In this document: one piece after another, positions 1 through 64,000 of the stretch
Layout of the letters: the number at the start of each line of letters is the position of its first letter
Numbering within the stretch: position 1 is the stretch's first letter
Assembly: GCA_036504055.1 (NCBI GenBank)
Contig: DASXVU010000034.1
Coordinates: forward strand, 1-64,000
Reading direction: 5' to 3'
From: Methanomassiliicoccales archaeon
GTDB taxonomy: Archaea > Thermoplasmatota > Thermoplasmata > Methanomassiliicoccales > UBA472
Length of the DNA stretch: 64,000 nucleotides
Notes under the pieces: generated by a model
What the model saw: the letters and a program-made list of their open reading frames with translations, nothing else
Told to the model about the DNA's origin: nothing
Databases searched by the model: none
Translations under genes and position numbers: made by a program

Positions 1-294
1 AGCCAACAGCACCATGATTTACTACGGGGATTGCCCAAATCCAAACGCGACGAACTGCTTTGGGACATGAGGTTCCAATTGTTGTTCCAGCCCTGCGATT
101 TCGTCATGCTGCCAAGCGAGATCGACCTGCAGACGTTCCAATTCACCCGAGGGCTGTTCCAGGACGGGCTCACAAAACAAGGGCTCATGGATTCTCTTGC
201 AATGGTCCACCGGTGCAAACTTTTTGTGAACTGGAAGATGATCCAGACATTCGGGGAGAGCCCGAAGACCCTGGATCATGGCATTTACCAGTGA
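1..294 (+). CDS. DUF2299-like protein, C-terminal part (start outside window)
   Basis: The frame is open from base 1 and ends at 294, giving about 97 residues of a C-terminus. Readable landmarks are LPKSKRDELLWDMRF near the beginning, then FTRGLFQDGLTKQGLM, and a closing LFVNWKMIQTFGE. That order of conserved blocks (KR-E-LWDLRF, then F-DGLTK, then W-I-E-FG) is what I remember of archaeal DUF2299 proteins, small soluble proteins of unknown function. The assignment is from memory and moderate. The gene converges on proC, with 47 bases between the stop codons. The opposite strand also has a short open frame here, but it lacks any family resemblance. Confidence 0.6.
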   Translation, partial: SQQHHDLLRGLPKSKRDELLWDMRFQLLFQPCDFVMLPSEIDLQTFQFTRGLFQDGLTKQGLMDSLAMVHRCKLFVNWKMIQTFGESPKTLDHGIYQ

Positions 295-341
295 ACGGTC
301 CTTGAGCTCCAGCCAGTCGCCTGGACCTAGGTAAACGCCTT

Positions 342-1160
342 CTACTTTTCAAACTGATTTGTCATAGCGTCCTTGACCAGTTCGTGCTTTGCCGTCGTGG
401 CCTCCAAGACCTGGTCGAATATCCGAGGGAGCTCTCGATCGAGGACCGCCAACCCCTGCTCGGTTATCCCGCCTTTTGTTGCCACCTTCAACCTCAGCTC
501 GTCGAGCCCCACCTCACCTGAGGAAAGCGTCAGGGCCGTGCCCAGCAATGTCTCCACCACCATCCGCATAGCGGTACCACTTTCAAGATCGCCGCGCCTG
601 GAGCCGGCTTCCGCGAAATGCTGGGCCATGGCGGTGATGAAGGCTGGAGCGCAGCTGGTGAGGTCGGCGGCGATCTCAAACTGGTCTTCCTTGACGATCT
701 GGACCATCCCAACCCTCTCGAACATACCTTCGATGATCCTGGCTGACCGGGTGTCCACGCACCTGTTATGACAGATGAGCGTCACTCCGTGACCCGATCC
801 CAGGGTCATGGAAGGGATGGCCTTGGTGATCATGCCCGGAAACACCTTTTCCAAATTCTTGATCTGAAGTCCACCGTTTATGGTGACGATATGCGCTTTG
901 GGACGGAGATATGGCAGTATCTCTTCCAATGCAGATTTGACATCCCCGGTCCTCACGCAAAGGAATATTACATCCGCCTTCGCCACATCCGATGGTCGGG
1001 CGACCACATCGACCCCTGGATGGCCTTGTTTGAGGGCGTCCAGCTTTTCCTTGTTGCGATTGGTGACCACGGTCTCTTGCTCGGCCATGGCTCCATGTTC
1101 CAAAAGGCCTTTGATCAGCATACTTCCCATGTTCCCATATCCGACGAAACCATACCTCAT
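342..1160 (-). CDS. proC: Pyrroline-5-carboxylate reductase
   Basis: This enzyme should catalyse the last step of proline synthesis, NAD(P)H-dependent reduction of pyrroline-5-carboxylate in the cytoplasm. The 272-residue length is normal for ProC. The N-terminus carries the dinucleotide-binding loop GYGNMG (residues 7-12). The middle has the TSCAPAF segment that corresponds to the SGSGPAY region of the active-site helix, followed by the dimerisation helices. The ATG start overlaps the stop of the upstream sfsA gene by four bases (ATGA), so the two are very probably cotranscribed and translationally coupled. No proA or proB is visible in the window. Confidence 0.9.
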   Translation of the reverse strand: MRYGFVGYGNMGSMLIKGLLEHGAMAEQETVVTNRNKEKLDALKQGHPGVDVVARPSDVAKADVIFLCVRTGDVKSALEEILPYLRPKAHIVTINGGLQIKNLEKVFPGMITKAIPSMTLGSGHGVTLICHNRCVDTRSARIIEGMFERVGMVQIVKEDQFEIAADLTSCAPAFITAMAQHFAEAGSRRGDLESGTAMRMVVETLLGTALTLSSGEVGLDELRLKVATKGGITEQGLAVLDRELPRIFDQVLEATTAKHELVKDAMTNQFEK

Positions 1161-1915
1161 CGGTCACCCCCATGGAACAGACCCAATTTGAAATAGTTGA
1201 GCAATTCGACCCCTGTCCGGTCCAACCGCAGATTGACCTGCCAGTTCTCAACGCCTTTATCGATCGCCCTGCCGACCGCCTTCTGCATCTCCTCCGACAG
1301 CTTCCCACTTGCATTGGGGGGTTGGAATCGAAGGGCATCGAAGATGAAGCATAGCAGCACGATGCCTCTCTTACCTTCCGAAATATGTTCGGAGATCTCG
1401 GTGAAGTGCCGCATGGTCCGTTCGAAAGAGGTAAATCCCTCGGTCGAGACATGGTCTGGATATCCTTTGACCCTGAGCATATGAAGCGGCGTCTTCACCT
1501 CAACGAGGGTATCGCCGTTGATCAGGAAATCGATCCGGGAATCACCGATCTTGACCTCCCTTTTTACGGTCTTGACCGGCCCCAGCAGCTTTCGCATCTG
1601 GTCCGAACCGATGAAGAACGAGACGAAATCGTTCGCGCGGCCCTGATCGATCCCGACCCACGACTTATCGGGCTTTTCCGGAGGGTCGAGGGAGAATGCC
1701 TCGACGGTCCCCCAAGTGGACCGTTGGGGGTCGTTGCTTTTCTCCACCAGGCATGGCACGTTCCTGAAAGATATGTCACCGATGCGTCCGGTCGTGGGAC
1801 AATGACACCTGTGGTCATTCCCGTCGAGCATAACGTTCATTATGAAACGGTTCGGTCTGGAGGTGATCAGGCCTTCGACCAGCTCTTCACGGAACCTGTA
1901 TCTATCGGCGCCCAT
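1157..1915 (-). CDS. sfsA: SfsA-family DNA/RNA nuclease-like protein
   Basis: The 252-residue product matches the layout of SfsA. An N-terminal OB-like part contains the CHCPTTGRIGD block (bacterial SfsA: HCPNTG). A nuclease-like core follows, with VKIGDSRIDFLI and then LVEVKTPLHM, in which D, E and K fit the PD-(D/E)xK pattern. After that comes GYPDHVSTEG, which corresponds to the FPDAVTERG signature. The frame remains open far upstream, but homology begins just after the ATG at 1913-1915, so I start there. It is the first gene of a pair with proC (four-base overlap). SfsA was named for sugar fermentation stimulation in E. coli; its cellular role in archaea is unknown. Confidence 0.82.
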   Translation of the reverse strand: MGADRYRFREELVEGLITSRPNRFIMNVMLDGNDHRCHCPTTGRIGDISFRNVPCLVEKSNDPQRSTWGTVEAFSLDPPEKPDKSWVGIDQGRANDFVSFFIGSDQMRKLLGPVKTVKREVKIGDSRIDFLINGDTLVEVKTPLHMLRVKGYPDHVSTEGFTSFERTMRHFTEISEHISEGKRGIVLLCFIFDALRFQPPNASGKLSEEMQKAVGRAIDKGVENWQVNLRLDRTGVELLNYFKLGLFHGGDR

Positions 1916-1996
1916 CGAGGAGAAGAGGTCAGCATACCATATCAAATCGATTGATGGAACAAGAGAATTATACTGCGTACTGTCAATTGGACCCAC

Positions 1997-2410
1997 ATGA
2001 CCATGAAGACCCGGACCATCGTCCAGAAAGTGATCGTCCCTGCCACCCCGGAAGAGGTCTATGACGCTTTCATGGACCCAGAAAAACATTCGGAGTTCAC
2101 CCAAACCGAGACCACGGGCAGCCAGGAAGTAGGGGGGGAGGTGTCGGCCGGAGATGGATACATCTCGGCCAAGAATATTGAATTGAAAAAGGGCAGGAAG
2201 ATCGTGCAGGAATGGACCACCACGGAATGGCCGGAGGGGTATCCGCCCTCGATCCTGGAGCTTGACCTGAGGAAGGTCGAGGGAGGTACCGAACTGACCA
2301 TGACCCATTCGAAGGTTCCAGATGAGCAGGCTGATGATTATGCCGAAGGGTGGAAGGAATATTATTGGGACCTGATGGTAGAATACTTTAGGAAGAAAAA
2401 GGAAGGTTGA
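1997..2410 (+). CDS. SRPBCC/AHSA1-domain protein
   Basis: The 137-residue protein is a single START-like SRPBCC domain of the AHSA1 type: the opening IVQKVIVPATPEEVYDAFMDPEKHSEFT is typical of the first strand and helix pair, and the C-terminal half has the W-x2-Y-YW long helix that closes the hydrophobic cavity. Such proteins bind hydrophobic ligands or assist Hsp90-like chaperones; no specific ligand can be inferred. It is transcribed away from sfsA, with only 81 bases between the starts, so the two genes probably share a divergent promoter region. Another gene in this window (22352-23353) carries two domains of the same superfamily. Confidence 0.8.
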   Translation: MTMKTRTIVQKVIVPATPEEVYDAFMDPEKHSEFTQTETTGSQEVGGEVSAGDGYISAKNIELKKGRKIVQEWTTTEWPEGYPPSILELDLRKVEGGTELTMTHSKVPDEQADDYAEGWKEYYWDLMVEYFRKKKEG

Positions 2411-2421
2411 AAAGCGGGGAT

Positions 2422-2991
2422 TCACTTCTTGGCCGTGAAGGTCTTCCCGACCTTGAATGCCTCGGCCACGGCTGGCCCTATCGAGAGGTAGGGGCCACCG
2501 GGGAACGCGTATAGCAACTGCCTTAAGTCCTCCACGTCGACCTTTCCGTTCTTGACAAGGGTCTTGTCTACATGGAGCTGGACCACCTCCCCTATGACCA
2601 GGTCTGTGCCGGGAAACTCGATCACTTTGGCTAATTTGCACTCGGCGCTGATACGACATTCGTTGGCCAAGGGGGCGGTCCTCAGCGTTCCATACGACAC
2701 CCCGAAGACCTTCGATTTGTCCGTATCATGTCCAGAATTGATGCCACAGTAGTCGACCGCTGTCACGTTGAACTCGCTGGGGATGTTGAGGCTGAAGCAG
2801 CCATTCTGCCTGATGCCTTCCATTGTCAACCTGCCTTTTCCCAGCACCATCGCGACCATCGGGGGTTCATCGTCGAGTATTGTGAACCAGGCGACCGTAC
2901 AGAAATTCGCCTTGCCATCGATGTTCGATCCGACCAAGCATACTGGCATGGCCATCGGCGGAGCGTGGCTTCCTATCTGGACCTTTTCCAT
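2422..2991 (-). CDS. Flavin reductase-like (FMN-binding split barrel) protein
   Basis: The 189-residue product has the split-barrel flavin reductase/DIM6-NTAB layout: PVCLVGSNIDGKANFCTVAWFT at the N-terminus, then DEPPMVAMVL, then NGCFSLNIPS, with a VIGEVVQLHVD strand in the second half. Members bind FMN and reduce flavins or deliver electrons to partner oxygenases. The open frame runs to 3078, but the upstream 29 codons are polar and unlike the family, so I place the start at the ATG 2989-2991. It is divergent from the pirin gene, which is also an oxidative-stress or aromatic-oxygenation type protein. Confidence 0.82.
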   Translation of the reverse strand: MEKVQIGSHAPPMAMPVCLVGSNIDGKANFCTVAWFTILDDEPPMVAMVLGKGRLTMEGIRQNGCFSLNIPSEFNVTAVDYCGINSGHDTDKSKVFGVSYGTLRTAPLANECRISAECKLAKVIEFPGTDLVIGEVVQLHVDKTLVKNGKVDVEDLRQLLYAFPGGPYLSIGPAVAEAFKVGKTFTAKK

Positions 2992-3098
2992 GGATATCAG
3001 AAAATCAATATGAACGAACTGTGAATTATTCCTTGCTCTAGAGCGGGGTTCAGATTGATTTATTAGTCTGTCGCTCAAATCGACAGGTGAGGAAGAAC

Positions 3099-3974
3099 AT
3101 GCAGGAAATCCGCAAGATCGTTAGATCATCGAAGGGGAACCCCACTTCCGATGGAGCGGGGGTCCGACTAAAGAGGGCGTTCGGACCGGAGGACGCAGAT
3201 CTCTTGGATCCTTTCCTTTTGCTGGACCATTTCGGCTCAGACGATCCGGACGACTATATGGCCGGTTTCCCGATGCACCCTCATCGAGGCATTGAGACGA
3301 TCACCTACATTCTAAAAGGAACGGTAGATCACCGGGACAGCACTGGCAGGACCGGAGCCATCAACGCCGGCGATATCCAATGGATGACCGCAGGGAGCGG
3401 GATCATGCACCAGGAGATGCCTCGACTGTCTCCTACCGGGGTGAATGGATTCCAGTTATGGGTCAATCTGCCCCGGGCCCGGAAGATGATGGACCCGCGA
3501 TACCGGGACGTAAGGAAAGAGACGATACCTACGGTGGAAATCGGTAACGGGGCTGAGGTAAAGGTAGTGGCGGGCAAGGTAAAGGGCACACCTGGCCCGG
3601 TCCGCGACCTGATCCTACCGGTGGAATTTCTGGACGTGACACTGAACCGAGGAGGATCTCTGGAAAGGGAGATCCCGTCGCAGAACAACGCCTTCGCCTA
3701 TGTATTCGAAGGCAGCGTGAAATTCATGGAGGGAGGGCTGCTGGTGGAGACTGAGCACCTGGCCATCTTCGGAAGAGGGGACGGGGTAATGGCCGAGGCA
3801 GGTCCGGATGGTGCGCGATTTCTGCTCGTCTCCGGGAGACCGATCAAAGAGCCGATCGCGTGGGGAGGCCCGGTGGTCATGAACACCGAAGAGGAGCTGG
3901 ATACGGCCTTCCGCGAGATCCATAATGGTACTTTCATAAAGACCGCGGCCCCCATCGAGGGAGGAAAGAAATAA
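3099..3974 (+). CDS. Pirin-family cupin
   Basis: A bicupin of 291 residues. The N-terminal cupin has the full metal-binding set of pirin: HPHRG followed by IETITY, and then GIMHQEMP, supplying three His and one Glu. Pirins bind Fe(II) and some have quercetin 2,3-dioxygenase activity. The C-terminal cupin is recognisable (AFAYVFEGSVKF) but lacks metal ligands, as usual. A GTG twelve bases upstream is in frame, but it lies inside a good ribosome-binding stretch (GGTGAGG), so ATG 3099 is the better start. The gene is followed 34 bases later by an extradiol dioxygenase-like gene, so the two are likely one operon. Confidence 0.9.
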   Translation: MQEIRKIVRSSKGNPTSDGAGVRLKRAFGPEDADLLDPFLLLDHFGSDDPDDYMAGFPMHPHRGIETITYILKGTVDHRDSTGRTGAINAGDIQWMTAGSGIMHQEMPRLSPTGVNGFQLWVNLPRARKMMDPRYRDVRKETIPTVEIGNGAEVKVVAGKVKGTPGPVRDLILPVEFLDVTLNRGGSLEREIPSQNNAFAYVFEGSVKFMEGGLLVETEHLAIFGRGDGVMAEAGPDGARFLLVSGRPIKEPIAWGGPVVMNTEEELDTAFREIHNGTFIKTAAPIEGGKK

Positions 3975-4008
3975 TGGCGGAACACGATTCGGCTCAACGG
4001 AGCTGAAA

Positions 4009-4812
4009 ATGGCAGCGAACAACGGGGAAAGGATGCCGGTTTTGTTCATCGGTCATGGATCGCCCATGAACGCGATCGAGGATAACGACTATACCAGGAG
4101 CCTCACCGGATTGGGACGGATCATCCCCCGACCTGATGCGATTCTGGTGGTATCTGCACACTGGCTGACCAAGGGCACTTCGGTATGCTGCCTCCAGATA
4201 CCGGAGACGATACATGATTTCTACGGTTTCCCGCGTCCCCTTTACCAGGTCCAGTATCCTGCACCGGGAGCTCCGGCCCAGGCCAAGATGCTCTCCGAGC
4301 TTTCCCCCGACCAGGTGAAGTGCGATCTGACATGGGGGTTGGACCATGCCTCGTGGGCTGTGCTGAAACACGTATTTCCAAACGCTGATGTTCCGGTATT
4401 CGAGCTCAGCCTGGACTACTTTCCCGGAACGTTCGACGAGAGGCCGGTCCGATACCATTACGACCTTGCCAAAAGGCTGGCGGCGATCCGGGAGCAGGGC
4501 GTCCTGGTAATGGGATCTGGCAATGCCGTTCACAATCTGCGAATGATCGATTTCAACCACCTCGATGCCGCCCCATATGAGTGGGCGAAGGCATTCGATG
4601 ATAAACTCAAGGAACACCTTATTTCCGGTGATGACGACCATCTGATCGATTACCGGACCATGCCTGGGGGAGATCTGGCAGTGCCGACCTTGGATCACTA
4701 TCTCCCTATGATCTACGCTATCGGCATGAGACAGCCTGGAGAATCACTGGAGTTCGTCCATGAGGGATTCCAGAATAAGTCCATCTCGATGCGATCGTTC
4801 ATCATAAGGTGA
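4009..4812 (+). CDS. Class III extradiol dioxygenase, YgiD/DODA type
   Basis: The 267-residue protein belongs to the LigB-superfamily branch that includes 4,5-DOPA extradiol dioxygenase. Visible hallmarks are LFIGHGSPMNAIED at the N-terminus, ILVVSAHWLTKG, YGFPRPLYQVQYPAPG, GLDHASWAVLKHVFP, and MGSGNAVHNL. The histidines of HGSP, SAHW, LDHA and AVHN are those expected to bind the metal or act in catalysis. It should cleave a catechol ring adjacent to the diol; the natural substrate is unknown. It sits directly behind pirin, and the flavin-reductase-like gene is divergent from that pair, so the three may act on aromatic or quinone compounds. Confidence 0.87.
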   Translation: MAANNGERMPVLFIGHGSPMNAIEDNDYTRSLTGLGRIIPRPDAILVVSAHWLTKGTSVCCLQIPETIHDFYGFPRPLYQVQYPAPGAPAQAKMLSELSPDQVKCDLTWGLDHASWAVLKHVFPNADVPVFELSLDYFPGTFDERPVRYHYDLAKRLAAIREQGVLVMGSGNAVHNLRMIDFNHLDAAPYEWAKAFDDKLKEHLISGDDDHLIDYRTMPGGDLAVPTLDHYLPMIYAIGMRQPGESLEFVHEGFQNKSISMRSFIIR

Positions 4813-4891
4813 TGCACGTAATCGAGTTTTCGGACTATCGCGTCGTTCGTCCCAGTTAAGGAACGATCAGGGCAGACCATACTGGGAAAGC

Positions 4892-5356
4892 CTAGATCTC
4901 ACGGGTCATCATATGATCGTATATCCAGAAACCATGCTTCTCGTAGAACTCTATCGCCTGGTGGTTCCTGGCCGAGGTCCTCAGCTCAACCCTCTTGACC
5001 CCGTTATTCCGGAGCCAGCCAAGCGATTCCTCCAAAAGGGCGCCGCCAGCCCCGCCCCCTCGATGTTCCTCTTTCACCGCCAGATCTGAGAGGATGCCGA
5101 CCGTCCTTTCCGTGAAGATCGGCGGCCGCTCCTGAACATAGCATAAGCAGTAGCCCACCAGATCTTTTCCGTCCATTGCCGCCAAGACCAACGAGTCGCT
5201 CCGTCCCATCCGTTCCCGGATGTACTCGCCAAACTTGAGGTGACCCCCTTCCACGGTTCCATAGTAGGAGTCGATGCGCTGGTGATACTCCATGAACCCT
5301 TTCCAGATCTCCATGATCTGTTCCAGATGGGATGCATCCCCTCGGATGACCTTCAT
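4892..5356 (-). CDS. GNAT-family N-acetyltransferase
   Basis: The 154-residue product has the acetyl-CoA fold: an N-terminal MKVIRGDASHLEQIMEIW helix region, the central strand LVGYCLCYV, then ILSDLAVKEEHRGGGAGGALLEESLGWL. The R-G-x-G-x-G/A pyrophosphate loop is there as RGGGAGG. RVELRTSARNHQAIEFYEKHGFWIYDHMMTREI closes the domain in typical GNAT manner. It transfers an acetyl group from acetyl-CoA to an amine, but the acceptor cannot be predicted. It is divergent from the DUF998 gene, and the shared upstream region holds a perfect inverted repeat (5427-5443). Confidence 0.88.
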   Translation of the reverse strand: MKVIRGDASHLEQIMEIWKGFMEYHQRIDSYYGTVEGGHLKFGEYIRERMGRSDSLVLAAMDGKDLVGYCLCYVQERPPIFTERTVGILSDLAVKEEHRGGGAGGALLEESLGWLRNNGVKRVELRTSARNHQAIEFYEKHGFWIYDHMMTREI

Positions 5357-5426
5357 TCTCCGACCGACCGTACTTAGGCATGGGAGCTATTTCTATCCAC
5401 TGGCGGCCTTACTAACGATCACAAAT

Positions 5427-5443
5427 ATGACCCCTTAGGTCAT
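5427..5443. promoter_or_regulatory. Inverted repeat in a divergent promoter region
   Basis: ATGACC-CCTTA-GGTCAT: perfect six-base arms around a five-base spacer. It lies 71 bases upstream of the GNAT start and 39 bases upstream of the DUF998 start, in the only intergenic space the two genes share. This is consistent with a dimeric regulator site acting on one or both genes. No regulator gene is adjacent, so the binder is unknown. Confidence 0.35.
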
Positions 5444-5481
5444 GATAAGAGAACCGCGAGATAACCCTTATCAACTGACCG

Positions 5482-6060
5482 ATGCATGGAAGGGCCATGA
5501 CGAACTGGAGGAGCCCCGGCCTATTGATGATGTTGGGCTCCTTGGAACTTTTGTTCCTAGTGCATCTGGCCGAGATCCTTTATCCTGGCTACAATGTCTC
5601 CCAGAACTACATCAGTGACCTCGGTGTCGGACCGGATCCCAGCCGTACCATATTCACCGTTGCCATAATCGCGTTCGGCATCCTCATAACCACCTCGGTC
5701 TACCTTCGGGGAGGGCCCGCCTGGGAGGTCCCCATCCTGGTGGGCCTTTCCGGAGCAGGCACCATCGGCGTAGGGGTGTTCGACGAGCATTGGGGGGTGG
5801 TCCACCTGGTGTTCGCCGGACTCGCTTTCGGCGTTGGCAGCATGGCTGCGTTGGTATCCTCGCGCACCGTCAAGGGACCACTTTCGATAGTTTTCGCAAC
5901 TCTTGGCCTTACCGGTCTGATCGCACTGTGCCTACAGGGGACGAAGATCTACCTGGGATTGGGTCCGGGGGGGATGGAACGTATGATCTACTATCCGGCC
6001 ATTTTCTGGGTGCTGATCTACGGGGTCTATCTCATATCCATTGAAAGATGCAAGAAATGA
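5482..6060 (+). CDS. DUF998-family membrane protein
   Basis: The 192-residue product is almost entirely hydrophobic, with about six predicted membrane segments. It shows the DUF998 pattern near the N-terminus: a first helix ending in HLAEILYPGYN, then the loop SQNYISDLGVGPDPSRTIF, followed by FGILITTSVYL. DUF998 proteins are integral membrane proteins of unknown function. ATG 5482 is used here, but ATG 5497 (five codons later) is equally possible. A short charged tail (ERCKK) ends the protein in the cytoplasm. The SHOCT gene starts 60 bases downstream on the same strand. Confidence 0.75.
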   Translation: MHGRAMTNWRSPGLLMMLGSLELLFLVHLAEILYPGYNVSQNYISDLGVGPDPSRTIFTVAIIAFGILITTSVYLRGGPAWEVPILVGLSGAGTIGVGVFDEHWGVVHLVFAGLAFGVGSMAALVSSRTVKGPLSIVFATLGLTGLIALCLQGTKIYLGLGPGGMERMIYYPAIFWVLIYGVYLISIERCKK

Positions 6061-6120
6061 GGTCGTCCACGCCCTGCCGTCGGTCAAGTTTTAAGAACCG
6101 ACCGACCGGCTTTATCTTTC

Positions 6121-6543
6121 ATGGACGACCATCCGAGACGAGCAATCAGTATGATCATCGGTGCGCTGATCATTCTACTCCTGGGAGTGTTATTGGTAGA
6201 GATCATAACCAGCCCATCGAACTTCTTCCGGAACGATGGCACATATTACTTTCCCTGGTGGATCCTGGGATTCATCTTCATCATGATCTTGATCGGGTTC
6301 ATCTTCAGGGTCCTGTTCTGGACCTTCGTTGGCTATGACCGGTATGGAAGGGATTTCGACAGATACAGACACTGGCATGGGAGATATTGGGAATACCCGG
6401 ATAGGGGTGCGGAGCACATACTCGATGAACGATATGCCAGGGGCGAGATCACCAGGGAGCAATACCAACAGATGCTGGATGATATAAGGAAGGGGAGGCA
6501 GCGGGACAGCTCCCCCGGAACCGACCATCCTCCGAAAATGTAG
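6121..6543 (+). CDS. Two-helix membrane protein with C-terminal SHOCT domain
   Basis: 140 residues. Residues 10-27 and about 44-70 form two membrane helices separated by a short aromatic loop. A Tyr/Arg/His-rich linker (FDRYRHWHGRYWEYP) follows. The C-terminus is a clear SHOCT motif: ILDERYARGEITREQYQQMLDDI. SHOCT is a short helical oligomerisation module found at the ends of many prokaryotic membrane proteins; it does not reveal the function. A tentative archaeal-type leader precedes the ATG (TTTATCTTTC directly upstream), so the transcript may be nearly leaderless. Confidence 0.72.
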   Translation: MDDHPRRAISMIIGALIILLLGVLLVEIITSPSNFFRNDGTYYFPWWILGFIFIMILIGFIFRVLFWTFVGYDRYGRDFDRYRHWHGRYWEYPDRGAEHILDERYARGEITREQYQQMLDDIRKGRQRDSSPGTDHPPKM

Positions 6544-6716
6544 GATGGTTTATCTACCCTTTGGACAATTCGAATCCTGGTCGCAGTACCAGGAGGTTCC
6601 CGGAATTATGTCAGCCACTGTTCTCTCAGCCACTCCGGGAACCGCGTGATCGCTATGTTCCCGATGCAGGTATTTTTCAGCCAGCATTCGAACGCAACCG
6701 CAACATCACAAAAGAA

Positions 6717-7466
6717 ATGCCAAACGATCCGTATCTTGACGCCAGCGTCGCGTGGCGCATCAGGACAGGCAACCTAGAGTTCCGCGAAGCAGATTTTAGA
6801 ACGACCTCACAGAACATCATAGAATCGGGTATGGCCACGGAGGTGAAGGGGCTCATCAGCACCGGCAAGGAGGCGGACGTCTACCTGGCGGGTTACAACG
6901 ACGCCCCTATAGCAGTGAAGATGTACCGGCTCTACCGCACGTCGCACAGGGGAGGAAGACCGATCAAGCTTGATTCGGCTGGCAGGCTGGCGGCGCACGA
7001 GTTCGATATGTTGTACCAAGCCTGGAAGGGAGGCGCCCTGGTTCCCACACCAGCAAAACGGGTGGAGAACATGCTCTCCATGCGCTACCTGGGAAACGAG
7101 CTGGGAACCGCCCCCAGGCTGGTCGACGCTGAATTGGATGACCCCGAGACCTTCATGATCTCTGTGATTCAGGGAATCGAGTCCTTGGCCAAGGCAGGTG
7201 TCGTCCATTCCGATCTGAGTCCCTACAACATCTTGGTCTTCGAAGGCAGGCCGTGGTTCATCGATCTGTCGGAGGCGATAAGGGTGGACCGGTTAGGCTA
7301 TTCCCATTGGCAACGACTGGACGAGGCAAAGAAAGCGTTAGAACACGGTCTGAGGACGATCCAGGACCATTTCCTCAAGTATGGAGTGACGAACCGCGAT
7401 GATGACTTCGTAGAGAGGATCATCTCATCATTGGACAGGTTCAATGTGAGGGAACGACCAGGATGA
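6717..7466 (+). CDS. rio1: RIO1-type atypical serine/threonine kinase
   Basis: Atypical protein kinase involved in late small-subunit ribosome maturation in archaea and eukaryotes. Key elements are present: the P-loop-like GLISTGKEADVYLA, the lysine in PIAVKMYRL, the catalytic loop VVHSDLSPYNILVF and the metal-binding FIDLSEAI. ISTGKEA and HxDLSxYN are the RIO1 (not RIO2) versions. The frame is open from 6561, but the first 52 codons are unlike the family, and the ATG at 6717 gives a normal 249-residue archaeal RIO1. The 173-base stretch before it contains a T-rich TATTTTTC element but no other gene. Confidence 0.9.
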   Translation: MPNDPYLDASVAWRIRTGNLEFREADFRTTSQNIIESGMATEVKGLISTGKEADVYLAGYNDAPIAVKMYRLYRTSHRGGRPIKLDSAGRLAAHEFDMLYQAWKGGALVPTPAKRVENMLSMRYLGNELGTAPRLVDAELDDPETFMISVIQGIESLAKAGVVHSDLSPYNILVFEGRPWFIDLSEAIRVDRLGYSHWQRLDEAKKALEHGLRTIQDHFLKYGVTNRDDDFVERIISSLDRFNVRERPG

Positions 7467-7487
7467 TATTTGGAGCGTGTGTGGTTA

Positions 7488-8492
7488 TCAGATCAGCCTG
7501 AGCCTGATCCCAAGGTGGTCGGATAGGTTCTCCAGGTCCTGGACAACATAATAGAAGGCCATCCAGGACCATTTTCCCCACCGCCGGATCCCTTCCTTCT
7601 TGATGAGCTGAAGCTCCTTGTCCTTGTTGATCGGCTCGTTGCCGAAGAAGAGGAGCCCAAACACATCGGCCGACCACACATCGATGGGAAATCCGCCCTT
7701 GGGGTTGATGATGTCCGCGGAATAGTCGCCGATGCCAGGGAGCTCCAGCAGCTTCCCCTTCGCCTCTTCCGGCGAAAGTTGTTCAAGCTCCTCGATACCA
7801 GGGAAACCCTCGTTCTCGATCTTCTTCGCCAACCTCACCAGGTGCTTGGCCCGGTATCCCATGTTACAGGACTTCGCTAGCACCTCAGGGGTTACCGAAG
7901 CCAGAGAGCTCGGCCGAGGCCAGGTGTTCACCTTTTTTCCGTCGAACTCGGCCACGTCCCCGTAGGTGTTCAAAAGACATTCCATCATCTGGTTGCTTCT
8001 TGCTATGGTGGTCATCTGCAATGTTATGGCCAGGACGGCGTCCGGAAATATCGTGCTTGGCATGGTGTTGTGCATGCCCTTCAGGTCGGCCACTGTGTGT
8101 TTCAGAATGTCGTCCTTTTCCGCCATGGCATAGAACTCGGTAAGATCTTCGTCCGCACCTATGCTCCGGGTCAAGGACCGGTTGATCGTCCGAAGCTGAC
8201 TGGCATCTGGCTTCCGCTCAAGATAAATCTCGGCAACGACTGCGGGCTCGTCTATCGTTCCCTTCGAACTGAGCTTGATCCCGACGAGCGTGCCTTCGAT
8301 GTGGGTGGCTGTCCATAGCGTGCCGGTCTCGAAGATCTCTGAGGGAGTGAACAGGGGCCATCCGGCTGGCTTCCTGACCGTGAGCATATAATCGTATGGG
8401 CTCTTCGGGATGATCTCAGACGTGAAGGCGGACACTAGCTTCAATAGGACACCATAGCTCAAGCGGAATACCATCCATTTAACGCCTACCAT
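7488..8492 (-). CDS. HhH-GPD DNA glycosylase (AlkA/OGG-like)
   Basis: The C-terminal half carries the helix-hairpin-helix signature LLELPGIGDYSADII followed by the catalytic aspartate region FPIDVWSADVF, the pattern of the HhH-GPD base-excision glycosylases. The N-terminal ~120 residues form the AlkA-like beta domain. It should remove alkylated or oxidised bases from DNA; the exact lesion cannot be read. No C-terminal [4Fe-4S] cysteine cluster is present, so it is closer to AlkA/OGG1 than to EndoIII/MutY. Starts at 8492 or 8474 are both plausible; the frame is open up to 8540. It converges on rio1. Confidence 0.83.
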   Translation of the reverse strand: MVGVKWMVFRLSYGVLLKLVSAFTSEIIPKSPYDYMLTVRKPAGWPLFTPSEIFETGTLWTATHIEGTLVGIKLSSKGTIDEPAVVAEIYLERKPDASQLRTINRSLTRSIGADEDLTEFYAMAEKDDILKHTVADLKGMHNTMPSTIFPDAVLAITLQMTTIARSNQMMECLLNTYGDVAEFDGKKVNTWPRPSSLASVTPEVLAKSCNMGYRAKHLVRLAKKIENEGFPGIEELEQLSPEEAKGKLLELPGIGDYSADIINPKGGFPIDVWSADVFGLLFFGNEPINKDKELQLIKKEGIRRWGKWSWMAFYYVVQDLENLSDHLGIRLRLI

Positions 8493-8570
8493 GACCTTGT
8501 ATAGACCTCGGCATGCTGTCGAATGTCCCCTTCGTCGCAACCATAATGAATCAGCGGATGCAAAGGCTGC

Positions 8571-9356
8571 ATGAAGACTGGGAATATGAACATCACGGGC
8601 AATACTGTCCTGATCACAGGCGGGGCGACCGGAATTGGTCTGGCGCTGGCGGGGGCGTTCATCATCGCAGGAAATGAGGTCATCGTCTGCTCAAGGACCG
8701 AAGAGAACCTCCGAAAGGCCCGGGAAAAGCTCCCAGAGCTGCACATCCACAGGTGCGACCTTTCAAGACCCGATGGGTGTGAGGCTCTGCGCGATTGGGT
8801 CGTATCCAGATATCCCGAAGTGAACATCCTGGTCAACAATGCCGGTATACAAAGGATGATCGATTTCCGAAAGGGGGCGACAGATCTGCTGAGCCACCGC
8901 GCATCCGATGGGATGGACGAGATAGATGTGAACCTGAAGGCCTATGTCTATCTCACCGCCTTCTTGGTCCCTGACCTTATGAAGAAGCCGAAAGCGGCAG
9001 TTGTCAACATCTCATCAGGTCTCGGTTTCATCCCCCTTGCGATAACCCCTGTCTACTCGGCCACGAAAGCTGCTGTTCACTCGTTCAGCGTATCCCTCAG
9101 GCATCAGTTGAGGAACACATCGGTGAAGGTCTTTGAGATAATCCCTCCCATTGTCGATACCGATCTGGACCAAGGCCAGCGCAACGCAAGAGGCCAAACG
9201 AACAGGGGCATTCCGCCCAGTGAGGTGGCTAAGGCCACACTGCAGGCTTTCGGATCCGATGTCTATGAGCTGGCCATCGGGATGGCCCAGGGTCTCAAGG
9301 CCAGTTCTAAGAGTAATTTTGAGGAATATTTCAACAACATGAACAGGGGCTTCTAA
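8571..9356 (+). CDS. Short-chain dehydrogenase/reductase, DltE-like
   Basis: Classical SDR of 261 residues. It has the cofactor loop ITGGATGIGLALA, the NNAG motif (ILVNNAGIQRM), and the catalytic Ser-Tyr-Lys set in VNISSGLGF and YSATKAA. The IQRMIDF segment and the PPIVDTDL block resemble the DltE subgroup, whose exact substrate is uncertain. It probably reduces a small carbonyl compound with NAD(P)H in the cytoplasm. Starts at 8571 or 8586 (MNITGNTVLITGG) are both possible; the second better matches family length. It is divergent from the HhH-GPD gene, with about 80 bases between them. Confidence 0.86.
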   Translation: MKTGNMNITGNTVLITGGATGIGLALAGAFIIAGNEVIVCSRTEENLRKAREKLPELHIHRCDLSRPDGCEALRDWVVSRYPEVNILVNNAGIQRMIDFRKGATDLLSHRASDGMDEIDVNLKAYVYLTAFLVPDLMKKPKAAVVNISSGLGFIPLAITPVYSATKAAVHSFSVSLRHQLRNTSVKVFEIIPPIVDTDLDQGQRNARGQTNRGIPPSEVAKATLQAFGSDVYELAIGMAQGLKASSKSNFEEYFNNMNRGF

Positions 9357-9394
9357 GATCTGCGATGAGCCCGGGCCTGGACCGGTCCACCTCA

Positions 9395-10075
9395 TTATGG
9401 CCGATTGCCATAGCGCATTATCCGGACAGCTTCCTCCTCGTCGATATCATACCAGTTGCGGTAGGCGTCAGCAACGGCGAATGGCATACCCCGTATGTTC
9501 AGGCACACCACCTCATCCACCTCTCTAGCCACCATTTCTACGGACCGGTCCGAACCGGTCGGGACCGCCACTACCACTGATGCCGGATGCGCCTGCTTCA
9601 CCTTACGGACCGCTGCCAGCATGGTATAGCCAGAAGCCAGACCATCATCCACCAGGATCACCACTTTACCTTTAAGATCGGGAAAAGGACGAACACCCCG
9701 AAGGGCCCTCTCCCGCGAGAGCCCTTCCCTCATGGCATCCCCCTTTGCCTTTTCGATCTGCCCGTGGGTCAGTGCCATGTCCGAGACCAGCTCATTGTTC
9801 AGGACCGCGTCCCCATCCATGGACATTGCTCCGAATCCTGCCTCCGGGTTCAAAGGGACGTGCAGCTTTCGCACTATGATGACGTCCATGACCGCACCTA
9901 GACCTTCGGCGATCTCCGCCGCTATGGGTAGACCCCCCGAAGGTATCGCCAGGACCGCTAGGTCCTTACCCCGGTACTTTTCAAGGCGTTTCACCAGCTC
10001 CATCCCCGATTCGGCCCGGTCCCTGAACACGAAACGTTTCTGCCTTAGCTGCATGTCCTCGACGATCAATCCCAT
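9395..10075 (-). CDS. Phosphoribosyltransferase-domain protein
   Basis: The 226-residue protein has a type I phosphoribosyltransferase fold. The PRPP-binding motif is VVILVDDGLASGYTM, with adjacent acidic residues and the small-residue loop. The N-terminal VLAIPSGGLPIAAEIA and VIIVRKLHVPLNPEAGFGA are the usual first loop and flexible hood. This branch (often annotated as 'predicted phosphoribosyltransferase') is distinct from purine or pyrimidine salvage enzymes, and its substrate is not established. It is convergent with the SDR gene. ATG codons at residues 1 and 8 are both reasonable starts. Confidence 0.85.
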   Translation of the reverse strand: MGLIVEDMQLRQKRFVFRDRAESGMELVKRLEKYRGKDLAVLAIPSGGLPIAAEIAEGLGAVMDVIIVRKLHVPLNPEAGFGAMSMDGDAVLNNELVSDMALTHGQIEKAKGDAMREGLSRERALRGVRPFPDLKGKVVILVDDGLASGYTMLAAVRKVKQAHPASVVVAVPTGSDRSVEMVAREVDEVVCLNIRGMPFAVADAYRNWYDIDEEEAVRIMRYGNRP

Positions 10076-10130
10076 AATACCACCACAGAAATTTGAGTCA
10101 CCATTGAGGGCACGATGTCTTGTATAGCGG

Positions 10131-11528
10131 TCACCAGAGCAATATCCCCCAGTACCTTAGCGCAAAGAACAGGCCCATGACGATCACCGCGCCGGCGAAC
10201 CCAGCCTTTATCATGAAGGCGTTGCTGGTGAAGCCTTTCGTCAGGCGGTTCCTGACCTCACCGGAGACAGCGCAGGATGGAATGACCACAAAACCATGTG
10301 CCAGTCCGAAGGCGAACAAAAGCAATCCGCTCTGAAGGGCCGGCACCCCAAGTGCGAAGATGAGAAGGATCATCGGGAATACCAATGAAAGGGCACAGGG
10401 CGCCCAACCGATGGAGAACAGGATCCCGAGGAAGAATCCGGCCATCGGTCTTGACCGTCCCTTGAAATGAGTGAGCAGATGTTTGCCGCTGCTCCTAATT
10501 CCTCCTTCGGGAACGTTACCGCAGGAAGGTCCTTCTCCCTGCCGGTTCCTGGCCCCAAATATCAGCCCCCCCAGAGGCCAGACACTGTTGGCTCCCAGGA
10601 TGATCAGCACTGCTCCGGCCAGAAGATAGAACAGCGGAGAGAACACCAAGAACCCGCTCAGATAACCGATCGTCAACCCGATAAGCAGGAACACCACCGA
10701 CATGCCGAGAGTAAAGGCCACCCCTGTTCCGATGTTCTGCATCAGCTCTTTCTTGGAGCTTACCTCGGACGGCCTCCTTCCGCTGGCGGAGCCTATGTAC
10801 ATCATCATTGTGAATAGCAGCGCCAGAGAACACGGCGAGAAGGATGTGATGATCCCCAGGCCGACCACGCTTGTAAGACCGAGGGCGGTCTGTGAAGTGG
10901 TTCCCAACATGGTGTCCCCCATCTTTCCAGATGCGATGGCTTCCGATACCGACATCAGCCCGTCGGCGGTCTGAACCCCATCCATCACACCTCTCCCCAC
11001 GACATAGATATGAAAGGCGGCAGCGACGTTCTGGTGTCCATCGATGATGAGCACCGATGGATCGGAAAAGGCCCCGTTCACCTGCCAATATTCCAGATAA
11101 TCCTTGCCGATCGGGTAGGGCTCGAATTCCTCGACCCATCGCCATTTGACATCGATACCGTAATCCTTTTGCGCGATCTCCCATCCCGGTTCTGAGCTGG
11201 GAACCTTCCGCAGGTTCAAGGTGACCACAACGATGTTGGGATCGCCCTTGTCGGCCAGCCTCTTGATCTCATTCAATTGGCCCGCAATGGATCTCTCGCA
11301 CTCCAAACAAAGCGGGTTCTCCAGCTGGGTGATATGCAATATTACGATCTTGTTCCTGAAATCGAAAAGCGAGAAGTTCTGACCGTTCCGGTCCATGGCG
11401 ATAAAATCAGACGCTGGCTTGATCTTCTCTGTAGGTTGTGTCTGGATCCCGAAGGTGAGGAACATCATCGCAAGGGCAAGCATGAAGATGACAACGATCA
11501 CGACAGCCCCTTTGATTCGAGATCTCAT
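10131..11528 (-). CDS. ccdA: Thioredoxin-like/CcdA fusion membrane protein
   Basis: A 465-residue membrane protein that should carry reducing equivalents across the membrane to extracytoplasmic thiols. Residues 1-30 are a membrane anchor; residues about 35-200 are a TlpA/peroxiredoxin-like domain with a C-x2-C pair in PLCLECERS. The rest is a CcdA/DsbD-beta domain whose two redox cysteines sit in the standard positions, FSPCSLALL in one helix and GWAPCALS in the second repeat. A strong AGGAGG lies just before the ATG. It follows a second thioredoxin-like gene by seven bases. Context suggests supply of reductant for the cytochrome c maturation system at 49-56 kb. Confidence 0.87.
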   Translation of the reverse strand: MRSRIKGAVVIVVIFMLALAMMFLTFGIQTQPTEKIKPASDFIAMDRNGQNFSLFDFRNKIVILHITQLENPLCLECERSIAGQLNEIKRLADKGDPNIVVVTLNLRKVPSSEPGWEIAQKDYGIDVKWRWVEEFEPYPIGKDYLEYWQVNGAFSDPSVLIIDGHQNVAAAFHIYVVGRGVMDGVQTADGLMSVSEAIASGKMGDTMLGTTSQTALGLTSVVGLGIITSFSPCSLALLFTMMMYIGSASGRRPSEVSSKKELMQNIGTGVAFTLGMSVVFLLIGLTIGYLSGFLVFSPLFYLLAGAVLIILGANSVWPLGGLIFGARNRQGEGPSCGNVPEGGIRSSGKHLLTHFKGRSRPMAGFFLGILFSIGWAPCALSLVFPMILLIFALGVPALQSGLLLFAFGLAHGFVVIPSCAVSGEVRNRLTKGFTSNAFMIKAGFAGAVIVMGLFFALRYWGILLW

Positions 11529-11535
11529 GTTCCTC

Positions 11536-12186
11536 CTAGCTGCCGATCGAATGGTGTGCGATGGCGTCGTTGATCCAACTGTTGAGCAGGGTCAGGCTGA
11601 CGATCCCCTCCCAGCTATGCCAGACCACAGTCGTGTTGCCATCGTCGCTTCGGATCTGGTTTATCACGACGACCAGCGGGACCAGGTGCGAACCCCCAGA
11701 TGGGTCGTACACGCTAAGCGCCTCGTTCAATGCCGCATCATCCCTTCCCCCCAGTAGGTCAAAATAGGTGAGATTGCCCTCATGCGATCCGTTCACCTCG
11801 ACGCAGATGGGCTCCTGAACGGCGCATGCCATGCAACCCTCGATATGGGCGAAGATCATCACCGGGCCATTATCCAAAGCGGAGATCACCCAGGATGGAT
11901 GTGGCATGGTCGAGTTCAGGGAAACCCCTATCGATGGATTTGAGACCCAGAAATCGTTAGCCCCTGATCCGGTCTGACGGTCTGTGAATGTGGCTGGATC
12001 CTGGACCGGGGAGCCGCTCAGGATGGTGAATGAGATCAGGCAGACCACGATCAAGGATGAGACCACAAGCAATGAAATGGTCCTGTTGCCGCGTCCGGAA
12101 AGGCTCCGGCAGGATTGACATCTCATAGCCCTTGGTGCTATCGATGTCCCGCACTTCCTGCATTTTTGTTCAAGGTCCGTGGTCAT
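11536..12186 (-). CDS. Zinc-ribbon, membrane-anchored thioredoxin-like protein
   Basis: 216 residues with an unusual layout. Residues 9-26 form a cytoplasmic zinc ribbon (CRKCG, then CQSC). Residues about 38-58 are one membrane helix. The outside part is a thioredoxin-like domain with a redox pair in GCMACAVQEP and a strand-rich remainder (VPLVVVINQI). Gene order (this gene, seven-base gap, then the thioredoxin-CcdA fusion) argues that it is a thiol-disulfide partner of the CcdA channel, in the place of CcmG/ResA. The family was recognised only from the CxxC context and fold pattern, so the exact role is inferred. Confidence 0.7.
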   Translation of the reverse strand: MTTDLEQKCRKCGTSIAPRAMRCQSCRSLSGRGNRTISLLVVSSLIVVCLISFTILSGSPVQDPATFTDRQTGSGANDFWVSNPSIGVSLNSTMPHPSWVISALDNGPVMIFAHIEGCMACAVQEPICVEVNGSHEGNLTYFDLLGGRDDAALNEALSVYDPSGGSHLVPLVVVINQIRSDDGNTTVVWHSWEGIVSLTLLNSWINDAIAHHSIGS

Positions 12187-12489
12187 GGCGTCGCTCCCCC
12201 CGTCCGTCGCCGTTGACGATCGGTGTGGTGAAGGCTTGAATGGTTGTTCCTATATCAAAGACACTAGCTCGGATAGCTTACGGTAACGAATACAATGACG
12301 TTCGTTATGATAATTTTGTGGAAGATTGTACATTGAGGCGCCTCATGCCGAAGCCGGTCATCCGCAACCGATATTAACCAGGGGCTCACACCAATATTAC
12401 GGCGATCATCTGGCTGAAAGAACCCGAGAGAACCTGAGCAAGTGCTGCGGTTCCGGTGAACGCTGATGATGTTTGCCTGAGGGATCCTG
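12187..12489. other. Gene-free stretch of 303 bases
   Basis: Divergent intergenic space between the thioredoxin-like gene and the DUF2769 gene. I find no convincing open frame, tRNA or riboswitch. AT-rich elements near 12270-12330 and 12370-12400 (for example CAATATTACG) could serve as promoter parts. A cluster of CTGA/TGATGA words at 12440-12485 superficially resembles box C/D RNA, but the spacing is wrong (see rejected list). Confidence 0.4.
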
Positions 12490-12780
12490 ATGGACGCGTT
12501 CGAAGAATCGATGGCCGCTTGGGGCAGAATGAGCGATGAAGACAAGAAAAAGCTGGAGGGTCAGAACAGGGACCTATGCAATTGCCCAACCTGTCCCACG
12601 TATGCCGATTGCGCCAAAAAGAAAAAGGAGCTGGTGTTCTGCTTCGGGGGGAAAAGCAGCTGCATCACCACTTCAAAGGGATGCCACTGTCCCGGATGCC
12701 GGGTCAAAGCAAACTTTGGATTGACGAACATCTATTACTGCCTGAACGGCACGGAGATGGATATAAGGAAAGGAGACTAA
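12490..12780 (+). CDS. DUF2769 cysteine-rich protein
   Basis: The 96-residue protein has ten cysteines in the DUF2769 arrangement: CNCPTCPTYADC, then LVFCFGGKSSC, then GCHCPGCRVK and a final YYCL. It should bind one or more zinc ions or an iron-sulfur cluster. The family is common in methanogens and related archaea, and its function is not known. The protein is soluble, with no signal peptide. It stands alone, with a 303-base gene-free space upstream, and converges on the DHA2 efflux gene. Confidence 0.82.
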   Translation: MDAFEESMAAWGRMSDEDKKKLEGQNRDLCNCPTCPTYADCAKKKKELVFCFGGKSSCITTSKGCHCPGCRVKANFGLTNIYYCLNGTEMDIRKGD

Positions 12781-12860
12781 GCCACAGATCTCCGGCCTGG
12801 AGGATGCCAGGCTTCTGGGTCTGCGGTTTAGGAAGTTGAAGGTGTTTTTCTCCAGAGACA

Positions 12861-14552
<1,692 letters not shown>

Positions 14553-15209
14553 TTACTTTCCGCAGCAGGCTTCATTGCGGTGGTTCTGCTTTTCTCTCAG
14601 GAACTCCAGGAATGTGCCTTCCTTGGCACCTAACAAGCGCTCGGCCAGGAAAGATACCACCTTTACGTTGTGCTCCTTGTCCTCGCAATAATCGGCACCG
14701 CTCTCGCTGTGGTCGATCACGCTCTTCAACGCGAACAATCCCGTGGCCGTCTCCCGGGGATAGGGAGTGTTGAAGACCCCCTCATCCACCCCCTGACGAA
14801 TGATCGATTCCAAGGCTGGGACCAGGAACTTCATGGTACGGGCCTGGAACTGCAAGTGCAACGCCTGGTTACGCTCTTCGTGGAAATATTGCATTAGCTT
14901 TCCCCCGCGAACCTTGATTACGTCTGCCGGTGGGGTCATGGCGTTCAAACGCTCCATCGCCGTCAATCCCTTACGGTTGACAGCCTCCACCACGATCTGT
15001 TCCATCTCCGCCAATATCCGGTCGACTATCGCTGACAGCAGCTCCTCTCTGGACTTGAAATAGTAATAGAACAACCCTTTGGCAACCCCAACTCTCTGGA
15101 CGATATCGTCTATGGATGTGTTTTCGAACCCTTTTTCGTTGAACAGCGCCTCGGCGGCGTTGATGAACTCCAGGCGTCTATCGGAGGCGGCTTTAGTAGA
15201 GCGAGGCAT
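14553..15209 (-). CDS. TetR/AcrR-family transcriptional repressor
   Basis: 218 residues. The N-terminal DNA-binding domain is clear: RRLEFINAAEALFNEKGFENTSIDDIVQRVGVAKGLFYYYFKSREELL is a textbook TetR helix-turn-helix. The remaining helices form the ligand-binding and dimerisation core. It ends in an ACCGK tail with paired cysteines, which is not standard and could sense thiol state, though that is only a guess. Translation starts at ATG 15207-15209, nine bases from a perfect palindrome. The efflux pump gene follows in the same operon. It is likely an autorepressor. Confidence 0.92.
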   Translation of the reverse strand: MPRSTKAASDRRLEFINAAEALFNEKGFENTSIDDIVQRVGVAKGLFYYYFKSREELLSAIVDRILAEMEQIVVEAVNRKGLTAMERLNAMTPPADVIKVRGGKLMQYFHEERNQALHLQFQARTMKFLVPALESIIRQGVDEGVFNTPYPRETATGLFALKSVIDHSESGADYCEDKEHNVKVVSFLAERLLGAKEGTFLEFLREKQNHRNEACCGK

Positions 15210-15217
15210 CGTATTAC

Positions 15218-15236
15218 CTGACTGACCGTCAGTCAG
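15218..15236. promoter_or_regulatory. TetR operator (perfect palindrome)
   Basis: CTGACTGAC-C-GTCAGTCAG, nine-base arms about one central base, nine bases upstream of the tetR start codon. It overlaps the start site predicted from the upstream TATA box, so binding would block initiation. Sequence and position fit classic TetR-family operators of the TGACnGTCA kind. Confidence 0.8.
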
Positions 15237-15250
15237 TAAACAAAGTTATG

Positions 15251-15258
15251 TATATATT
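15251..15258 (-). promoter_or_regulatory. TATA box of the tetR-efflux operon
   Basis: An AT-only run (AAATATATA on the minus strand) centred about 26 bases before position 15229, which lies inside the operator. Archaeal TATA boxes are centred about 26-27 bases before the start site, so the predicted transcript begins within the operator, with a leader of about 20 bases. Confidence 0.5.
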
Positions 15259-15407
15259 TGTTTCGAGGCCGAACCAATGATCGAGACGGAAATGATGTCG
15301 GGATCGATCGACCAGTTGACCATTTTACATGTCCCGGTGAGATGGTTTATAATTTATTGAAAAGGATGGGTCGGGAGGGGGTTGCCCTCCATCGGTTTGG
15401 TAAAGCC

Positions 15408-15956
15408 TTACAACAGTAGGCCGGCGGCCTTCAGCTCTTCGGTAATCTTGTCGACCGCCGCTTCCACGTCCTGCGGCTTCCGTGCACCGGTACATACCAG
15501 TTTGCCTGAGCCGAACAGCAACAGCACTACCTTTGGCTCGTCCAGACGGTAGACCAGGCCGGGGAACTGCTCCGGTTCGTACTCCACGCGCTCCAGACCA
15601 AGGGTGATGGCTATGACGTTCAGGTTGATCTTCTGCCCTAGGTCGGACGAAGCAACTATGTTCTGGACCTCGATCTTCGGCTCGCTGTCCAAGTTGATCC
15701 CCGCCTTGCGGATCTGGGTCGTCACTTTGTCGATGGCCAGCTTTACCTGGTCCAGGCTCTTAGCCCCAGTGCATACGACCTTTCCACTGCGGAACAGCAG
15801 TGTCGCTGTCTTTGGTTCTTTCAAACGGTATATGAGACCGGGGAACTGCTCCGGTTCATAGTCCGCACCATCCAATGAGACCGCCAACGCTTGCAGGTCC
15901 AACTCGGTTCCGAGCGAGGCGGAGGCTACCACATTCTCTATCTTGTATTTGGAAAT
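15408..15956 (-). CDS. tbp: TATA-box-binding protein, probable ATT start
   Basis: General transcription factor that binds archaeal promoters. The saddle is made of two homologous halves, each with EPEQFPGL(I/V)YRL and a (V)VCTGA(K/R) strand. From the first canonical start (GTG 15930-15932) there are 174 residues, but this omits the first conserved strand. In-frame codons upstream give ISKYKIENVVAS, matching the normal TBP N-terminus, and run back to a TAG with no ATG, GTG or TTG. The codon ATT at 15954-15956 is the best candidate and lies at the predicted transcription start, about 26 bases from a TATA box. ATT initiation is inference; a sequence error is the alternative. Confidence 0.92.
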   Translation of the reverse strand: MSKYKIENVVASASLGTELDLQALAVSLDGADYEPEQFPGLIYRLKEPKTATLLFRSGKVVCTGAKSLDQVKLAIDKVTTQIRKAGINLDSEPKIEVQNIVASSDLGQKINLNVIAITLGLERVEYEPEQFPGLVYRLDEPKVVLLLFGSGKLVCTGARKPQDVEAAVDKITEELKAAGLLL

Positions 15957-15976
15957 AGGAACACCTGACCAAGCCT

Positions 15977-15996
15977 AGTATATAACCTATATATAC
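15977..15996 (-). promoter_or_regulatory. Two TATA-like elements upstream of tbp
   Basis: Two AT-rich boxes lie in tandem: TTATATAC (centre near 15981) and GTATATATA (centre near 15992). With the usual 26-base spacing they predict starts near 15955 and 15966. The first coincides with the proposed ATT start codon, implying a leaderless message. A TBP gene with its own strong TATA element would allow self-regulation. Confidence 0.55.
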
Positions 15997-16022
15997 TAAC
16001 TTTTGCCCGCTAAAATCGCTTT

Positions 16023-16037
16023 ATTAACAGCGTTAAT
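16023..16037. promoter_or_regulatory. Inverted repeat between tbp and the GyrI-like gene
   Basis: ATTAAC-AGC-GTTAAT: perfect six-base arms with a three-base spacer, just upstream of the tbp TATA elements and about 113 bases upstream of the GyrI-like start. It could be a regulator site for tbp or for the divergent gene. No regulator can be named. Confidence 0.35.
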
Positions 16038-16149
16038 CCACATTAGGCGATGATTTTGCTCATTTTGTATGAAAACGGTGTTGCCTAGGCCCTTTGTTTC
16101 AATATACCGTCGAGAAACTACTTGTATGACTCTTTTTCATGTTTTCCTC

Positions 16150-16611
16150 ATGTCCTCAGAAATAAAGATAGTAGAGCAGACACCCGTTCCTATGCTTTCG
16201 ATGAGAGAGAAGATCCAAAACACCGCGATCAAATCCAAGATGGGTGAGATGTTCGGACAACTCTGGATGTACATGGAGAAGAACAAGATCCAGGTCGCCG
16301 GCCCACCGTTTGCCGTCTATCATGATTATGACCAACAGACCTGTGACATGGAATGCGGATTCCCTACGGTGAAGCCGGAGAAGGGAGAGGCCGACATCCT
16401 ATCCTCATCCGTCCCTGGCGGTAAATGCGTGATGGCCACCCATGTCGGGCCCTACGAGAAGATCATGGACACCTACCAGATCATCCAGGAATTCATGCAC
16501 AAAGAGGGGCTCAAACCGAAGAAGGTCATGTGGGAGAGATATATCAACGACCCGGCGACGGTGAAGGACCAGAATGAGCTGGTAACCGAGATCTACTGGC
16601 CGATCGATTGA
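16150..16611 (+). CDS. GyrI-like/SOUL-type small-molecule-binding protein
   Basis: The 153-residue product fits the GyrI-like (AraC effector-binding) domain: IKIVEQTPVPMLSMREK opening strand, GQLWMYMEKNKIQVAGPPFAVYHDYD central part, the MECGFPTV segment, GKCVMATHVGPYEKIMDTYQIIQEF, and the closing ELVTEIYWPID. These freestanding domains bind hydrophobic cations and similar ligands and often accompany drug-response genes. The frame opens at 16069, but the ATG 16150 gives the correct domain edge. A likely TATA box (AATATACC near 16101) precedes it. Confidence 0.85.
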   Translation: MSSEIKIVEQTPVPMLSMREKIQNTAIKSKMGEMFGQLWMYMEKNKIQVAGPPFAVYHDYDQQTCDMECGFPTVKPEKGEADILSSSVPGGKCVMATHVGPYEKIMDTYQIIQEFMHKEGLKPKKVMWERYINDPATVKDQNELVTEIYWPID

Positions 16612-16703
16612 ATGAAGGGATTCGCAAATATCGGATGAGTCAATAAATGGATGGGATCGATCCTGGAAACACGGCAGTCGCAATAAGAGTATGATCCGTC
16701 CGA

Positions 16704-17819
16704 TCATCCGAAGACCGCATGGAATACCTGTGACCGGCGTAGAACATCGCATAAACAGTAGGTGATGATGATGGCAAGAACAACTGCACTAACAAATTTC
16801 AAGATGATCGGCAGATCGATGTTGACGAGCAGCAGCGTGATCACCACCAGGATCGGGGCATGGAGGAAATAGACTGCAAAGGCATTCTCAGAAAGAAATC
16901 TTGTGCTTCTGCTCTGAAAGTTCATTCGGTTCTTATACCAGACCAACAGCGAAACGGATGCAGCCACGCAAAACGTCTGCTCCCAGATCGCCAGTGCCAG
17001 TGCCTGCCAATTCAGCCCTCCCATGAAGGAGGTGTAGTCGCTGTCCATCATCCCGCTGGAAAAGACAAGGACGGGCCATGCCAATATGGCGAGCACAATG
17101 GTCAGGTATTTCCATATCTTGCCCGCTCTCATCGGAAGGTCATCAAGCCATCCATTTTGCTTGGACATGATGCCCAGAGCGAACAGGATGACATACTGGA
17201 AGAAGAATGGTACCTGCATTATCCAAACATTGGACCCAATGGGATATACTATCCTGACCATGAAAGAACCGACAGCCATCATCAGGCCCAACGCGAGCAA
17301 TTCGCGATTACCATAAGTTCTTTTCTGGAGAATAGGTAGATGTTTTCTCACTCCAACATAAACCAAAGTGAAAATCAGCAACACAATGGCGAACCAGAGT
17401 GGTCCGGGCTGATACCGCTCCGGGTCAACCAAGTATGCCAGGTAATAATCGAAGAACGAAGTGCCGTAATAATTTAGAAAATAGACAATCCCCGGCCCTA
17501 TCATGATAATGAAAAGGATCACGGGTATTCCCAGCCGCTTCAGCCTCTCGGCGACAAACCGGCTCTTTCCCTTTCTTTCCAATGATGACGGAATGAAATA
17601 CCCGGCCAGAAAGAACATCAGTCCCATGAAGAAGGTCTGAGAAACGGTGGGGATCCAGGTGAGGATCATTCCGGTCGCAGCATCGGTGGAAGCTCTATCG
17701 TAATAGAACCAGCCACCCACCGGCCCATAGGTCGCCGAAGCATGAACAACAATGACCAGAATGATCAATGTCCATCGAAGGTTGTCTATGTAGTGGAGAC
17801 GACCGGTGCTCGGGTTCAT
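16704..17819 (-). CDS. Acyltransferase-3 family membrane protein
   Basis: 371 residues, about ten membrane helices. The N-terminal RLHYIDNLRWTLIILVIVVHA carries the family's catalytic-type His after the first helix, followed by YGPVGGWFYYDR and the FFMGLMFFLAGYFIPSSLERKG segment. Members acylate surface glycans or lipids, or are of unknown role. Nothing adjacent indicates the acceptor. It is convergent with the GyrI-like gene and stands alone. Confidence 0.83.
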   Translation of the reverse strand: MNPSTGRLHYIDNLRWTLIILVIVVHASATYGPVGGWFYYDRASTDAATGMILTWIPTVSQTFFMGLMFFLAGYFIPSSLERKGKSRFVAERLKRLGIPVILFIIMIGPGIVYFLNYYGTSFFDYYLAYLVDPERYQPGPLWFAIVLLIFTLVYVGVRKHLPILQKRTYGNRELLALGLMMAVGSFMVRIVYPIGSNVWIMQVPFFFQYVILFALGIMSKQNGWLDDLPMRAGKIWKYLTIVLAILAWPVLVFSSGMMDSDYTSFMGGLNWQALALAIWEQTFCVAASVSLLVWYKNRMNFQSRSTRFLSENAFAVYFLHAPILVVITLLLVNIDLPIILKFVSAVVLAIIITYCLCDVLRRSQVFHAVFG

Positions 17820-17900
17820 CTGGGAAAATTAAGTGGTCCTGATGCTGAATAAACCCTTCCTTTGAAGGATTCTACATACGGCGATAGCATCATCCGATGA

Positions 17901-18233
17901 CTACAAGATCGGCCCAGTGAGAGTTGGTAGGAACAGTCCGATGATGGATTGCAGGACCCATATGAGCAGTGCGATGACCGTTGCCTTTACCCACCCTATT
18001 TTGTAGAGCGCCTTTAACGCCAACAGCCAGAATATGCCGCCGACGATCGCCGGGATCAGACCGTTCCCCAGCCACCAAAAGGCAAATGCATAGACAAGCC
18101 ACCCCACCACCGCGGCCAACATGGCCCGGCCTATGCTTTCACGCTCCCCCATCATCCTGGTGACGGCATAGATGATGATAGTTGAGACAAGGAACGCGAC
18201 CAGCAGGACCACGATATTAGATGTATCGACCAT
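17901..18233 (-). CDS. Small four-helix membrane protein of unknown function
   Basis: 110 residues, about four predicted membrane helices: residues 7-25, 37-55, 58-75 and 83-105. Charged residues are limited to the loop MMGERESIG and the LKALYKIGWVK segment. I recognise no family. The sequence has no signal peptide beyond the first helix. It lies on the opposite strand from ku; the divergent space of about 110 bases probably holds both promoters. Confidence 0.6.
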   Translation of the reverse strand: MVDTSNIVVLLVAFLVSTIIIYAVTRMMGERESIGRAMLAAVVGWLVYAFAFWWLGNGLIPAIVGGIFWLLALKALYKIGWVKATVIALLIWVLQSIIGLFLPTLTGPIL

Positions 18234-18345
18234 AACACCCCCATCCTCAGATGAATGTATATTAAATCATGCCTCGCTCTTCGATACAGAAGGGTCGTCC
18301 AAATCTTTTTCCACTCATCGCACCAATTGCATCTCCAGTGGTTAC

Positions 18346-19113
18346 ATGAAATCCATCTGGTCCGGATCGCTATCGTTCGGTATGGTCAACATCCCGGTCA
18401 AGCTCTATTCCATAGTCGAGCATGCCGCCTCGCCAGGCTTCAAACTGCTCCATGTGGAGGACAAGAGCCCCATAGAGTATCGGAAATATTGCAAGAAACA
18501 GGACACGGAGGTCCCCTGGTCAGAGATCGTCAAGGGGCTGGAAGTTGAACCGGGATCGTACTTCCTGTTCACAAAAGAAGAGCTCGCCGGCCTTCGTCCA
18601 GAAAAATCCGATGCCATAGAGATCGTCGAGTTCGTCTCTCCGGATCAGATCGACCGCCCATACCTGGATGGACACTATTACGTTGGGCCGGAGAAGAAGA
18701 AAGAGAAGGCGTTCTTCATCTTTTCCAAGGCGTTGAAGTCCTCGAACAAGAACGCCATCGGCCGCTTCATGATGAGGGAGAAGGAATACACCTGCGCCAT
18801 CGCCCCATACGAGAACGGACTGTTGCTGAGCACCCTGAACTATTCATATGAACTTAGAAGCATCAAAGGGGTGGAGAATATAGCCGACCCGGTGGAGATC
18901 AAGCAACAAGAGCTGGATCTGGCCATACAGTTGATCGAAAAGCTCAGTGCGGCACATTTTGACATCTCCCAGTACAAGGACCAGTTCGCCGAACATCTAA
19001 AGACGGCAATCCAGAAACGCGATCGGAAGGAACTGGTCATCATCGAGAAGGAAAAGCCCGAGACCACCGAGGAGAACCTCATCGATGCGCTGAAACAGAG
19101 CTTGGAGGCGTAA
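18346..19113 (+). CDS. ku: Ku DNA end-binding protein (prokaryotic type)
   Basis: Prokaryotic Ku forms a ring homodimer on broken DNA ends and recruits a ligase. The 255-residue product is normal length: it begins MKSIWSGSLSFGMVNIPVKLY, the family signature, then YRKYCKKQDTEVPWSEIVKG, FVSPDQIDRPYLDGHYYVGPE, and RFMMREKEYTCAIAP. The C-terminus is short with a lysine-rich end but no large extension. The frame is open from 18172; I chose ATG 18346 for its exact fit to the family. The ATP-dependent ligase begins one base after its stop, so the two form one operon: a minimal end-joining module, rare among archaea. Confidence 0.95.
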   Translation: MKSIWSGSLSFGMVNIPVKLYSIVEHAASPGFKLLHVEDKSPIEYRKYCKKQDTEVPWSEIVKGLEVEPGSYFLFTKEELAGLRPEKSDAIEIVEFVSPDQIDRPYLDGHYYVGPEKKKEKAFFIFSKALKSSNKNAIGRFMMREKEYTCAIAPYENGLLLSTLNYSYELRSIKGVENIADPVEIKQQELDLAIQLIEKLSAAHFDISQYKDQFAEHLKTAIQKRDRKELVIIEKEKPETTEENLIDALKQSLEA

Positions 19114-19114
19114 C

Positions 19115-20056
19115 TTGTACGAACCTATGCTGGCGGCGATGGGGAGCAAGGACGACCTGGAACGGGAAGGATACATCTACGAACCAAAGCTGGACGGTAC
19201 GCGGGCCATTTGCTACGTCGATTCGACCATGAAGTTCATCAACCGCCGCGGTCACGACATAACCGATCGCTACCCTGAATTCTCCTTCAGGGACCAGATA
19301 AAGGCCCGTTCCTGCGTGTTGGACGGGGAGCTCGTTGTCTATGACAAACGAGGCAATCCTTCATTCCATCTGCTCCAGAAGCGAGAGCAGTCCAAGACAT
19401 CGATCGCCAAGTTCCTGAGCATCCAGCACCCAGCGACCTTTGTGATCTTCGACATACTCGAACTGGAGGGCAAGGACCTGCTCTATACCCGGTTGGAGGA
19501 GCGAAAGAAGATAATGCATGCGGTACTGCGCGAAGGCCATCACCTGCAGAGCATCGCCTATACCAAGGACGGAAGGAAGCTGTGGTCAGTGGTCGAACAG
19601 CGCAAGCTCGAAGGAGTCATGGCAAAGCGCTCCAATTCGTACTATGAACCGGGCAAAAGGTCTGACGCCTGGCTGAAGATCAAGGCATTGAAGACGGTGG
19701 ATTGCGTCCTCCTCGGATACACCTCAGAGATCAGGACCATCTCGGCGTTGGCGTTGGGTCTCTACTTTGGCGACGAGCTAAGGTATGTAGGACGGGTGGG
19801 CACGGGTTTCACGGATAAGTACCTGGAGGAATTGAGGCCCATCCTGGATGGAATGCTGGCAGTATCTCCTCCCGTATCCAGCTATCCAGACGAACCGGTG
19901 ATCACCTGGGTGAGGCCTGAGCTGATAGCCGAGGTGGAGGTGCTGCAGCTGACCCATGACAACCACCTCCGAGCGCCGTCATTTCGCCGGCTGCGCAACG
20001 ACAAGGACGTCAGGGATTGTGTCATCGAACAGTTGGGTGAGGGGGCTGGTGCGTAA
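19115..20056 (+). CDS. ATP-dependent DNA ligase (LigD ligase-domain type)
   Basis: 313 residues, the size of a stand-alone LigD ligase domain. The nucleotidyl-transfer lysine is in EPKLDGTRAI (KxDG motif), followed by the conserved LDGELVVYDKRGNPSF and FVIFDILELEG (motifs III/IIIa), EGVMAKR (motif IV), and the WLKIK lysine (motif V). The C-terminal OB domain contains GLYFGDELRYVGRVGTGF. The start codon is TTG, one base after the ku stop. It should seal Ku-held double-strand breaks. The primase-polymerase and phosphoesterase parts of bacterial LigD are not next to it. Confidence 0.92.
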   Translation: MYEPMLAAMGSKDDLEREGYIYEPKLDGTRAICYVDSTMKFINRRGHDITDRYPEFSFRDQIKARSCVLDGELVVYDKRGNPSFHLLQKREQSKTSIAKFLSIQHPATFVIFDILELEGKDLLYTRLEERKKIMHAVLREGHHLQSIAYTKDGRKLWSVVEQRKLEGVMAKRSNSYYEPGKRSDAWLKIKALKTVDCVLLGYTSEIRTISALALGLYFGDELRYVGRVGTGFTDKYLEELRPILDGMLAVSPPVSSYPDEPVITWVRPELIAEVEVLQLTHDNHLRAPSFRRLRNDKDVRDCVIEQLGEGAGA

Positions 20057-20301
20057 AGGAAAGCTAATGCTCAGGGACAGAACGACCCACCTTATGACAG
20101 AATCGGCCGCACCAGCCCGGTGGGCTTCCTCCTCGAAACATAACAGCAGAACCGCCCTATTTCAATCGGACCGAAGGAGAAACCTTTCAGGAAATGGGTG
20201 TATATACAGAAATGCAGAATGCTATTTGAGCTGTCCCAAGCGATGCGACTCGTGATTTTCACCAATAATATTATGATGCCATTGCACCAACTCTCACAGC
20301 A

Positions 20302-20730
20302 GTGATGATCGTGGAATTCAAGAACATAATTGTTGGAATCGATGGCTCGGAGAATTCGAAGCGGGCTGCGGAAGTGGCAGCGAACCTGGCAGAAATATTC
20401 AAGGGAAAGGTCACGCTGGTATCTGTGGTCAAGCCCAGCGAATATTCACTGGCGGTCGAGGACAAAGCCTTCATTGAGTCGCTGAAGGAATTCCATGACG
20501 ACCTTGTCGAAGCGGTCAAGGACGACATAAAGAGACCGGAGATCGAGGTCGAGACCAAGATCGAGCTGGGCACACCATGGAAGGAATTGATCCGTTTGGC
20601 CAAGGCCGGCAACTGTGATCTGATAGTGGTCGGTTCCAGGGGTGTTGGCCAGGTGGCGGAGTTCCTGATCGGCAGCAATTCCACCAGGGTGGTGCAGCAT
20701 GCCGAGACGCCGGTGCTGGTCGTACCTTAG
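20302..20730 (+). CDS. Universal stress protein (UspA family), ATP-binding type
   Basis: 142 residues with the Usp alpha/beta fold. It begins FKNIIVGIDGSENSKRAA and ends with the ATP-binding signature GSRGVGQVAEFLIGSNST (G-2x-G-9x-G-S), followed by HAETPVLVV. The ATP-type motif suggests binding of ATP and signalling or chaperone-like roles under stress. GTG 20302 and ATG 20305 are both in frame. The ~245 bases upstream (20057-20301) hold no gene; an AT-rich run at 20264-20275 (CCAATAATATTATG) is a possible promoter. Confidence 0.9.
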   Translation: MMIVEFKNIIVGIDGSENSKRAAEVAANLAEIFKGKVTLVSVVKPSEYSLAVEDKAFIESLKEFHDDLVEAVKDDIKRPEIEVETKIELGTPWKELIRLAKAGNCDLIVVGSRGVGQVAEFLIGSNSTRVVQHAETPVLVVP

Positions 20731-20732
20731 GT

Positions 20733-21545
20733 TTATTTGGAACGGGGACGCCGTTTGCCCCGGCCTTTGGAGGAATCAGCCCCCTCCTTCATCCTGACCC
20801 AGATACCAAGCCCTTCCCTTTCAATGGAGAAGCTTCCGGGAAGCGCGGCGATCAACCCTACCAGGCTGCTCTTTCCATAGGTCCTAGGGTCGAAGGCCGG
20901 CTCTATTCGATACAGAGCCTCCCCCAGGTTTCCCAGGTTGACCCTTCCGTCGTCTCCCACCTTATTGCGGAATGCGTTGGTGAGCATGTCGAGCGCCTTC
21001 TCCGGGCTGAGACCTTTCTTCGGTGCATGCCGCTCTACCTTCTTCGGCTCTTCGGTGGCCAGCTCGGGACAGTGTTCCGACTCCAGCTCCTCTTCGACGG
21101 GCAGAAGGTTCTCTATGAAAATGAAACGGTCGCATGCCTTCTGGAACGTCGGGTGGGTCTTCTCGTTGCCCATGCCGATGACGAACAGACCTTCCTCCCT
21201 TATCTTCATGGCCAAATAGGTGAAGTCAGAATCGCTCGAGACGATGCAGAACCCCTTGACCACGTGCTTATGCATTATGTCCATGGCGTCGATGACCAGA
21301 CCGATGTCGGTGGCGTTCTTGCCTGACCGGTTGGGGATGACCATCGAGGGCAGAAGCGCGAATTCGTGAAGCTTCTTTTTCCAGCAGACCAATTGCGGAC
21401 TGCTCCAATCCCCATATACCCGCCGGATGATCACTGAACCATATTTCGATGCCTCGTTCAGCATCTCACCGACCATGTCCGAATTGGCGTTATCCCCGTC
21501 CACCAAGAAAGCTATCGGGCCTTCAGCGATCTCCTTTTCTGCCAT
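20733..21545 (-). CDS. NYN-domain (DUF88/LabA-like) protein with C-terminal OST-HTH/LOTUS domain
   Basis: 270 residues. Residues about 10-150 form an NYN nuclease-like domain: AFLVDGDNANSDM at the start, DIGLVIDAMDIM, then VSSDSDFTYLAMKIREEG, which together place the acidic metal-binding residues of the PIN-like fold. A Pro/Glu-rich linker follows, then residues about 175-250 resemble an OST-HTH/LOTUS RNA-binding winged helix (ALDMLTNAF, then NLGNLGEALYRIEPAFDPRTYG). The tail is basic (GKRRPRSK). Such NYN-LOTUS proteins are thought to act on RNA. A good ribosome site, AGAGGACAAG, precedes the ATG. Confidence 0.83.
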   Translation of the reverse strand: MAEKEIAEGPIAFLVDGDNANSDMVGEMLNEASKYGSVIIRRVYGDWSSPQLVCWKKKLHEFALLPSMVIPNRSGKNATDIGLVIDAMDIMHKHVVKGFCIVSSDSDFTYLAMKIREEGLFVIGMGNEKTHPTFQKACDRFIFIENLLPVEEELESEHCPELATEEPKKVERHAPKKGLSPEKALDMLTNAFRNKVGDDGRVNLGNLGEALYRIEPAFDPRTYGKSSLVGLIAALPGSFSIEREGLGIWVRMKEGADSSKGRGKRRPRSK

Positions 21546-21715
21546 CTTGTCCTCTTATGGTACATCGAACTTCATGTTTAACCAATCTGCGTATATGCTC
21601 TGCCTCTAAGACCACCAGCGTACCTCATTGACACATTCCGGGTTCGTTGATCTCGGTTTATCGACCTGGGTCATCTGAAGATCGAGGAGACCGTTGCAAA
21701 GGGTTCACACATCTC

Positions 21716-22279
21716 CTACTCGTTACGTTGATTGAGCGCCTGGTAGGTAAGGATCGCCACTCCCGATCCAAGCTGCCAGGCATCCAGGAGCTTTAGTTTC
21801 TGCCTATCGCCCAGGTTACGGAACATGGATATCCCGCCGCCGATCAGGACAGGATTGACAATGATGCGATACTCATCGACAAGGCCAAGCTTGGCCAGGG
21901 CCGATACTATGGCCCCACTGCCTAGCACCACGATGTTCTTGCCGGCCATCCTCTTCATTCGCATGATCCTTTCTGGGTCAATGTCGGCGGCCAGCGTGGA
22001 ATTATTCCAATCGACCTTCTTGAGCTTCTTGGAGAAAACGATCTTGGGCAGATTGTTCATCCTCTCCTTGACGTATGGGTTATTAGCCGTATCGGTTGGC
22101 CAGTAGCTAGCCATCATCTCATATGTCACCCTGCCGAATAGTATGGTGTCGACAGTACCCATCATCTCGATCGTGTACTTCTCCAGTTCCCTGTCCCAAA
22201 CGAACCAGTCGATCTCTCCGTTCGGACCGGCCATGTAACCGTCCAGAGAGACCATGTTCGATACGATGATCTTTCTCAA
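21716..22279 (-). CDS. Dihydrofolate reductase-like (RibD C-terminal) protein
   Basis: 187 residues of the RibD-C/DHFR-like fold: it begins MRKIIVSNMVSLDGYMAGPNGEIDWF, typical of the YyaP/YwjB group, followed by DTILFGRVTYEMMASYW, IVFSKKLKKVDW, IVVLGSGAIVSAL and DEYRIIVNPVLIGGG. The GSG loop and 'NPVLIGGG' are the NADPH-side motifs. The reaction is a predicted NADPH-dependent reduction, but no substrate can be assigned, and standard folate or riboflavin roles are doubtful for this subgroup. It is followed downstream by the double-SRPBCC gene. Confidence 0.87.
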   Translation of the reverse strand: MRKIIVSNMVSLDGYMAGPNGEIDWFVWDRELEKYTIEMMGTVDTILFGRVTYEMMASYWPTDTANNPYVKERMNNLPKIVFSKKLKKVDWNNSTLAADIDPERIMRMKRMAGKNIVVLGSGAIVSALAKLGLVDEYRIIVNPVLIGGGISMFRNLGDRQKLKLLDAWQLGSGVAILTYQALNQRNE

Positions 22280-22351
22280 TTCTGATCATTCTCCAGATGT
22301 TTATTGGTCCACCGATAATATAAAGACGGGGGTGGGTCCCCCCCATTTCGA

Positions 22352-23353
22352 TCACCCCGATCGCATTTTCTTAAGCAGTTTGGCCATACGGTCCATGGTC
22401 GCTTCTGAGCCTTCCACCATTCCGGACTTGTACATCCCGTCCCGGTCATCGACGGACTGGAAGACCGATACGTTGGTAAGTTTGGTCTTTCCCTCGATCT
22501 CCTCGAAGGTGATGGTTTCAAAGAGGACGTGCCCCGGCATGCCCTCCCACTCCCATGTGTCCATGATCATCTCTGGGGCCTTCACATCATGATAGACACC
22601 ATTGAAAGCATCCTCCTTTCCTTCCGCGTCACGCTGGATGACGCGCCATATCCCTCCCTTGCGGACATCCATCTTTTCCACCGTGGTGGTGTATCGCTCC
22701 GGTCCCCAGAACTGTGGGAATAGCTCAGGGTCGGTCTGTGCCTTGAAGACCAGTTCACGCGGCGCATCCTGGACCCTTATGATGGTGGCCGCTTGCTGGC
22801 CTGGCTCGACAAGCACCAAGGTCTTCATCTGCACGAAGATCTCATCGTGGATCGCGTCAGCGAGCTTATCGAAGGACTGGTTCCAGCCGCTCTCGGCATC
22901 CTTGGTCTCGCCCTGAGGCATGCCTGAATGAACCAGGGTCATGGTGGCCTTGCCGCCGTGCTCTTCGAAGCTGACGAAGACCCATAGCTCCATTGGGAAC
23001 TCTCCTGGCATGCCATAGAACGAGGCTGGCACCACGTTGCCTTTCTCGTCGGAGAACGAATCGCTCATGGTCAGATGATAGGGCTCGGCCACCTCCTTGT
23101 AGGTCCCGGTGCTCCAATAATCCTTTCCCTCCGGTGAGCGCATGGCCAGCAGATATTTGCCTCCGACCCGCACATCCATCTCCGCGCTGGGACAGGTATA
23201 GCCCTTTGGACCCCACCACTTCATCGCCCGTTCGGGCTCGGTCCAATACTTCCATACCAATTCCCTGGGTGCATCGAAGGTTCTGGTAATGACTAGATCA
23301 ATGCTCTTGCTCGGCTTTTCCTGCATCATCTGGTTCGTAGATTGGGCGTTCAT
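22352..23353 (-). CDS. Tandem SRPBCC/AHSA1 domain protein
   Basis: 333 residues consisting of two SRPBCC domains in one chain. Domain 1 (about 15-165) has VITRTFDAPRELVWKYWTEPERAMKWWGPKGYTCP; domain 2 (about 180-330) has IIRVQDAPRELVFKAQTDPELFPQFWGPERYTTT. Each contains the same closing W-x-M-G or F-E-x-IEGKT elements. Internal duplication is evident by eye. Ligands are not predictable. The frame is open from 23950, but upstream residues do not fit, and ATG 23351-23353 marks the domain edge. It lies in the same direction as the DHFR-like gene. Confidence 0.85.
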   Translation of the reverse strand: MNAQSTNQMMQEKPSKSIDLVITRTFDAPRELVWKYWTEPERAMKWWGPKGYTCPSAEMDVRVGGKYLLAMRSPEGKDYWSTGTYKEVAEPYHLTMSDSFSDEKGNVVPASFYGMPGEFPMELWVFVSFEEHGGKATMTLVHSGMPQGETKDAESGWNQSFDKLADAIHDEIFVQMKTLVLVEPGQQAATIIRVQDAPRELVFKAQTDPELFPQFWGPERYTTTVEKMDVRKGGIWRVIQRDAEGKEDAFNGVYHDVKAPEMIMDTWEWEGMPGHVLFETITFEEIEGKTKLTNVSVFQSVDDRDGMYKSGMVEGSEATMDRMAKLLKKMRSG

Positions 23354-23615
23354 TCTTGCACATCCTCTATTCATGTAGTCTATGTTACGAGGTCCTGCCT
23401 TCTCCAGCAAATCAAATGGCCGATACGCACGCAGGACACACATAAATCGACCCGAACGCGGAGGATATGAATATTGCCAAAGGCTGATTGCGTTGTTTTT
23501 GCCAAAACTCGTCCACAACGCGGAAAGCCTGGGATACTGGCATGAACGAATTATATCGTAATGAACTGGATCGATCTGTTGATATTGCCTCAATAATACC
23601 TTTAGATACCTGTTC

Positions 23616-24587
23616 GTGTTTGGAAAGGCCGTGGATGTCAGGCCAAGGCTAGTAATCTCCAAATGTATCGGGCTCGACGCTTGCAGGTACGATGGCAAGA
23701 TGATAGAGTCCCGATTGGTGAACCGCATGAAGGGCAGGGTGGACCTGATACCAGTGTGCCCGGAGACGGCTATCGGATTGGGCGTTCCCCGGGAACCGAT
23801 ACGGCTCATCGCACTTAGGAACGCGGAGCGCAAGCTAGTCCAGCCATCGACGGGGCTGGACCTGACCGAGAGATCGCAACGATATTGCAGTTCCTTCCTT
23901 TTGGGATTGGACCAGGTGGACGGTTTCCTAATGAAATCGCGCTCACCCACATGTGCCCTCAGGGATGCCGGCCTCTATCTGGATGAGAAATCCGTATCTC
24001 CCCTGCCCCAGAAGGGCCCGGGACTACTAGGCGAGGCGGTCCTCGCCAGGTTCAGCGATCTGGCGGTAGAGGATGAGGTCCGATTGAACGACATGGGGAT
24101 AGCGGAACATTTCCTCACCAAGCTGTACGCCTTCGCCAGGTTCCGCGAGCTGAACCAGGAGAAGGGCGCGCTGATGCAGTACCAAGCGGACAACAAGCTG
24201 CTGTTGATGGCCTATGGGCAGAACAAGATGAGGCTGCTCGGCAATATCGCCTCGAACCGCGACAAAAGGGCTGTGGAGGACGTGTTCGTCCAATACCGGT
24301 CCCTGCTCGGTTCCATGTTCGAGAACCGGCCAACAAGGGGGGGCGCGGTCAACGTGATGATGCATGCCATGGGTCATTACAAGGACCGACTGGAATCCCA
24401 GGAAAAGGAAAGATTCCTCGAAGCCCTCAGGGTATACCGTGAGGAAGGAAAGCCTCTTGAGAATTGCCTGTCCCTCATGCGTTCATACAACCAACGGTTC
24501 GGTAACGAATACCTTTCGCGCCAAACCTTCTTCGAACCGTTCCCGAAAGAATTGATCGATGCGTCATTGGCCGACCCTGGAGTATAG
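23616..24587 (+). CDS. DUF523-DUF1722 fusion protein (YbgA-like)
   Basis: 323 residues. The N-terminal DUF523 domain has ISKCIGLDACRYDGKMI and IPVCPETAIGLGVPREPIRL, with paired cysteines that may bind a metal. The C-terminal DUF1722 domain contains YQADNKLLLMAYGQNKMRLLG, MHAMGHYKDRL and PLENCLSLMRSYNQRFGN. The fused form is widespread and often sits near photolyase or tRNA-modification genes; its function is unknown. GTG codons at 23616 and 23631 are both in frame. A TATA-like element (GAATTATATCG near 23545) is upstream. Its 3' end overlaps the convergent ABC permease gene by 24 bases. Confidence 0.83.
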   Translation: MFGKAVDVRPRLVISKCIGLDACRYDGKMIESRLVNRMKGRVDLIPVCPETAIGLGVPREPIRLIALRNAERKLVQPSTGLDLTERSQRYCSSFLLGLDQVDGFLMKSRSPTCALRDAGLYLDEKSVSPLPQKGPGLLGEAVLARFSDLAVEDEVRLNDMGIAEHFLTKLYAFARFRELNQEKGALMQYQADNKLLLMAYGQNKMRLLGNIASNRDKRAVEDVFVQYRSLLGSMFENRPTRGGAVNVMMHAMGHYKDRLESQEKERFLEALRVYREEGKPLENCLSLMRSYNQRFGNEYLSRQTFFEPFPKELIDASLADPGV

Positions 24588-25412
24588 CCGGCCTCCGATT
24601 ATCACCAGTCCAGCGGCCACGCCGATCATGACCAGCAGATCGACACCCAACCCGTGTTCATAAACACCGCCTTGTATCATCAGCCCCCGCAGCGCATCTA
24701 CCACGTAGGTGAGCGGATTGCCGTACGCGATCACCTTCAGCCAGTCAGGCATCAGCGACACCGGATAGATGGCATTGCTGGCGAAGAATAACGGCATGGT
24801 TATCATCTGGCCTATTCCCATGAACCGGTCCCTGGTCTTGACCAGGCAGGCGATTATGAGCGACAAGGTTGCGAATATGGCCGCCCCCAGGACCACCACC
24901 AGGACCACTAATGGTATAGTGAACAGATCGAAGTTCAACTTGACCCCGATGGCCAGGGCCAGGACGTAGACGATGAGTGCCTGGGAAAGGCCCCGCAGAC
25001 CGGATGAGATCGCCTTTCCCGCCACGATCGCCGTACGGGGTGTTGGACTTGCGAGGAACTTCTGCACTATGCCCAGGTCTCTTTCCCAGACGATCGATAT
25101 CCCGTAGAAGATCGAGATGAAGAGCACGCTCTGAGCCAGTATGCCCGGTGTCAGGAAATCGATGTACGGGATGTCGCCGGTCGGGATGGCCTTGACCGAC
25201 GAGAGGACCACACCGAAGATCAGGAGCCACAGTGCAGGCTGGACTGCCCTGGTCAACAGCTCGCTCGGGTCGTGACGAAGCTTCCTGGCCTCCAGCTCAG
25301 TGATCACCAACGCTTTCCTGATGAAATTCAAAGGATATCCAAGGGCAGCGGCGTCCCATCCACCTTGCTCAACCGAGGCGTCTTGCCGTTTGCCGCTCTC
25401 TTTGGATGTCAC
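24564..25412 (-). CDS. ABC-2 type permease (DrrB-like)
   Basis: About 282 residues from GTG 25410-25412 with six membrane helices. Distinctive segments are RAVQPALWLLIFGVVLSS, IPYIDFLTPGILAQSVLFISIFYGISIVWERDLGIVQKFLASPTPR and GNPLTYVVDALRGLMIQGG. This is the ABC-2 signature region of DrrB/NodJ-type exporters. The start overlaps the ATPase gene by 44 bases, as usual in DrrAB pairs. It should export a drug, lipid or polymer. The frame extends to 25484, but the extra residues lie within the ATPase coding region and do not fit the permease N-terminus. Confidence 0.88.
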   Translation of the reverse strand: MTSKESGKRQDASVEQGGWDAAALGYPLNFIRKALVITELEARKLRHDPSELLTRAVQPALWLLIFGVVLSSVKAIPTGDIPYIDFLTPGILAQSVLFISIFYGISIVWERDLGIVQKFLASPTPRTAIVAGKAISSGLRGLSQALIVYVLALAIGVKLNFDLFTIPLVVLVVVLGAAIFATLSLIIACLVKTRDRFMGIGQMITMPLFFASNAIYPVSLMPDWLKVIAYGNPLTYVVDALRGLMIQGGVYEHGLGVDLLVMIGVAAGLVIIGGRLYSRVGQ

Positions 25413-26160
25413 GGTAATTGCCTCCAGTCTGTATCGAATCCCCAGTGAAATGGATGAACACCTGGTCCAGGTTATCAGCGCCAACCTGTTCTTTCAGTTC
25501 CTTCGGGCTTCCCAGCGCTACCATCTTACTACGGTGCATTATGCCGATGCGGTCGCAAAGGGCGTCAGCCTCGTCCATCAGATGAGTGGTAAGGAACACC
25601 GTCGTCCCGAACTCCTCGCGGAGGCGGGCGATCATCTCCCATACGGCATGACGTGCGAGCGGGTCCAGGCCGACGGTGGGCTCGTCCAAGAAGAGTACCT
25701 TTGGACGGTGCAATGTCGACTGGGCGATCTCCAATCGTCGGATCATCCCTCCCGAGTAGGTGCGGACCAACTTGTCGCCGAACTCGGTCAGTCCCATCAT
25801 GTCGATGGCCTGCCTTATGCGGGGGACCAGCTCGTCCCGGGGCACGTCGTACAGCTTGCCGAAGATGAGCAGGTTCTCAAAACCGGTAAGGCTGGCATCG
25901 GCCGATAGGAGCTGGGGGACGTAACCGATGATGCTTCTGACCTGCGCTGATCGGCTCACCACGTCCAACCCATCCACCGATGCCGTGCCGGAACTGGGCG
26001 GTAGCAGTGTGGTAAGCATCTTGATGGTGGTGGTCTTACCGGCGCCGTTCGGTCCCAGCAGTCCAAAGACCTCGTTCTTTTCCACGCTCAGCTCCAACGA
26101 ATCGACCGCGACGAACTTTCCGAAGGACCGAGTGAGATTTCTGGTAGTGATGACCGGCAA
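25369..26160 (-). CDS. ABC transporter ATP-binding protein (DrrA-like)
   Basis: 263-residue ATPase. Walker A: GLLGPNGAGKTTTI; Q-loop in IGYVPQLLSA; signature TYSGGMIRRLEIA; Walker B and catalytic Glu in VLFLDEPTVGLDP; H-loop in FLTTHLMDEAD. 'TYSGGM' in place of LSGGQ is normal for DrrA/daunorubicin-resistance subgroup ATPases. It pairs with the overlapping permease gene to form a complete exporter. A short intergenic space separates it from the gene at 26263-27018. Confidence 0.93.
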   Translation of the reverse strand: MPVITTRNLTRSFGKFVAVDSLELSVEKNEVFGLLGPNGAGKTTTIKMLTTLLPPSSGTASVDGLDVVSRSAQVRSIIGYVPQLLSADASLTGFENLLIFGKLYDVPRDELVPRIRQAIDMMGLTEFGDKLVRTYSGGMIRRLEIAQSTLHRPKVLFLDEPTVGLDPLARHAVWEMIARLREEFGTTVFLTTHLMDEADALCDRIGIMHRSKMVALGSPKELKEQVGADNLDQVFIHFTGDSIQTGGNYRDIQRERQTARRLG

Positions 26161-26262
26161 CTGTGCGCCTCGTTCGGTGTATCGATATGGGATGACGGAA
26201 GCGGTCGCTGATTATTTAACGCTCACCCACGAAAACATCGTTCATCCTGGGGTTCTGGAGGC

Positions 26263-27018
26263 CTAGTCGTAATCGGGTGTGTTCGGAGGGTTCGCCGGCT
26301 CATGTTCCGCTATATATCTGGAGATGGCCTCGTCCTGGTAGGTCAGGATGCCGTTCTGCTGGTTCTTGGAGAAGTATTCCCTGCCCTTGGGGCTGTTCAT
26401 GGACCGGGCCACCTCTTCCGTGGTCGGTGCGATCAGCCTCCGGTCCAATTCCCTTGGGACCGGCACTGCGGCTATTACCAGGTCCAGGTCCTTCAAGAGC
26501 TGTCCCGATCCCGCTTCCTTCGGCCAGCCTGAACGGAGGTATCCGTTGGGATCGAAACCGAAATGTTCATCGTTGCCGTCCGTCATCTTGTCGGTTTTTT
26601 TCTTGACCAGACGTGACCATGCGAACTCGATGCGATCACGTTCCTTGAACTCTGGATTGACCACTATAGCAGTGGTCATCCAGTCGGTGCGCAGATGCCT
26701 GCCCTCCATTCCCTCGGCACGGGCCATGGCTATGCCTGCCGACTCCAGTTCGGATATCTTTGAGAACTTAAGTTTGAACGGTATCGCATAACCGACGCCC
26801 ATGGCCCTGCCCTTCAACTCATCCTCCGGGAAGAACGTGGTGGTGCAGCATTTGCGCTTTGCGGAATATCGGCCGTAGTGGATGGGCAAGGATACCTTGA
26901 TCTCGGCATCCATATTGAGCCAGTTCTCCCTCCACATACTTCGCCTTAGGTCCTTGCCCTGGTAATGGTCCTCCCATAACAGCGAACCTATCACAAGGGC
27001 GGCTCCCCTCATCATCAT
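26263..27018 (-). CDS. Protein of unknown function, possibly gamma-glutamylcyclotransferase-like
   Basis: 251 residues, soluble. I recognise no family with confidence. The N-terminal ALVIGSLLWEDHYQGKDLRRSMW looks like the first strand and loop of the gamma-glutamylcyclotransferase (GGCT/ChaC) fold, where a Gly-Ser-Leu loop binds substrate, but the catalytic Glu region is not obvious. The C-terminus has conserved-looking FSKNQQNGILTYQDEAISRYI. Three consecutive ATG codons (27012-27018) make the exact start ambiguous. The gene is divergent from the Lon-like protease gene. Confidence 0.6.
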   Translation of the reverse strand: MMMRGAALVIGSLLWEDHYQGKDLRRSMWRENWLNMDAEIKVSLPIHYGRYSAKRKCCTTTFFPEDELKGRAMGVGYAIPFKLKFSKISELESAGIAMARAEGMEGRHLRTDWMTTAIVVNPEFKERDRIEFAWSRLVKKKTDKMTDGNDEHFGFDPNGYLRSGWPKEAGSGQLLKDLDLVIAAVPVPRELDRRLIAPTTEEVARSMNSPKGREYFSKNQQNGILTYQDEAISRYIAEHEPANPPNTPDYD

Positions 27019-27125
27019 AGCTTCCCACGGACCATGGTTCCCTTACTTAGACCTGATGGTCCGACGAGCACAGCATATTTGTAGGAAGGGTTCGCATAGA
27101 ATCGGACCGAAGAAGGCTTGTTGTC

Positions 27126-29501
27126 ATGGTTAAGGAACTTTCTCCGGAACAATGTCGTCGTGCTTGCCCCGAACTGCCATTCGATTGTAGGACAACAAAG
27201 GACCTGATACCTTCGAACAAGATCATAGGGCAAGACCGTGCAGTGAAGGCCCTGCAGTTCGGCCTTAGGATCAGAAGCAAGGGTTTCAACATTTACATAG
27301 CCGGGATGCCCGGGACCGGAAGACGGTCTGCGGCCGTTGATTTCGTCAAAGATCTGGCGAAGGATATGCCGGTGCCTCCTGATTGGGTATATGTCTACAA
27401 TTTCCATGAGGCATCGAAACCCAACGCCCTGGCCCTGCCAGCCGGCAAGGGTAAGGAGTTCAAGGACGACGTTGAGAAACTGGTCAGCGGAGTTCCGGTC
27501 GCGCTGAGGAACGCGTTCGAATCTGAAGAATACGCCAAGAAACGCCAGAACACCATGAAGGCGATAGAGGAGGAGAGGGAGCAGTTCACGAAAGAGATCA
27601 ACCGCATGACCTCGGAGGCGGGTTTCCAGATCCAGCAGAGCCCGATCGGCATGGTCCTGGTTCCCATCGTGGATGATAAGCCGCTCACCCCCGAGGAGTT
27701 CAACCAGTTGTCAAACGGTGTCAAGGAAAGAATGAAGGTAAAACAGGACGAGCTGCAGGCCAAACTGCAGAAACCTTTCATTCAGTTCCGTGAGCTCGAG
27801 GAGAAGGCGGAAAAGACGGTAGGGGACCTGAACCGCGAAGTGGCCATGTACGTGCTTGACCCCATGCTCTCGACCATCAAAAAGAAATATGGCAGCAATA
27901 ACGAGGTCATAGAATACATCGATGATGTTCTGAAGGACATACTGGACAATCTCGCCAAATTCCTAACACCGGTGAACAAGGAACAGCTCCCCTTCTTCAT
28001 GGAGGCCCCTGACCCGATGGCCAACTACAAGGTCAATCTGATCGTGGACAACTCTGAGCTAAAGGGAGCGCCGGTGGAGATAGAGCTAAACCCATCATAT
28101 TACAAGCTCTTCGGCGCCATCGAGAAGGAGGCCCGGTTCGGCGCATTGGTCACCAACTACACCATGATCCGGAGCGGACTGCTGCACAAGGCGAACGGCG
28201 GCTTCATCCTGATGCCTGTGGAAGGGCTGTTCACCGATCCGACCATCTGGATATCGTTAAAGCAGACCATCTCGAGCGAGAAGCTGGAGATCGAGGAGAA
28301 GGAGGCCAGGTTGGGTTTCATAGCCACGAAATCGCTCATGCCCGAGGCCATTCCTTTCGATACGAAGATCGTGATCATCGGTGACCCGAGGATCTATGAT
28401 ATCCTCTATACCGCGGACAAGGATTTCAAGGAGCTGTTCAAGATAAAGGCCGACTTCGATACCAGTATGGAACGCAACGATGAGAACATAAAGCAGTACG
28501 TCACCCAGATATGTTCCCTTTGTGCCAAGGAGAACCTTCTGCCGATCGACAGCACTGGGTTGGCGGCGATCATAGAATACTCATCCAGGTTAGCGGATGA
28601 CCAGAGCAAGCTCAGTACACAGTTCGCCACCATCTCAGACACGGTCCGGGAGGCTGATTTCTACGCCAGGGAGGCCAAGTCGGAAATCATCACCAAGGAG
28701 CACATCCAAAAACAGCTAGAAGAGAAGCTCTATCGATCGAACATGATCCAGGATAAGCTGGAGGAATTCATCGCCAAGGGGATAATTCTGATCGATACGG
28801 AGGAGAAGGCGGTCGGACAGGTAAACGGCCTGGCAGTGCTGGCCACCGGTGATTTCATGTTCGGTAACCCCTCCAGGATCACCGCCTCGATCGCCGTAGG
28901 CCGTGAGGGTGTGATGGACATAGAGCGTCAGGCACAGATGTCCGGACCGTCCCACACCAAGGGGGTCCTTATCCTCTCTGGATACCTGAACGACACCTAT
29001 GCCCGGGAAAAGCCGCTTTCTCTCTCGGCCCGGCTGGTCTTCGAACAGAACTATGGAGGGGTCGATGGAGATTCTGCATCATCCACCGAACTGTACAGCC
29101 TACTATCGGCGCTAGCAGACGCCCCCATCAAACAATACATCGCGGTCACCGGGAGCGTCAACCAGAAAGGGGAGGTCCAGGCGATCGGCGGGGTGAACGA
29201 GAAGGTCGAGGGGTTCTTCGAGATCTGCAAGGCCCGGGGACTGGACGGCAAGCAGGGCTGCATGATACCCAGTTCAAACGTTCAGCATCTGATGTTAAAG
29301 GAAGAGGTGATCGCCGCCATAAAGGCCAAAAAGTTCCATATCTGGCCGGTTAGCACAATCGCCGAGGGCATCGAGGTGTTGACCGACGTACCGGCAGGAA
29401 AGAGGAACGCCGACGGCACGTTCAAAAAGGATTCCATCAATGCACGGGTGCAGAAACGCCTGGACGATATGGCGGATCGGGTAAAGGAATACAAGGCCTG
29501 A
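27126..29501 (+). CDS. Lon-family protease with degenerate AAA domain
   Basis: 791 residues. The N-terminal AAA-type region starts IIGQDRAVKALQFGLRI; its Walker A (residues 60-67) reads GMPGTGRR, so the Lys and the following Thr/Ser are both Arg, and the Walker B segment is GGFILMPVEGLF, without Asp. A long helical insert (about 125-280) follows. The C-terminal protease domain is intact: the catalytic Ser in VDGDSASSTEL and the Lys in GGVNEKVEGF. The layout resembles the archaeal/bacterial LonB/LonC-like COG1067 group, some of which are ATP-independent. It should be a soluble serine-lysine protease, possibly in quality control. A small rhodanese gene follows 16 bases after it. Confidence 0.88.
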   Translation: MVKELSPEQCRRACPELPFDCRTTKDLIPSNKIIGQDRAVKALQFGLRIRSKGFNIYIAGMPGTGRRSAAVDFVKDLAKDMPVPPDWVYVYNFHEASKPNALALPAGKGKEFKDDVEKLVSGVPVALRNAFESEEYAKKRQNTMKAIEEEREQFTKEINRMTSEAGFQIQQSPIGMVLVPIVDDKPLTPEEFNQLSNGVKERMKVKQDELQAKLQKPFIQFRELEEKAEKTVGDLNREVAMYVLDPMLSTIKKKYGSNNEVIEYIDDVLKDILDNLAKFLTPVNKEQLPFFMEAPDPMANYKVNLIVDNSELKGAPVEIELNPSYYKLFGAIEKEARFGALVTNYTMIRSGLLHKANGGFILMPVEGLFTDPTIWISLKQTISSEKLEIEEKEARLGFIATKSLMPEAIPFDTKIVIIGDPRIYDILYTADKDFKELFKIKADFDTSMERNDENIKQYVTQICSLCAKENLLPIDSTGLAAIIEYSSRLADDQSKLSTQFATISDTVREADFYAREAKSEIITKEHIQKQLEEKLYRSNMIQDKLEEFIAKGIILIDTEEKAVGQVNGLAVLATGDFMFGNPSRITASIAVGREGVMDIERQAQMSGPSHTKGVLILSGYLNDTYAREKPLSLSARLVFEQNYGGVDGDSASSTELYSLLSALADAPIKQYIAVTGSVNQKGEVQAIGGVNEKVEGFFEICKARGLDGKQGCMIPSSNVQHLMLKEEVIAAIKAKKFHIWPVSTIAEGIEVLTDVPAGKRNADGTFKKDSINARVQKRLDDMADRVKEYKA

Positions 29502-29517
29502 TTATGGACGAAGTTCC

Positions 29518-29838
29518 ATGACCGGCGCCAGGTTCATCATGCCGGCCGAGCTCGAGAGGCTGATGCCGATGATCGAGAAGGGCGAATGCCTACTGCTGGA
29601 TATCCGCTCCTCGGCCGAATACCGTACCGGGCATATCGCAAGTGCCATGCTGATGCCGGTCGAAGAACTCGAGAAGCGTGCGGAGGAACTCGACAGAAGA
29701 AAGCCCCTGGTCATATATTGCCGCACTGGAAAACGTTGCCTTCGAGTGCTGCCATTACTCACCGGAGGAGACCAAGGCGAACTGCTGATACTTGAAGGCG
29801 GGTTGGAACGTTGGCCTGGCCGTCTGGTATCCGACTGA
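29518..29838 (+). CDS. Single-domain rhodanese-like protein
   Basis: 106 residues. The rhodanese fold is clear: LLLDIRSSAEYRTGHIASAMLMPVEEL, then PLVIYCRTGKRCLRVLPLL, where the Cys of YCRTGKR is the active site that carries persulfide. A six-residue loop CRTGKR suits sulfurtransferase activity. It follows the Lon-like gene after 16 bases on the same strand and is probably cotranscribed with it. Its stop codon abuts the convergent gene at 29839. Confidence 0.9.
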   Translation: MTGARFIMPAELERLMPMIEKGECLLLDIRSSAEYRTGHIASAMLMPVEELEKRAEELDRRKPLVIYCRTGKRCLRVLPLLTGGDQGELLILEGGLERWPGRLVSD

Positions 29839-30375
29839 TCACCAGGAGCGGAACAGGATTTCGGACCGGTCTAGGAGAGAACATACCCTTCTAGGGTCGA
29901 AATGGGGATTGACCTCCAGCACCGACATTATCAGTTCCTCCGGCCCCAAACCGATACGGTCCTCCAAGAAGAATGCCGTGGTCAGGATCGCCAGGTCCAT
30001 TTCATCATAGAGACCATAGGACCGGATGCAACAGTTCGCCCTTTCTTTGATCTCCATTGGGATATCGACCGAGACACCCCCGCGTGCGCTGATGCTGCTT
30101 CTGCCGTGCTCCTTCACTGCTGTCACCATGCCCGCCTCCACTGCCAGGCAGAGAGCGTTCTCTACCGATTCGGAGTAAGGTCCGTTCATAAAAAGGTCGA
30201 AAGCTAGACGAACATGGCCTTCTCTGGAGAGCAGATAGAACAGTTTCTGCAATCTGCTCCTTCCCATGGGTCGGACTGGTAACATGCGCTCGATCTCCCG
30301 CACGAAGTACGTAGCCAGCGCTGCCATCATATGTTCTGTTTCCAAGCCGTCACGCTCCCTGACAATTGATCTCAT
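29839..30375 (-). CDS. Uncharacterised protein, Panacea/SocA-like fold possible
   Basis: 178 residues, mostly helical. The segment GRSRLQKLFYLLSREGHVRLAFDLFMNGPYSESVENAL resembles the Panacea/SocA (DUF4065) core, in which a 'LQKLLY' helix is followed by a 'GPYS' turn. That family includes antitoxin chaperones and DNA-associated proteins, but no toxin gene is adjacent. The rest shows no recognisable motif. The assignment is a weak resemblance. It converges on the rhodanese gene and is divergent from the PPC-domain gene, with about 193 bases between. Confidence 0.6.
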   Translation of the reverse strand: MRSIVRERDGLETEHMMAALATYFVREIERMLPVRPMGRSRLQKLFYLLSREGHVRLAFDLFMNGPYSESVENALCLAVEAGMVTAVKEHGRSSISARGGVSVDIPMEIKERANCCIRSYGLYDEMDLAILTTAFFLEDRIGLGPEELIMSVLEVNPHFDPRRVCSLLDRSEILFRSW

Positions 30376-30568
30376 GTCCGCTTCGATGATCTAGAATATC
30401 GACACGGGGTTATCCCCATTGCCGTGAGAGGGGGACGAAAGTGAGTGTTGAGCGCCGACACTGGAATATCCGAGCTGGGTACGACATCAAAAGGAAGGTT
30501 TCCTCCCTGAAAGTGGGGAGCGGGCCAAAATTGGTATTTACTGATGGCATTCCGGTAATAGGTGTGAA

Positions 30569-31012
30569 ATGAAATACTCAGAAGCAAGGCAAGGTCGGGT
30601 GTTCGTTCTGAGGCTGGAGGATGGAGAAATAATTCATGAGGCCGTCGAGAGCTTCGCCGAGGAGAAGGCCATCAAAGCCGCCGCCGTCATCGTTCTGGGA
30701 GGAGCTGATAAAGGCAGCAACCTGGTCGTAGGGCCGGAGGATGGGCGTTCGGAGAAGATAAAACCGATGAAGACGGTCCTAGGGGATGTTCATGAGATGA
30801 CAGGAACTGGAACCATCTTCCTGGATGAAGAGGGGGTGCCCAAATTGCATATGCACATCTCCACCGGTCGCAACGAGAGGGCGATCACCGGATGCGTACG
30901 CAACGGGGTCAAGGTCTGGCTAGTCGCCGAAGTGGTCATTTTCGAATTGATCGATTCGAGTGCGACACGCAAACTCGACAAAGCGACTGGATTCGAATTG
31001 CTCGAACCCTGA
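30569..31012 (+). CDS. PPC/DUF296-domain protein
   Basis: 147 residues with the compact PCC/PPC fold: VFVLRLEDGEIIHEAVESFAEEKAIKAA, ending with the conserved LHMHISTGRNER (two His, Arg) and GCVRNGVKVWLVAEVVIFEL. In plants this domain occurs with AT-hooks; in prokaryotes it stands alone and forms trimers, with a suspected metal site at the HxH motif. The function in archaea is not known. It is the first of two same-direction genes; the 102-residue gene follows 53 bases later. Confidence 0.87.
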   Translation: MKYSEARQGRVFVLRLEDGEIIHEAVESFAEEKAIKAAAVIVLGGADKGSNLVVGPEDGRSEKIKPMKTVLGDVHEMTGTGTIFLDEEGVPKLHMHISTGRNERAITGCVRNGVKVWLVAEVVIFELIDSSATRKLDKATGFELLEP

Positions 31013-31065
31013 GCAGTAATGATTATTAGGCGGCAGGCCGAATCTCTCATCCTGAGGTAAGGCGG

Positions 31066-31374
31066 TTGAGCCTAGAGCAATGGTATGTGTCCAAGATGGT
31101 AAAGGGACTCAACAGTGATGAAAAGCAGTCAATGGTCAGAATGATCACCGAGGAGTTCATCTCCAGCATGAGCCCGCAAGAAAGAAAGGAGATGGTGAGG
31201 ATGGTCCTCCCAGATATCGTGGATCGGCTGATGATAGGAATGACCCATGACGACAGAAAAGAGTTGATCGGGAGCATTATGCCCTTGATGCTCGCGCAAT
31301 TAGGGAATACCAAGGAGGAGGCTCGTGACAAGAGGAACAGCAAAGCCCACCCCGAAGGAAATGAACATCTATGA
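31066..31374 (+). CDS. Small helical hypothetical protein
   Basis: 102 residues, methionine- and charge-rich, all-helical in appearance. Two near-repeats are visible: LNSDEKQSMVRMITEEFISSM and MSPQERKEMVRMVLPDIVDRLM, then MTHDDRKELIGSIMPLMLAQL; each begins with an acidic/polar cap and ends in a hydrophobic run. This three-unit pattern could be a helical bundle. I recognise no family. The start is TTG, preceded by a GAGGTAAGG ribosome site. Confidence 0.6.
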   Translation: MSLEQWYVSKMVKGLNSDEKQSMVRMITEEFISSMSPQERKEMVRMVLPDIVDRLMIGMTHDDRKELIGSIMPLMLAQLGNTKEEARDKRNSKAHPEGNEHL

Positions 31375-31428
31375 CCGGTTAGTTCCCTGAACGTAGCCCT
31401 TCCGGATAGACCAACGATCGTCGACCGG

Positions 31429-32889
31429 TCAAACTTGAATGCTATTTTCTAAATGGGCTTCGGCGGCCTCGATCATCAAGGATATCTGCTGTTTGAGCTT
31501 GGTCTCATCGGCCATGCCATCAGCCACCGTCAATGCCTTCTGGAGAAAGCCTTTCTCCACCCTATGCTCGTTCGAATCGTGTGCGAGATCGGCCATGAGC
31601 ATCAGTTCCTCGAGCAGGTCCGGCGCATCATCCGTCCTCTTCGAAGCGATCGCCAACGATTCCTCGAACGCCCTGTGGCCTTCCTCCTTCCTCCTCATAA
31701 GGGCATAAGATGAGCCGAGATAGGCACAGACCACCGACTCTCTGGCCGGATTTAACGTCTTTCTAGAAGAATCAAGTGAACGGAGGAAGGACTCTGCGGC
31801 CTTCCGGGGTTTGTCGTTCGCTAGGTAGAGTATTCCGAGAGTGAGCGCCATCTGATCCTTGTGCTCGGCCTCCATAGGCAGGTTCTTGATGCTTTCTAAG
31901 CAGAGTTCCAACGCGAACTGCGGCCTTCCGTCCCTCACGTGCGCCTCAATGGCCTTGAGCATCTTTTCCGGGGCCTGGACCATATCGCGGTAGTAGTCGC
32001 CTAACAGAAGTACCGAACGGGTAGCGTATGCCGGACCCAGTTGCAGTTTGTATTCCTGGTCCATCATTTCGTGGCGGGAGCCATGTTCCATCTCCCGGAA
32101 CATCCTGAGGCCCATCGCTTGCATGATCAGAAAATGCAGCGTCTCGGGGACCATGACCCGGTCCTGGATGGCAAACAGGATCCACGATGTCCGGTCGTCC
32201 GGAAGACCCATCTTTGCGGTGACCTCCATTGCTTTTCTGTCCAAGATTTCCTGGAAATCTGAAAGCGATTCCAATGAGATAGGGTCCACCCCTCTAAGCC
32301 TTAGCCCGTGGTCCACCAGTTCCTGCATCAAGGCAATGAAGCCCTCCTCACTGTCCACGTCCTTGGACACAGCAGACCAACGTACGCAGGTCAGTGCGGT
32401 ATCTAGGTCGTCCAGTTGCACGATGTCCGATTCCACGTCCTTTAGCTGGAGCGGGCAGCTCTTCTGTTCGCCGAACCTAACGTCCCCTAACTTGAAGAAG
32501 AGCTCTGGATACAATCCGAGGAGCCTGTCCCTCTCCTTTCCGTCATAACTGTTTCCCGGGAACATCAGGTCGACCGCCACCTCGGCGGCAAGAGCCTCAA
32601 GGTCCCCAGCGAACCAGGATTTGGATTTCAGGCGTTTGGTCACCTCACGGAACAGCCCTAGGTCAGACGACATCGACACCAGCATATCGTCCTCGGCCAC
32701 TGCGTTGGCGAGGAACTCCCGTCTTTTCAGCGCCGGAAGTCCTGCGAATTGTGGGGAAGCGCATTGAACGAACTTCTCATGGAGATCCCCCCAATTCCTC
32801 ATGAAATCGAAATATCGGGTGAACTCTTGGAATGGAAAACTGTTGTAGAGATCTCCCATCGCATTCACCTCTTCCATGTCTCCTTCCAC
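31429..32889 (-). CDS. Large helical repeat (TPR-like) protein
   Basis: 486 residues. The N-terminal half (1-290) is acidic and unrecognised. The C-terminal part has tetratricopeptide-type helices: PQFALELCLESIKNLPMEAEHKDQMALTLGILYLANDKPRKAAESFLRSLDSS and VCAYLGSSYALMRRKEEGHRAFEESLAIASKR. It is probably a scaffold for protein contacts in the cytoplasm. No partner is suggested by the surroundings. An alternative start five codons in (ATG 32877) is possible. It is divergent from the exonuclease III gene; a palindrome lies between (32899-32911). Confidence 0.75.
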   Translation of the reverse strand: MEGDMEEVNAMGDLYNSFPFQEFTRYFDFMRNWGDLHEKFVQCASPQFAGLPALKRREFLANAVAEDDMLVSMSSDLGLFREVTKRLKSKSWFAGDLEALAAEVAVDLMFPGNSYDGKERDRLLGLYPELFFKLGDVRFGEQKSCPLQLKDVESDIVQLDDLDTALTCVRWSAVSKDVDSEEGFIALMQELVDHGLRLRGVDPISLESLSDFQEILDRKAMEVTAKMGLPDDRTSWILFAIQDRVMVPETLHFLIMQAMGLRMFREMEHGSRHEMMDQEYKLQLGPAYATRSVLLLGDYYRDMVQAPEKMLKAIEAHVRDGRPQFALELCLESIKNLPMEAEHKDQMALTLGILYLANDKPRKAAESFLRSLDSSRKTLNPARESVVCAYLGSSYALMRRKEEGHRAFEESLAIASKRTDDAPDLLEELMLMADLAHDSNEHRVEKGFLQKALTVADGMADETKLKQQISLMIEAAEAHLENSIQV

Positions 32890-32898
32890 CGATTAAAG

Positions 32899-32911
32899 TG
32901 TAGCAACTACA
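32899..32911. promoter_or_regulatory. Palindrome in a divergent promoter region
   Basis: TGTAG-CAA-CTACA: perfect five-base arms with a three-base spacer. It sits 10 bases upstream of the TPR-like gene start and directly before an AT-rich TTTATATT run (32913-32920) that could be the exonuclease III TATA box. Placement suggests a repressor site, but the binder is unknown. Confidence 0.4.
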
Positions 32912-32993
32912 ATTTATATTTGGAGTATGGAGGACGACTCTTGATAACGACCACAAGGAATATTCTTTACCTCCAGTGCCCCTTTCTTGATCC

Positions 32994-33758
32994 ATGCGCT
33001 TGGTGTGTTGGAACGTGAACGGGATCAGGGCGGCCTATCGGAAGGGGTTGCTGGAGTGGATCCGCAAGGATTCGCCGGACATCCTTTGCCTTCAGGAGAT
33101 AAAGGCCAGCTGTGAACAGTTGCCAAAGGATCTTTGCGATATCCCAGGTTATGAACCGTATTTCACTTCGGCTGAAGAGCGCACAGGATATAGCGGCGTG
33201 GCTCTCTACACCAGGGCCCACCCGGAAAAGGTCGATTACGGCATCGGGATCGATCGGTTCGACACGGAGGGCAGGACGATGATAGCCCACTATCCAGATT
33301 TTGTCCTGTGTAACATCTACTTCCCCAACGGCAAGGCTTCCCCGGAACGGTTGAGGTACAAGATGGACTACTATGAGGAGTTCCTCCGATACGTCAATGA
33401 ACTGAGGTCTAAGGGAAGATCGGTGGTCATATGCGGGGACATCAACACCGCCCACAAGGAGATCGACATCGCCAGACCGAAGGACAATATGAAACGGTCT
33501 GGTTTTCTGCCGGAAGAAAGGGAATGGATGGACCGGCTAGTTGCCAACGGATTCATTGATACATTCCGGGAACAGCATCCAGGAGAGGTGAAGTGGTCCT
33601 GGTGGGACCAGAAGACGCGCGCCAGGGAAAGGAACGTGGGCTGGCGGATCGACTATTTCTTTGTCAGCGCAGACCTGATGCCACGTGTGTCCAATTCCTT
33701 CATCGAGGATCAAGTGACCGGTTCAGACCACTGTCCAGTGGGCATCGAGATGGAATAG
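32994..33758 (+). CDS. xth: Exodeoxyribonuclease III (AP endonuclease)
   Basis: 254 residues of the exonuclease III/APE1 family. Catalytic parts are intact: RLVCWNVNGIRAA, ILCLQEIKA (metal-binding Glu), YSGVALYTR, ICGDINTAHKEID (Asp-x-Asn), and the closing TGSDHCPVGI (Asp-His). It should cut DNA 5' to abasic sites, in base-excision repair with the glycosylase at 7488. A TATA-like TTTATATT element lies about 75 bases upstream of the ATG. Confidence 0.95.
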   Translation: MRLVCWNVNGIRAAYRKGLLEWIRKDSPDILCLQEIKASCEQLPKDLCDIPGYEPYFTSAEERTGYSGVALYTRAHPEKVDYGIGIDRFDTEGRTMIAHYPDFVLCNIYFPNGKASPERLRYKMDYYEEFLRYVNELRSKGRSVVICGDINTAHKEIDIARPKDNMKRSGFLPEEREWMDRLVANGFIDTFREQHPGEVKWSWWDQKTRARERNVGWRIDYFFVSADLMPRVSNSFIEDQVTGSDHCPVGIEME

Positions 33759-33883
33759 TCGACCGGAGTGACTTGGTAACAACAGAAGGGAACATCATTC
33801 ATGTATGATGGCAGATGGCAATTTATGCGATGTTCAGGACTACGAAGGAAGCCGCCATGATTTAATAACCGAGGAGGGACTGT

Positions 33884-35083
33884 ATGCAGCCAGAAGGTGC
33901 TGATTTGAAAGAGCCGAAACAAGTTGCTCTTGTCGCATGTGAGGGTTATGGCCGGGACCTGGCACTCGACGCGGTCAAACGCTCCGTGGACCTGATCGGG
34001 GGCATAGGACATTTTGCGAAACCTGGACAGCGGGTTCTCCTGAAGCCGAACATACTGATGCCTTCCACGGCTGACAAGTGCGTGGTGACACATCCTGACA
34101 TCGTCTATGCGGTGGCCAAGTTGTTGGTCGACAACGGCTGCAAAGTGATCATCGCTGAGAGCCCAGGAGCAGGGATGGTGTACAGCGCAGCGAACCTTAG
34201 GAAGGCATACGAGAAGGTCGGCTATGACCAGGTCGCAAAGGACCTGGGGATAGAGCTCAACGAGGACGTGGGGGCACGGGATGTGGCCAACCCCAACGGC
34301 GTTTTGATGAAGCGGCTGAGGCTCATCGAGCCGGTCTTCAACGTCGATGCCGTCGTGGTCGTTTCCAAAATGAAGACGCACCTTTTCACGTATATGACCG
34401 GGGCCGCCAAGAACGCGTTCGGCCTGGTGCCTGGAATGGAGAAGCCCACCTTCCATGCCAGATTGCAGAGGACCGAAGAGTTTGCCAGGATGATTGTGGA
34501 CATCAACGAATTCGTCAAACCGACCTTGGAGATCATGGACGCGGTGGACGCGATGGAAGGTGATGGGCCCCAGTCGGGAACTCCAAGGCATGTTGGGGCG
34601 ATCCTGGCCAGCGGATCCTATTCCGCGCTCGATGTGGTGGCCTCAAGGATCATGTCGATCGATCCGACCGAGATATGCACGATAAGGGCAGCGGTCGAGC
34701 GCGGGCTTCTGGCCGAAGATCTTTCGGATGTGGAAGTGATCGGCGAAGAGCTGGATAGATTCGTCGTCCCGGACTATCAAAGGCCGTCGACCTTCATGGG
34801 CAGGAAAAGGAGCGGGGGGAGGACGATGAAGGCTATGATGTCCCTGATCAAGGTCTATGCCCTGAGACCGAGCATCGTAAGGTCCATGTGTGTTGGGTGC
34901 GGCAAGTGCTACCGCGGTTGCCCGATGAAGGCGATCAGCATGAAGGACGGCAAGGCCAAGGTCGACCAAAGCAAGTGCATCCGCTGCTATTCCTGCCACG
35001 AGTTCTGCGATAGCCATGCCATACTCCTTAGGAGAAGCCTTGGCGGAAAGGCCATGGCCGTTTTCATGGAGAGAAAGAAGTGA
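33884..35083 (+). CDS. DUF362 protein with C-terminal 2[4Fe-4S] ferredoxin domain
   Basis: 399 residues. The DUF362 part (about 10-290) includes VLLKPNILMPSTADKCVVTHPDIV, VVVVSKMKTHLFTYMTGAAKNAFGLVPG and EIMDAVDAMEGDGPQSGTPR, the usual core. The C-terminal part has two cluster motifs, CVGCGKCYRGCP and CIRCYSCHEFC, for two [4Fe-4S] clusters. DUF362 proteins are iron-sulfur proteins of unknown role, common in anaerobes and linked to redox metabolism. It is soluble. The HNH gene follows after 25 bases on the same strand. Confidence 0.9.
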   Translation: MQPEGADLKEPKQVALVACEGYGRDLALDAVKRSVDLIGGIGHFAKPGQRVLLKPNILMPSTADKCVVTHPDIVYAVAKLLVDNGCKVIIAESPGAGMVYSAANLRKAYEKVGYDQVAKDLGIELNEDVGARDVANPNGVLMKRLRLIEPVFNVDAVVVVSKMKTHLFTYMTGAAKNAFGLVPGMEKPTFHARLQRTEEFARMIVDINEFVKPTLEIMDAVDAMEGDGPQSGTPRHVGAILASGSYSALDVVASRIMSIDPTEICTIRAAVERGLLAEDLSDVEVIGEELDRFVVPDYQRPSTFMGRKRSGGRTMKAMMSLIKVYALRPSIVRSMCVGCGKCYRGCPMKAISMKDGKAKVDQSKCIRCYSCHEFCDSHAILLRRSLGGKAMAVFMERKK

Positions 35084-35108
35084 TAGCGGACGGCTGAGGG
35101 ATGAGCAC

Positions 35109-35720
35109 GTGAAGGGTTGCCACTTCCAGGATGTTCCAAGAAGGAAGAGCGTTTGCCTAAGGGTCCTGTGCCAGCAACGGGAACGCCAGCCGCATTATCG
35201 CACCTGCGACGAGCATCGAGAAGAAAGATGCCAGTATCGGGCGTGGGACGTCGATGTTAGGTTGGAGGTCGTCAGGCAGCGATCTCTGTTGACAGATTCC
35301 TGCCCCGGCTGTAACGGCAGGCACGAAAACCTGGCGGAACAATATGGATGCGTCTGCCGCTGCCGGATGGAGGAGGCGTTCAGAAGCTCACCCGCGTACC
35401 TTGAGGCGGGGAGCGTGGACGATCTTTTCGAAGCTGCGCCGCTGATGATCAGGGCTAACATGTGGAGGAAGCTCCGGAATGCCGTTGTGGAGCGGGATAG
35501 GGGCGTCTGTCAGGATTGCGGGAGGGAGCTTACCCACCTGCCGAAATGGTACACCGAGGTTCATCACATTATCCCCCGGATACGTGGTGGCGGCGATCAT
35601 CCGGCGAATCTGAAAACGCTGTGCATCGAATGCCATCGTAAGTACACGGACGAGATGCTGCTCTCCCGTATCGAACGCACCGATGAGGCCTACCAGGCGG
35701 CAATCCTATTCAAGAAGTAG
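35109..35720 (+). CDS. HNH endonuclease-domain protein
   Basis: About 203 residues from GTG 35109, preceded by a strong GAGGGATG ribosome site. The N-terminal half has scattered cysteines (CPGCNG, CVCRCR) that could bind zinc. The C-terminal half is an HNH domain: CQDCGREL, TEVHHIIPRIRGGGDHPANLKTLCIECH, with the His-His, the Asn, and a zinc site of two CxxC pairs. It should be a nuclease; the target is not known. It is convergent with the radical-SAM gene, seven bases apart. An open frame extends to 35016 inside the previous gene and is not used. Confidence 0.82.
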   Translation: MKGCHFQDVPRRKSVCLRVLCQQRERQPHYRTCDEHREERCQYRAWDVDVRLEVVRQRSLLTDSCPGCNGRHENLAEQYGCVCRCRMEEAFRSSPAYLEAGSVDDLFEAAPLMIRANMWRKLRNAVVERDRGVCQDCGRELTHLPKWYTEVHHIIPRIRGGGDHPANLKTLCIECHRKYTDEMLLSRIERTDEAYQAAILFKK

Positions 35721-35727
35721 GCCGGGC

Positions 35728-37152
35728 CTACTTCGGTTTCTCACCGAACGCTTTCAGTCCGTTGCTCACCACCTCGCGCGCCTTGGGGTTGAAGATGTTG
35801 CTGAACACCACATGACGCGCTGTCTTGTTGTGGGCCAGCAGAGACATGAGCTCCAGCACGCCGGACTTGTTCTTCCAGGCGTTCAGATATGCGTCATAGC
35901 CCTGCTGTACCAATCCCTCCAGTTTGTCCTTGTCCTTGCTCCCTACGTACTCGTAGACGCGGTGGTTACGCTTCCATTCATCCGGCCCGATGGTCCCTTC
36001 CTTCTCCATCTGCTGCCAAAGCGGAGTTCCCACCAGATAGTCGAGGATGTTGATCTCTACAGCATGCGGCCTGAGCCGGGATATCATGTCGATGGTCTTT
36101 CTTATCTCCTCGTCCGATTCCACCGGCGCACCAAGTATGAACGAGGTGACAACGATCATGTCGGCCTCCTTTGCGTTCTCCACGGCGGAGACTATCTGGG
36201 CGGGCCTGATCTTCTTGTTGTAATAGTCGAGCACTGTCTCCGAGGCCGACTCGGCCCCGAAGTACATCACGTCGAATCCGGCCTTCTTCATGGTCCTAAG
36301 CATGGCCAGCGAAGCGTTGTTCACCCGACCCTCACAATAGAACCTCATCTTGATCCCCTTCTCGCGGATCAGGCTACATAACTTGTCCACCCGCTCCTCC
36401 TTGTGGGTGAAGTTGTCGTCCACCAGAACGGCGCTCCGATAGCCTTCGTCGTACAGCAATTGCATCTCGTTGACAACATTCTCAGCGCTGCGATAGCGCC
36501 ATCTCCTCAGCGAGAAGGCCGCGCATGAGCAGTACGAACAATTGAAGGGGCATCCCCGAGAGGTGGAGATAGTGGTGAACTTGCCGAAGGTCAGTGGAAT
36601 GCCCTGCATGGTGTATCCATACTCGACCCCGGAGAGCATTTTCCGGTCTGGCATCGGAAGGGCGTCGAGGTCCTCGATGATCGCGATCTGGTTCGAGATG
36701 TGCCTTCCCTCATCCAAATAGCTTATGCCAGCCACCTTGTCCGGCTTCCTGCCGGACTCGATGCAATCGAGCAGATCGACCATGGCCTGTTCTGCCTCCC
36801 CCTTGATGATGTAGTCTATGAACGGATATCCGCGCAGGATCGGTTCAGAGGCAAAGGTAGCGTGATAGCCTCCCAGGACGATCACTGTATCCGGGAGCCG
36901 CTCCGATACCTTTCGGATCGTTTCAATGGCCTTGAGAAAGGTGTGGGTGGAACAGTTCATCCCGAACACGTCCGGCTTTTCCCTCGCCACAAGCTCGACC
37001 AGCTGATCGCTTTCCATGTTCAGGCAGAAGGCGTCCACCACCTTGATGTCGTCATTGCGGTACTTTTTTACATTTGCCGCTATGTATAGAAGACCGAGCG
37101 GAGGCCATAGCTCAGCGGTCTTCCATGGTGGAGTTGTGAGAATTATCTTCAT
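35728..37152 (-). CDS. Cobalamin-binding radical SAM enzyme
   Basis: 474 residues. The N-terminal part is a B12-binding Rossmann domain (ENSEQ near FGMNCSTHTF and the IVLGGYHATF strand). The radical SAM core has the cluster motif RGCPFNCSYCSC (C-x3-C-x2-C), then the SAM-binding GGE-like region VLVDDNF and further strands. The C-terminal extension is about 140 residues. B12-radical SAM enzymes methylate or rearrange unactivated carbons; members near hopanoid or lipid genes exist, but nothing here identifies the substrate. The gene is divergent from the GNAT gene at 37284. Confidence 0.9.
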   Translation of the reverse strand: MKIILTTPPWKTAELWPPLGLLYIAANVKKYRNDDIKVVDAFCLNMESDQLVELVAREKPDVFGMNCSTHTFLKAIETIRKVSERLPDTVIVLGGYHATFASEPILRGYPFIDYIIKGEAEQAMVDLLDCIESGRKPDKVAGISYLDEGRHISNQIAIIEDLDALPMPDRKMLSGVEYGYTMQGIPLTFGKFTTISTSRGCPFNCSYCSCAAFSLRRWRYRSAENVVNEMQLLYDEGYRSAVLVDDNFTHKEERVDKLCSLIREKGIKMRFYCEGRVNNASLAMLRTMKKAGFDVMYFGAESASETVLDYYNKKIRPAQIVSAVENAKEADMIVVTSFILGAPVESDEEIRKTIDMISRLRPHAVEINILDYLVGTPLWQQMEKEGTIGPDEWKRNHRVYEYVGSKDKDKLEGLVQQGYDAYLNAWKNKSGVLELMSLLAHNKTARHVVFSNIFNPKAREVVSNGLKAFGEKPK

Positions 37153-37283
37153 GTCTTTCAGATCCCGACTTTTTTAGATCAAAATTGGCGCAAAGATAAT
37201 AGTGGTTTTTCCAGTCTAAAACATTTTGCCTTCCAATCTATGGCCAGAAATAGGTTAATAATGACCTATGATGAGATACCGGT

Positions 37284-37727
37284 ATGCATGGCCGGGTATT
37301 CGAGGTTAGGAAGGCCGTAAAGGAGGACTATGATATCATCATCGCTCTCTGGACCAATGCTGGATTGCACCATAAACCCTATGGAAGGGATTCCAGAGAA
37401 AACTTGGAAAGGGAGATGACAGACCCAGAGGTGGACTTCCTGGTAGCTTTGGAGGGAAATCATATCATCGGTTCGATCATAGGGACCAACGATGGCCGGA
37501 AGGGATGGGTGAACCGGCTGGCAGTTGACCTTGACCACAGAGGCATGGGCATCGCCGAGGACCTGGTGGAAATGATGGAGGATAGATTCAGATCCCGCTC
37601 GCTAAAGATCTTTTCCTGTCTGATCAATGCTGAGAACGGGCCGTCCCGATCACTATTCGAAAGGATCGGTTACGACCGTCACCCAGAGGTGTTGTACTAT
37701 TCAAAGAAGATCGACCCTGAGGTCTGA
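37284..37727 (+). CDS. GNAT-family N-acetyltransferase
   Basis: 147 residues with the RimI-like layout: VRKAVKEDYDIIIALWTNAG, the strand FLVALEGNHIIGSIIG, then GWVNRLAVDLDHRGMGIAEDLVEMMEDRF. The acetyl-CoA loop is R-G-M-G-I-A. The closing ENGPSRSLFERIGYDRHPEVLYYSKKI is typical. It should acetylate a small amine or a protein N-terminus. It stands alone with a divergent promoter region shared with the radical-SAM gene; the space holds an A/T-rich stretch around 37170-37260. Confidence 0.9.
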   Translation: MHGRVFEVRKAVKEDYDIIIALWTNAGLHHKPYGRDSRENLEREMTDPEVDFLVALEGNHIIGSIIGTNDGRKGWVNRLAVDLDHRGMGIAEDLVEMMEDRFRSRSLKIFSCLINAENGPSRSLFERIGYDRHPEVLYYSKKIDPEV

Positions 37728-37789
37728 AGCGACAATTATCATGTCATGGAAAACGAGGGAACAATATATCTCCGGATAAGGCAAATCAC

Positions 37790-40540
37790 ATGGGAATGCC
37801 CGAACCCCAGGCTTCATCCATCAGAATCCTGGTTGTAGATGATGAGACAACCCTTCTAGAGATAGCCCGGGAGTTCCTGGAACAGGTTCCAGAGTTCACC
37901 GTCGATGTGGAAGCGTCCCCGCTCAAGGCGCTTCAGAGGCTTGCCTCCAATAGCTATGATGCAGTCGTTTCAGACTACCAGATGCCAGGACTGGACGGCG
38001 TCCAATTCCTGAAGACCCTCCGCTCCCAAGGAAACGATATCCCTTTCATCCTTCTCACCGGCAAAGGTCGGGAGGAGGTGGCAATGGAAGCGCTCAACAA
38101 CGGAGCGGACTATTACCTTCAGAAAGGTGTCCAGGTCAGGCCGCTCTTTGCCGAACTGACCAACATGCTACGGCGAAGCGTCGAGCACATGAGGAATGGA
38201 CAGGCGATCAAGGAGAGCGAAATAAAGTATCGAAGGCTGTTCAATAGTAGCCGCGATGCAATAATGGTCTGGAGGCTGGACGACGAAAGTCACTTGGTCG
38301 ATGTCAACGAGAGAGCGTGCTCGCTGCTGGAGTATTCCCACAATGAGCTTCTCGACATGAACAGGACCGTTCTCTTGGCACCAGAATACAGCGATGCGGG
38401 ATTTGCTCCCAAGGGGCCGCTCATTGACAAAAGGGAGACCTCCGTCGAACTGACATTGGTCTCCAGATCCGGCGAAATGATCCCCAGTATGGTGAAGACC
38501 AATGTCGTGGAGATCCAGGGGGTCGGTCACGCCATCTCCATCGTCCTCGACCAGCGGGAAAGGCACCGTTCCGAGAAGGAAGCGAAGGAACGGGAGGCGA
38601 GGTTCCGAGCGATCTTTGAGAATTCCGCCACCGGGATCGCTCTGGAGGACTCGGACCGGAGGATCCTGGAATGCAATCAGGCATTGGGCCGGACATTCCA
38701 TAGGAAGTGCGAGGATCTCCGGGGGACCATAGCCTACGACCTTATGGACCCAGAGAGGGCGAAGGACGACCGGATCGAGTTCGACCACCTAATGAACGGT
38801 GAGCTGGACCAATACACCAGGGAAAACCAGTATCGGGACAAGGACGGGTCTGCCATCTGGGCCAACGTGCATTTCTCCCGGATCAGGGATAACGGAAGGA
38901 ACCTGGCCCTCGCCATGGTCGAGGACGTGACCAAGAAAAGGCAGGCGGAGAACATCCAATCTTCCCTCTACCAGATATCCCAGGCGACCGTGTCATCGCC
39001 GAACCTGGATGCGCTCTATGGCAGCATCCATCAGATACTGTCCGGGCTTATGCCGGCCAAGAATTTCTTCATCGGCCTGGTGGCGGACGACAACGAATCG
39101 ATGACCTTCCCTTACTTCGTGGACGAGAGGGACCCAAATCCTGGCAGGGTTTGCAGGTGCAGGACCACGTCCAATTACGTGATCCGGACCGGCAAGCCCC
39201 TTTTCATGGACAAGGGCCTCTGGGCCAAGCTGATCGCCGAAGGAGAGATCGTGCCATCCGGATCCTTGCCCATCCAGTGGATGGGTGCCCCTCTGAAGGT
39301 CGGAGGGAGGACCATAGGGGTTATGGTGGTCCAGAACTACACTGGGACCGTCACATACACCAATCTTGACCTGGATATTCTGATGTTCGTTTCCGACCAC
39401 GTGGCTTTGGCAATCGATCTCAAGAGATCGGAGGAGGCGCTGAGGGAGAGCGAACGTAAGGTTTCCACCTTGATGGGTAACCTGCCCGGTATGGCTTACC
39501 GGTGTCGGAATGACAGGGAATGGACCATGGAATTCGTTTCCGAAGGCTGCCGGATACTTACTGGCTATCCGCCCCAGGACCTCATCGGTAACAAAATCCT
39601 AAGCTATAAGGACCTGATCCACCCGGAAGATCGAAAACTGGTGTCGGATGAAGTGACAAAGGGCGTGGATGGAAGAACCCAGTTCCACGTGGAGTACCGA
39701 ATTATGGCAAGGGACGGGGCCGTCAGATGGGTTTGGGAGCGAGGGTGCCCGGTGTTCGACGGGGCTGGGGGATTCGTAGGCCTGGAAGGATTCATCACCG
39801 ATGTGTCCATGAGGAAGAAGGCCCAGGAGGACGTGGGACTGGCTAACAGGAAGCTCACCTTGCTCGGGGATCTGACCAGGCATGACGTGCTCAATCGGGT
39901 CACCATGCTGTCCGGATACCTGGAGCTCATCAACAAGAACGAAAAGGACGAAAAGTTGCGTCGCTATGCGGAGAAAGCTGCGATAGCGGCTCGCTCCATA
40001 GGGGAGCAGATGGAATTCATAAAGGAATACCAGGGAGTGGGGATCGGGGAACCGGAATGGGTCGACATGGACCCTCTGGTGGGCAGGGCAGTATCAAAGA
40101 CCGATCTGGGCATCATCGGCATCTCTCATGATCTGGAAGGACTGTCCGTTTTCGCCGATCCGATGATAGAAAAAGTATTCTGCAACCTCATGGAGAACTC
40201 GGTGAAGCATGGCATGACAGTCTCTCGAATCACGATCACCTATCTCAGAGGGAACGATTCAGTGGAGATCTATTTCAGGGACGACGGGAACGGCATCCCA
40301 TCGGACACGAAGGGGCAGTTGTTCGATAGGAGCTACAAGCGCAGGCTAGGCCACGGCATGAACTTCGTTCAAGAGGTGCTTCGAATAACAGGAATGGAGA
40401 TAGACGAGATCGGCCTTCCCGGAAAAGGAGCGCTGTTCCGCATCAAGGTGCCGACTGGATGCTATCGTTTCAAGGAAGAGGTCAGTAAAAGTTATATGAG
40501 CGACACCTCCGTTATCGACCAAGGGAGGGCCGAGAAATAA
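37790..40540 (+). CDS. Hybrid histidine kinase: REC-PAS-PAS-GAF-PAS-HisKA-HATPase
   Basis: 916 residues, soluble. Order by eye: REC at about 12-125 (phospho-acceptor Asp in VVSDYQMPG), PAS at about 145-260 and 270-385, GAF at about 390-540, PAS at about 550-675, then a dimerisation/phospho-transfer box LTRHDVLNRVTMLSGYLEL (His about residue 699), and a HATPase with NLMENSVKHG and DDGNGIPSD. The N-terminal receiver makes it an intracellular signal relay that could take phosphate from another kinase. The final ATPase helix is followed by a short tail. The USP gene overlaps its stop by one base, implying a functional link. Confidence 0.93.
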   Translation: MGMPEPQASSIRILVVDDETTLLEIAREFLEQVPEFTVDVEASPLKALQRLASNSYDAVVSDYQMPGLDGVQFLKTLRSQGNDIPFILLTGKGREEVAMEALNNGADYYLQKGVQVRPLFAELTNMLRRSVEHMRNGQAIKESEIKYRRLFNSSRDAIMVWRLDDESHLVDVNERACSLLEYSHNELLDMNRTVLLAPEYSDAGFAPKGPLIDKRETSVELTLVSRSGEMIPSMVKTNVVEIQGVGHAISIVLDQRERHRSEKEAKEREARFRAIFENSATGIALEDSDRRILECNQALGRTFHRKCEDLRGTIAYDLMDPERAKDDRIEFDHLMNGELDQYTRENQYRDKDGSAIWANVHFSRIRDNGRNLALAMVEDVTKKRQAENIQSSLYQISQATVSSPNLDALYGSIHQILSGLMPAKNFFIGLVADDNESMTFPYFVDERDPNPGRVCRCRTTSNYVIRTGKPLFMDKGLWAKLIAEGEIVPSGSLPIQWMGAPLKVGGRTIGVMVVQNYTGTVTYTNLDLDILMFVSDHVALAIDLKRSEEALRESERKVSTLMGNLPGMAYRCRNDREWTMEFVSEGCRILTGYPPQDLIGNKILSYKDLIHPEDRKLVSDEVTKGVDGRTQFHVEYRIMARDGAVRWVWERGCPVFDGAGGFVGLEGFITDVSMRKKAQEDVGLANRKLTLLGDLTRHDVLNRVTMLSGYLELINKNEKDEKLRRYAEKAAIAARSIGEQMEFIKEYQGVGIGEPEWVDMDPLVGRAVSKTDLGIIGISHDLEGLSVFADPMIEKVFCNLMENSVKHGMTVSRITITYLRGNDSVEIYFRDDGNGIPSDTKGQLFDRSYKRRLGHGMNFVQEVLRITGMEIDEIGLPGKGALFRIKVPTGCYRFKEEVSKSYMSDTSVIDQGRAEK

Positions 40541-40929
40541 TGTATGTCATCCTGGCCATCGATGCACAATCATTCTCCAGCAAGACGGCGAAGTATGCCA
40601 TAGAATATGCGAAGGCCATAGGACTGGACCTGCTTGTCATGTCGGTCCTGAGCAAGAAGGACATGGAGGAGAACCCTCGGCTCGTCAAGTTCACAATGAT
40701 AGTCATGTCCCGCATAAAGACGGAGGCAGGGGATGAAGGGGTAGAGGCAAAGACCTTGCTTGAAAAAGGATCGCCTATGGAGATCATCCTCATCGAGGCG
40801 GACCGGATCGGTGCAAAGGCCATCATTCTCGGCCCGACCGCCAAGACCGGCTTGGACAAGTTCATGATCGGCAGCGTCTCCGAGGGACTTATCAAGGCAG
40901 CGAAGTGCCCTGTCGTGATCGTGAAATGA
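40540..40929 (+). CDS. Universal stress protein (UspA family)
   Basis: 129 residues. It begins MYVILAIDAQSFSSKTAKYAIEYA and ends with GPTAKTGLDKFMIGSVSEGLIKAAKCPVVIV, the Usp nucleotide-binding pattern in relaxed form. The start codon overlaps the sensor kinase stop (TAATG), so the two are translationally coupled, which suggests it works in the same stress pathway. A second, similar USP gene follows within about 155 bases, so this is a recent local pair. Confidence 0.9.
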   Translation: MYVILAIDAQSFSSKTAKYAIEYAKAIGLDLLVMSVLSKKDMEENPRLVKFTMIVMSRIKTEAGDEGVEAKTLLEKGSPMEIILIEADRIGAKAIILGPTAKTGLDKFMIGSVSEGLIKAAKCPVVIVK

Positions 40930-41083
40930 TCCGCACTGAACGGTATCGAGCATAGGTTCGCCTGCTGCCGAACCTGCCAGTCATGAATGCTGGATACAGC
41001 TCTCCGCTGAGCTATCTCCAAAATGTAATTTGAAAAGTTATATCGGAGGGCTCGCCAATCGCTACCCGTAGGAAGGTGGCGAT

Positions 41084-41473
41084 ACGAACATTCTATTGGC
41101 AACGGACGGGAAAGAACACTCGGCCAAGGCCGTCAGGTACGCTTTCGACCATGCGAAGGACCATAAGGCTACACTTTTCGTGGTGTTCGTTGTAAGCCCC
41201 AAGGCGGATGAGGACAAGGAACGCATGATAAGGCTAGGCCTGGACGAGCTGGACCGCCTCAAGGACATGGCCACCAAGGAAGGTATCGATGTAAAGACCC
41301 TTCTCGAGGCGGGATCACCCTACGATACGATCCTTAAGGTCTCGGACCGGGTGAGCGCTAACGAGATCGTGGTCGGAACGTCTGGTAAGACGGTCATCGA
41401 CCGGGTCCTCATCGGCAGTGTCTCAGAATACATAGTGCGGAATGCCCGATGCACCGTCATCGTCGTCCGGTAA
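41084..41473 (+). CDS. Universal stress protein, start codon unusual (ACG or TTG)
   Basis: The 125-residue core from TTG 41096 starts ATDGKEHSAKAVRYAFDHA, which lacks the expected first strand. In-frame codons upstream read T-N-I-L-L, so NILLATDG matches the family. There is no ATG, GTG or TTG before the TAG at 41069, but ACG 41084 follows a GGAAGGTGG ribosome site at ideal distance. I therefore propose an ACG start; TTG 41096 is the conservative one. The ATP-type motif GTSGKTVIDRVLIGSVSE is present. It is convergent with the hydrogenase-like cluster. Confidence 0.85.
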   Translation, partial: TNILLATDGKEHSAKAVRYAFDHAKDHKATLFVVFVVSPKADEDKERMIRLGLDELDRLKDMATKEGIDVKTLLEAGSPYDTILKVSDRVSANEIVVGTSGKTVIDRVLIGSVSEYIVRNARCTVIVVR

Positions 41474-41484
41474 GCTTCTTCCGA

Positions 41485-41991
41485 TCAGGATCTGAGATTC
41501 GATGTCGGATCGCCGGTCTTGATCATTCTTGATTCCATGATGTCCAACGCCACCATGATCCCTTGGATGATCGCCTGGGGCCGGGGCGGACACCCAGGTA
41601 TGAAGACATCGACCGGCACCACCGAGTTCACCCCGTTCGAGCATGCATAGGTATCCGCGAACAGGCCGCCGCTTATGGCACAGACCCCCATTGCCACCAC
41701 GATCTTGGGGGTCGGCGTGGCCTTGTATGTCTGGAGAAGCGCATGCTCCATATTGCGTGTGACCGGACCAGTGACCAAAAGCATGTCCGCGAATCGGGGC
41801 GAGGCGACGATGTGCAGACCGAACCGCTCTATGTCATAGATGGCGTTGGTGAGCGCGTTCACCTCGACCTCGCAGGCATTGCACGAGCCGGCATCCACTT
41901 CCCGGATCGAGAGTGAGCGGCCCAGCACCTTCTTTATCCTCTGGTCCAAGTGCCGCCCCAACACCTCTACTTCCTCACTGTTTTCGGTCAA
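41485..41991 (-). CDS. hyfI: Hydrogenase-4/complex I small subunit (HyfI/NuoB-like)
   Basis: 168 residues. The proximal [4Fe-4S] (N2-type) ligands are all present: GSCNACE gives the first pair, GVCAISGG the third and PGCPPRP the fourth cysteine. The rest follows the NuoB/HycG fold (IVASPRFADMLLVTGPVTRNM). It should pass electrons between the ferredoxin-like subunit and the large subunit. It is the last gene of a seven-gene run and overlaps the ferredoxin gene by 17 bases. Confidence 0.94.
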   Translation of the reverse strand: MTENSEEVEVLGRHLDQRIKKVLGRSLSIREVDAGSCNACEVEVNALTNAIYDIERFGLHIVASPRFADMLLVTGPVTRNMEHALLQTYKATPTPKIVVAMGVCAISGGLFADTYACSNGVNSVVPVDVFIPGCPPRPQAIIQGIMVALDIMESRMIKTGDPTSNLRS

Positions 41992-42310
41992 TCCGGTACA
42001 CCACCTTAAGGTTCTGAGCGTCCTTAGCGGCCAGCTCGAACTTCTTTGACATCTTGATCGCCTGTTCCGGGCAATGTCTGGCGCACTCGCCGCAGAAGAT
42101 GCATTTGCCCATGTCGATGGATATGGTGCTGTAGCCTTCGTCTATGGCTCCGGTGGGGCATACCCCCACACAGCCCTTGTCCATCCGGCAGAGGTGGACA
42201 TCGACCTCGGGCATCCCCATATGACCGTCGTAGGGCGTGTAGGGCCGATCCGGGTAATCGATGGTCACAACGCCTTTCTTCATCACTCCATTGGTGTACC
42301 ATCTGAACAT
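41975..42310 (-). CDS. hyfH: Two-cluster ferredoxin subunit (HyfH/NuoI-like), altered first cluster
   Basis: 111 residues, cytoplasmic. Cluster motif 2 is complete: residues 70-80, C-x2-C-x2-C-x3-C-P. Cluster motif 1 is C41-x2-D44-x2-C47-x3-C51-P, so the second ligand cysteine is Asp (GAC at 42179-42181). The same C-x2-D-x2-C pattern is known from Pyrococcus furiosus ferredoxin, where Asp binds the [4Fe-4S] cluster and changes its potential. The subunit is shorter than NuoI and should feed electrons to HyfI. It sits nine bases after hyfG and overlaps hyfI. Confidence 0.92.
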   Translation of the reverse strand: MFRWYTNGVMKKGVVTIDYPDRPYTPYDGHMGMPEVDVHLCRMDKGCVGVCPTGAIDEGYSTISIDMGKCIFCGECARHCPEQAIKMSKKFELAAKDAQNLKVVYRIDRKQ

Positions 42311-42319
42311 TTTCTCACC

Positions 42320-43906
42320 TCACAGGTCATTCCCAGCATAGGAGAGGCTGAGGCTCTTGTTCACCAACGGGAAGTCCGGGACTATGTTCCCCAGTACCGC
42401 AAACTCGATCGCCAGCCAGTTGCTGAACGATGGGTCCCGGACCTTGTGACGGAACGGCACTCCCTGCCCGGCCATGATCCAGTGCATCGCCTCACCGCGA
42501 GGGGCTTCGACCAGACCCATCCCCACCTTCCTCTCTGGCACATCGCCAATCTTTACGGCTATCTCCGAGCCCTTCATCAGGTCAAGCGCCTGCTCGATGA
42601 TGCTCACCGACTCGTTGATCTCGTCGATCCTTACCTTCGTTCTGGCCAGTATGTCTCCCTCCCGGTAAACTGGCACCGTGAAGCTAATGTGCTTGTATGC
42701 TGCATATGGATGGTCTCGCCTGACATCCCGGTCTACACCGCTCCCGCGGGCCGCCGGCCCCACCAGGTCCATGTTCTTGGCGATATCATAGGAGATCGTC
42801 CCAGTGACCTCGATCCGGTCCATTAGCGAGGGCATGTCGTTTATCATGGACACCCATTCGGAGAGCTCCAGCTTCGTCTTGACCAGGGTGGACTCGAGCT
42901 TGACCGCCTGCTCCTTGCTGATGTCCTTCCGAACGCCGCCCAGAGCGTTGACCGAGCGCAAGAATCGGCTCCCGGTAAGCCAATCGTTCAGGTCCATAAT
43001 GCGTTCCTTGAGGATGTAGGCCTGCTGCGCACCGACGTTGAAGGCGGTGTCCAATGCGATCCCGCCCAGGTCACCAAGGTGATTGTATATGCGCTCCAGT
43101 TCCAGCATCGTGGTCCTTATGTTCTCCGCCCTTTCGGGCACCTGGACCCCGGCTATCGATTCCAGGGCCTGACAGTAGGCGGTCGAATGGGCAAAGCCGT
43201 TGTCCCCCGATATCCGCTCCGCCAGGAAAGTGCCGCGGTGGTAGGAGGTGGATTCGGACAACTTCTCCACGCCGCGGTGGACATAGCCCATCCGGATCTC
43301 CAGATTGATGATCGGTTCGCCAGCGACACTGAATCGGAAGTGTCCCGGCTCGATGACTCCCGCATGGACCGGACCGACCGGTATGACGAACACCCCCTCC
43401 CCTTCGACCGGGCGATAGGGATAATCGGTCTTGATCCTCTCCACCTTCGACTCTATGTCGAAGTCCTTGCGCAGGGGATAATAACCAAGGGGCCAGTCAT
43501 CCCAAAGCACCAAGGGCCTGGGGTCTGGATGGCCGAGGGCGGTTATTCCGAACATGTCCATGATCTCGCGTTCGTACCAGTAGGCGGCAAATACCTCGGA
43601 GGTCAGCGTGCGGTAGGCGGGCAAGGACTCATCGATCTTCGTTGCCAGGGTAAGGAACAGGTCCTTCTTGGGAAGGGAGAATATGGTATAGAGGCAGAAG
43701 TTCGATGTGAACTCCCGCTCATCGGTGGCATGCTGCGAGATCAGGGTCACATGGTAGCGCCGGTTCAGATGGGCCACCATGTTGAGGAGCGAGTCCTTGG
43801 TCACATCGATACGCAGGTTCTTGCCCTCGAACGATGTGGAGGTCACCCCGACGGCGACGTTCGGCGGCAGGTCCTCCACGATCTCGGTCAGATACTCTTC
43901 GCTCAT
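42320..43906 (-). CDS. hyfG: Large subunit (HyfG/NuoCD-like) lacking the Ni-Fe ligands
   Basis: 528 residues, NuoC fused to NuoD/hydrogenase large subunit. The NuoC part (1-165) contains WYEREIMDMFG and LWDDWPLGYYPLRKDF. The large-subunit part begins FVIPVGPVHAGVIEPGHFRF and GYVHRGVEKL, as in hydrogenase-4. At the first Ni site, residues 232-239 read ISGDNGFA where HycE has VCGICGFA; at the second, the C-terminus reads SLSLSYAGNDL in place of SLDPCYSCTDR. All four Ni-binding cysteines are thus gone. The protein also ends early at that point, so there is no C-terminal maturation peptide. It fits Ehr complexes, not hydrogenases. Confidence 0.92.
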   Translation of the reverse strand: MSEEYLTEIVEDLPPNVAVGVTSTSFEGKNLRIDVTKDSLLNMVAHLNRRYHVTLISQHATDEREFTSNFCLYTIFSLPKKDLFLTLATKIDESLPAYRTLTSEVFAAYWYEREIMDMFGITALGHPDPRPLVLWDDWPLGYYPLRKDFDIESKVERIKTDYPYRPVEGEGVFVIPVGPVHAGVIEPGHFRFSVAGEPIINLEIRMGYVHRGVEKLSESTSYHRGTFLAERISGDNGFAHSTAYCQALESIAGVQVPERAENIRTTMLELERIYNHLGDLGGIALDTAFNVGAQQAYILKERIMDLNDWLTGSRFLRSVNALGGVRKDISKEQAVKLESTLVKTKLELSEWVSMINDMPSLMDRIEVTGTISYDIAKNMDLVGPAARGSGVDRDVRRDHPYAAYKHISFTVPVYREGDILARTKVRIDEINESVSIIEQALDLMKGSEIAVKIGDVPERKVGMGLVEAPRGEAMHWIMAGQGVPFRHKVRDPSFSNWLAIEFAVLGNIVPDFPLVNKSLSLSYAGNDL

Positions 43907-45363
43907 GGATGCACCCCGAACAAATTCGCGATATTCTCAAGCAGATCATGAAGCTGGGAGGGGATGAAGATGCCCATGACGAGTATCATGACCAGCAGCA
44001 CGCCCATCGGCAGGAACCTGGAACGCTCCAATTCTCCCTTGGCTATGCCTTCCGTCGGCTCACCGAACATCATCTTGCTCACATGGTACATGAAGGCTGC
44101 GAAGATCATCGACAGCAACACAATATAGATTCCGGCCGCGAGATAGTTGGGCGCGGAGAGGCCTCCGGTCAATATCGTCACCTCTGACAGGAATATGCTG
44201 AACGGCGGAGATCCGGTTATGGCAAGTGCACCTGCAATGAACAGGACGGCGGTCATCGGCATCAGCGAGGAAACGCCTCTGATACCGGCGATCTCCCGGG
44301 TCTTGAACTTCTGCAACAGGTTGCCCGCGCCGAAGAAAAGAAGGCATTTGGTGAGGGCATGGTTCAGCATGTGCAGTAGTGCACCGAATATGCCCAGGAA
44401 CCCCCCGATCCCGAAACCGAAGGCGATGATGCCCATATGCTCGATCGACGAATATGCCAGAAGCCGCTTGAAATCCCTGGCCATGATGATGAATGCTGCA
44501 GCCACCGCGATCGAAACCAGTCCGAAGATCACAAGCAGCGTGGATGAGAATCCGGGAACGGTGACCGAGGTGATCAGGTGGAATCGGATAATGCCATACA
44601 TGGCACAGTTCAGCAGGACGCCGGAAAGAAGCGCGCTGACCGGAGTCGGTGCCTGTGAATGAGCGTCCGGAAGCCAGGTGTGCATGGGAGCCAGACCCAC
44701 CTTCGTGCCATAGCCGACCATGATCAGGATGAACGATATCTTCAGAAGCGTCGGGTCAAGATGGGATGCGTTGGCCATCAACGTGGACCAGTTGAGAGCG
44801 TCGGAGGATTCGCCCAGATATCCGACGGACGATGCATAGGCCAGGATCGTGCCGAACAGCGCCAGGGTGATCCCGACCGAGCAGATGATCAGGTATTTCC
44901 ACGCCGCCTCCACGGCTGTGTCGTTCTCCGTGAAACCGACCAAGAAGGCTGAGGCGAGCGTGGTCGCCTCGATGGCGATCCACATGATCCCCAGGTTGTT
45001 GCTGACGACCACCATCAGCATGGTGAACATGAAGATGTGGAACAGCATGTAATAATACTTGACCCGGTCCACCGTCAGCTCCTTCTCCTTGACCTCGTGA
45101 CCGATGTACGGTATCGAGTAGATGGCGGCCATCAGGCCGATGAAAGAGATGATGAAGAGCATGTACGCGCTCAGCGAATCCATGTACCAGATGCTGTACC
45201 CGATGTTGCCATTGGTCATGACATCGTAGACCAGGTAGCAGGCTAGGCCAAACAGCGCGATTATCCCCGCCGTGGAGACCAGTTCCATCTGGCGGCGGGT
45301 CCTGGTGAAGAAGAGCACAAACGCCGTAACAATGGGGATGGCCACCATCAGTTCGATCATCAT
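43903..45363 (-). CDS. hyfF: Antiporter-like membrane subunit (HyfF/NuoN-like)
   Basis: 486 residues and about 14 helices. The proton-channel features of the NuoL/M/N family are visible: the glutamate in MWIAIEATTLASAFLVGF, the lysine in GYGTKVGLAPMHTWLPDAHSQAPTPVSALLSG, and the second-half lysine in LAYSSIEHMG and HALTKCLLFFGAGNLL. It should pump ions in the membrane arm of the complex. Its start overlaps hyfE by one base, and its end overlaps hyfG by four. Confidence 0.94.
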   Translation of the reverse strand: MMIELMVAIPIVTAFVLFFTRTRRQMELVSTAGIIALFGLACYLVYDVMTNGNIGYSIWYMDSLSAYMLFIISFIGLMAAIYSIPYIGHEVKEKELTVDRVKYYYMLFHIFMFTMLMVVVSNNLGIMWIAIEATTLASAFLVGFTENDTAVEAAWKYLIICSVGITLALFGTILAYASSVGYLGESSDALNWSTLMANASHLDPTLLKISFILIMVGYGTKVGLAPMHTWLPDAHSQAPTPVSALLSGVLLNCAMYGIIRFHLITSVTVPGFSSTLLVIFGLVSIAVAAAFIIMARDFKRLLAYSSIEHMGIIAFGFGIGGFLGIFGALLHMLNHALTKCLLFFGAGNLLQKFKTREIAGIRGVSSLMPMTAVLFIAGALAITGSPPFSIFLSEVTILTGGLSAPNYLAAGIYIVLLSMIFAAFMYHVSKMMFGEPTEGIAKGELERSRFLPMGVLLVMILVMGIFIPSQLHDLLENIANLFGVHP

Positions 45364-46022
45364 CAGTCCCTCAGCCTCCTCATGAAAGTGGTATCGACCG
45401 TCTCGAAGGTGTGGTTGATCTTGAAGGCGAATATTCCCATTATGATCGCTGCCACCAACACGTCGAAGAAGATGCCTATCTCGACGATCATCGGCATACC
45501 ATAGGTGAGCGAGATCGCTGCCAGGAAGAGACCGTTCTCCATCATCAGCAGCCCGACGATCTCGGTCATCGCCTTGCGCCGGGCGATGATCACGAAGAAT
45601 CCGATCAATACCACCGCTAGTGAGATAGCCAGGCAGTTCTTGGTGATGACGCTTCCCTGGGCTATGATGGGTGAGGTGATGTAATAGGCGATGAAGGTGA
45701 GCGCCCCGCAGATCAAAAGCGACCCAGGTATGCTTACCAGCGGTTCTACCTCCTTCTTCACCTTGATGCGGTCCACCGTGTAGTCCAGGAACCGGGGGAT
45801 CACGATGACCTTCAGCACGATGGTCAATATCGCCACGATGTATATGTGGTCCGCCTGGGTATAGTACGCCACCGCTGCGGCCAATAGACCTAATGCCAGT
45901 GACCCGAGGGTATAGGCCCGGATGATCTGATGCATCCGGGCGCCAGCGACCATGACGAACGCGAACAGCAAGATCAGGGCGGCCAGCCCGTTGATCACAT
46001 CGGTCAGGAGTACGTCGCTCAT
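45363..46022 (-). CDS. hyfE: Membrane subunit HyfE-like (NuoK/MrpC + extension)
   Basis: 219 residues and six or seven helices. The pattern VINGLAALILLFAFVMVAGARMHQIIRAYTLGSLALGLLAA, DHIYIVAILTIVLKVIVIPRFLDYTVDRI and GLLMMENGLFLAAISLTYGMP matches HyfE, in which a MrpC/NuoK-like core (with the conserved Glu of MMENGLFL) is extended. It is needed for the proton-translocating arm. One-base overlap with hyfF and ten bases from hyfC. Confidence 0.92.
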   Translation of the reverse strand: MSDVLLTDVINGLAALILLFAFVMVAGARMHQIIRAYTLGSLALGLLAAAVAYYTQADHIYIVAILTIVLKVIVIPRFLDYTVDRIKVKKEVEPLVSIPGSLLICGALTFIAYYITSPIIAQGSVITKNCLAISLAVVLIGFFVIIARRKAMTEIVGLLMMENGLFLAAISLTYGMPMIVEIGIFFDVLVAAIIMGIFAFKINHTFETVDTTFMRRLRD

Positions 46023-46032
46023 CTTGTTCGCC

Positions 46033-46980
46033 TCATAGAATGTAGAATGACATCACCGCCAGCAGCGCAAGGGTGAACGATACGGTCAATAGGTTGGGCA
46101 GACGGAACAGCCGAAGCTTCGATATCGACGATTCTATGATGGCGATGACCAGAGCCAGGAACAGCACCTTTCCCAGGATGGCGACGAGACCGACACCGAG
46201 GCTGATGACGGACAGGTCGTTGGCGATGCCCCAGGGGAAGAACACGTTGGAGAGTATCGTGAAGTATAGGACCAACCGGGTCATGCTGGAGAGTTCCATC
46301 AGGCCCAGCTTCTTGCCGGAGTACTCGAGGATCATGCCCTCGTGGATCATGGTAAGTTCGAGGTGCGTGGTCGGGTTGTCGACGGGCACACGTGCGTTCT
46401 CGGCAATGGTCGATATGAGGAAGGCGGCGGACGCCAGGAAGAGTGCCGGGCGAACCAGGTCGATCCCCGAGATGGAGAGGGCGCTGGCGATCGATCCCAG
46501 GCTGGTGGTGCCAGATATGAGGCCCATGGCAAATATCGAGAGCAGCATGGTCGGTTCGACGATCGATGAGACCATCATTTCCCTGCTGGAGCCCATACCT
46601 CCGAAGGCGCTGCCCGCGTCTAGCGCGGCCAATGCGGTGAAGAACCGTACAGTCCCCAGAAGATATACCACGACGATGAGGTCGCCGACGAAGCCGAGGG
46701 TCCTGGTTATGAATACCGGGACAATAAGTGCGGCGATCAGCACCGCCGCCATGGAGATGTACGGAGTGACCGAGAATATCCAGGAGGTCTCCCTGGACAC
46801 GACCGAATCCTTGTGGAAGTATTTGGCGATGTCACGGTACGGCTGCAGGATGCTCGCCCCTTGCCTTTGCTGAGCGTATGCTTTGATCTTCCTGATGATG
46901 CCGGTGATCAGTGGGGCCACGGCGAGCAGGAGAAGAGCCTGCAGAACGCTCAACACTATATCGATGTAAATCTGGTCCAA
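46033..46980 (-). CDS. hyfC: Membrane subunit HyfC/NuoH-like
   Basis: 315 residues and eight helices. It has the NuoH/HycD signatures: YAQQRQGASILQPYRDIAKYFHKDSVV, the internal loop FGGMGSSREMMVSSIVEP, and ENARVPVDNPTTHLELTMIHEGMILEYSG, where the glutamates of the E-channel sit. This subunit joins the hydrophilic module to the membrane arm; in complex I the quinone tunnel runs along it. Six bases separate it from hyfB. Confidence 0.94.
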   Translation of the reverse strand: MDQIYIDIVLSVLQALLLLAVAPLITGIIRKIKAYAQQRQGASILQPYRDIAKYFHKDSVVSRETSWIFSVTPYISMAAVLIAALIVPVFITRTLGFVGDLIVVVYLLGTVRFFTALAALDAGSAFGGMGSSREMMVSSIVEPTMLLSIFAMGLISGTTSLGSIASALSISGIDLVRPALFLASAAFLISTIAENARVPVDNPTTHLELTMIHEGMILEYSGKKLGLMELSSMTRLVLYFTILSNVFFPWGIANDLSVISLGVGLVAILGKVLFLALVIAIIESSISKLRLFRLPNLLTVSFTLALLAVMSFYIL

Positions 46981-46986
46981 TTCACA

Positions 46987-49011
46987 TCACCTGAATATTA
47001 TCAATAGGAACACCAGCGTGGCGAAGATATAGGCCAGATAGGCCTGGATGCTGCCCGCTTGGATCCTCGTGACCCGGCGCGCAATGAAGACCATCGAGCC
47101 TACCACCGGCTGGTACAGGTATTTTTCGAAGACTGGCACGACAACGAAGGCATAGGATACCTTCTTTTTCACATAGGGTGAGGATGTAGATTCGGTCCTG
47201 ACCTCAGGCCTGGGCCGGTAGATGTAGCTGAAGACCCTGACCAGTGGGTTTGAGTAAGCGGTCCCGGTGTACTGATTATGGGCGGTAAGCGGAGTGCCAC
47301 AATCCCAGGTGTCTTCCACCACTGTCGTGCGTTTACCACCGTATCGATTGGAGATCACAATGACCAGCGGGACCATGATGGCTATGAGTATGGCCACCGC
47401 GAACGGCGACATGGTCGAGAACTGGTCATTGGTAGGGCTGATGACGAAACCGTTCACTATAGAAGAGGCCGCAGAAACTCCCACCAGCGGAGTGGTCACC
47501 TGGTCCACGTAGGGTATGATGGCGAAGGACATCACACCGGTGGCGATGCAGAGGAAGGCAACTATCCCGGAGCCGACCAGCATGGTCCTGGGCACCTCCT
47601 TGGCGTGTTCAGCGTGCTCGCTCCTGGGTTTTGCCAGGAAGGTGATGCCGAACAGTCTGACGAAACACACCGCCGCCAACGCGCCGGTCAGCGCCAGTAC
47701 GGCGATGGCCACCGGTAACAGGATCTTGACCGTCACGTCCGCTATCTGGAAGGACTGAAGCAGCGATTGGAATATCAACCACTCGCTCACGAACCCGTTG
47801 AACGGGGGAATGGCAGCGATGGACAAAGCTCCGATGAAGAATATTATCCCGGTCCATTTCATTCTCTTCGCCAACCCTCCAAGCTTCTCCATGTCCCTGG
47901 TGTGGGTGGCGAAGAGGATAGAACCTGCTCCCATGAACAGGGCCCCTTTGAACAAGGCATGGTTCATGACATGCAGAAGGGTTGCGATGAGCGCTAATCC
48001 AGCCAGCAAGGACAGATTGTAGGACTGGAAGACCATTGCCGCGCCGAGACCGATGAGGATTATGCCCACATTCTCCACGGTGGAGTAGGCTAGCACCCGT
48101 TTGATGTCCGTCTCCATCAAGGCGTACATCACCCCCAGCAAGGCAGAGATCGACGCAGCGAGCAGGACGAGCAGGCCCCACCAGGTATCGGTGACGCCGA
48201 GGAAGTCGAAGAACGTGCGGATCATCATGAAGATCGCGGTCTTGACCATCACACCGGACATAAGCGCCGAAACGTTCGACGGAGCGGCGGGGTGCGCGTA
48301 GGGCAGCCACACATGCAACGGTATTATCCCGGCCTTGGTTCCGAAACCGATGAAAAGAAGCACGAAGAGCGTGCTCTTGAGCGCACTGGGCATCAGTGCC
48401 CCGACCCCTGAGTAGGAAGAGAAATCGAACGAATGGTCTTGAGTGTATAGGCCCATCATGATGAGGGCGATCATGATCAGCGCCGTTCCAAGGTGGGTCA
48501 TCACGACATAAAGCAGACCGGAAGACGCGATCCCATCCTTCCGGTTCTCATACACCACCAGAAGGTAAGAGGTAAGGGACATCGCCTCCCACACGATCAG
48601 GAAGAAGATGGCGTTGCTCGCTGATATGACGAAGGTCATGGACAGCAGGAATAGGTTGAAGAGAAATCCCAGCAAACCGATGCTGTATTTGCCGTCATAT
48701 TCCTTCGAGTATCCTATCGAATAGATGGATACTGCGAACGAAACCACCGAGATCACAAGGAGGAAGAATGCGCTTAACCGGTCCAGAGTGAAACCGAAAT
48801 GCCCGAACGGAGTGTCGAACGGCAACTGCAGACTCATCGGCGAACCCGTAAGGACCAGGATTGAAACGATGGTCCCGAAGAGCGCCGATAGGGCAGCGGC
48901 ACCGAACGATGCCGAGGCACATGTCCTGTCCTGATGCCTCAGGACCACCGCCAATAAGGCACCGGCCATACCTGTTGCTATGAGTAGAAAGAAGAACAGA
49001 TCAGCGTCCAA
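46987..49011 (-). CDS. hyfB: Antiporter-like membrane subunit HyfB/NuoL-like
   Basis: 674 residues, about 15-16 helices. It includes FTLDRLSAFFLLVISVVSFAVSIYSIGY at the N-terminus, IVWEAMSLTSYLLVVYE (channel Glu), GTKAGIIPLHVWLPYAHPAAPSNVSALMSG (channel Lys), and the second-half HALFKGALFMGAGSI. A long final helix follows a variable loop, as in NuoL-like subunits. The start is TTG at 49009-49011, preceded by a GAGGGGG ribosome site. It is the first gene of the hydrogenase-like run. The 173 bases upstream hold the likely operon promoter (AT-rich runs at 49095-49150). Confidence 0.93.
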   Translation of the reverse strand: MDADLFFFLLIATGMAGALLAVVLRHQDRTCASASFGAAALSALFGTIVSILVLTGSPMSLQLPFDTPFGHFGFTLDRLSAFFLLVISVVSFAVSIYSIGYSKEYDGKYSIGLLGFLFNLFLLSMTFVISASNAIFFLIVWEAMSLTSYLLVVYENRKDGIASSGLLYVVMTHLGTALIMIALIMMGLYTQDHSFDFSSYSGVGALMPSALKSTLFVLLFIGFGTKAGIIPLHVWLPYAHPAAPSNVSALMSGVMVKTAIFMMIRTFFDFLGVTDTWWGLLVLLAASISALLGVMYALMETDIKRVLAYSTVENVGIILIGLGAAMVFQSYNLSLLAGLALIATLLHVMNHALFKGALFMGAGSILFATHTRDMEKLGGLAKRMKWTGIIFFIGALSIAAIPPFNGFVSEWLIFQSLLQSFQIADVTVKILLPVAIAVLALTGALAAVCFVRLFGITFLAKPRSEHAEHAKEVPRTMLVGSGIVAFLCIATGVMSFAIIPYVDQVTTPLVGVSAASSIVNGFVISPTNDQFSTMSPFAVAILIAIMVPLVIVISNRYGGKRTTVVEDTWDCGTPLTAHNQYTGTAYSNPLVRVFSYIYRPRPEVRTESTSSPYVKKKVSYAFVVVPVFEKYLYQPVVGSMVFIARRVTRIQAGSIQAYLAYIFATLVFLLIIFR

Positions 49012-49184
49012 AGGATGCCCCCTCTGCTCTCATCATGGTCTCTTCTTGCGTATCCAACGTCCAATTGAAGTTCGCACTCGTTGTGAAGACCTTCTGTGTT
49101 TTTAGGGCAAAATCAATTCTGACCTTTAACCTTTCGTTGCTAAATTACCCAGTTTCAAACATTTCGTCTGTTCGGTTCTCGGCA

Positions 49185-51170
49185 TTACTGTTCAGTTGGA
49201 GCCCTTCCCGCAGCAAAGAACCTCATGGCCATTCCGACCGCCAATAGCCCTGCTCCGGTCCAGAGGAACGACATCAGCGGTATCTCCTTCATCTGGATAT
49301 TAGCGGTGGAATTGTCGACCCAGTCATATGTGAGGTAGATGTCCTCCAAAGATGCACTGTAGACGAACACCATGACATCGACCTTTCCCAGATCCCCGAA
49401 CAACGACAGATACATGGCCTTGAGGACCACTCCGCCTTGGATCAGTTGCCCGGAGCGGTAGAGGTCGACCGTCGCCTCTCGGACCTGATCATACCTTTGT
49501 CCGGCCACTCCTGTCACGTTGACGATATCGATCCCGGTCACTGTGACGGTGTAGCCTCCAACGCCGACGCTTCCTCCGATCGGCACCTTATTGAACTCGC
49601 CTGATGCAGGCAATGATTGGGCGTTGTTCGAGACGACGAATGTCAGGAGCATTAAGGCCACACCGAAGTGCATGACCTGGGGTCCGGCCCGGTATAGCGT
49701 CTTGCGTAAAGAACCAGGTACCCCGGAACGCATTATGCGTTCGACGGATATCGCGATCGCCGTGAGGGCTGACGGCACAACCAGGCCGATCTCCAGGCCA
49801 TAACCGAACAGGGACATGACCGTTCCCAGCACGATCGACGAGACGACCAGACCGACCGCCAGCCAGGTCATCCATCTACCCTTAACCCACCGATGGATCA
49901 GGCACAGGGACATAGCGATCAGGATGGCCGCGATGAAGAACGACATCTTCTGGTTGAACTCTGCGAAGTTCGAGGACATGGTCATGTCCACGTTCTTGAC
50001 CATTATGAGCAGGATGACTGCTGCCGCCAATACCATTATAACGACCGCCAGTGTCATGAGGGACCGGTCGGTGAAAAGCTCCCCCTCCTCCTCATCGGAC
50101 CTCGGGACGGCACGATAGTTACGATAGAGGAAATACAGCCCGGCCAGGAAGATCATCATCAAGACCGCGAAGGTGACCGCGACAACTGCATCCTTCTGAA
50201 GGGCCGCAGACAACCGTTCTGGGGCGGAAGTCACCGCACCGGTCCCGAACGAATGCACCGAAGCCGCCCATATCCCACCTGCCCGAGTAATGAATGTCAC
50301 CAGTAGAGCGGATGAGAACGTTATCATCGCTAGCGGTGCTGCCACGACCGGGTATTGCTTTCCTGTCAGGTTGCGCAGCAGGACATGGACCAGGGCGGTC
50401 GCCATCAACCATGCCAAAAGCGAGGAGGTCTCTACCGGGTCCCAGCCCCAGTATCCGCCCCACCCTATGACGTAGTAAGCCCAAACGGCGCCTATGACGA
50501 TCCCGAGGGTCAGCAAAAGCCATGCTGGCCTGGCCCATGAGAGGGCGATCCTGGTCCAGCCTTCATCCTTGCCCAACTGGTTAGACAGGGCAGCTGCGAA
50601 CACCACCATAAGCAACGCGTAGGCGGCGAAGACGAGTATCGGATGGATCGCCATCTCCGGTGTCTGCAGTGACAGGACCATTCCCTGGCCGTTGGGGTAG
50701 AGTGCCACCAACGACGGGTCGCTCGATGCGAAGAGGTTCACCGTCAAGAGCACAATGGCGAATATTGCGGTGACCGATATGGCGATCAGCCTCAACCTTA
50801 TGCTGAAAACAACAGCATCCGATTTAGCCCTTCTTTCTCTGAGGAGCTCTAAAACAATAACCAGCGACATGAGCCACGTGAGCAGGAGGAATGAACCTGG
50901 AGGGCCGGACCAGATCGCTGATAGTTTGTACACGACATCGAGGTCGGTGGACGAGTTAGACCAGACATACGCCAGCGAGGTGTCGGTCATCAGGAATGCG
51001 TAGATAAGGTAGAACATGGACAGAGTGAACGCGATGAAGGAGAGGACCAATGTGAGGTCGAATATCCTTGACAGCCTGTCCGCCTTCAGATACAATTTGG
51101 CGATCCCGCATAGGGCGGAAGCGACCATCAAGGCCGCTCCCAATATCAGTAACATGTCTCCCAGTCCCAT
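49185..51170 (-). CDS. ccmF: Cytochrome c maturation heme lyase CcmF
   Basis: 661 residues, near the usual ~650. The heme-handling WWD domain is WGGYWGWDPVETSSLLAWLMATALVH. Other hallmarks are YKLSAIWSGPPGSFLLLTW and EMAIHPILVFAAYALL, and a C-terminal outside domain of about 120 residues (VGVGGYTVTVTGIDIV, and SASLEDIYLTYDWVDNST) before the last helix. It joins heme from holo-CcmE to apocytochrome. No separate CcmH is present. It is the last gene of the ccm run; the hyf-like operon begins 174 bases downstream on the same strand. Confidence 0.93.
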   Translation of the reverse strand: MGLGDMLLILGAALMVASALCGIAKLYLKADRLSRIFDLTLVLSFIAFTLSMFYLIYAFLMTDTSLAYVWSNSSTDLDVVYKLSAIWSGPPGSFLLLTWLMSLVIVLELLRERRAKSDAVVFSIRLRLIAISVTAIFAIVLLTVNLFASSDPSLVALYPNGQGMVLSLQTPEMAIHPILVFAAYALLMVVFAAALSNQLGKDEGWTRIALSWARPAWLLLTLGIVIGAVWAYYVIGWGGYWGWDPVETSSLLAWLMATALVHVLLRNLTGKQYPVVAAPLAMITFSSALLVTFITRAGGIWAASVHSFGTGAVTSAPERLSAALQKDAVVAVTFAVLMMIFLAGLYFLYRNYRAVPRSDEEEGELFTDRSLMTLAVVIMVLAAAVILLIMVKNVDMTMSSNFAEFNQKMSFFIAAILIAMSLCLIHRWVKGRWMTWLAVGLVVSSIVLGTVMSLFGYGLEIGLVVPSALTAIAISVERIMRSGVPGSLRKTLYRAGPQVMHFGVALMLLTFVVSNNAQSLPASGEFNKVPIGGSVGVGGYTVTVTGIDIVNVTGVAGQRYDQVREATVDLYRSGQLIQGGVVLKAMYLSLFGDLGKVDVMVFVYSASLEDIYLTYDWVDNSTANIQMKEIPLMSFLWTGAGLLAVGMAMRFFAAGRAPTEQ

Positions 51171-51209
51171 GAATCAACCGCCAGCCACTAGATTGCATCA
51201 TCTATCAAA

Positions 51210-52484
51210 TCAATGTTCCCCTGTTTTGGGCTTCGGCATCCCTTCACCCAACGATCCGCGCCAGAGCACAAAATATGCCAAAAAGGAGACGACAAGCACA
51301 ATGGAACTGATGAACCAGGCGACCTCGATCGAAAAGAGACCGGACACCACACCCAGGGTGACCGAGGCCACCACCCCTCCTAGTTGGGAGACCAGAGAAT
51401 CGAAGGACATCAATGTCGAGCGCTTCTCAGAAGGAATTCCGGCATTAAAGGCTGCGGCGTGAGGAGAGCCCATCAGACCTATCAGCATGTAAACAATGAA
51501 ATATAACGCGACAAAACCGATGACCGATTCTTGAAGGGCCAGGATGGTTATCGATGCCGATATCCCGACCGCAACGACCACGAGGGTCAGGTATAGGTTC
51601 CCTTTGAAAAGGTCCGCCAGTTTGCCAGAGAGGGCACTGCCCACTGAGGCCATGGCGAAGTATCCAGCAGCTACCACTCCGAATATCCAGGACTGAGAGT
51701 CGGACCCTATGATCCCCTTGAGGCGCGGTTGCCATAACAGCTCCAGACTGAACAGTGCGAACCCGAACGCCAGAGTCGCGGTCAGGAGGAGTCGGGTGTT
51801 CCTGTCGCGGATGCCGAACTCGACCGCGTCATGCAGTACATGGGGAACGTCCTTGAAACCCTGGGCAACGCTTTTTCGGCCAACCTTGATCATGTTCTCT
51901 TTTATCAGAACGGAGGTAAGCAATATCTGGACCACTACCATCAGCATCATGGCCAGAATGTTCGCAGAGTACCTTCCCATTCCGGTGAGACCGGATGCCG
52001 CTTCACCAAACAATGTAGGGATGAGCCCACCGACCAAAGCGCCCAGGGCCAGACCAATCGGGATGAAGACATTGGCGGTACCGAGGGCTTTCTGTAGATT
52101 GCCTTCAGGATGCTCCCGGTTGAACTCGTCCACGAACCAGGCATCGATGGAGCCGGAGGAAAGGGCCCGGGCAACCCCATAGATCACGAACCCGATGGCA
52201 AGGGAAATGAAGTCCCGACCGAACAGAAGGAAGATGAGGGCCAGCATCGAGACGCCAAGAGATGCGGTATAGACCCTCTTCCGCCCGATCGCATCGGCCA
52301 TTCCGCCGGTGGGCAACTCCAGGATGATCACAGTTCCTGAATAAAGGGCCAACACCGTCCCCACCTCGATCAGGCCAAGCCCTTGGTCTAAAAGTAGCAG
52401 CACCATAACCGGCGTGAACATGCCCGGTATGAACCAGTGCACCGCCTGGTTTATGATGTACCGCAGTAGGAGCCTGTCTATCAA
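51210..52484 (-). CDS. MFS transporter lying inside the ccm cluster
   Basis: 424 residues with 12 helices. Motif A lies in GGMADAIGRKRVYTA (loop 2-3), with the second half's GKLADLFKGNLY in the matching loop. The closest style is the DHA1/tetracycline-like efflux branch. It is between ccmE and ccmF on the same strand, with 65 and 39 bases on either side, a position where a dedicated substrate is plausible but unproven. It could carry a heme precursor or be a passenger gene. Confidence 0.85.
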   Translation of the reverse strand: MIDRLLLRYIINQAVHWFIPGMFTPVMVLLLLDQGLGLIEVGTVLALYSGTVIILELPTGGMADAIGRKRVYTASLGVSMLALIFLLFGRDFISLAIGFVIYGVARALSSGSIDAWFVDEFNREHPEGNLQKALGTANVFIPIGLALGALVGGLIPTLFGEAASGLTGMGRYSANILAMMLMVVVQILLTSVLIKENMIKVGRKSVAQGFKDVPHVLHDAVEFGIRDRNTRLLLTATLAFGFALFSLELLWQPRLKGIIGSDSQSWIFGVVAAGYFAMASVGSALSGKLADLFKGNLYLTLVVVAVGISASITILALQESVIGFVALYFIVYMLIGLMGSPHAAAFNAGIPSEKRSTLMSFDSLVSQLGGVVASVTLGVVSGLFSIEVAWFISSIVLVVSFLAYFVLWRGSLGEGMPKPKTGEH

Positions 52485-52549
52485 CCTGAACGCCTCGGTC
52501 CGTTATACATTGACCGGAGCCGTTGGCGACCTGATAAGTCTAACTGCGG

Positions 52550-52975
52550 TCAGTACTTGGAGGCGCAACCCACGGTGACCTCGTTGGCATGGAAAGTCAC
52601 CGGCAGCCCGGCAGATATGATGCCTTTGACGACCACGCTCTTTCCGTTCTCAAACCCCGAAGGCAGCGTCCCATTCATGGTCACATGGATCGTGTCGTTA
52701 AGGTTCGTCCTGTCAGTCAACGTAAAGTTCCCGGTCCCGAACCAGTTGTTGACATTGCCTTGGACCTCCAGGTATTTGCCGACATAATGGGAGGTCCCGG
52801 CCCCGATGGCGATGGCGTCCGACGTTACGGAGGTGACCTCAAGGAAGCTCTTTCCGGTCGTGTCCCAGCCCCAGAATATGATCACCATGGCCAGGGCGAT
52901 CACGGCCACTGCCATCAGGAGGCGTTTCCTCTTGCGAGGCATGCCCTTTTTTTTCGACTTCGGCTCACTTTCCAT
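52550..52975 (-). CDS. ccmE: Heme chaperone CcmE, C-x3-Y variant
   Basis: 141 residues. An N-terminal membrane anchor (LLMAVAVIALAMVIIFWGW) precedes an OB-fold (YVGKYLEVQGNVNNWF, FTLTDRTNLNDTIHVTMNGTLPSGFENGKSVVVKGI). The heme-attachment site is at the extreme C-terminus, C137-A-S-K-Y141, where Tyr is the last residue. This is the CxxxY form known in archaea and some bacteria, with Cys in place of the usual His. It receives heme from CcmC and hands it to CcmF. Its start overlaps the ccmD gene by 11 bases. Confidence 0.9.
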   Translation of the reverse strand: MESEPKSKKKGMPRKRKRLLMAVAVIALAMVIIFWGWDTTGKSFLEVTSVTSDAIAIGAGTSHYVGKYLEVQGNVNNWFGTGNFTLTDRTNLNDTIHVTMNGTLPSGFENGKSVVVKGIISAGLPVTFHANEVTVGCASKY

Positions 52976-53114
52976 CTTGCTTGAACCTCTGCTTCAGCTC
53001 CATCAATTCCCTTTTGAGCGAGCCTTGTTTTCGGTCGATGTAGAACAGATACAGGAACAGTCCGACCCAGACCAGGGAGTAGGCGATGTAGATCGGGACC
53101 AGTTCATTGGCCAT
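52965..53114 (-). CDS. ccmD: Small membrane protein CcmD
   Basis: 49 residues, translated directly from the minus strand (ATG 53112-53114, TGA 52965-52967). One membrane helix (LVPIYIAYSLVWVGLFLYLFYI) is followed by a basic, helical tail rich in K, R, L and E (SLKRELMELKQRF), the normal CcmD plan. CcmD bridges CcmC and CcmE for release of holo-CcmE. The start overlaps the ccmC stop by one base (TGATG) and its end overlaps ccmE. Confidence 0.85.
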   Translation of the reverse strand: MANELVPIYIAYSLVWVGLFLYLFYIDRKQGSLKRELMELKQRFKQDGK

Positions 53115-54187
53115 CAGGATTCGCCCCCCATCTTCTGCTTCATGTCCTCAAGTTCGATTCTCATCTCTTCTATTTCAACCCTTTTCAGAAGCATCGCAAA
53201 GAAAAGGAAAGAAAAACCTATCACAGATACCATGACGGTCATTCCTGCCTCTAAGGATAGACTCCCTGTGCTGGACGCGATCACTTCTGGATGGCTAGAC
53301 TGAAGGAGCGGGGCTATGCGGGCGGACAAGAGACTGATCGGAACAGTGAGGAACGCCACTATGCCGTATACCGCGCTGACCCTGGCACGGCGCACCGTTT
53401 CACTGATCGATGGACGCAGTATCAGGTAACCGACGTATGCGACCCACAGTATGAAAGTGGTCACCAGCTTCGTATCCTCCCAGCGCCAATAGACGCCCCA
53501 TTCTTCCTTTGCCCATACCGGCCCGGTGAGCAGGGCCAGGGTGGCGAACACGATACCTATCTCGGCGGCCGCAAAAGCGATCGTGTCCGCCCTCTCGTCC
53601 CTCTTCCATAGATAGACGATGCTGCAAATGAAAGTGATGAAGAAGGCAAGATAGGACACCCAGGCCACTGGCATATGGAAGTAGAATATCTTCTGCGCGA
53701 GCGGGGCGGTAAGGACCTCGGGATTAGCCCCGGCCAACGATGAATCGATGCCGTTCCTGTCGCTGGAGATCGCACCGGATGATGTGACCTTGCCGTCGAC
53801 GGTCAGATTCGTTCCGGCTTGGATGGAGTAGTTTGGATCATAGGGAAGGACAACGAGCACCGGTTGTGCTGTGAAGAACGGATGACCGTAGAAGTATCCG
53901 TCCGCCCGGGCTATCGAACCGCTGGTGTAGTTGCTGCCTTTCCAAAGGAGATAATCGGAGTGGTCGATGAGCAAGAACTCATAGTCCGATCCGCCAGCGT
54001 TCTGTTCGGTGAACATCGCAACACCGGTCACTTTCATTCGGGACCCTTCCACCGACTGCAGCACCTTGTCAGCTGACCTGACCCCGCTGGTCGGAATAGG
54101 GGCGTAGAACATGGCGAGATATACGGTGAGAAGTATCAGAACGGCCGAGATTGCGACCAGCGGAATGAATAGCCTCTTGAAGTTCAT
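53114..54187 (-). CDS. ccmC: Heme exporter/handling protein CcmC with N-terminal extension
   Basis: 357 residues from ATG 54185-54187; an upstream ATG at 54226 exists but is poorer. CcmC is usually about 220-250 residues. The C-terminal part has the CcmC set: AQKIFYFHMPVAWVSYLAFF (outer His), the WWD box WGVYWRWEDTKLVTTFILW, and a second His in LLQSSHPEV. After one membrane helix, residues about 35-150 form an extra outside domain with beta-strand character (MKVTGVAMF, YEFLLIDHSDYLLW), unrecognised but OB-like. One base from ccmB; overlaps ccmD. Confidence 0.88.
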   Translation of the reverse strand: MNFKRLFIPLVAISAVLILLTVYLAMFYAPIPTSGVRSADKVLQSVEGSRMKVTGVAMFTEQNAGGSDYEFLLIDHSDYLLWKGSNYTSGSIARADGYFYGHPFFTAQPVLVVLPYDPNYSIQAGTNLTVDGKVTSSGAISSDRNGIDSSLAGANPEVLTAPLAQKIFYFHMPVAWVSYLAFFITFICSIVYLWKRDERADTIAFAAAEIGIVFATLALLTGPVWAKEEWGVYWRWEDTKLVTTFILWVAYVGYLILRPSISETVRRARVSAVYGIVAFLTVPISLLSARIAPLLQSSHPEVIASSTGSLSLEAGMTVMVSVIGFSFLFFAMLLKRVEIEEMRIELEDMKQKMGGES

Positions 54188-54188
54188 C

Positions 54189-54869
54189 TCATACCTCCAG
54201 AACATAATCGATGAGCAAGTATCCAACCACGGCGAAAAGGACTGCGAATCCTAGTACTGGCTGCAGCTGAGACAGCATCGCCGATGTATCCCCTTTTATG
54301 GCAAATCTGGTGGCCGAGACGGCCGGAAGGATGACGGCGAAGATGACCAACGGTATGGACACGATGGGGAAAAGCGCAGCCCCTGAGCGCGTTGCCGAGA
54401 CGATCGCCGCCACCAGGGTGCCTATAGCCACGATCGCCGCCGTGCCCGCCATCATGACCAGGTATAGATCGACCGCCGCCCCCGAGTAGCCGTAATCGAA
54501 GAATACCGAGAACATGACCAGGGAGAACGAGTTGACCACGGTTACAAGCAAGAAGTTGGTCAGCGCCTTTCCGGCGAACAAAGTCCCCCGGTCCACTGGA
54601 CACAGCATGAGCGCCTCCATCGTACCCCTCTGTCGTTCCTTCTCGAACGTGGCGTATATGCCAGTGACGGCGGCGAACGAGAAGCAGATCCATAGGGAAG
54701 CGGCAGAAAGCTCGGCCATGTCGATGGTGCCGGCCCGCACTGAGTCGGTGAAGGCGAACCGAAAAGCAAGGATGATCAGAAGGGAGAACAGCAACATCAC
54801 TCCCAGCATCTCCTTCGAGCGGAGTTCGACCCGAAGGTCCTTTGCGGTCAGGGCAAGCGTCCCTCTCAT
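54189..54869 (-). CDS. ccmB: ABC permease CcmB
   Basis: 226 residues and six helices. It begins TLALTAKDLRVELRSKEMLGVMLLFSLLII, continues with LSAASLWICFSFAAVTGIYATFEKERQRGTMEALMLCPVDRGTLFAGKAL and has DLYLVMMAGTAAIVAIGTLVAAI, all as in CcmB. With CcmA it forms the transporter that drives release of heme-loaded CcmE from CcmC. Four-base overlap with ccmA. Confidence 0.92.
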   Translation of the reverse strand: MRGTLALTAKDLRVELRSKEMLGVMLLFSLLIILAFRFAFTDSVRAGTIDMAELSAASLWICFSFAAVTGIYATFEKERQRGTMEALMLCPVDRGTLFAGKALTNFLLVTVVNSFSLVMFSVFFDYGYSGAAVDLYLVMMAGTAAIVAIGTLVAAIVSATRSGAALFPIVSIPLVIFAVILPAVSATRFAIKGDTSAMLSQLQPVLGFAVLFAVVGYLLIDYVLEV

Positions 54870-55579
54870 GGCTCCACCGTCCGCAAGGAGCTCTGGTAGG
54901 ACCTACGAAAATCGGGCGCTGCCATCTCTTCCCGGGAGAAGGTCGCCGTGATGACGCCTCCATCGAGCACCGCACCTTGGTCAGCAAAGGATGAGGCCAG
55001 CTCCAGATCGTGGGTCACCAGCAAACCCCCGCCGCAATCGTTCTTTTCCCTTTGTAGGATGGCGGAAAGAAGATCTATGCTCTTCAGGTCTAGACCGGAG
55101 AATGGTTCGTCAAGCAGTAGCAATCGGGGCGAGGTTATGAGCGCCCTGGCTATGGACAGGCGCCTGCTCATCCCCATCGAAAGGGTCGCGCTGATATCGT
55201 TCTTCCTCAGGCCAAGGCCCAGATCCTCCAGGAGAGCCTCCGCTCGGGGCATGAACTGTGATGATGGTCGGCCTGCCATCGAATGGAAGAAACGTAGATT
55301 CTCTATGACGGTGAGCTCGTCGTATATCAACGGAGCATGCATCACCGCCCCGATGGCTCGCCGGGCCTCCACCGGATCCGCCCTGATGTCGATACTGTCG
55401 ATCAGGACCTGCCCCTTGTCAGCTGACGATAAGGTGGCTATGATCCTGAGTAGCGTGGTCTTTCCAGCCCCGTTCGGCCCCAGGATCGCCATCATTTTCC
55501 CGCTCTCAAGGGAAAGACTGACGCCTTTCAGGACTTCTTTCCTGCCATAGGACTTCCATAGGTCCTTCACCTGCAACAT
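54866..55579 (-). CDS. ccmA: ATPase subunit CcmA
   Basis: 237 residues. Walker A GPNGAGKTTLLRII, signature SMGMSRRLSIARAL (LSGGQ relaxed to LSMGMSRR), Walker B LLLLDEPFSGLD and switch His LLVTHDLELASSF. The short, CcmA-like C-terminus and the immediate ccmBCDE neighbours fix the identity. It is the first gene of the run. A TATA-like element (TATATGATA region near 55637-55647) lies about 65 bases upstream. Confidence 0.92.
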   Translation of the reverse strand: MLQVKDLWKSYGRKEVLKGVSLSLESGKMMAILGPNGAGKTTLLRIIATLSSADKGQVLIDSIDIRADPVEARRAIGAVMHAPLIYDELTVIENLRFFHSMAGRPSSQFMPRAEALLEDLGLGLRKNDISATLSMGMSRRLSIARALITSPRLLLLDEPFSGLDLKSIDLLSAILQREKNDCGGGLLVTHDLELASSFADQGAVLDGGVITATFSREEMAAPDFRRSYQSSLRTVEP

Positions 55580-55895
55580 GTATGGCCTTTTCTCCTCAGA
55601 AGGTTCGTATTACAGCTATTCAGTTATCAAATCTTTCCTGGTATATGATATGGACAGGGGCGTGCATCGATGATCACGATGTGAAGGTCGGCTCGATCGA
55701 TCCCCTTTTGGCAGGCATATCTCGATGTGCAGTATGATCGACATACACAGAATGTAGCACATCACTGACTACAATATTACAGCCTGAAACCGAGCATCCA
55801 CACACCATCCTGCGACCGGATGTATCGCCATCCGAGGCAAAGACATTTTAAAGATGAGGCTCGAATGGTAATCAGCGACCAGAGGCTGAACCCCG
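55580..55895. promoter_or_regulatory. Divergent 316-base control region between ccmA and the surface-protein cluster
   Basis: No convincing gene. The minus strand has a TATA-like run (55637-55647) suited to ccmA. The plus strand has TTTTAAAG (55847-55854), about 45 bases before the first surface protein gene. A partial inverted repeat CATCG-n7-CGATG lies at 55666-55682. The two gene sets probably share this region, which would allow joint regulation of heme maturation and its putative substrates. Confidence 0.5.
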
Positions 55896-56564
55896 ATGAA
55901 AAGGAAGGTCGCGATATCGTTGATTACCATTTTTGCCGTTCTAGCGACGATGATGACCGTTGCCGCATTCCCGGAGACCGGTGTGCCGAACTCCAACAGG
56001 GGTGCCGATTGCGGTTTCCAGCCCGGATGCCATCAACCTGACAACTCGTTAACCATGGCCATGCAGGCCTCATCGACCTCATTGACCGCCAACCAGACCG
56101 TCTCTGTATGGGTCAACGTCACCCGGAACGGGGCCGGTGGAGAGGGAGGCAATGAGGAGACCAGCCCCCTGGCGGTCATCTTGTTATCAGGGACGACCAC
56201 CGGGAATGGAACAGACCCCCTCTCGGCAGGATGGTCCATTGTCAGCGATCCTGACGGTACAGGGTTCAACGAGAACCAGCGGAATGCAGGTACCGGACCG
56301 ACCCCCTACCACTGGGTGCTGAAGGCTCCCTCGACGGCGGGTAGCTACAAGCTCGTAGCTCAGGCCTTCCACGACGGGCCGAGCTTTACGACCTATTCTC
56401 TGGGAATTGCATTCACTGTCTCTGCGTCGACAACTCCATCGAATGGTGGATCGACCACGCAGTCCTCCACCCCCATAAGTCCGGGGATCTTTGCCATTGT
56501 GGCAACGGTCGTGATCATGTTGGCAATCATCGTGAGCTGGCTTTCTGTGAGACGGAAAAAGTGA
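55896..56564 (+). CDS. Exported surface protein with C-x5-C-H motif (Reeler/choice-of-anchor-like)
   Basis: 222 residues. Signal helix at 5-24, then a beta-rich domain (about 25-185), a Ser/Thr/Gly-rich stalk, and a membrane anchor (about 194-217) ending RRKK. Residues 39-46 read C-G-F-Q-P-G-C-H, the only CxxCH-type motif in an exported protein here; five residues separate the cysteines instead of two. The overall pattern (small Gly/Asn-rich start, cysteine-histidine motif, then VSVWVNVT, YHWVLKAPSTAGSYKL) resembles 'Reeler/choice-of-anchor V' domains, which often carry CxxCH. It is the first gene after the ccm promoter, so a cytochrome c role is plausible but unproven. Confidence 0.7.
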   Translation: MKRKVAISLITIFAVLATMMTVAAFPETGVPNSNRGADCGFQPGCHQPDNSLTMAMQASSTSLTANQTVSVWVNVTRNGAGGEGGNEETSPLAVILLSGTTTGNGTDPLSAGWSIVSDPDGTGFNENQRNAGTGPTPYHWVLKAPSTAGSYKLVAQAFHDGPSFTTYSLGIAFTVSASTTPSNGGSTTQSSTPISPGIFAIVATVVIMLAIIVSWLSVRRKK

Positions 56565-56581
56565 GAGAAAAGGTGCATTCA

Positions 56582-58603
56582 ATGAAAGGAACGAAACCGC
56601 TGGTAGTGCTTCTGGTCATACTTGTAGCTGCCATCATGGTAACGAGCCCGATCCTGGCGAGGAATGGAGGAGTGGGCAATGCTGACCAGCAGATAGGTTG
56701 CGCAGGCACCAGCAAGCACAGCACTTCAACTGCTGCGACCGTCACCATGGAAGGGAGTCCGATGAACCCGCAAGCCGGTCAGCTGGTCACGGTTTGGGTG
56801 AACGTGACCGGTGGAACGGTCGGCAGATTTGTGGGGGTGATATTGTCATCCTCCCTAGCGACCACGGCCGGAAGTCCATCGGTCGATGGATGGACCAACA
56901 TCAATGATCCTTTGGGGACGGCCTTCAACTATAACGAAAGGGTAATAACGACCACTGTCAACTCCTTCATATGGACCCTCAACGCCCCGGCCAGCGGAAC
57001 CCATGTCCTGTATGCCAAAGCGTTCTATCCTGGCCCATCTTCCACCACCTTTACCCAAGGATTGTCTTTCACGATAGGCACTGGAACCCCTCCCTCGGTA
57101 GTGATCAACGCACCCGCCGCTTCATCTACTCAATCGGGCATAGCGATGTCAGTATCTGCAACCGTGACGCCTGGCTCGGCGACACCATCCATTTCCCTGA
57201 CAATAGACGGAGTGGCGGTTGGATCACCACAGACGGTTTCCACCCCCTCATGGATGGTGGATACCACGTTGTACACCAACGCATCCCATACTCTCATCGT
57301 TACTGCCACATCGACGGCTGGAACGGGCCAAGCCTCCGTCCCCGTGACCTTCGCCAACCCCGGGCCGACCGTTGTCATCGACGGTCCCGCCACGGGATCG
57401 ACGGTATCGGGCATCACGCCCGTTGCCCTGACCGTTACACCGCTTGCCTCTTCAGCAATCGGATCGGTCACGCTGACGTTGGATTCGGGCAGCCCGATAA
57501 CCGTCCCGGCCCCCTATAATAGCTATCAACTTGATACGACTGGACTCACAAATGGTGCGCACACCATGGTTGTCAGAGCGACAGACAACCTTGGCCGCAT
57601 TGGAATAGCAGTCACATCATTCACTGTGGTCAATCAAGGTCCATCGGTCTCGATCGCACAACCGACAGATGGAAGCACGATCTCCGGGAACGTGACCGTA
57701 AACTCCACGGTGGCCCTCGGCCCTACGTCATCGCCAATAACCCAAGTGGTTTTCAGCGTGGACGGGGCATCGGTTCAGACGAAGACCGCCACTCCCTATA
57801 ACTTCACCTTTGACACGAATGCCTTCGCCAATGGAGTGCATTCGCTGACTATCCGGGCTACGGACGCCAACTTGAACAACGGTTCACACACCATCAGTGT
57901 GAGGATCGCAAACGGGGTCGTGATCACAACCCCACCATCGGTCATCATATCATATCCGATTAATGGGCAGGTCCTGGCCGGAACGATCTCGGTGAATACC
58001 ACCGTGACACCGGGAACCAACGCCGTGAATTTCGTGACCATGTCGGTGGACGGAACGATCGTGGCCAACAAATCCGCTGGGCCCTTCAATTTCAACCTTG
58101 ATACATCTAGCTACGTTAATGGAAGTAATGTGATCAATGTCACCGCCTATGATACGATGGACCTGTTGGGATTCCAGACGGTGTCGGCCACGTTCGGCAA
58201 CGCGACGGTCACGGCCCCGACGATGGGGCCTTTGGATATCGTGACACAGACGGGAACGACCCAGGTGACGGTGCCCATCACTGGACCGGTCTCATACGTG
58301 ACCCTCTCGGTCGATGGTTCGGTGATCGATAACATAACGATCGCACCCTACTCGTTCACTGTCGATACAACAAGACTCAGTAATGGGCAGCACAGTGTCA
58401 ATGTGACCGCAGTCAACGCCGGCGGAAGCAGTTACAAAGAGGCAACCATAACCGTCAGCAACGGCGTCCCGCAACCCACGACCGATCTGTCTCGGTGGGA
58501 AGCCACTATCATCGGCGGAAGTCTGCTTCTGATCGGAGGAGTAGCCTTCCTGGTAGCCTCGGTGCTGATGCTCCGCCGGTCGAAGATGAGGAGGATGCGG
58601 TAA
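56582..58603 (+). CDS. Large surface protein: Reeler-like domain with C-x4-K-H plus about five Ig-like repeats
   Basis: 673 residues from ATG 56582, preceded by GAGAAAAGGTG; GTG 56561 is an alternative. Signal helix about 7-26; a domain homologous to the preceding gene, with C40-A-G-T-S-K-H46 in place of a CxxCH motif; then about five repeats of roughly 90 residues, each with GSTxSG, TLSVDG or similar, and 'DTT...NG.H.L.V.A'. These are bacterial Ig-like (Big_9-type) domains. A C-terminal helix (about 646-666) and the tail RRSKMRRMR anchor it. The repeats hold the N-terminal domain away from the membrane. The next gene starts immediately after the stop. Confidence 0.75.
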   Translation: MKGTKPLVVLLVILVAAIMVTSPILARNGGVGNADQQIGCAGTSKHSTSTAATVTMEGSPMNPQAGQLVTVWVNVTGGTVGRFVGVILSSSLATTAGSPSVDGWTNINDPLGTAFNYNERVITTTVNSFIWTLNAPASGTHVLYAKAFYPGPSSTTFTQGLSFTIGTGTPPSVVINAPAASSTQSGIAMSVSATVTPGSATPSISLTIDGVAVGSPQTVSTPSWMVDTTLYTNASHTLIVTATSTAGTGQASVPVTFANPGPTVVIDGPATGSTVSGITPVALTVTPLASSAIGSVTLTLDSGSPITVPAPYNSYQLDTTGLTNGAHTMVVRATDNLGRIGIAVTSFTVVNQGPSVSIAQPTDGSTISGNVTVNSTVALGPTSSPITQVVFSVDGASVQTKTATPYNFTFDTNAFANGVHSLTIRATDANLNNGSHTISVRIANGVVITTPPSVIISYPINGQVLAGTISVNTTVTPGTNAVNFVTMSVDGTIVANKSAGPFNFNLDTSSYVNGSNVINVTAYDTMDLLGFQTVSATFGNATVTAPTMGPLDIVTQTGTTQVTVPITGPVSYVTLSVDGSVIDNITIAPYSFTVDTTRLSNGQHSVNVTAVNAGGSSYKEATITVSNGVPQPTTDLSRWEATIIGGSLLLIGGVAFLVASVLMLRRSKMRRMR

Positions 58604-59302
58604 ATGGTGGCCATGTCGGCAATCCATGCCTTGACCGCTGAACTGCATTCGGGGTTCCTTACCCTGGCCTTCGCGGGCATATTCCTGACATTCCTGTGCC
58701 AACTGGCTATCTCCTGGGAGAAGAGGATGCCGGGCACATTGGTCCGCTGGGCCCGTTCCATAAGAGGATATGCGGAAGCGGCCGGGATAGTAGGAGCGTT
58801 CCTTGGGTTCATAGTCCTGTTCGCCTCAGGCTACACGGGATATAGCAGCCAAGATGCCAGCACCTTGCTGCAGGACCCGATCATCCGGAACAAGGTCATG
58901 TTCACGATCTTCGCCACCATCCTGTGGGGGGCGGTGATAGTGGTCAGGCTGACCTTCAAACGGAAGCTCTGGACCTCGTTCGAGATGTCCGGACTGTACA
59001 CGTTGCTGACGCTCGGAGCGTATGGGCTGACGGTCCTGGTAGGCTCCATGGGAGGGCACATCACAAAGGGGGAAAGCTCGATCGAGCCTATCCTGAGAAC
59101 GGTCGGTTTCGACTATACGAAGCCCGTCGAGTTCGATGCCGCTCTGATGACCATCGTAGCGCTCCTTGGCATCGGTGCACTGATCATGGCATTGGTCCAG
59201 ATCAGATTGAACAATCTCTGGCGCCTCAGACCAGGGGCGAATGACGGCAACCTGCCTACATGGAGCGAGCCCAGGATGATCGAGAGGGAGGAAAACGAAT
59301 GA
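58604..59302 (+). CDS. Integral membrane protein with conserved histidines, partner of the surface protein
   Basis: 232 residues and about five helices (about 13-35, 55-78, 99-118, 129-151, 180-203). Conserved with its paralogue at 60275: His7 (AIHAL), His15 (AELHSGF), and the His in GSMGGHITKGES, plus GYAEAAGI and GYTGYSS. The His placement resembles the DUF2231-type or b-type cytochrome membrane proteins, so heme binding is possible. The gene begins directly after the upstream surface-protein gene (stop 58603, start 58604), so they are one unit. Confidence 0.65.
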   Translation: MVAMSAIHALTAELHSGFLTLAFAGIFLTFLCQLAISWEKRMPGTLVRWARSIRGYAEAAGIVGAFLGFIVLFASGYTGYSSQDASTLLQDPIIRNKVMFTIFATILWGAVIVVRLTFKRKLWTSFEMSGLYTLLTLGAYGLTVLVGSMGGHITKGESSIEPILRTVGFDYTKPVEFDAALMTIVALLGIGALIMALVQIRLNNLWRLRPGANDGNLPTWSEPRMIEREENE

Positions 59303-59345
59303 CCGTTCCATCGCGTGATCAAGCAACCACGACGGGGTGCCTTGA

Positions 59346-60275
59346 ATGAAAAGACCTGAATTGATTGGGCTGCTGTTGGTAGCTGTAGTGGCTGCCATTC
59401 TGATCGCCCCGGTGTTGGCGTTCAACGGCGGAGCAGGTTCAGGAAACCAAGAGATCGGCTGTGCTGGAACCAGTAAACACAGCGGAGGTTCAGCAACGAT
59501 CGTGATGGGGGGCAGCCCGATGAACCCGGCAGCAGGCCAACAGGTCAGTGTCTGGGTGAATGTGACGGGTGGCGCCACCGTGGGCCGGCTCTATGGAGTC
59601 ATGATAGTCTCCGCCCTAACTGCTCCCTCCCTGCCCATAAATGATGGCTGGACCGTCGTTACGGACCCTTCGACGACGGCCAACAATTATGTTGAGAAGA
59701 CCGTCGTGGCTGGTACCAATTCGTTCAAGTGGACCCTCACCGCGCCGGGGAGCGGAAGCCATACGCTGTATTCGAAGGCGTTCTATGCTCAGGGAGGGAA
59801 TGCTGCGACCATATACACCCAGGGACTCATCTTCAACGTAGGGGGAACGGGTGGAGGGGTAACCCCGAGCAATACCTCGGTGACGATCAGCTCGCCAACA
59901 GCTGGCTCTTCAGTTACCGGATCGGTGAACATCAGCGCCAACCTGGTAAACCCGGCGGGTATCTCGTATGCAGTCCTTCGCATCGATGGTGCTGTGGTTT
60001 CGAACCTCACAGCAGCCACCTATATGTGGACCTGGAACACGACGCAATACGCTGATGGGATCCACACAATCAACATCACTGCAGCCGGTAAGGACGGTAC
60101 ATTCGGATACGCTCAGAGTACGGTAACGGTGTCGAACGCCGCGGTCCAGATATTAGACCAGAACGCATGGCAATGGACCGCCATCGCTCTTATGATGTCG
60201 TCGATCGCGGTGATATCTGTGATCACGGTCTTGATCCTAATAATGAAGAAGCGCAGGATGGGAGGCGGCGACTGA
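59346..60275 (+). CDS. Second surface protein: Reeler-like domain with C-x4-K-H and one Ig-like repeat
   Basis: 309 residues. Signal helix about 6-25, then the same N-terminal domain as the previous surface proteins, with FNGGAGSGNQEIGC39AGTSKH45; next comes one Ig-like repeat (VTISSPTAGSSVTGSVNISANL, YMWTWNTTQYADGIHTINITAAG); the anchor is about 277-300 with KKRRMGGGD. Compared with the previous surface protein, four repeats are missing, so the proteins differ mainly in stalk length. Its stop overlaps the start of the paired membrane protein (TGATG). Confidence 0.75.
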   Translation: MKRPELIGLLLVAVVAAILIAPVLAFNGGAGSGNQEIGCAGTSKHSGGSATIVMGGSPMNPAAGQQVSVWVNVTGGATVGRLYGVMIVSALTAPSLPINDGWTVVTDPSTTANNYVEKTVVAGTNSFKWTLTAPGSGSHTLYSKAFYAQGGNAATIYTQGLIFNVGGTGGGVTPSNTSVTISSPTAGSSVTGSVNISANLVNPAGISYAVLRIDGAVVSNLTAATYMWTWNTTQYADGIHTINITAAGKDGTFGYAQSTVTVSNAAVQILDQNAWQWTAIALMMSSIAVISVITVLILIMKKRRMGGGD

Positions 60276-60955
60276 TGGTAGCCATGTCAGCATTGCACTC
60301 ACTGACCGCCGAACTTCATACCGGATTCCTCACCCTGGCGATGATCGGGATAGCGGTCACGTTCCTATGCCAGCTGGTCATCCGTTTTGGCCGCGGTGGG
60401 ATGTTTTCCAGATGGTCGACCAGATTGCGCGGTTACACCGAGGCCGCGGGGATAATGGGGGCCTTCTTCGGTGTCTTCGCTCTGCTGCTTTCGGCCTACA
60501 CCGGGATCAATTCGCGCTCATCGTTCGATGCCCTATACAGCGATCCGATCACCGCCAACAAGATCCTGCTGACCATCGTGGTGACGGCCATCTGGTCGAT
60601 GGTCGTTATCATCCGGTTGCGCGTAGGCAAACGGCTGTGGACCTCTGGGGGCTTCGCACTGTTCTACACCGCGACAGCAGCAGTTGGTTTCGCAATCACC
60701 GCATTGATAGGTTCGATGGGGGCTCACCTGACCCAGGGTGAGAGCACGATCGACCCGCTGTTGAACTCGGTCGGTATCGACTACATCAAGTTCTTCCTTA
60801 TGGACGCGAATCTGGCCATGATAATCTCGATCATCAGCTTGGCGGTTATCGTGATCTGCATCTTCTTATCGGCAAGGATGAGATTGCTGACGGTCCGGAT
60901 AGCCAAGAAGGACGCCAAGTGGACCCTGCCAAGGATCGAAGAGCCGAAGCGGTGA
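60275..60955 (+). CDS. Integral membrane protein with conserved histidines (paralogue of 58604)
   Basis: 226 residues. It matches the earlier membrane protein throughout: MVAMSALHSLTAELHTGFLTLA, RLRGYTEAAGIMGAFFG, and GSMGAHLTQGESTIDPLL. The three His residues are kept, and five helices are predicted. The start ATG at 60275-60277 overlaps the previous stop by one base. Together with the gene before it, this unit is a direct copy of the 56582-59302 pair, so a two-gene module has been duplicated. Function is unknown; heme or quinone interaction is a reasonable guess from the histidines. Confidence 0.65.
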   Translation: MVAMSALHSLTAELHTGFLTLAMIGIAVTFLCQLVIRFGRGGMFSRWSTRLRGYTEAAGIMGAFFGVFALLLSAYTGINSRSSFDALYSDPITANKILLTIVVTAIWSMVVIIRLRVGKRLWTSGGFALFYTATAAVGFAITALIGSMGAHLTQGESTIDPLLNSVGIDYIKFFLMDANLAMIISIISLAVIVICIFLSARMRLLTVRIAKKDAKWTLPRIEEPKR

Positions 60956-60984
60956 TCAAACACTTTCCTTTCCTCAATTTTACA

Positions 60985-63513
60985 TCAGAATCCTCTTTTG
61001 ACATAATACCGATAGAAGAAGAACTTCACCACCTCGACCAGGGCCAGGTAGGCCGCGATGATCCCGACTAACGCCAGATAGAACTCCAATGGCGGTGCGA
61101 CCAGCTGGAACAAGGCGCCGATAGGGGTGTAAGGGATGAGGAACCCTAGGACTACGATGATGAGACTGCTGAGGGTCAGCAACCGACTGGGCTTTGACTT
61201 GTAGAACGGCGTGATGCGCGTCCTGATGACGAAGATGATCAACACCTGGGTTGCCAAGCCCTCGATGAACCAGCTAGACTGGAATTGCTGAGGTGAAGCA
61301 TTGAAGACGAACAGCAATATGGCAAAGGTGATTAGGTCGAAAGCGGAACTTATCAGGCCGAACACGATGGTATAGTTGCGAATGAACTTCACGCTCAATC
61401 GCCTTGGCTTCTCGATATATGACCGGTCCACATTGTCGGTGGGTATGGTCAGCTCAGAGAGGTCGTACATCAGGTTGCCGAGAAGTATTTGGATCGGCAA
61501 CATTGGCAAAAAGGTTAGAAACACCGAGGCGGCTGCCACCGAGAACATGTTACCGAAATTGCTGGAAGTGCCCATCATGATGTACTTCATCGTGTTGCCA
61601 TGAGTCTGGCGCCCTTCCAGGACGCCGTCCTCCAATACCTTCAGGTCCTTCTTCAGCAGGATGATGTCCGCCGATTCTTTTGCCACATCAACCGCCGTAT
61701 CCACAGAGATCCCCACGTCCGCTGCCTTAAGCGGAGGTGAATCGTTTATGCCGTCGCCCAGATATCCGACCACATGCTTGTTCGCTCGGAGGGCCCGGAT
61801 GATCCTCTCTTTTTGAACGGGGTTCATTCGACAGAAGAGATTGGCCCTCTCCACAATGACCGCCAGAGCCATGTCGGTGACGTTGGAGATATCACTGCCC
61901 AGAACGATCCCTTTAACCTCCACGCCGATCGATTCGCAGACATGGCGGGTCACCAGCTCGTTGTCCCCGGTGAGCACCTTCAGATCTATACCCGAAGACC
62001 GCATCAGGCTGATCGCCTCGGCGGCGCTTTCCTTGGGAGGGTCTAGGAACGCCAGGAAACCGATGAAGGTCATGCCGTTCTCGTCGGCCGGCCCATAGAC
62101 GGAACGACCGCCGTCCAGAGCCTTCTCGGCTATCCCTAGCACCCGAAAACCCTTCTCGCTCATCTCCCTAAAACTTTCCTCGGCGGGAGCCAAGGCAGAG
62201 ACCATGTCGACCATTCCTGACTTTAATCGACATTTCGAGCATGACTTGAATATCTCTTCAGGAGCGCCCTTGGTGATCAGTGTTCGTTGGTTGTCTTTTG
62301 CCACGACCACGGAAAGCTTCTTTCGCACGAAGTCGAACGGGATCTCGTCCACCTTGGTGAATGGGGCGGTTTCGATCTTCCGATACTCCAACAGAGCGGC
62401 GTCCAAGGGGCTCTTTATCCCGGTCTCGAAGACGCTGTTGAGGTAGGCATCGAGCAGCACGGAATCGTCATCATTGCCCTCCGGGTCCACGTGCAATATC
62501 AGCTCGATCCGGTTCTCTGTAAGCGTCCCGGTCTTGTCAGTGCATAGAATGTCCATCGAACCTAGATCCTGGATGGAGGAGAGCTTCTTTACGATCACGT
62601 CCTTTCCCGCCATCTTGATGGCACCCCTGGAAAGGACCACGGTTATGATCATCGGCAATAGTTCTGGAGTGAGACCGACTGCCAGTGCCAGGGCGAACAA
62701 CAGAGATTGTAGAAGGTCCCGGTTGAAGGCGGCGTTCACGACGAATACGAAGAGGACGAGGAAAATCGTCAGTTCCGTTATCAGGTACCCGAACTGTCTG
62801 ATGCCTTTGGTGTATTCTGTGTCTGTCTCCTTACCCATCAACTTCTTCGCTATTTGACCATAAAGGGTCGACGCCCCCGTCCTGACGATCTCGATGGTCG
62901 CACTTCCCGACACCACGCTGGAGCCCATGGACACGGCATTATCATCAGGCTCGCCCTCCTTCGGTTTTTGTACGTGGGACTTTTCCACCGGGAACGCTTC
63001 GCCAGTTAAGGAGCTTTGATCGACGAAGAAGTCGTTGGCCACGATCACCCTCCCGTCAGCTGGGACGATATCGCCCGCAGAGAGCAGCACGACATCCCCC
63101 GGAACGATAGATGAAATCTTGATGTCCTGGGGTTTCCCGTCCCTTAAAACCGATGCGGTGTTAGTTACCTTGTCCTTAAGTCTCTGGGCCGCCTGGTTGG
63201 ACTTGTTCTCCTGGTAAAAATCCAGGGTCACGGATACGAAGACCAGGAAGAATATTATTCCTGCCTGAACGCCTTGCCCGGAAAGACCGGATACGAAACC
63301 AGCGATTAGAAGTATGATGACCAGCGGGTTCTTGAAATAAGTCAGATACTGGAATATGAGGTTCTGTTTCTTTATGACGATCTCGTTGGGACCCTGCTCT
63401 GCCAGTATCCGCGCCGCCTCTTCGGATGAGAGGCCGGAAGGCGTTGCGACCGTGCCCTCATCTCCCTTGATCGGAATAGGCGTAGAGAGGTTAGGCGCGG
63501 AAGGGCTTTCCAT
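60985..63513 (-). CDS. mgtA: P-type magnesium-importing ATPase (MgtA-like)
   Basis: 842 residues. P-type ATPase hallmarks: the phosphorylated Asp in CTDKTGTLTENR, TGEAFPVEK in the actuator domain, and GDGINDSPPLKAADVGIS at the hinge. VGLTPELLPMIITVVLSRGAIKMA in TM4-5 is the MgtA/MgtB subgroup marker. The N-terminal ~35 residues are polar. It should import Mg2+ (or export another cation) with ATP use. It converges on the surface-protein cluster, 29 bases apart, and has no obvious link to it. Confidence 0.94.
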   Translation of the reverse strand: MESPSAPNLSTPIPIKGDEGTVATPSGLSSEEAARILAEQGPNEIVIKKQNLIFQYLTYFKNPLVIILLIAGFVSGLSGQGVQAGIIFFLVFVSVTLDFYQENKSNQAAQRLKDKVTNTASVLRDGKPQDIKISSIVPGDVVLLSAGDIVPADGRVIVANDFFVDQSSLTGEAFPVEKSHVQKPKEGEPDDNAVSMGSSVVSGSATIEIVRTGASTLYGQIAKKLMGKETDTEYTKGIRQFGYLITELTIFLVLFVFVVNAAFNRDLLQSLLFALALAVGLTPELLPMIITVVLSRGAIKMAGKDVIVKKLSSIQDLGSMDILCTDKTGTLTENRIELILHVDPEGNDDDSVLLDAYLNSVFETGIKSPLDAALLEYRKIETAPFTKVDEIPFDFVRKKLSVVVAKDNQRTLITKGAPEEIFKSCSKCRLKSGMVDMVSALAPAEESFREMSEKGFRVLGIAEKALDGGRSVYGPADENGMTFIGFLAFLDPPKESAAEAISLMRSSGIDLKVLTGDNELVTRHVCESIGVEVKGIVLGSDISNVTDMALAVIVERANLFCRMNPVQKERIIRALRANKHVVGYLGDGINDSPPLKAADVGISVDTAVDVAKESADIILLKKDLKVLEDGVLEGRQTHGNTMKYIMMGTSSNFGNMFSVAAASVFLTFLPMLPIQILLGNLMYDLSELTIPTDNVDRSYIEKPRRLSVKFIRNYTIVFGLISSAFDLITFAILLFVFNASPQQFQSSWFIEGLATQVLIIFVIRTRITPFYKSKPSRLLTLSSLIIVVLGFLIPYTPIGALFQLVAPPLEFYLALVGIIAAYLALVEVVKFFFYRYYVKRGF

Positions 63514-63618
63514 GCCATCTGCGTGTGACCGCCTGACTAATCAAACTTCTGACCAAACGGACCTGCCCGACCACAGTAAAGCTAGAAATATGACGAGCCC
63601 GAATGATACTTCGAGCCT

Positions 63619-64000
63619 ATGGCATCTCCTGCGAATATGTCGGTCCTATCCATCCTTTCAGCCGCAAGGCAGATCGAGATCTTCGGCATCCAGTTCTATT
63701 CCAAAGTGGCAACCTGTATATCGGACGAGAACGGAAAGGCGCTGATGAGGTCGCTCGGGGCGGACGAGCGCACGCACAAGGAGACGATCGAAGAGGTCAT
63801 GCAGCATCTTTCCCCCGGGATGGACCTGGATGAAGTGGAACCGGAGAAAGAGCTCTTGAACATACTGCCAAAAAAGGTATTCCCTTTCCCTCCTGAGGGT
63901 ACATGCCTTGCTGTTTCCGACGAGATCCGGGCGGTGAACATCGGGATCGACGTTGAGATCGCTTCCGTCAAGATGTACCAGGAAGCGTCAGCCCTGGTGG
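63619..64000 (+). CDS. Ferritin-like/rubrerythrin-family protein (C-terminus outside window)
   Basis: 127 residues visible from ATG 63619; the gene runs past the end. The helix-bundle iron-binding pattern begins EIFGIQFYSKVA, then GADERTHKETIEEVMQHL (Glu-x-x-His type), and a second helix pair starts VEIASVKMYQEAS. This matches the ferritin-like/rubrerythrin fold (DUF2202-like or rubrerythrin), which detoxifies peroxide or stores iron. ATG 63637 (seventh codon) is also possible. It is divergent from the mgtA gene. Confidence 0.82.
   Translation, partial: MASPANMSVLSILSAARQIEIFGIQFYSKVATCISDENGKALMRSLGADERTHKETIEEVMQHLSPGMDLDEVEPEKELLNILPKKVFPFPPEGTCLAVSDEIRAVNIGIDVEIASVKMYQEASALV

Follow-up and report, generated by a model that had tools for sequence, protein, structure and literature searches.

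Which proteins does Ccm serve in Thermoplasmatota, and could the genes encoded next to it in this genome be among them? Among 293 Thermoplasmatota genomes, 127 carry Ccm and a single one carries a class-I cytochrome c, so that this machinery has no named clients, even in an archaeal group that ranks among the most abundant in surface seawater. The stretch of DNA analyzed here (the window) covers contig C34 from its first base to 64 kb and belongs to a genome of 2.66 Mb that is 99.9% complete. It contains five plus-strand genes, at 55896-60955, facing away from a ccm cluster, for which a previous reading of the sequence alone (the sequence-only reading) had proposed a role in electron transfer at the cell surface.

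Gene content of the locus

The open reading frames (ORFs) of the window confirm the positions given to the five genes in the sequence-only reading, as well as the C-terminal anchors of the exported proteins. The locus and its surroundings comprise:

55896..56564, plus strand: surface protein A (222 aa), with a signal peptide, a Reeler-like domain, a C-terminal transmembrane (TM) anchor and no Ig repeat
56561..58603, plus strand: surface protein B, starting at GTG 56561 or ATG 56582, with a Reeler-like domain and a TM anchor
58604..59302, plus strand: membrane partner memB (232 aa), with five predicted TM helices, H8, H15 and a GSMGGH motif
59346..60275, plus strand: surface protein C (309 aa), with a Reeler-like domain, one Big_7 repeat and a TM anchor
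60275..60955, plus strand: membrane partner memC (226 aa), starting at ATG 60275, with five TM helices, H8, H15 and H151
55580..55895: divergent gap of 316 bp between ccmA (minus) and A (plus), presumably a shared promoter region
54866..55579, minus strand: CcmA, heme exporter ATPase (TIGR01189, above cut-off)
54189..54869, minus strand: CcmB (PF03379)
53114..54226, minus strand: CcmC (PF01578, TIGR01191)
52550..52975, minus strand: CcmE (PF03100), with a C-terminal CXXXY (CASKY) of the archaeal type
51210..52484, minus strand: MFS transporter, within the ccm cluster between ccmF and ccmE
49185..51170, minus strand: CcmF, heme lyase, with the WWD region (PF01578)
42320..49011, minus strand: Ehr-type complex-I-like cluster, with antiporter-like subunits, a NuoH-like subunit and a fused 30/49-kDa subunit

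The stop codon of B directly abuts the ATG of memB (gap 0), and the stop codon of C shares its final base with the start codon of memC (overlap of 1 base, TGATG), the memC start being taken as ATG 60275 and the position 60167 of the ORF listing being an upstream ATG. Each membrane gene thus begins within one base of its surface partner, as had been described. The announced differences between stalks (none, about five and one Ig-like repeats) are likewise recovered by profile search, with zero, five and one Big_7 repeats in A, B and C, respectively.

The ccm cluster holds all five genes of the archaeal CcmABCEF type, including the CXXXY of CcmE and the WWD region of CcmF; no genes for CcmG or CcmH were found in it. 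In the neighboring complex-I-like cluster, the large subunit is devoid of the CxxC nickel ligands (RISGDNG replaces the first CxxC, and the C-terminal CxxC is absent), a combination of subunits that corresponds to the Ehr (non-hydrogenase) type.

The surface proteins share a choice-of-anchor V-like domain

When used as a query in its own genome, C retrieves B (59% identity, E 1e-49) and A (34%, E 5e-13), in line with the common N-terminal domain that had been attributed to all three proteins. A fourth copy of this domain is found on contig C38 of the same genome, in a protein of 1280 aa. Within a set of 14 archaeal members, the choice-of-anchor V profile (NF041895) matches 11 (best E 6.7e-15) and that of the MXAN_6652 family (NF041894) matches 10 (best E 3.5e-7), which establishes homology at the level of the N-terminal domain. 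The curated score of NF041895 (42 bits) is exceeded by the relatives L068:12006, L068:14085 and L072, and nearly reached by G009 (35 bits) and G032 (39.7 bits). Full-length A, B and C gave no match to NF041895; they appear related to choice-of-anchor V by transitivity through their relatives only. No member of the set of 14 matched the Reeler family itself (PF02014) up to an E-value of 5, and the earlier term "Reeler-like" therefore stands in spirit, the formal family being choice-of-anchor V. Searches of Pfam and of PDB sequences with the N-terminal domain and the membrane family returned nothing significant.

The choice-of-anchor V family has no assigned function in NCBIfam, and CXXCH motifs are known from bacterial members. 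Its description includes neither a dedicated membrane partner gene, nor Ig stalks, nor a link to Ccm, all of which are present here. A small Reeler-like protein of one relative (L068:14082-14783) combines a canonical CDDCH motif, an NF041895 score above the cut-off and a PEF-like C-terminal anchor, and adjoins the gene pair of G299 on the opposite strand.

The AlphaFold model of A is a confident beta-sandwich (pLDDT 82), whose nearest folds in the PDB are the cupredoxin-like domains of AmoB/PmoB; as their TM-scores are modest, the fold alone leaves the function undecided. These best matches, together with stalk repeats and anchors that are typical of surface adhesins, would also suit a different scenario, in which adhesins or matrix proteins at the surface use a metal-free or copper-binding beta-sandwich, their cysteines and histidines forming a disulfide or binding a metal, next to ccm genes whose neighborhood was inherited without function. 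The variable spacing of the site, from CX1CH to CX5H, can be counted in favor of this scenario as well.

A cysteine-histidine site, altered in the window

One histidine (His45 in C) is invariant in 45 of 45 domains, and the cysteines preceding it define several classes. CX3CH is present in 37 sequences and CX2CH in G009; CXCH is found in the f6 genomes and in a second, long protein of the Poseidoniales-like families; CX5CH occurs in A, G113 and G119, and CX5H in B and C. Single-cysteine forms comprise CX2H (G002, G014 and contig C38) and ATSCH (G023). In the Poseidoniales-like loci L072, L075 and L077, the long CXCH surface protein (800-900 aa) precedes the CX3CH protein and its membrane partner, forming a three-gene unit.

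The CX2-3CH motif sits near the mature N-terminus and is followed, some 110 residues downstream, by a second conserved histidine (xxHHG or xxHG). The latter is present in 38/38 of the CX2-3CH members versus 4/17 of the others, counts that describe a pattern and not independent statistics, since the sequences are related and the tree needs only about four changes of each site trait. They come from the correct table of motifs and second histidines, the automatic scoring of the second histidine on the tree having misassigned G120 and RBG13. A bis-His monoheme site would be expected to leave such a pattern of motif and second histidine, and we infer that the CX2-3CH members would bind heme covalently, with bis-His ligation. 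To our knowledge, neither CX5CH nor CXCH has been established as a heme site. Genome surveys do count CX3CH among heme motifs (PMC10734462). Searched as a DNA pattern across the genome, CX3CH gave matches at a level barely above a reversed control, and thus of little information.

In the window, the site reads as follows:

A, codons 56010-56033: C39-X5-C45-H46, with the second histidine, H159, at 56370-56372
B, 56699-56719: C40-AGTSK-H46, with the second cysteine and second histidine lost (FYPG)
C, 59460-59480: C39-AGTSK-H45, with the second cysteine and second histidine lost (FYAQ)

The attachment site of c-type cytochromes, CXnCH with n of 2 to 4, is thus found in 38 relatives, and in neither A (CX5CH) nor B and C (CX5H). 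Both B and C have a tyrosine in place of the second histidine that A retains, and the C38 copy is likewise short of a cysteine and of the second histidine. In two of the three surface proteins of the window, most of the apparent heme site is thus gone, and the idea of three heme-bearing proteins, as put forward from the sequence alone, is not supported, CX2CH and CX3CH occurring only in relatives. Heme appears plausible on A, and doubtful on B and C given their loss of a cysteine and of the second histidine.

These losses in B, C and the C38 copy might also be those of a decaying relic, the module of this genome deriving from a c-type cytochrome and having no electron-transfer role left. We regard such decay as highly improbable, as none of the frames is disrupted, the three histidines persist in memB and memC, the unit was maintained after its duplication, and every copy retains the invariant histidine and at least one cysteine. 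We rather propose that B and C are paralogues, probably heme-free or altered, that would still work with their membrane partners at the surface, and that A, with its stretched site (CX5CH and a second histidine), would be the best heme candidate in this genome.

A conserved gene pair, duplicated in the window

The surface gene is directly followed by the membrane gene in 41 non-redundant loci across Thermoplasmatota, with a gap mostly between -4 and +2, a recurrence that excludes chance. In the respective trees, B and C are sisters, as are memB and memC (support 99/88 and 99/98), which indicates that the two-gene unit was duplicated, as the sequence-only reading had it, once the lineage had split from the known relatives. 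The position of A in the tree is unsure.

The membrane partner

MemB and memC are 44% identical and share H8, H15 and H151 (memC numbering), in agreement with the three common histidines noted before. These do not constitute a family trait, however: H8 alone is kept in 34/34 relatives, whereas H15 and H151 are confined to the clade of the window and lost in Poseidoniales-like relatives, which makes a conserved bis-His heme b in the membrane family unlikely. An assignment of the whole family as heme b proteins on the basis of three histidines is therefore rejected, and with three conserved histidines "histidine-rich" was an overstatement. N95 and K96 are, like H8, common to the 34 relatives, and E156 is nearly always present.

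The AlphaFold model of memC shows five helices (pLDDT 84.5). In the membrane family, loops 1 and 3 contain on average 1.8 and 2.9 lysines and arginines, and loops 2 and 4 contain 0.1 and 1.0; these charge counts would place loops 1 and 3 inside, and the N-terminus with H8, H15 and H151 outside, toward the surface partner. Cytochrome b561 and STEAP proteins account for the four best fold matches of memC in the PDB, none of them significant (best E 0.16, TM 0.31-0.45), and the bis-His pairs on TM helices that characterize these proteins were not found either. DUF2231 (PF09990) membrane proteins resemble the family in size and helical make-up and match 4/34 of its members, with a best E-value of 0.0019 and scores below the gathering threshold; the proteins of the window, including memB and memC, gave no match to PF09990.

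The presence of cysteine pairs (CX1-5C) beside Ccm, in a cluster without a CcmG or CcmH gene and always with a membrane partner, could evoke thiol-disulfide chemistry: the CX3C cysteines would form a thiol switch or reduce disulfides at the surface, and a membrane protein analogous to DsbB or CcdA would provide reducing equivalents, for Ccm as well. Yet we found no conserved cysteine pair in the membrane partner family, the histidine after the second cysteine is more conserved than the cysteines themselves, and several members have a single cysteine. This makes a thiol-disulfide system very improbable, and we retain electron transfer between membrane and surface as the preferred function.

Association with Ccm

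With the domain called at E ≤ 1e-8 and Ccm scored by PF01578, 73 of the 293 genomes have the domain and 127 have PF01578. All 73 domain-bearing genomes are among the latter, a co-occurrence that is partly phylogenetic, since most positives come from two families, f26 and f34, which we take to be Poseidoniales from their sequences and gene content. Within the order, taken to be Methanomassiliicoccales because G009, from the same family as the window's genome, is a Methanomassiliicoccaceae MAG from a fen (PMBU01000028), 10/11 domain genomes have Ccm and 10/11 Ccm genomes have the domain, and both are jointly present or absent within the genera g6 and g7. G059 (80% complete) has Ccm without the domain, and the nearly complete G023 keeps the pair with no match to PF01578. 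A frequent lack of ccm in genomes carrying these genes had been named as evidence against the module; with Ccm in 73/73 and 10/11 genomes and G023 as the exception, this objection mostly falls, and the proposed link to ccm is corroborated by the co-occurrence. Moreover, ccmF and/or ccmCBA adjoin the surface gene in the window, in G009, G014, the f6 genomes read, G299, L102, L103 and L105.

Known cytochrome c families are rare in comparison. The class-I family (PF00034) is present in 1/293 genomes, in agreement with a published survey that found neither PF00034 nor PF01322 in Thermoplasmatota (PMC9287336), and the multiheme family PF14522 (Cytochrome_C7) in 10/293; both are absent from the window's genome. 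A search for multiheme homologues gave no match in this genome (G000), and weak, probably spurious ones in its relatives. Given that all 73 domain genomes have Ccm, this rarity makes the surface family the best candidate client of an otherwise orphan Ccm, and hence a concrete and testable answer to the question of what Ccm serves.

In each of the f6 genomes (G029, G032, G041, G045, G055, G057), a single PF01578 gene (CcmF) was found and CcmC was not detected, so that their Ccm is incomplete by the PF01578 test; this lone heme lyase lies beside a CXCH surface protein and NapH. In other families of Thermoplasmatota, many PF01578 matches read through exactly one in-frame TGA (e.g., G113:C341, G119:C427, G211:C12, G129:C185, G136:C78), which could reflect gene junctions, recoding or assembly errors.

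Electron-transfer proteins in related loci

On contig C38 of the window's genome and in G002, G014 and f6, the gene after the one for the surface protein encodes a NapH-type ferredoxin, and in G014 and f6 the two genes are also next to CcmF. On contig C38 (L030:9758-14891), the long surface copy and the ferredoxin precede a small membrane protein with CGIICGSCPLGGAC, and in f6 a cysteine motif similar to CGIICGSCPLGGAC is fused to the C-terminus of NapH. In G299 and L105, the gene of a multiheme cytochrome separates ccmA from that of the surface protein, and a molybdopterin oxidoreductase is present in G299 as well. These neighbors substantiate the electron-transfer setting that had been suspected from the window. 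On C38 and in G002, G014 and f6, NapH/MauN-type ferredoxins (TIGR02163) fill the slot of the membrane partner, although they are iron-sulfur proteins unrelated in sequence to memB and memC. That the surface domain is paired with either of them suggests that memB and memC may also handle electrons, and electron transfer is likely the role of the surface and membrane family.

This interchange of NapH and the membrane partner also bears against the adhesin scenario, as do the co-occurrence with Ccm in 73/73 genomes, the repeated adjacency to ccmF in different arrangements and the near absence of class-I cytochrome c from the phylum. Adhesins would in turn account for the pair without Ccm in G023, and for the missing AhbD described below. 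Altogether we consider them unlikely, though less so than the other alternatives, and continue with a redox function of the pair.

Possible sources of heme

No genome of the order, the Ccm-bearing Methanomassiliicoccales relatives included, passes the cut-off for the heme b synthase AhbD, and the window's genome gives only generic radical-SAM-level matches. Like the pair without Ccm in G023, this result speaks against heme in the window. Published work also mentions CcmCF in species devoid of AhbABCD (PMC8351635). The window's genome may scavenge heme, produce it by another route or not use it. One could thus imagine that the pair captures heme or porphyrin, the surface domain binding external heme and the membrane protein helping its delivery to the Ccm pathway or the cell; the surface location, the linkage to Ccm, and the presence of Ccm where heme b synthase is not recognized would all fit. 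Such a role appears improbable, as motifs with cysteine pairs point to covalent attachment and not to capture, the pair has neither a permease for uptake nor an ATPase beside it apart from CcmAB, an exporter, and Poseidoniales-like relatives carry the same pair. We thus return to a c-type cytochrome as the likelier ancestor of the surface protein.

Proposed function and comparison with known systems

We propose that the five genes derive, by local duplication, from a surface redox module of two genes that is conserved in Thermoplasmatota. To judge by the sequences of relatives, the ancestral surface protein was anchored to the cell and bore CX2-3CH and a second histidine on a beta-sandwich of the choice-of-anchor V (Reeler-like) type. 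Presumably it was a c-type cytochrome with a single heme under bis-His ligation, for whose maturation CcmABCEF would have served. Its five-helix partner would pass electrons between a membrane carrier pool and the surface domain, and this pool might be linked to the Ehr-type complex as electron source. Taken as a whole, from the duplicated module and its monoheme ancestor to the five-helix electron partner, A as best heme candidate and the altered B and C, this proposal is in our eyes an even call. Slightly below that we would place the broader view that the orphan Ccm of Thermoplasmatota, with the marine Poseidoniales-like families among them, serves an unrecognized class of surface monoheme cytochromes based on a Reeler-like domain (CX3CH and a second histidine). 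Together with their five-helix partner, these would conduct electrons across a single membrane, and certain methanogen-related lineages, the present one included, would have drifted from the covalent heme site as the pair was duplicated.

We found no description of the surface-membrane module in a literature search, and it is real and widespread and, as proposed initially, apparently undescribed. The Thermoplasmatota-wide relatives, marine plankton included, suggest that the pairs descend from an unrecognized type of surface cytochrome c. Our observations also suggest surface electron exchange in relatives of methanogens that are usually regarded as cytochrome-free.

Two known systems invite comparison. 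In animals, the Reeler-DOMON-cytochrome b561 (CYBDOM) ferric reductases, such as SDR2 and CG8399 (PMC10691727), also join a Reeler domain at the surface to a small helical membrane redox protein, a part to which memC is weakly similar through its top fold matches. Here, however, there are two separate genes, no DOMON domain and no conserved heme-His pairs, and the likeness is one of architecture. The monoheme c-type cytochromes of Methanosarcina (PMC9084895) differ in having a class-I fold where we find a Reeler-like beta-sandwich, with CX5CH or CX5H in the window's genome; they are matured by the same archaeal CcmABCEF with a CXXXY-type CcmE that accompanies the surface proteins here, whose relatives carry CX2CH and CX3CH.
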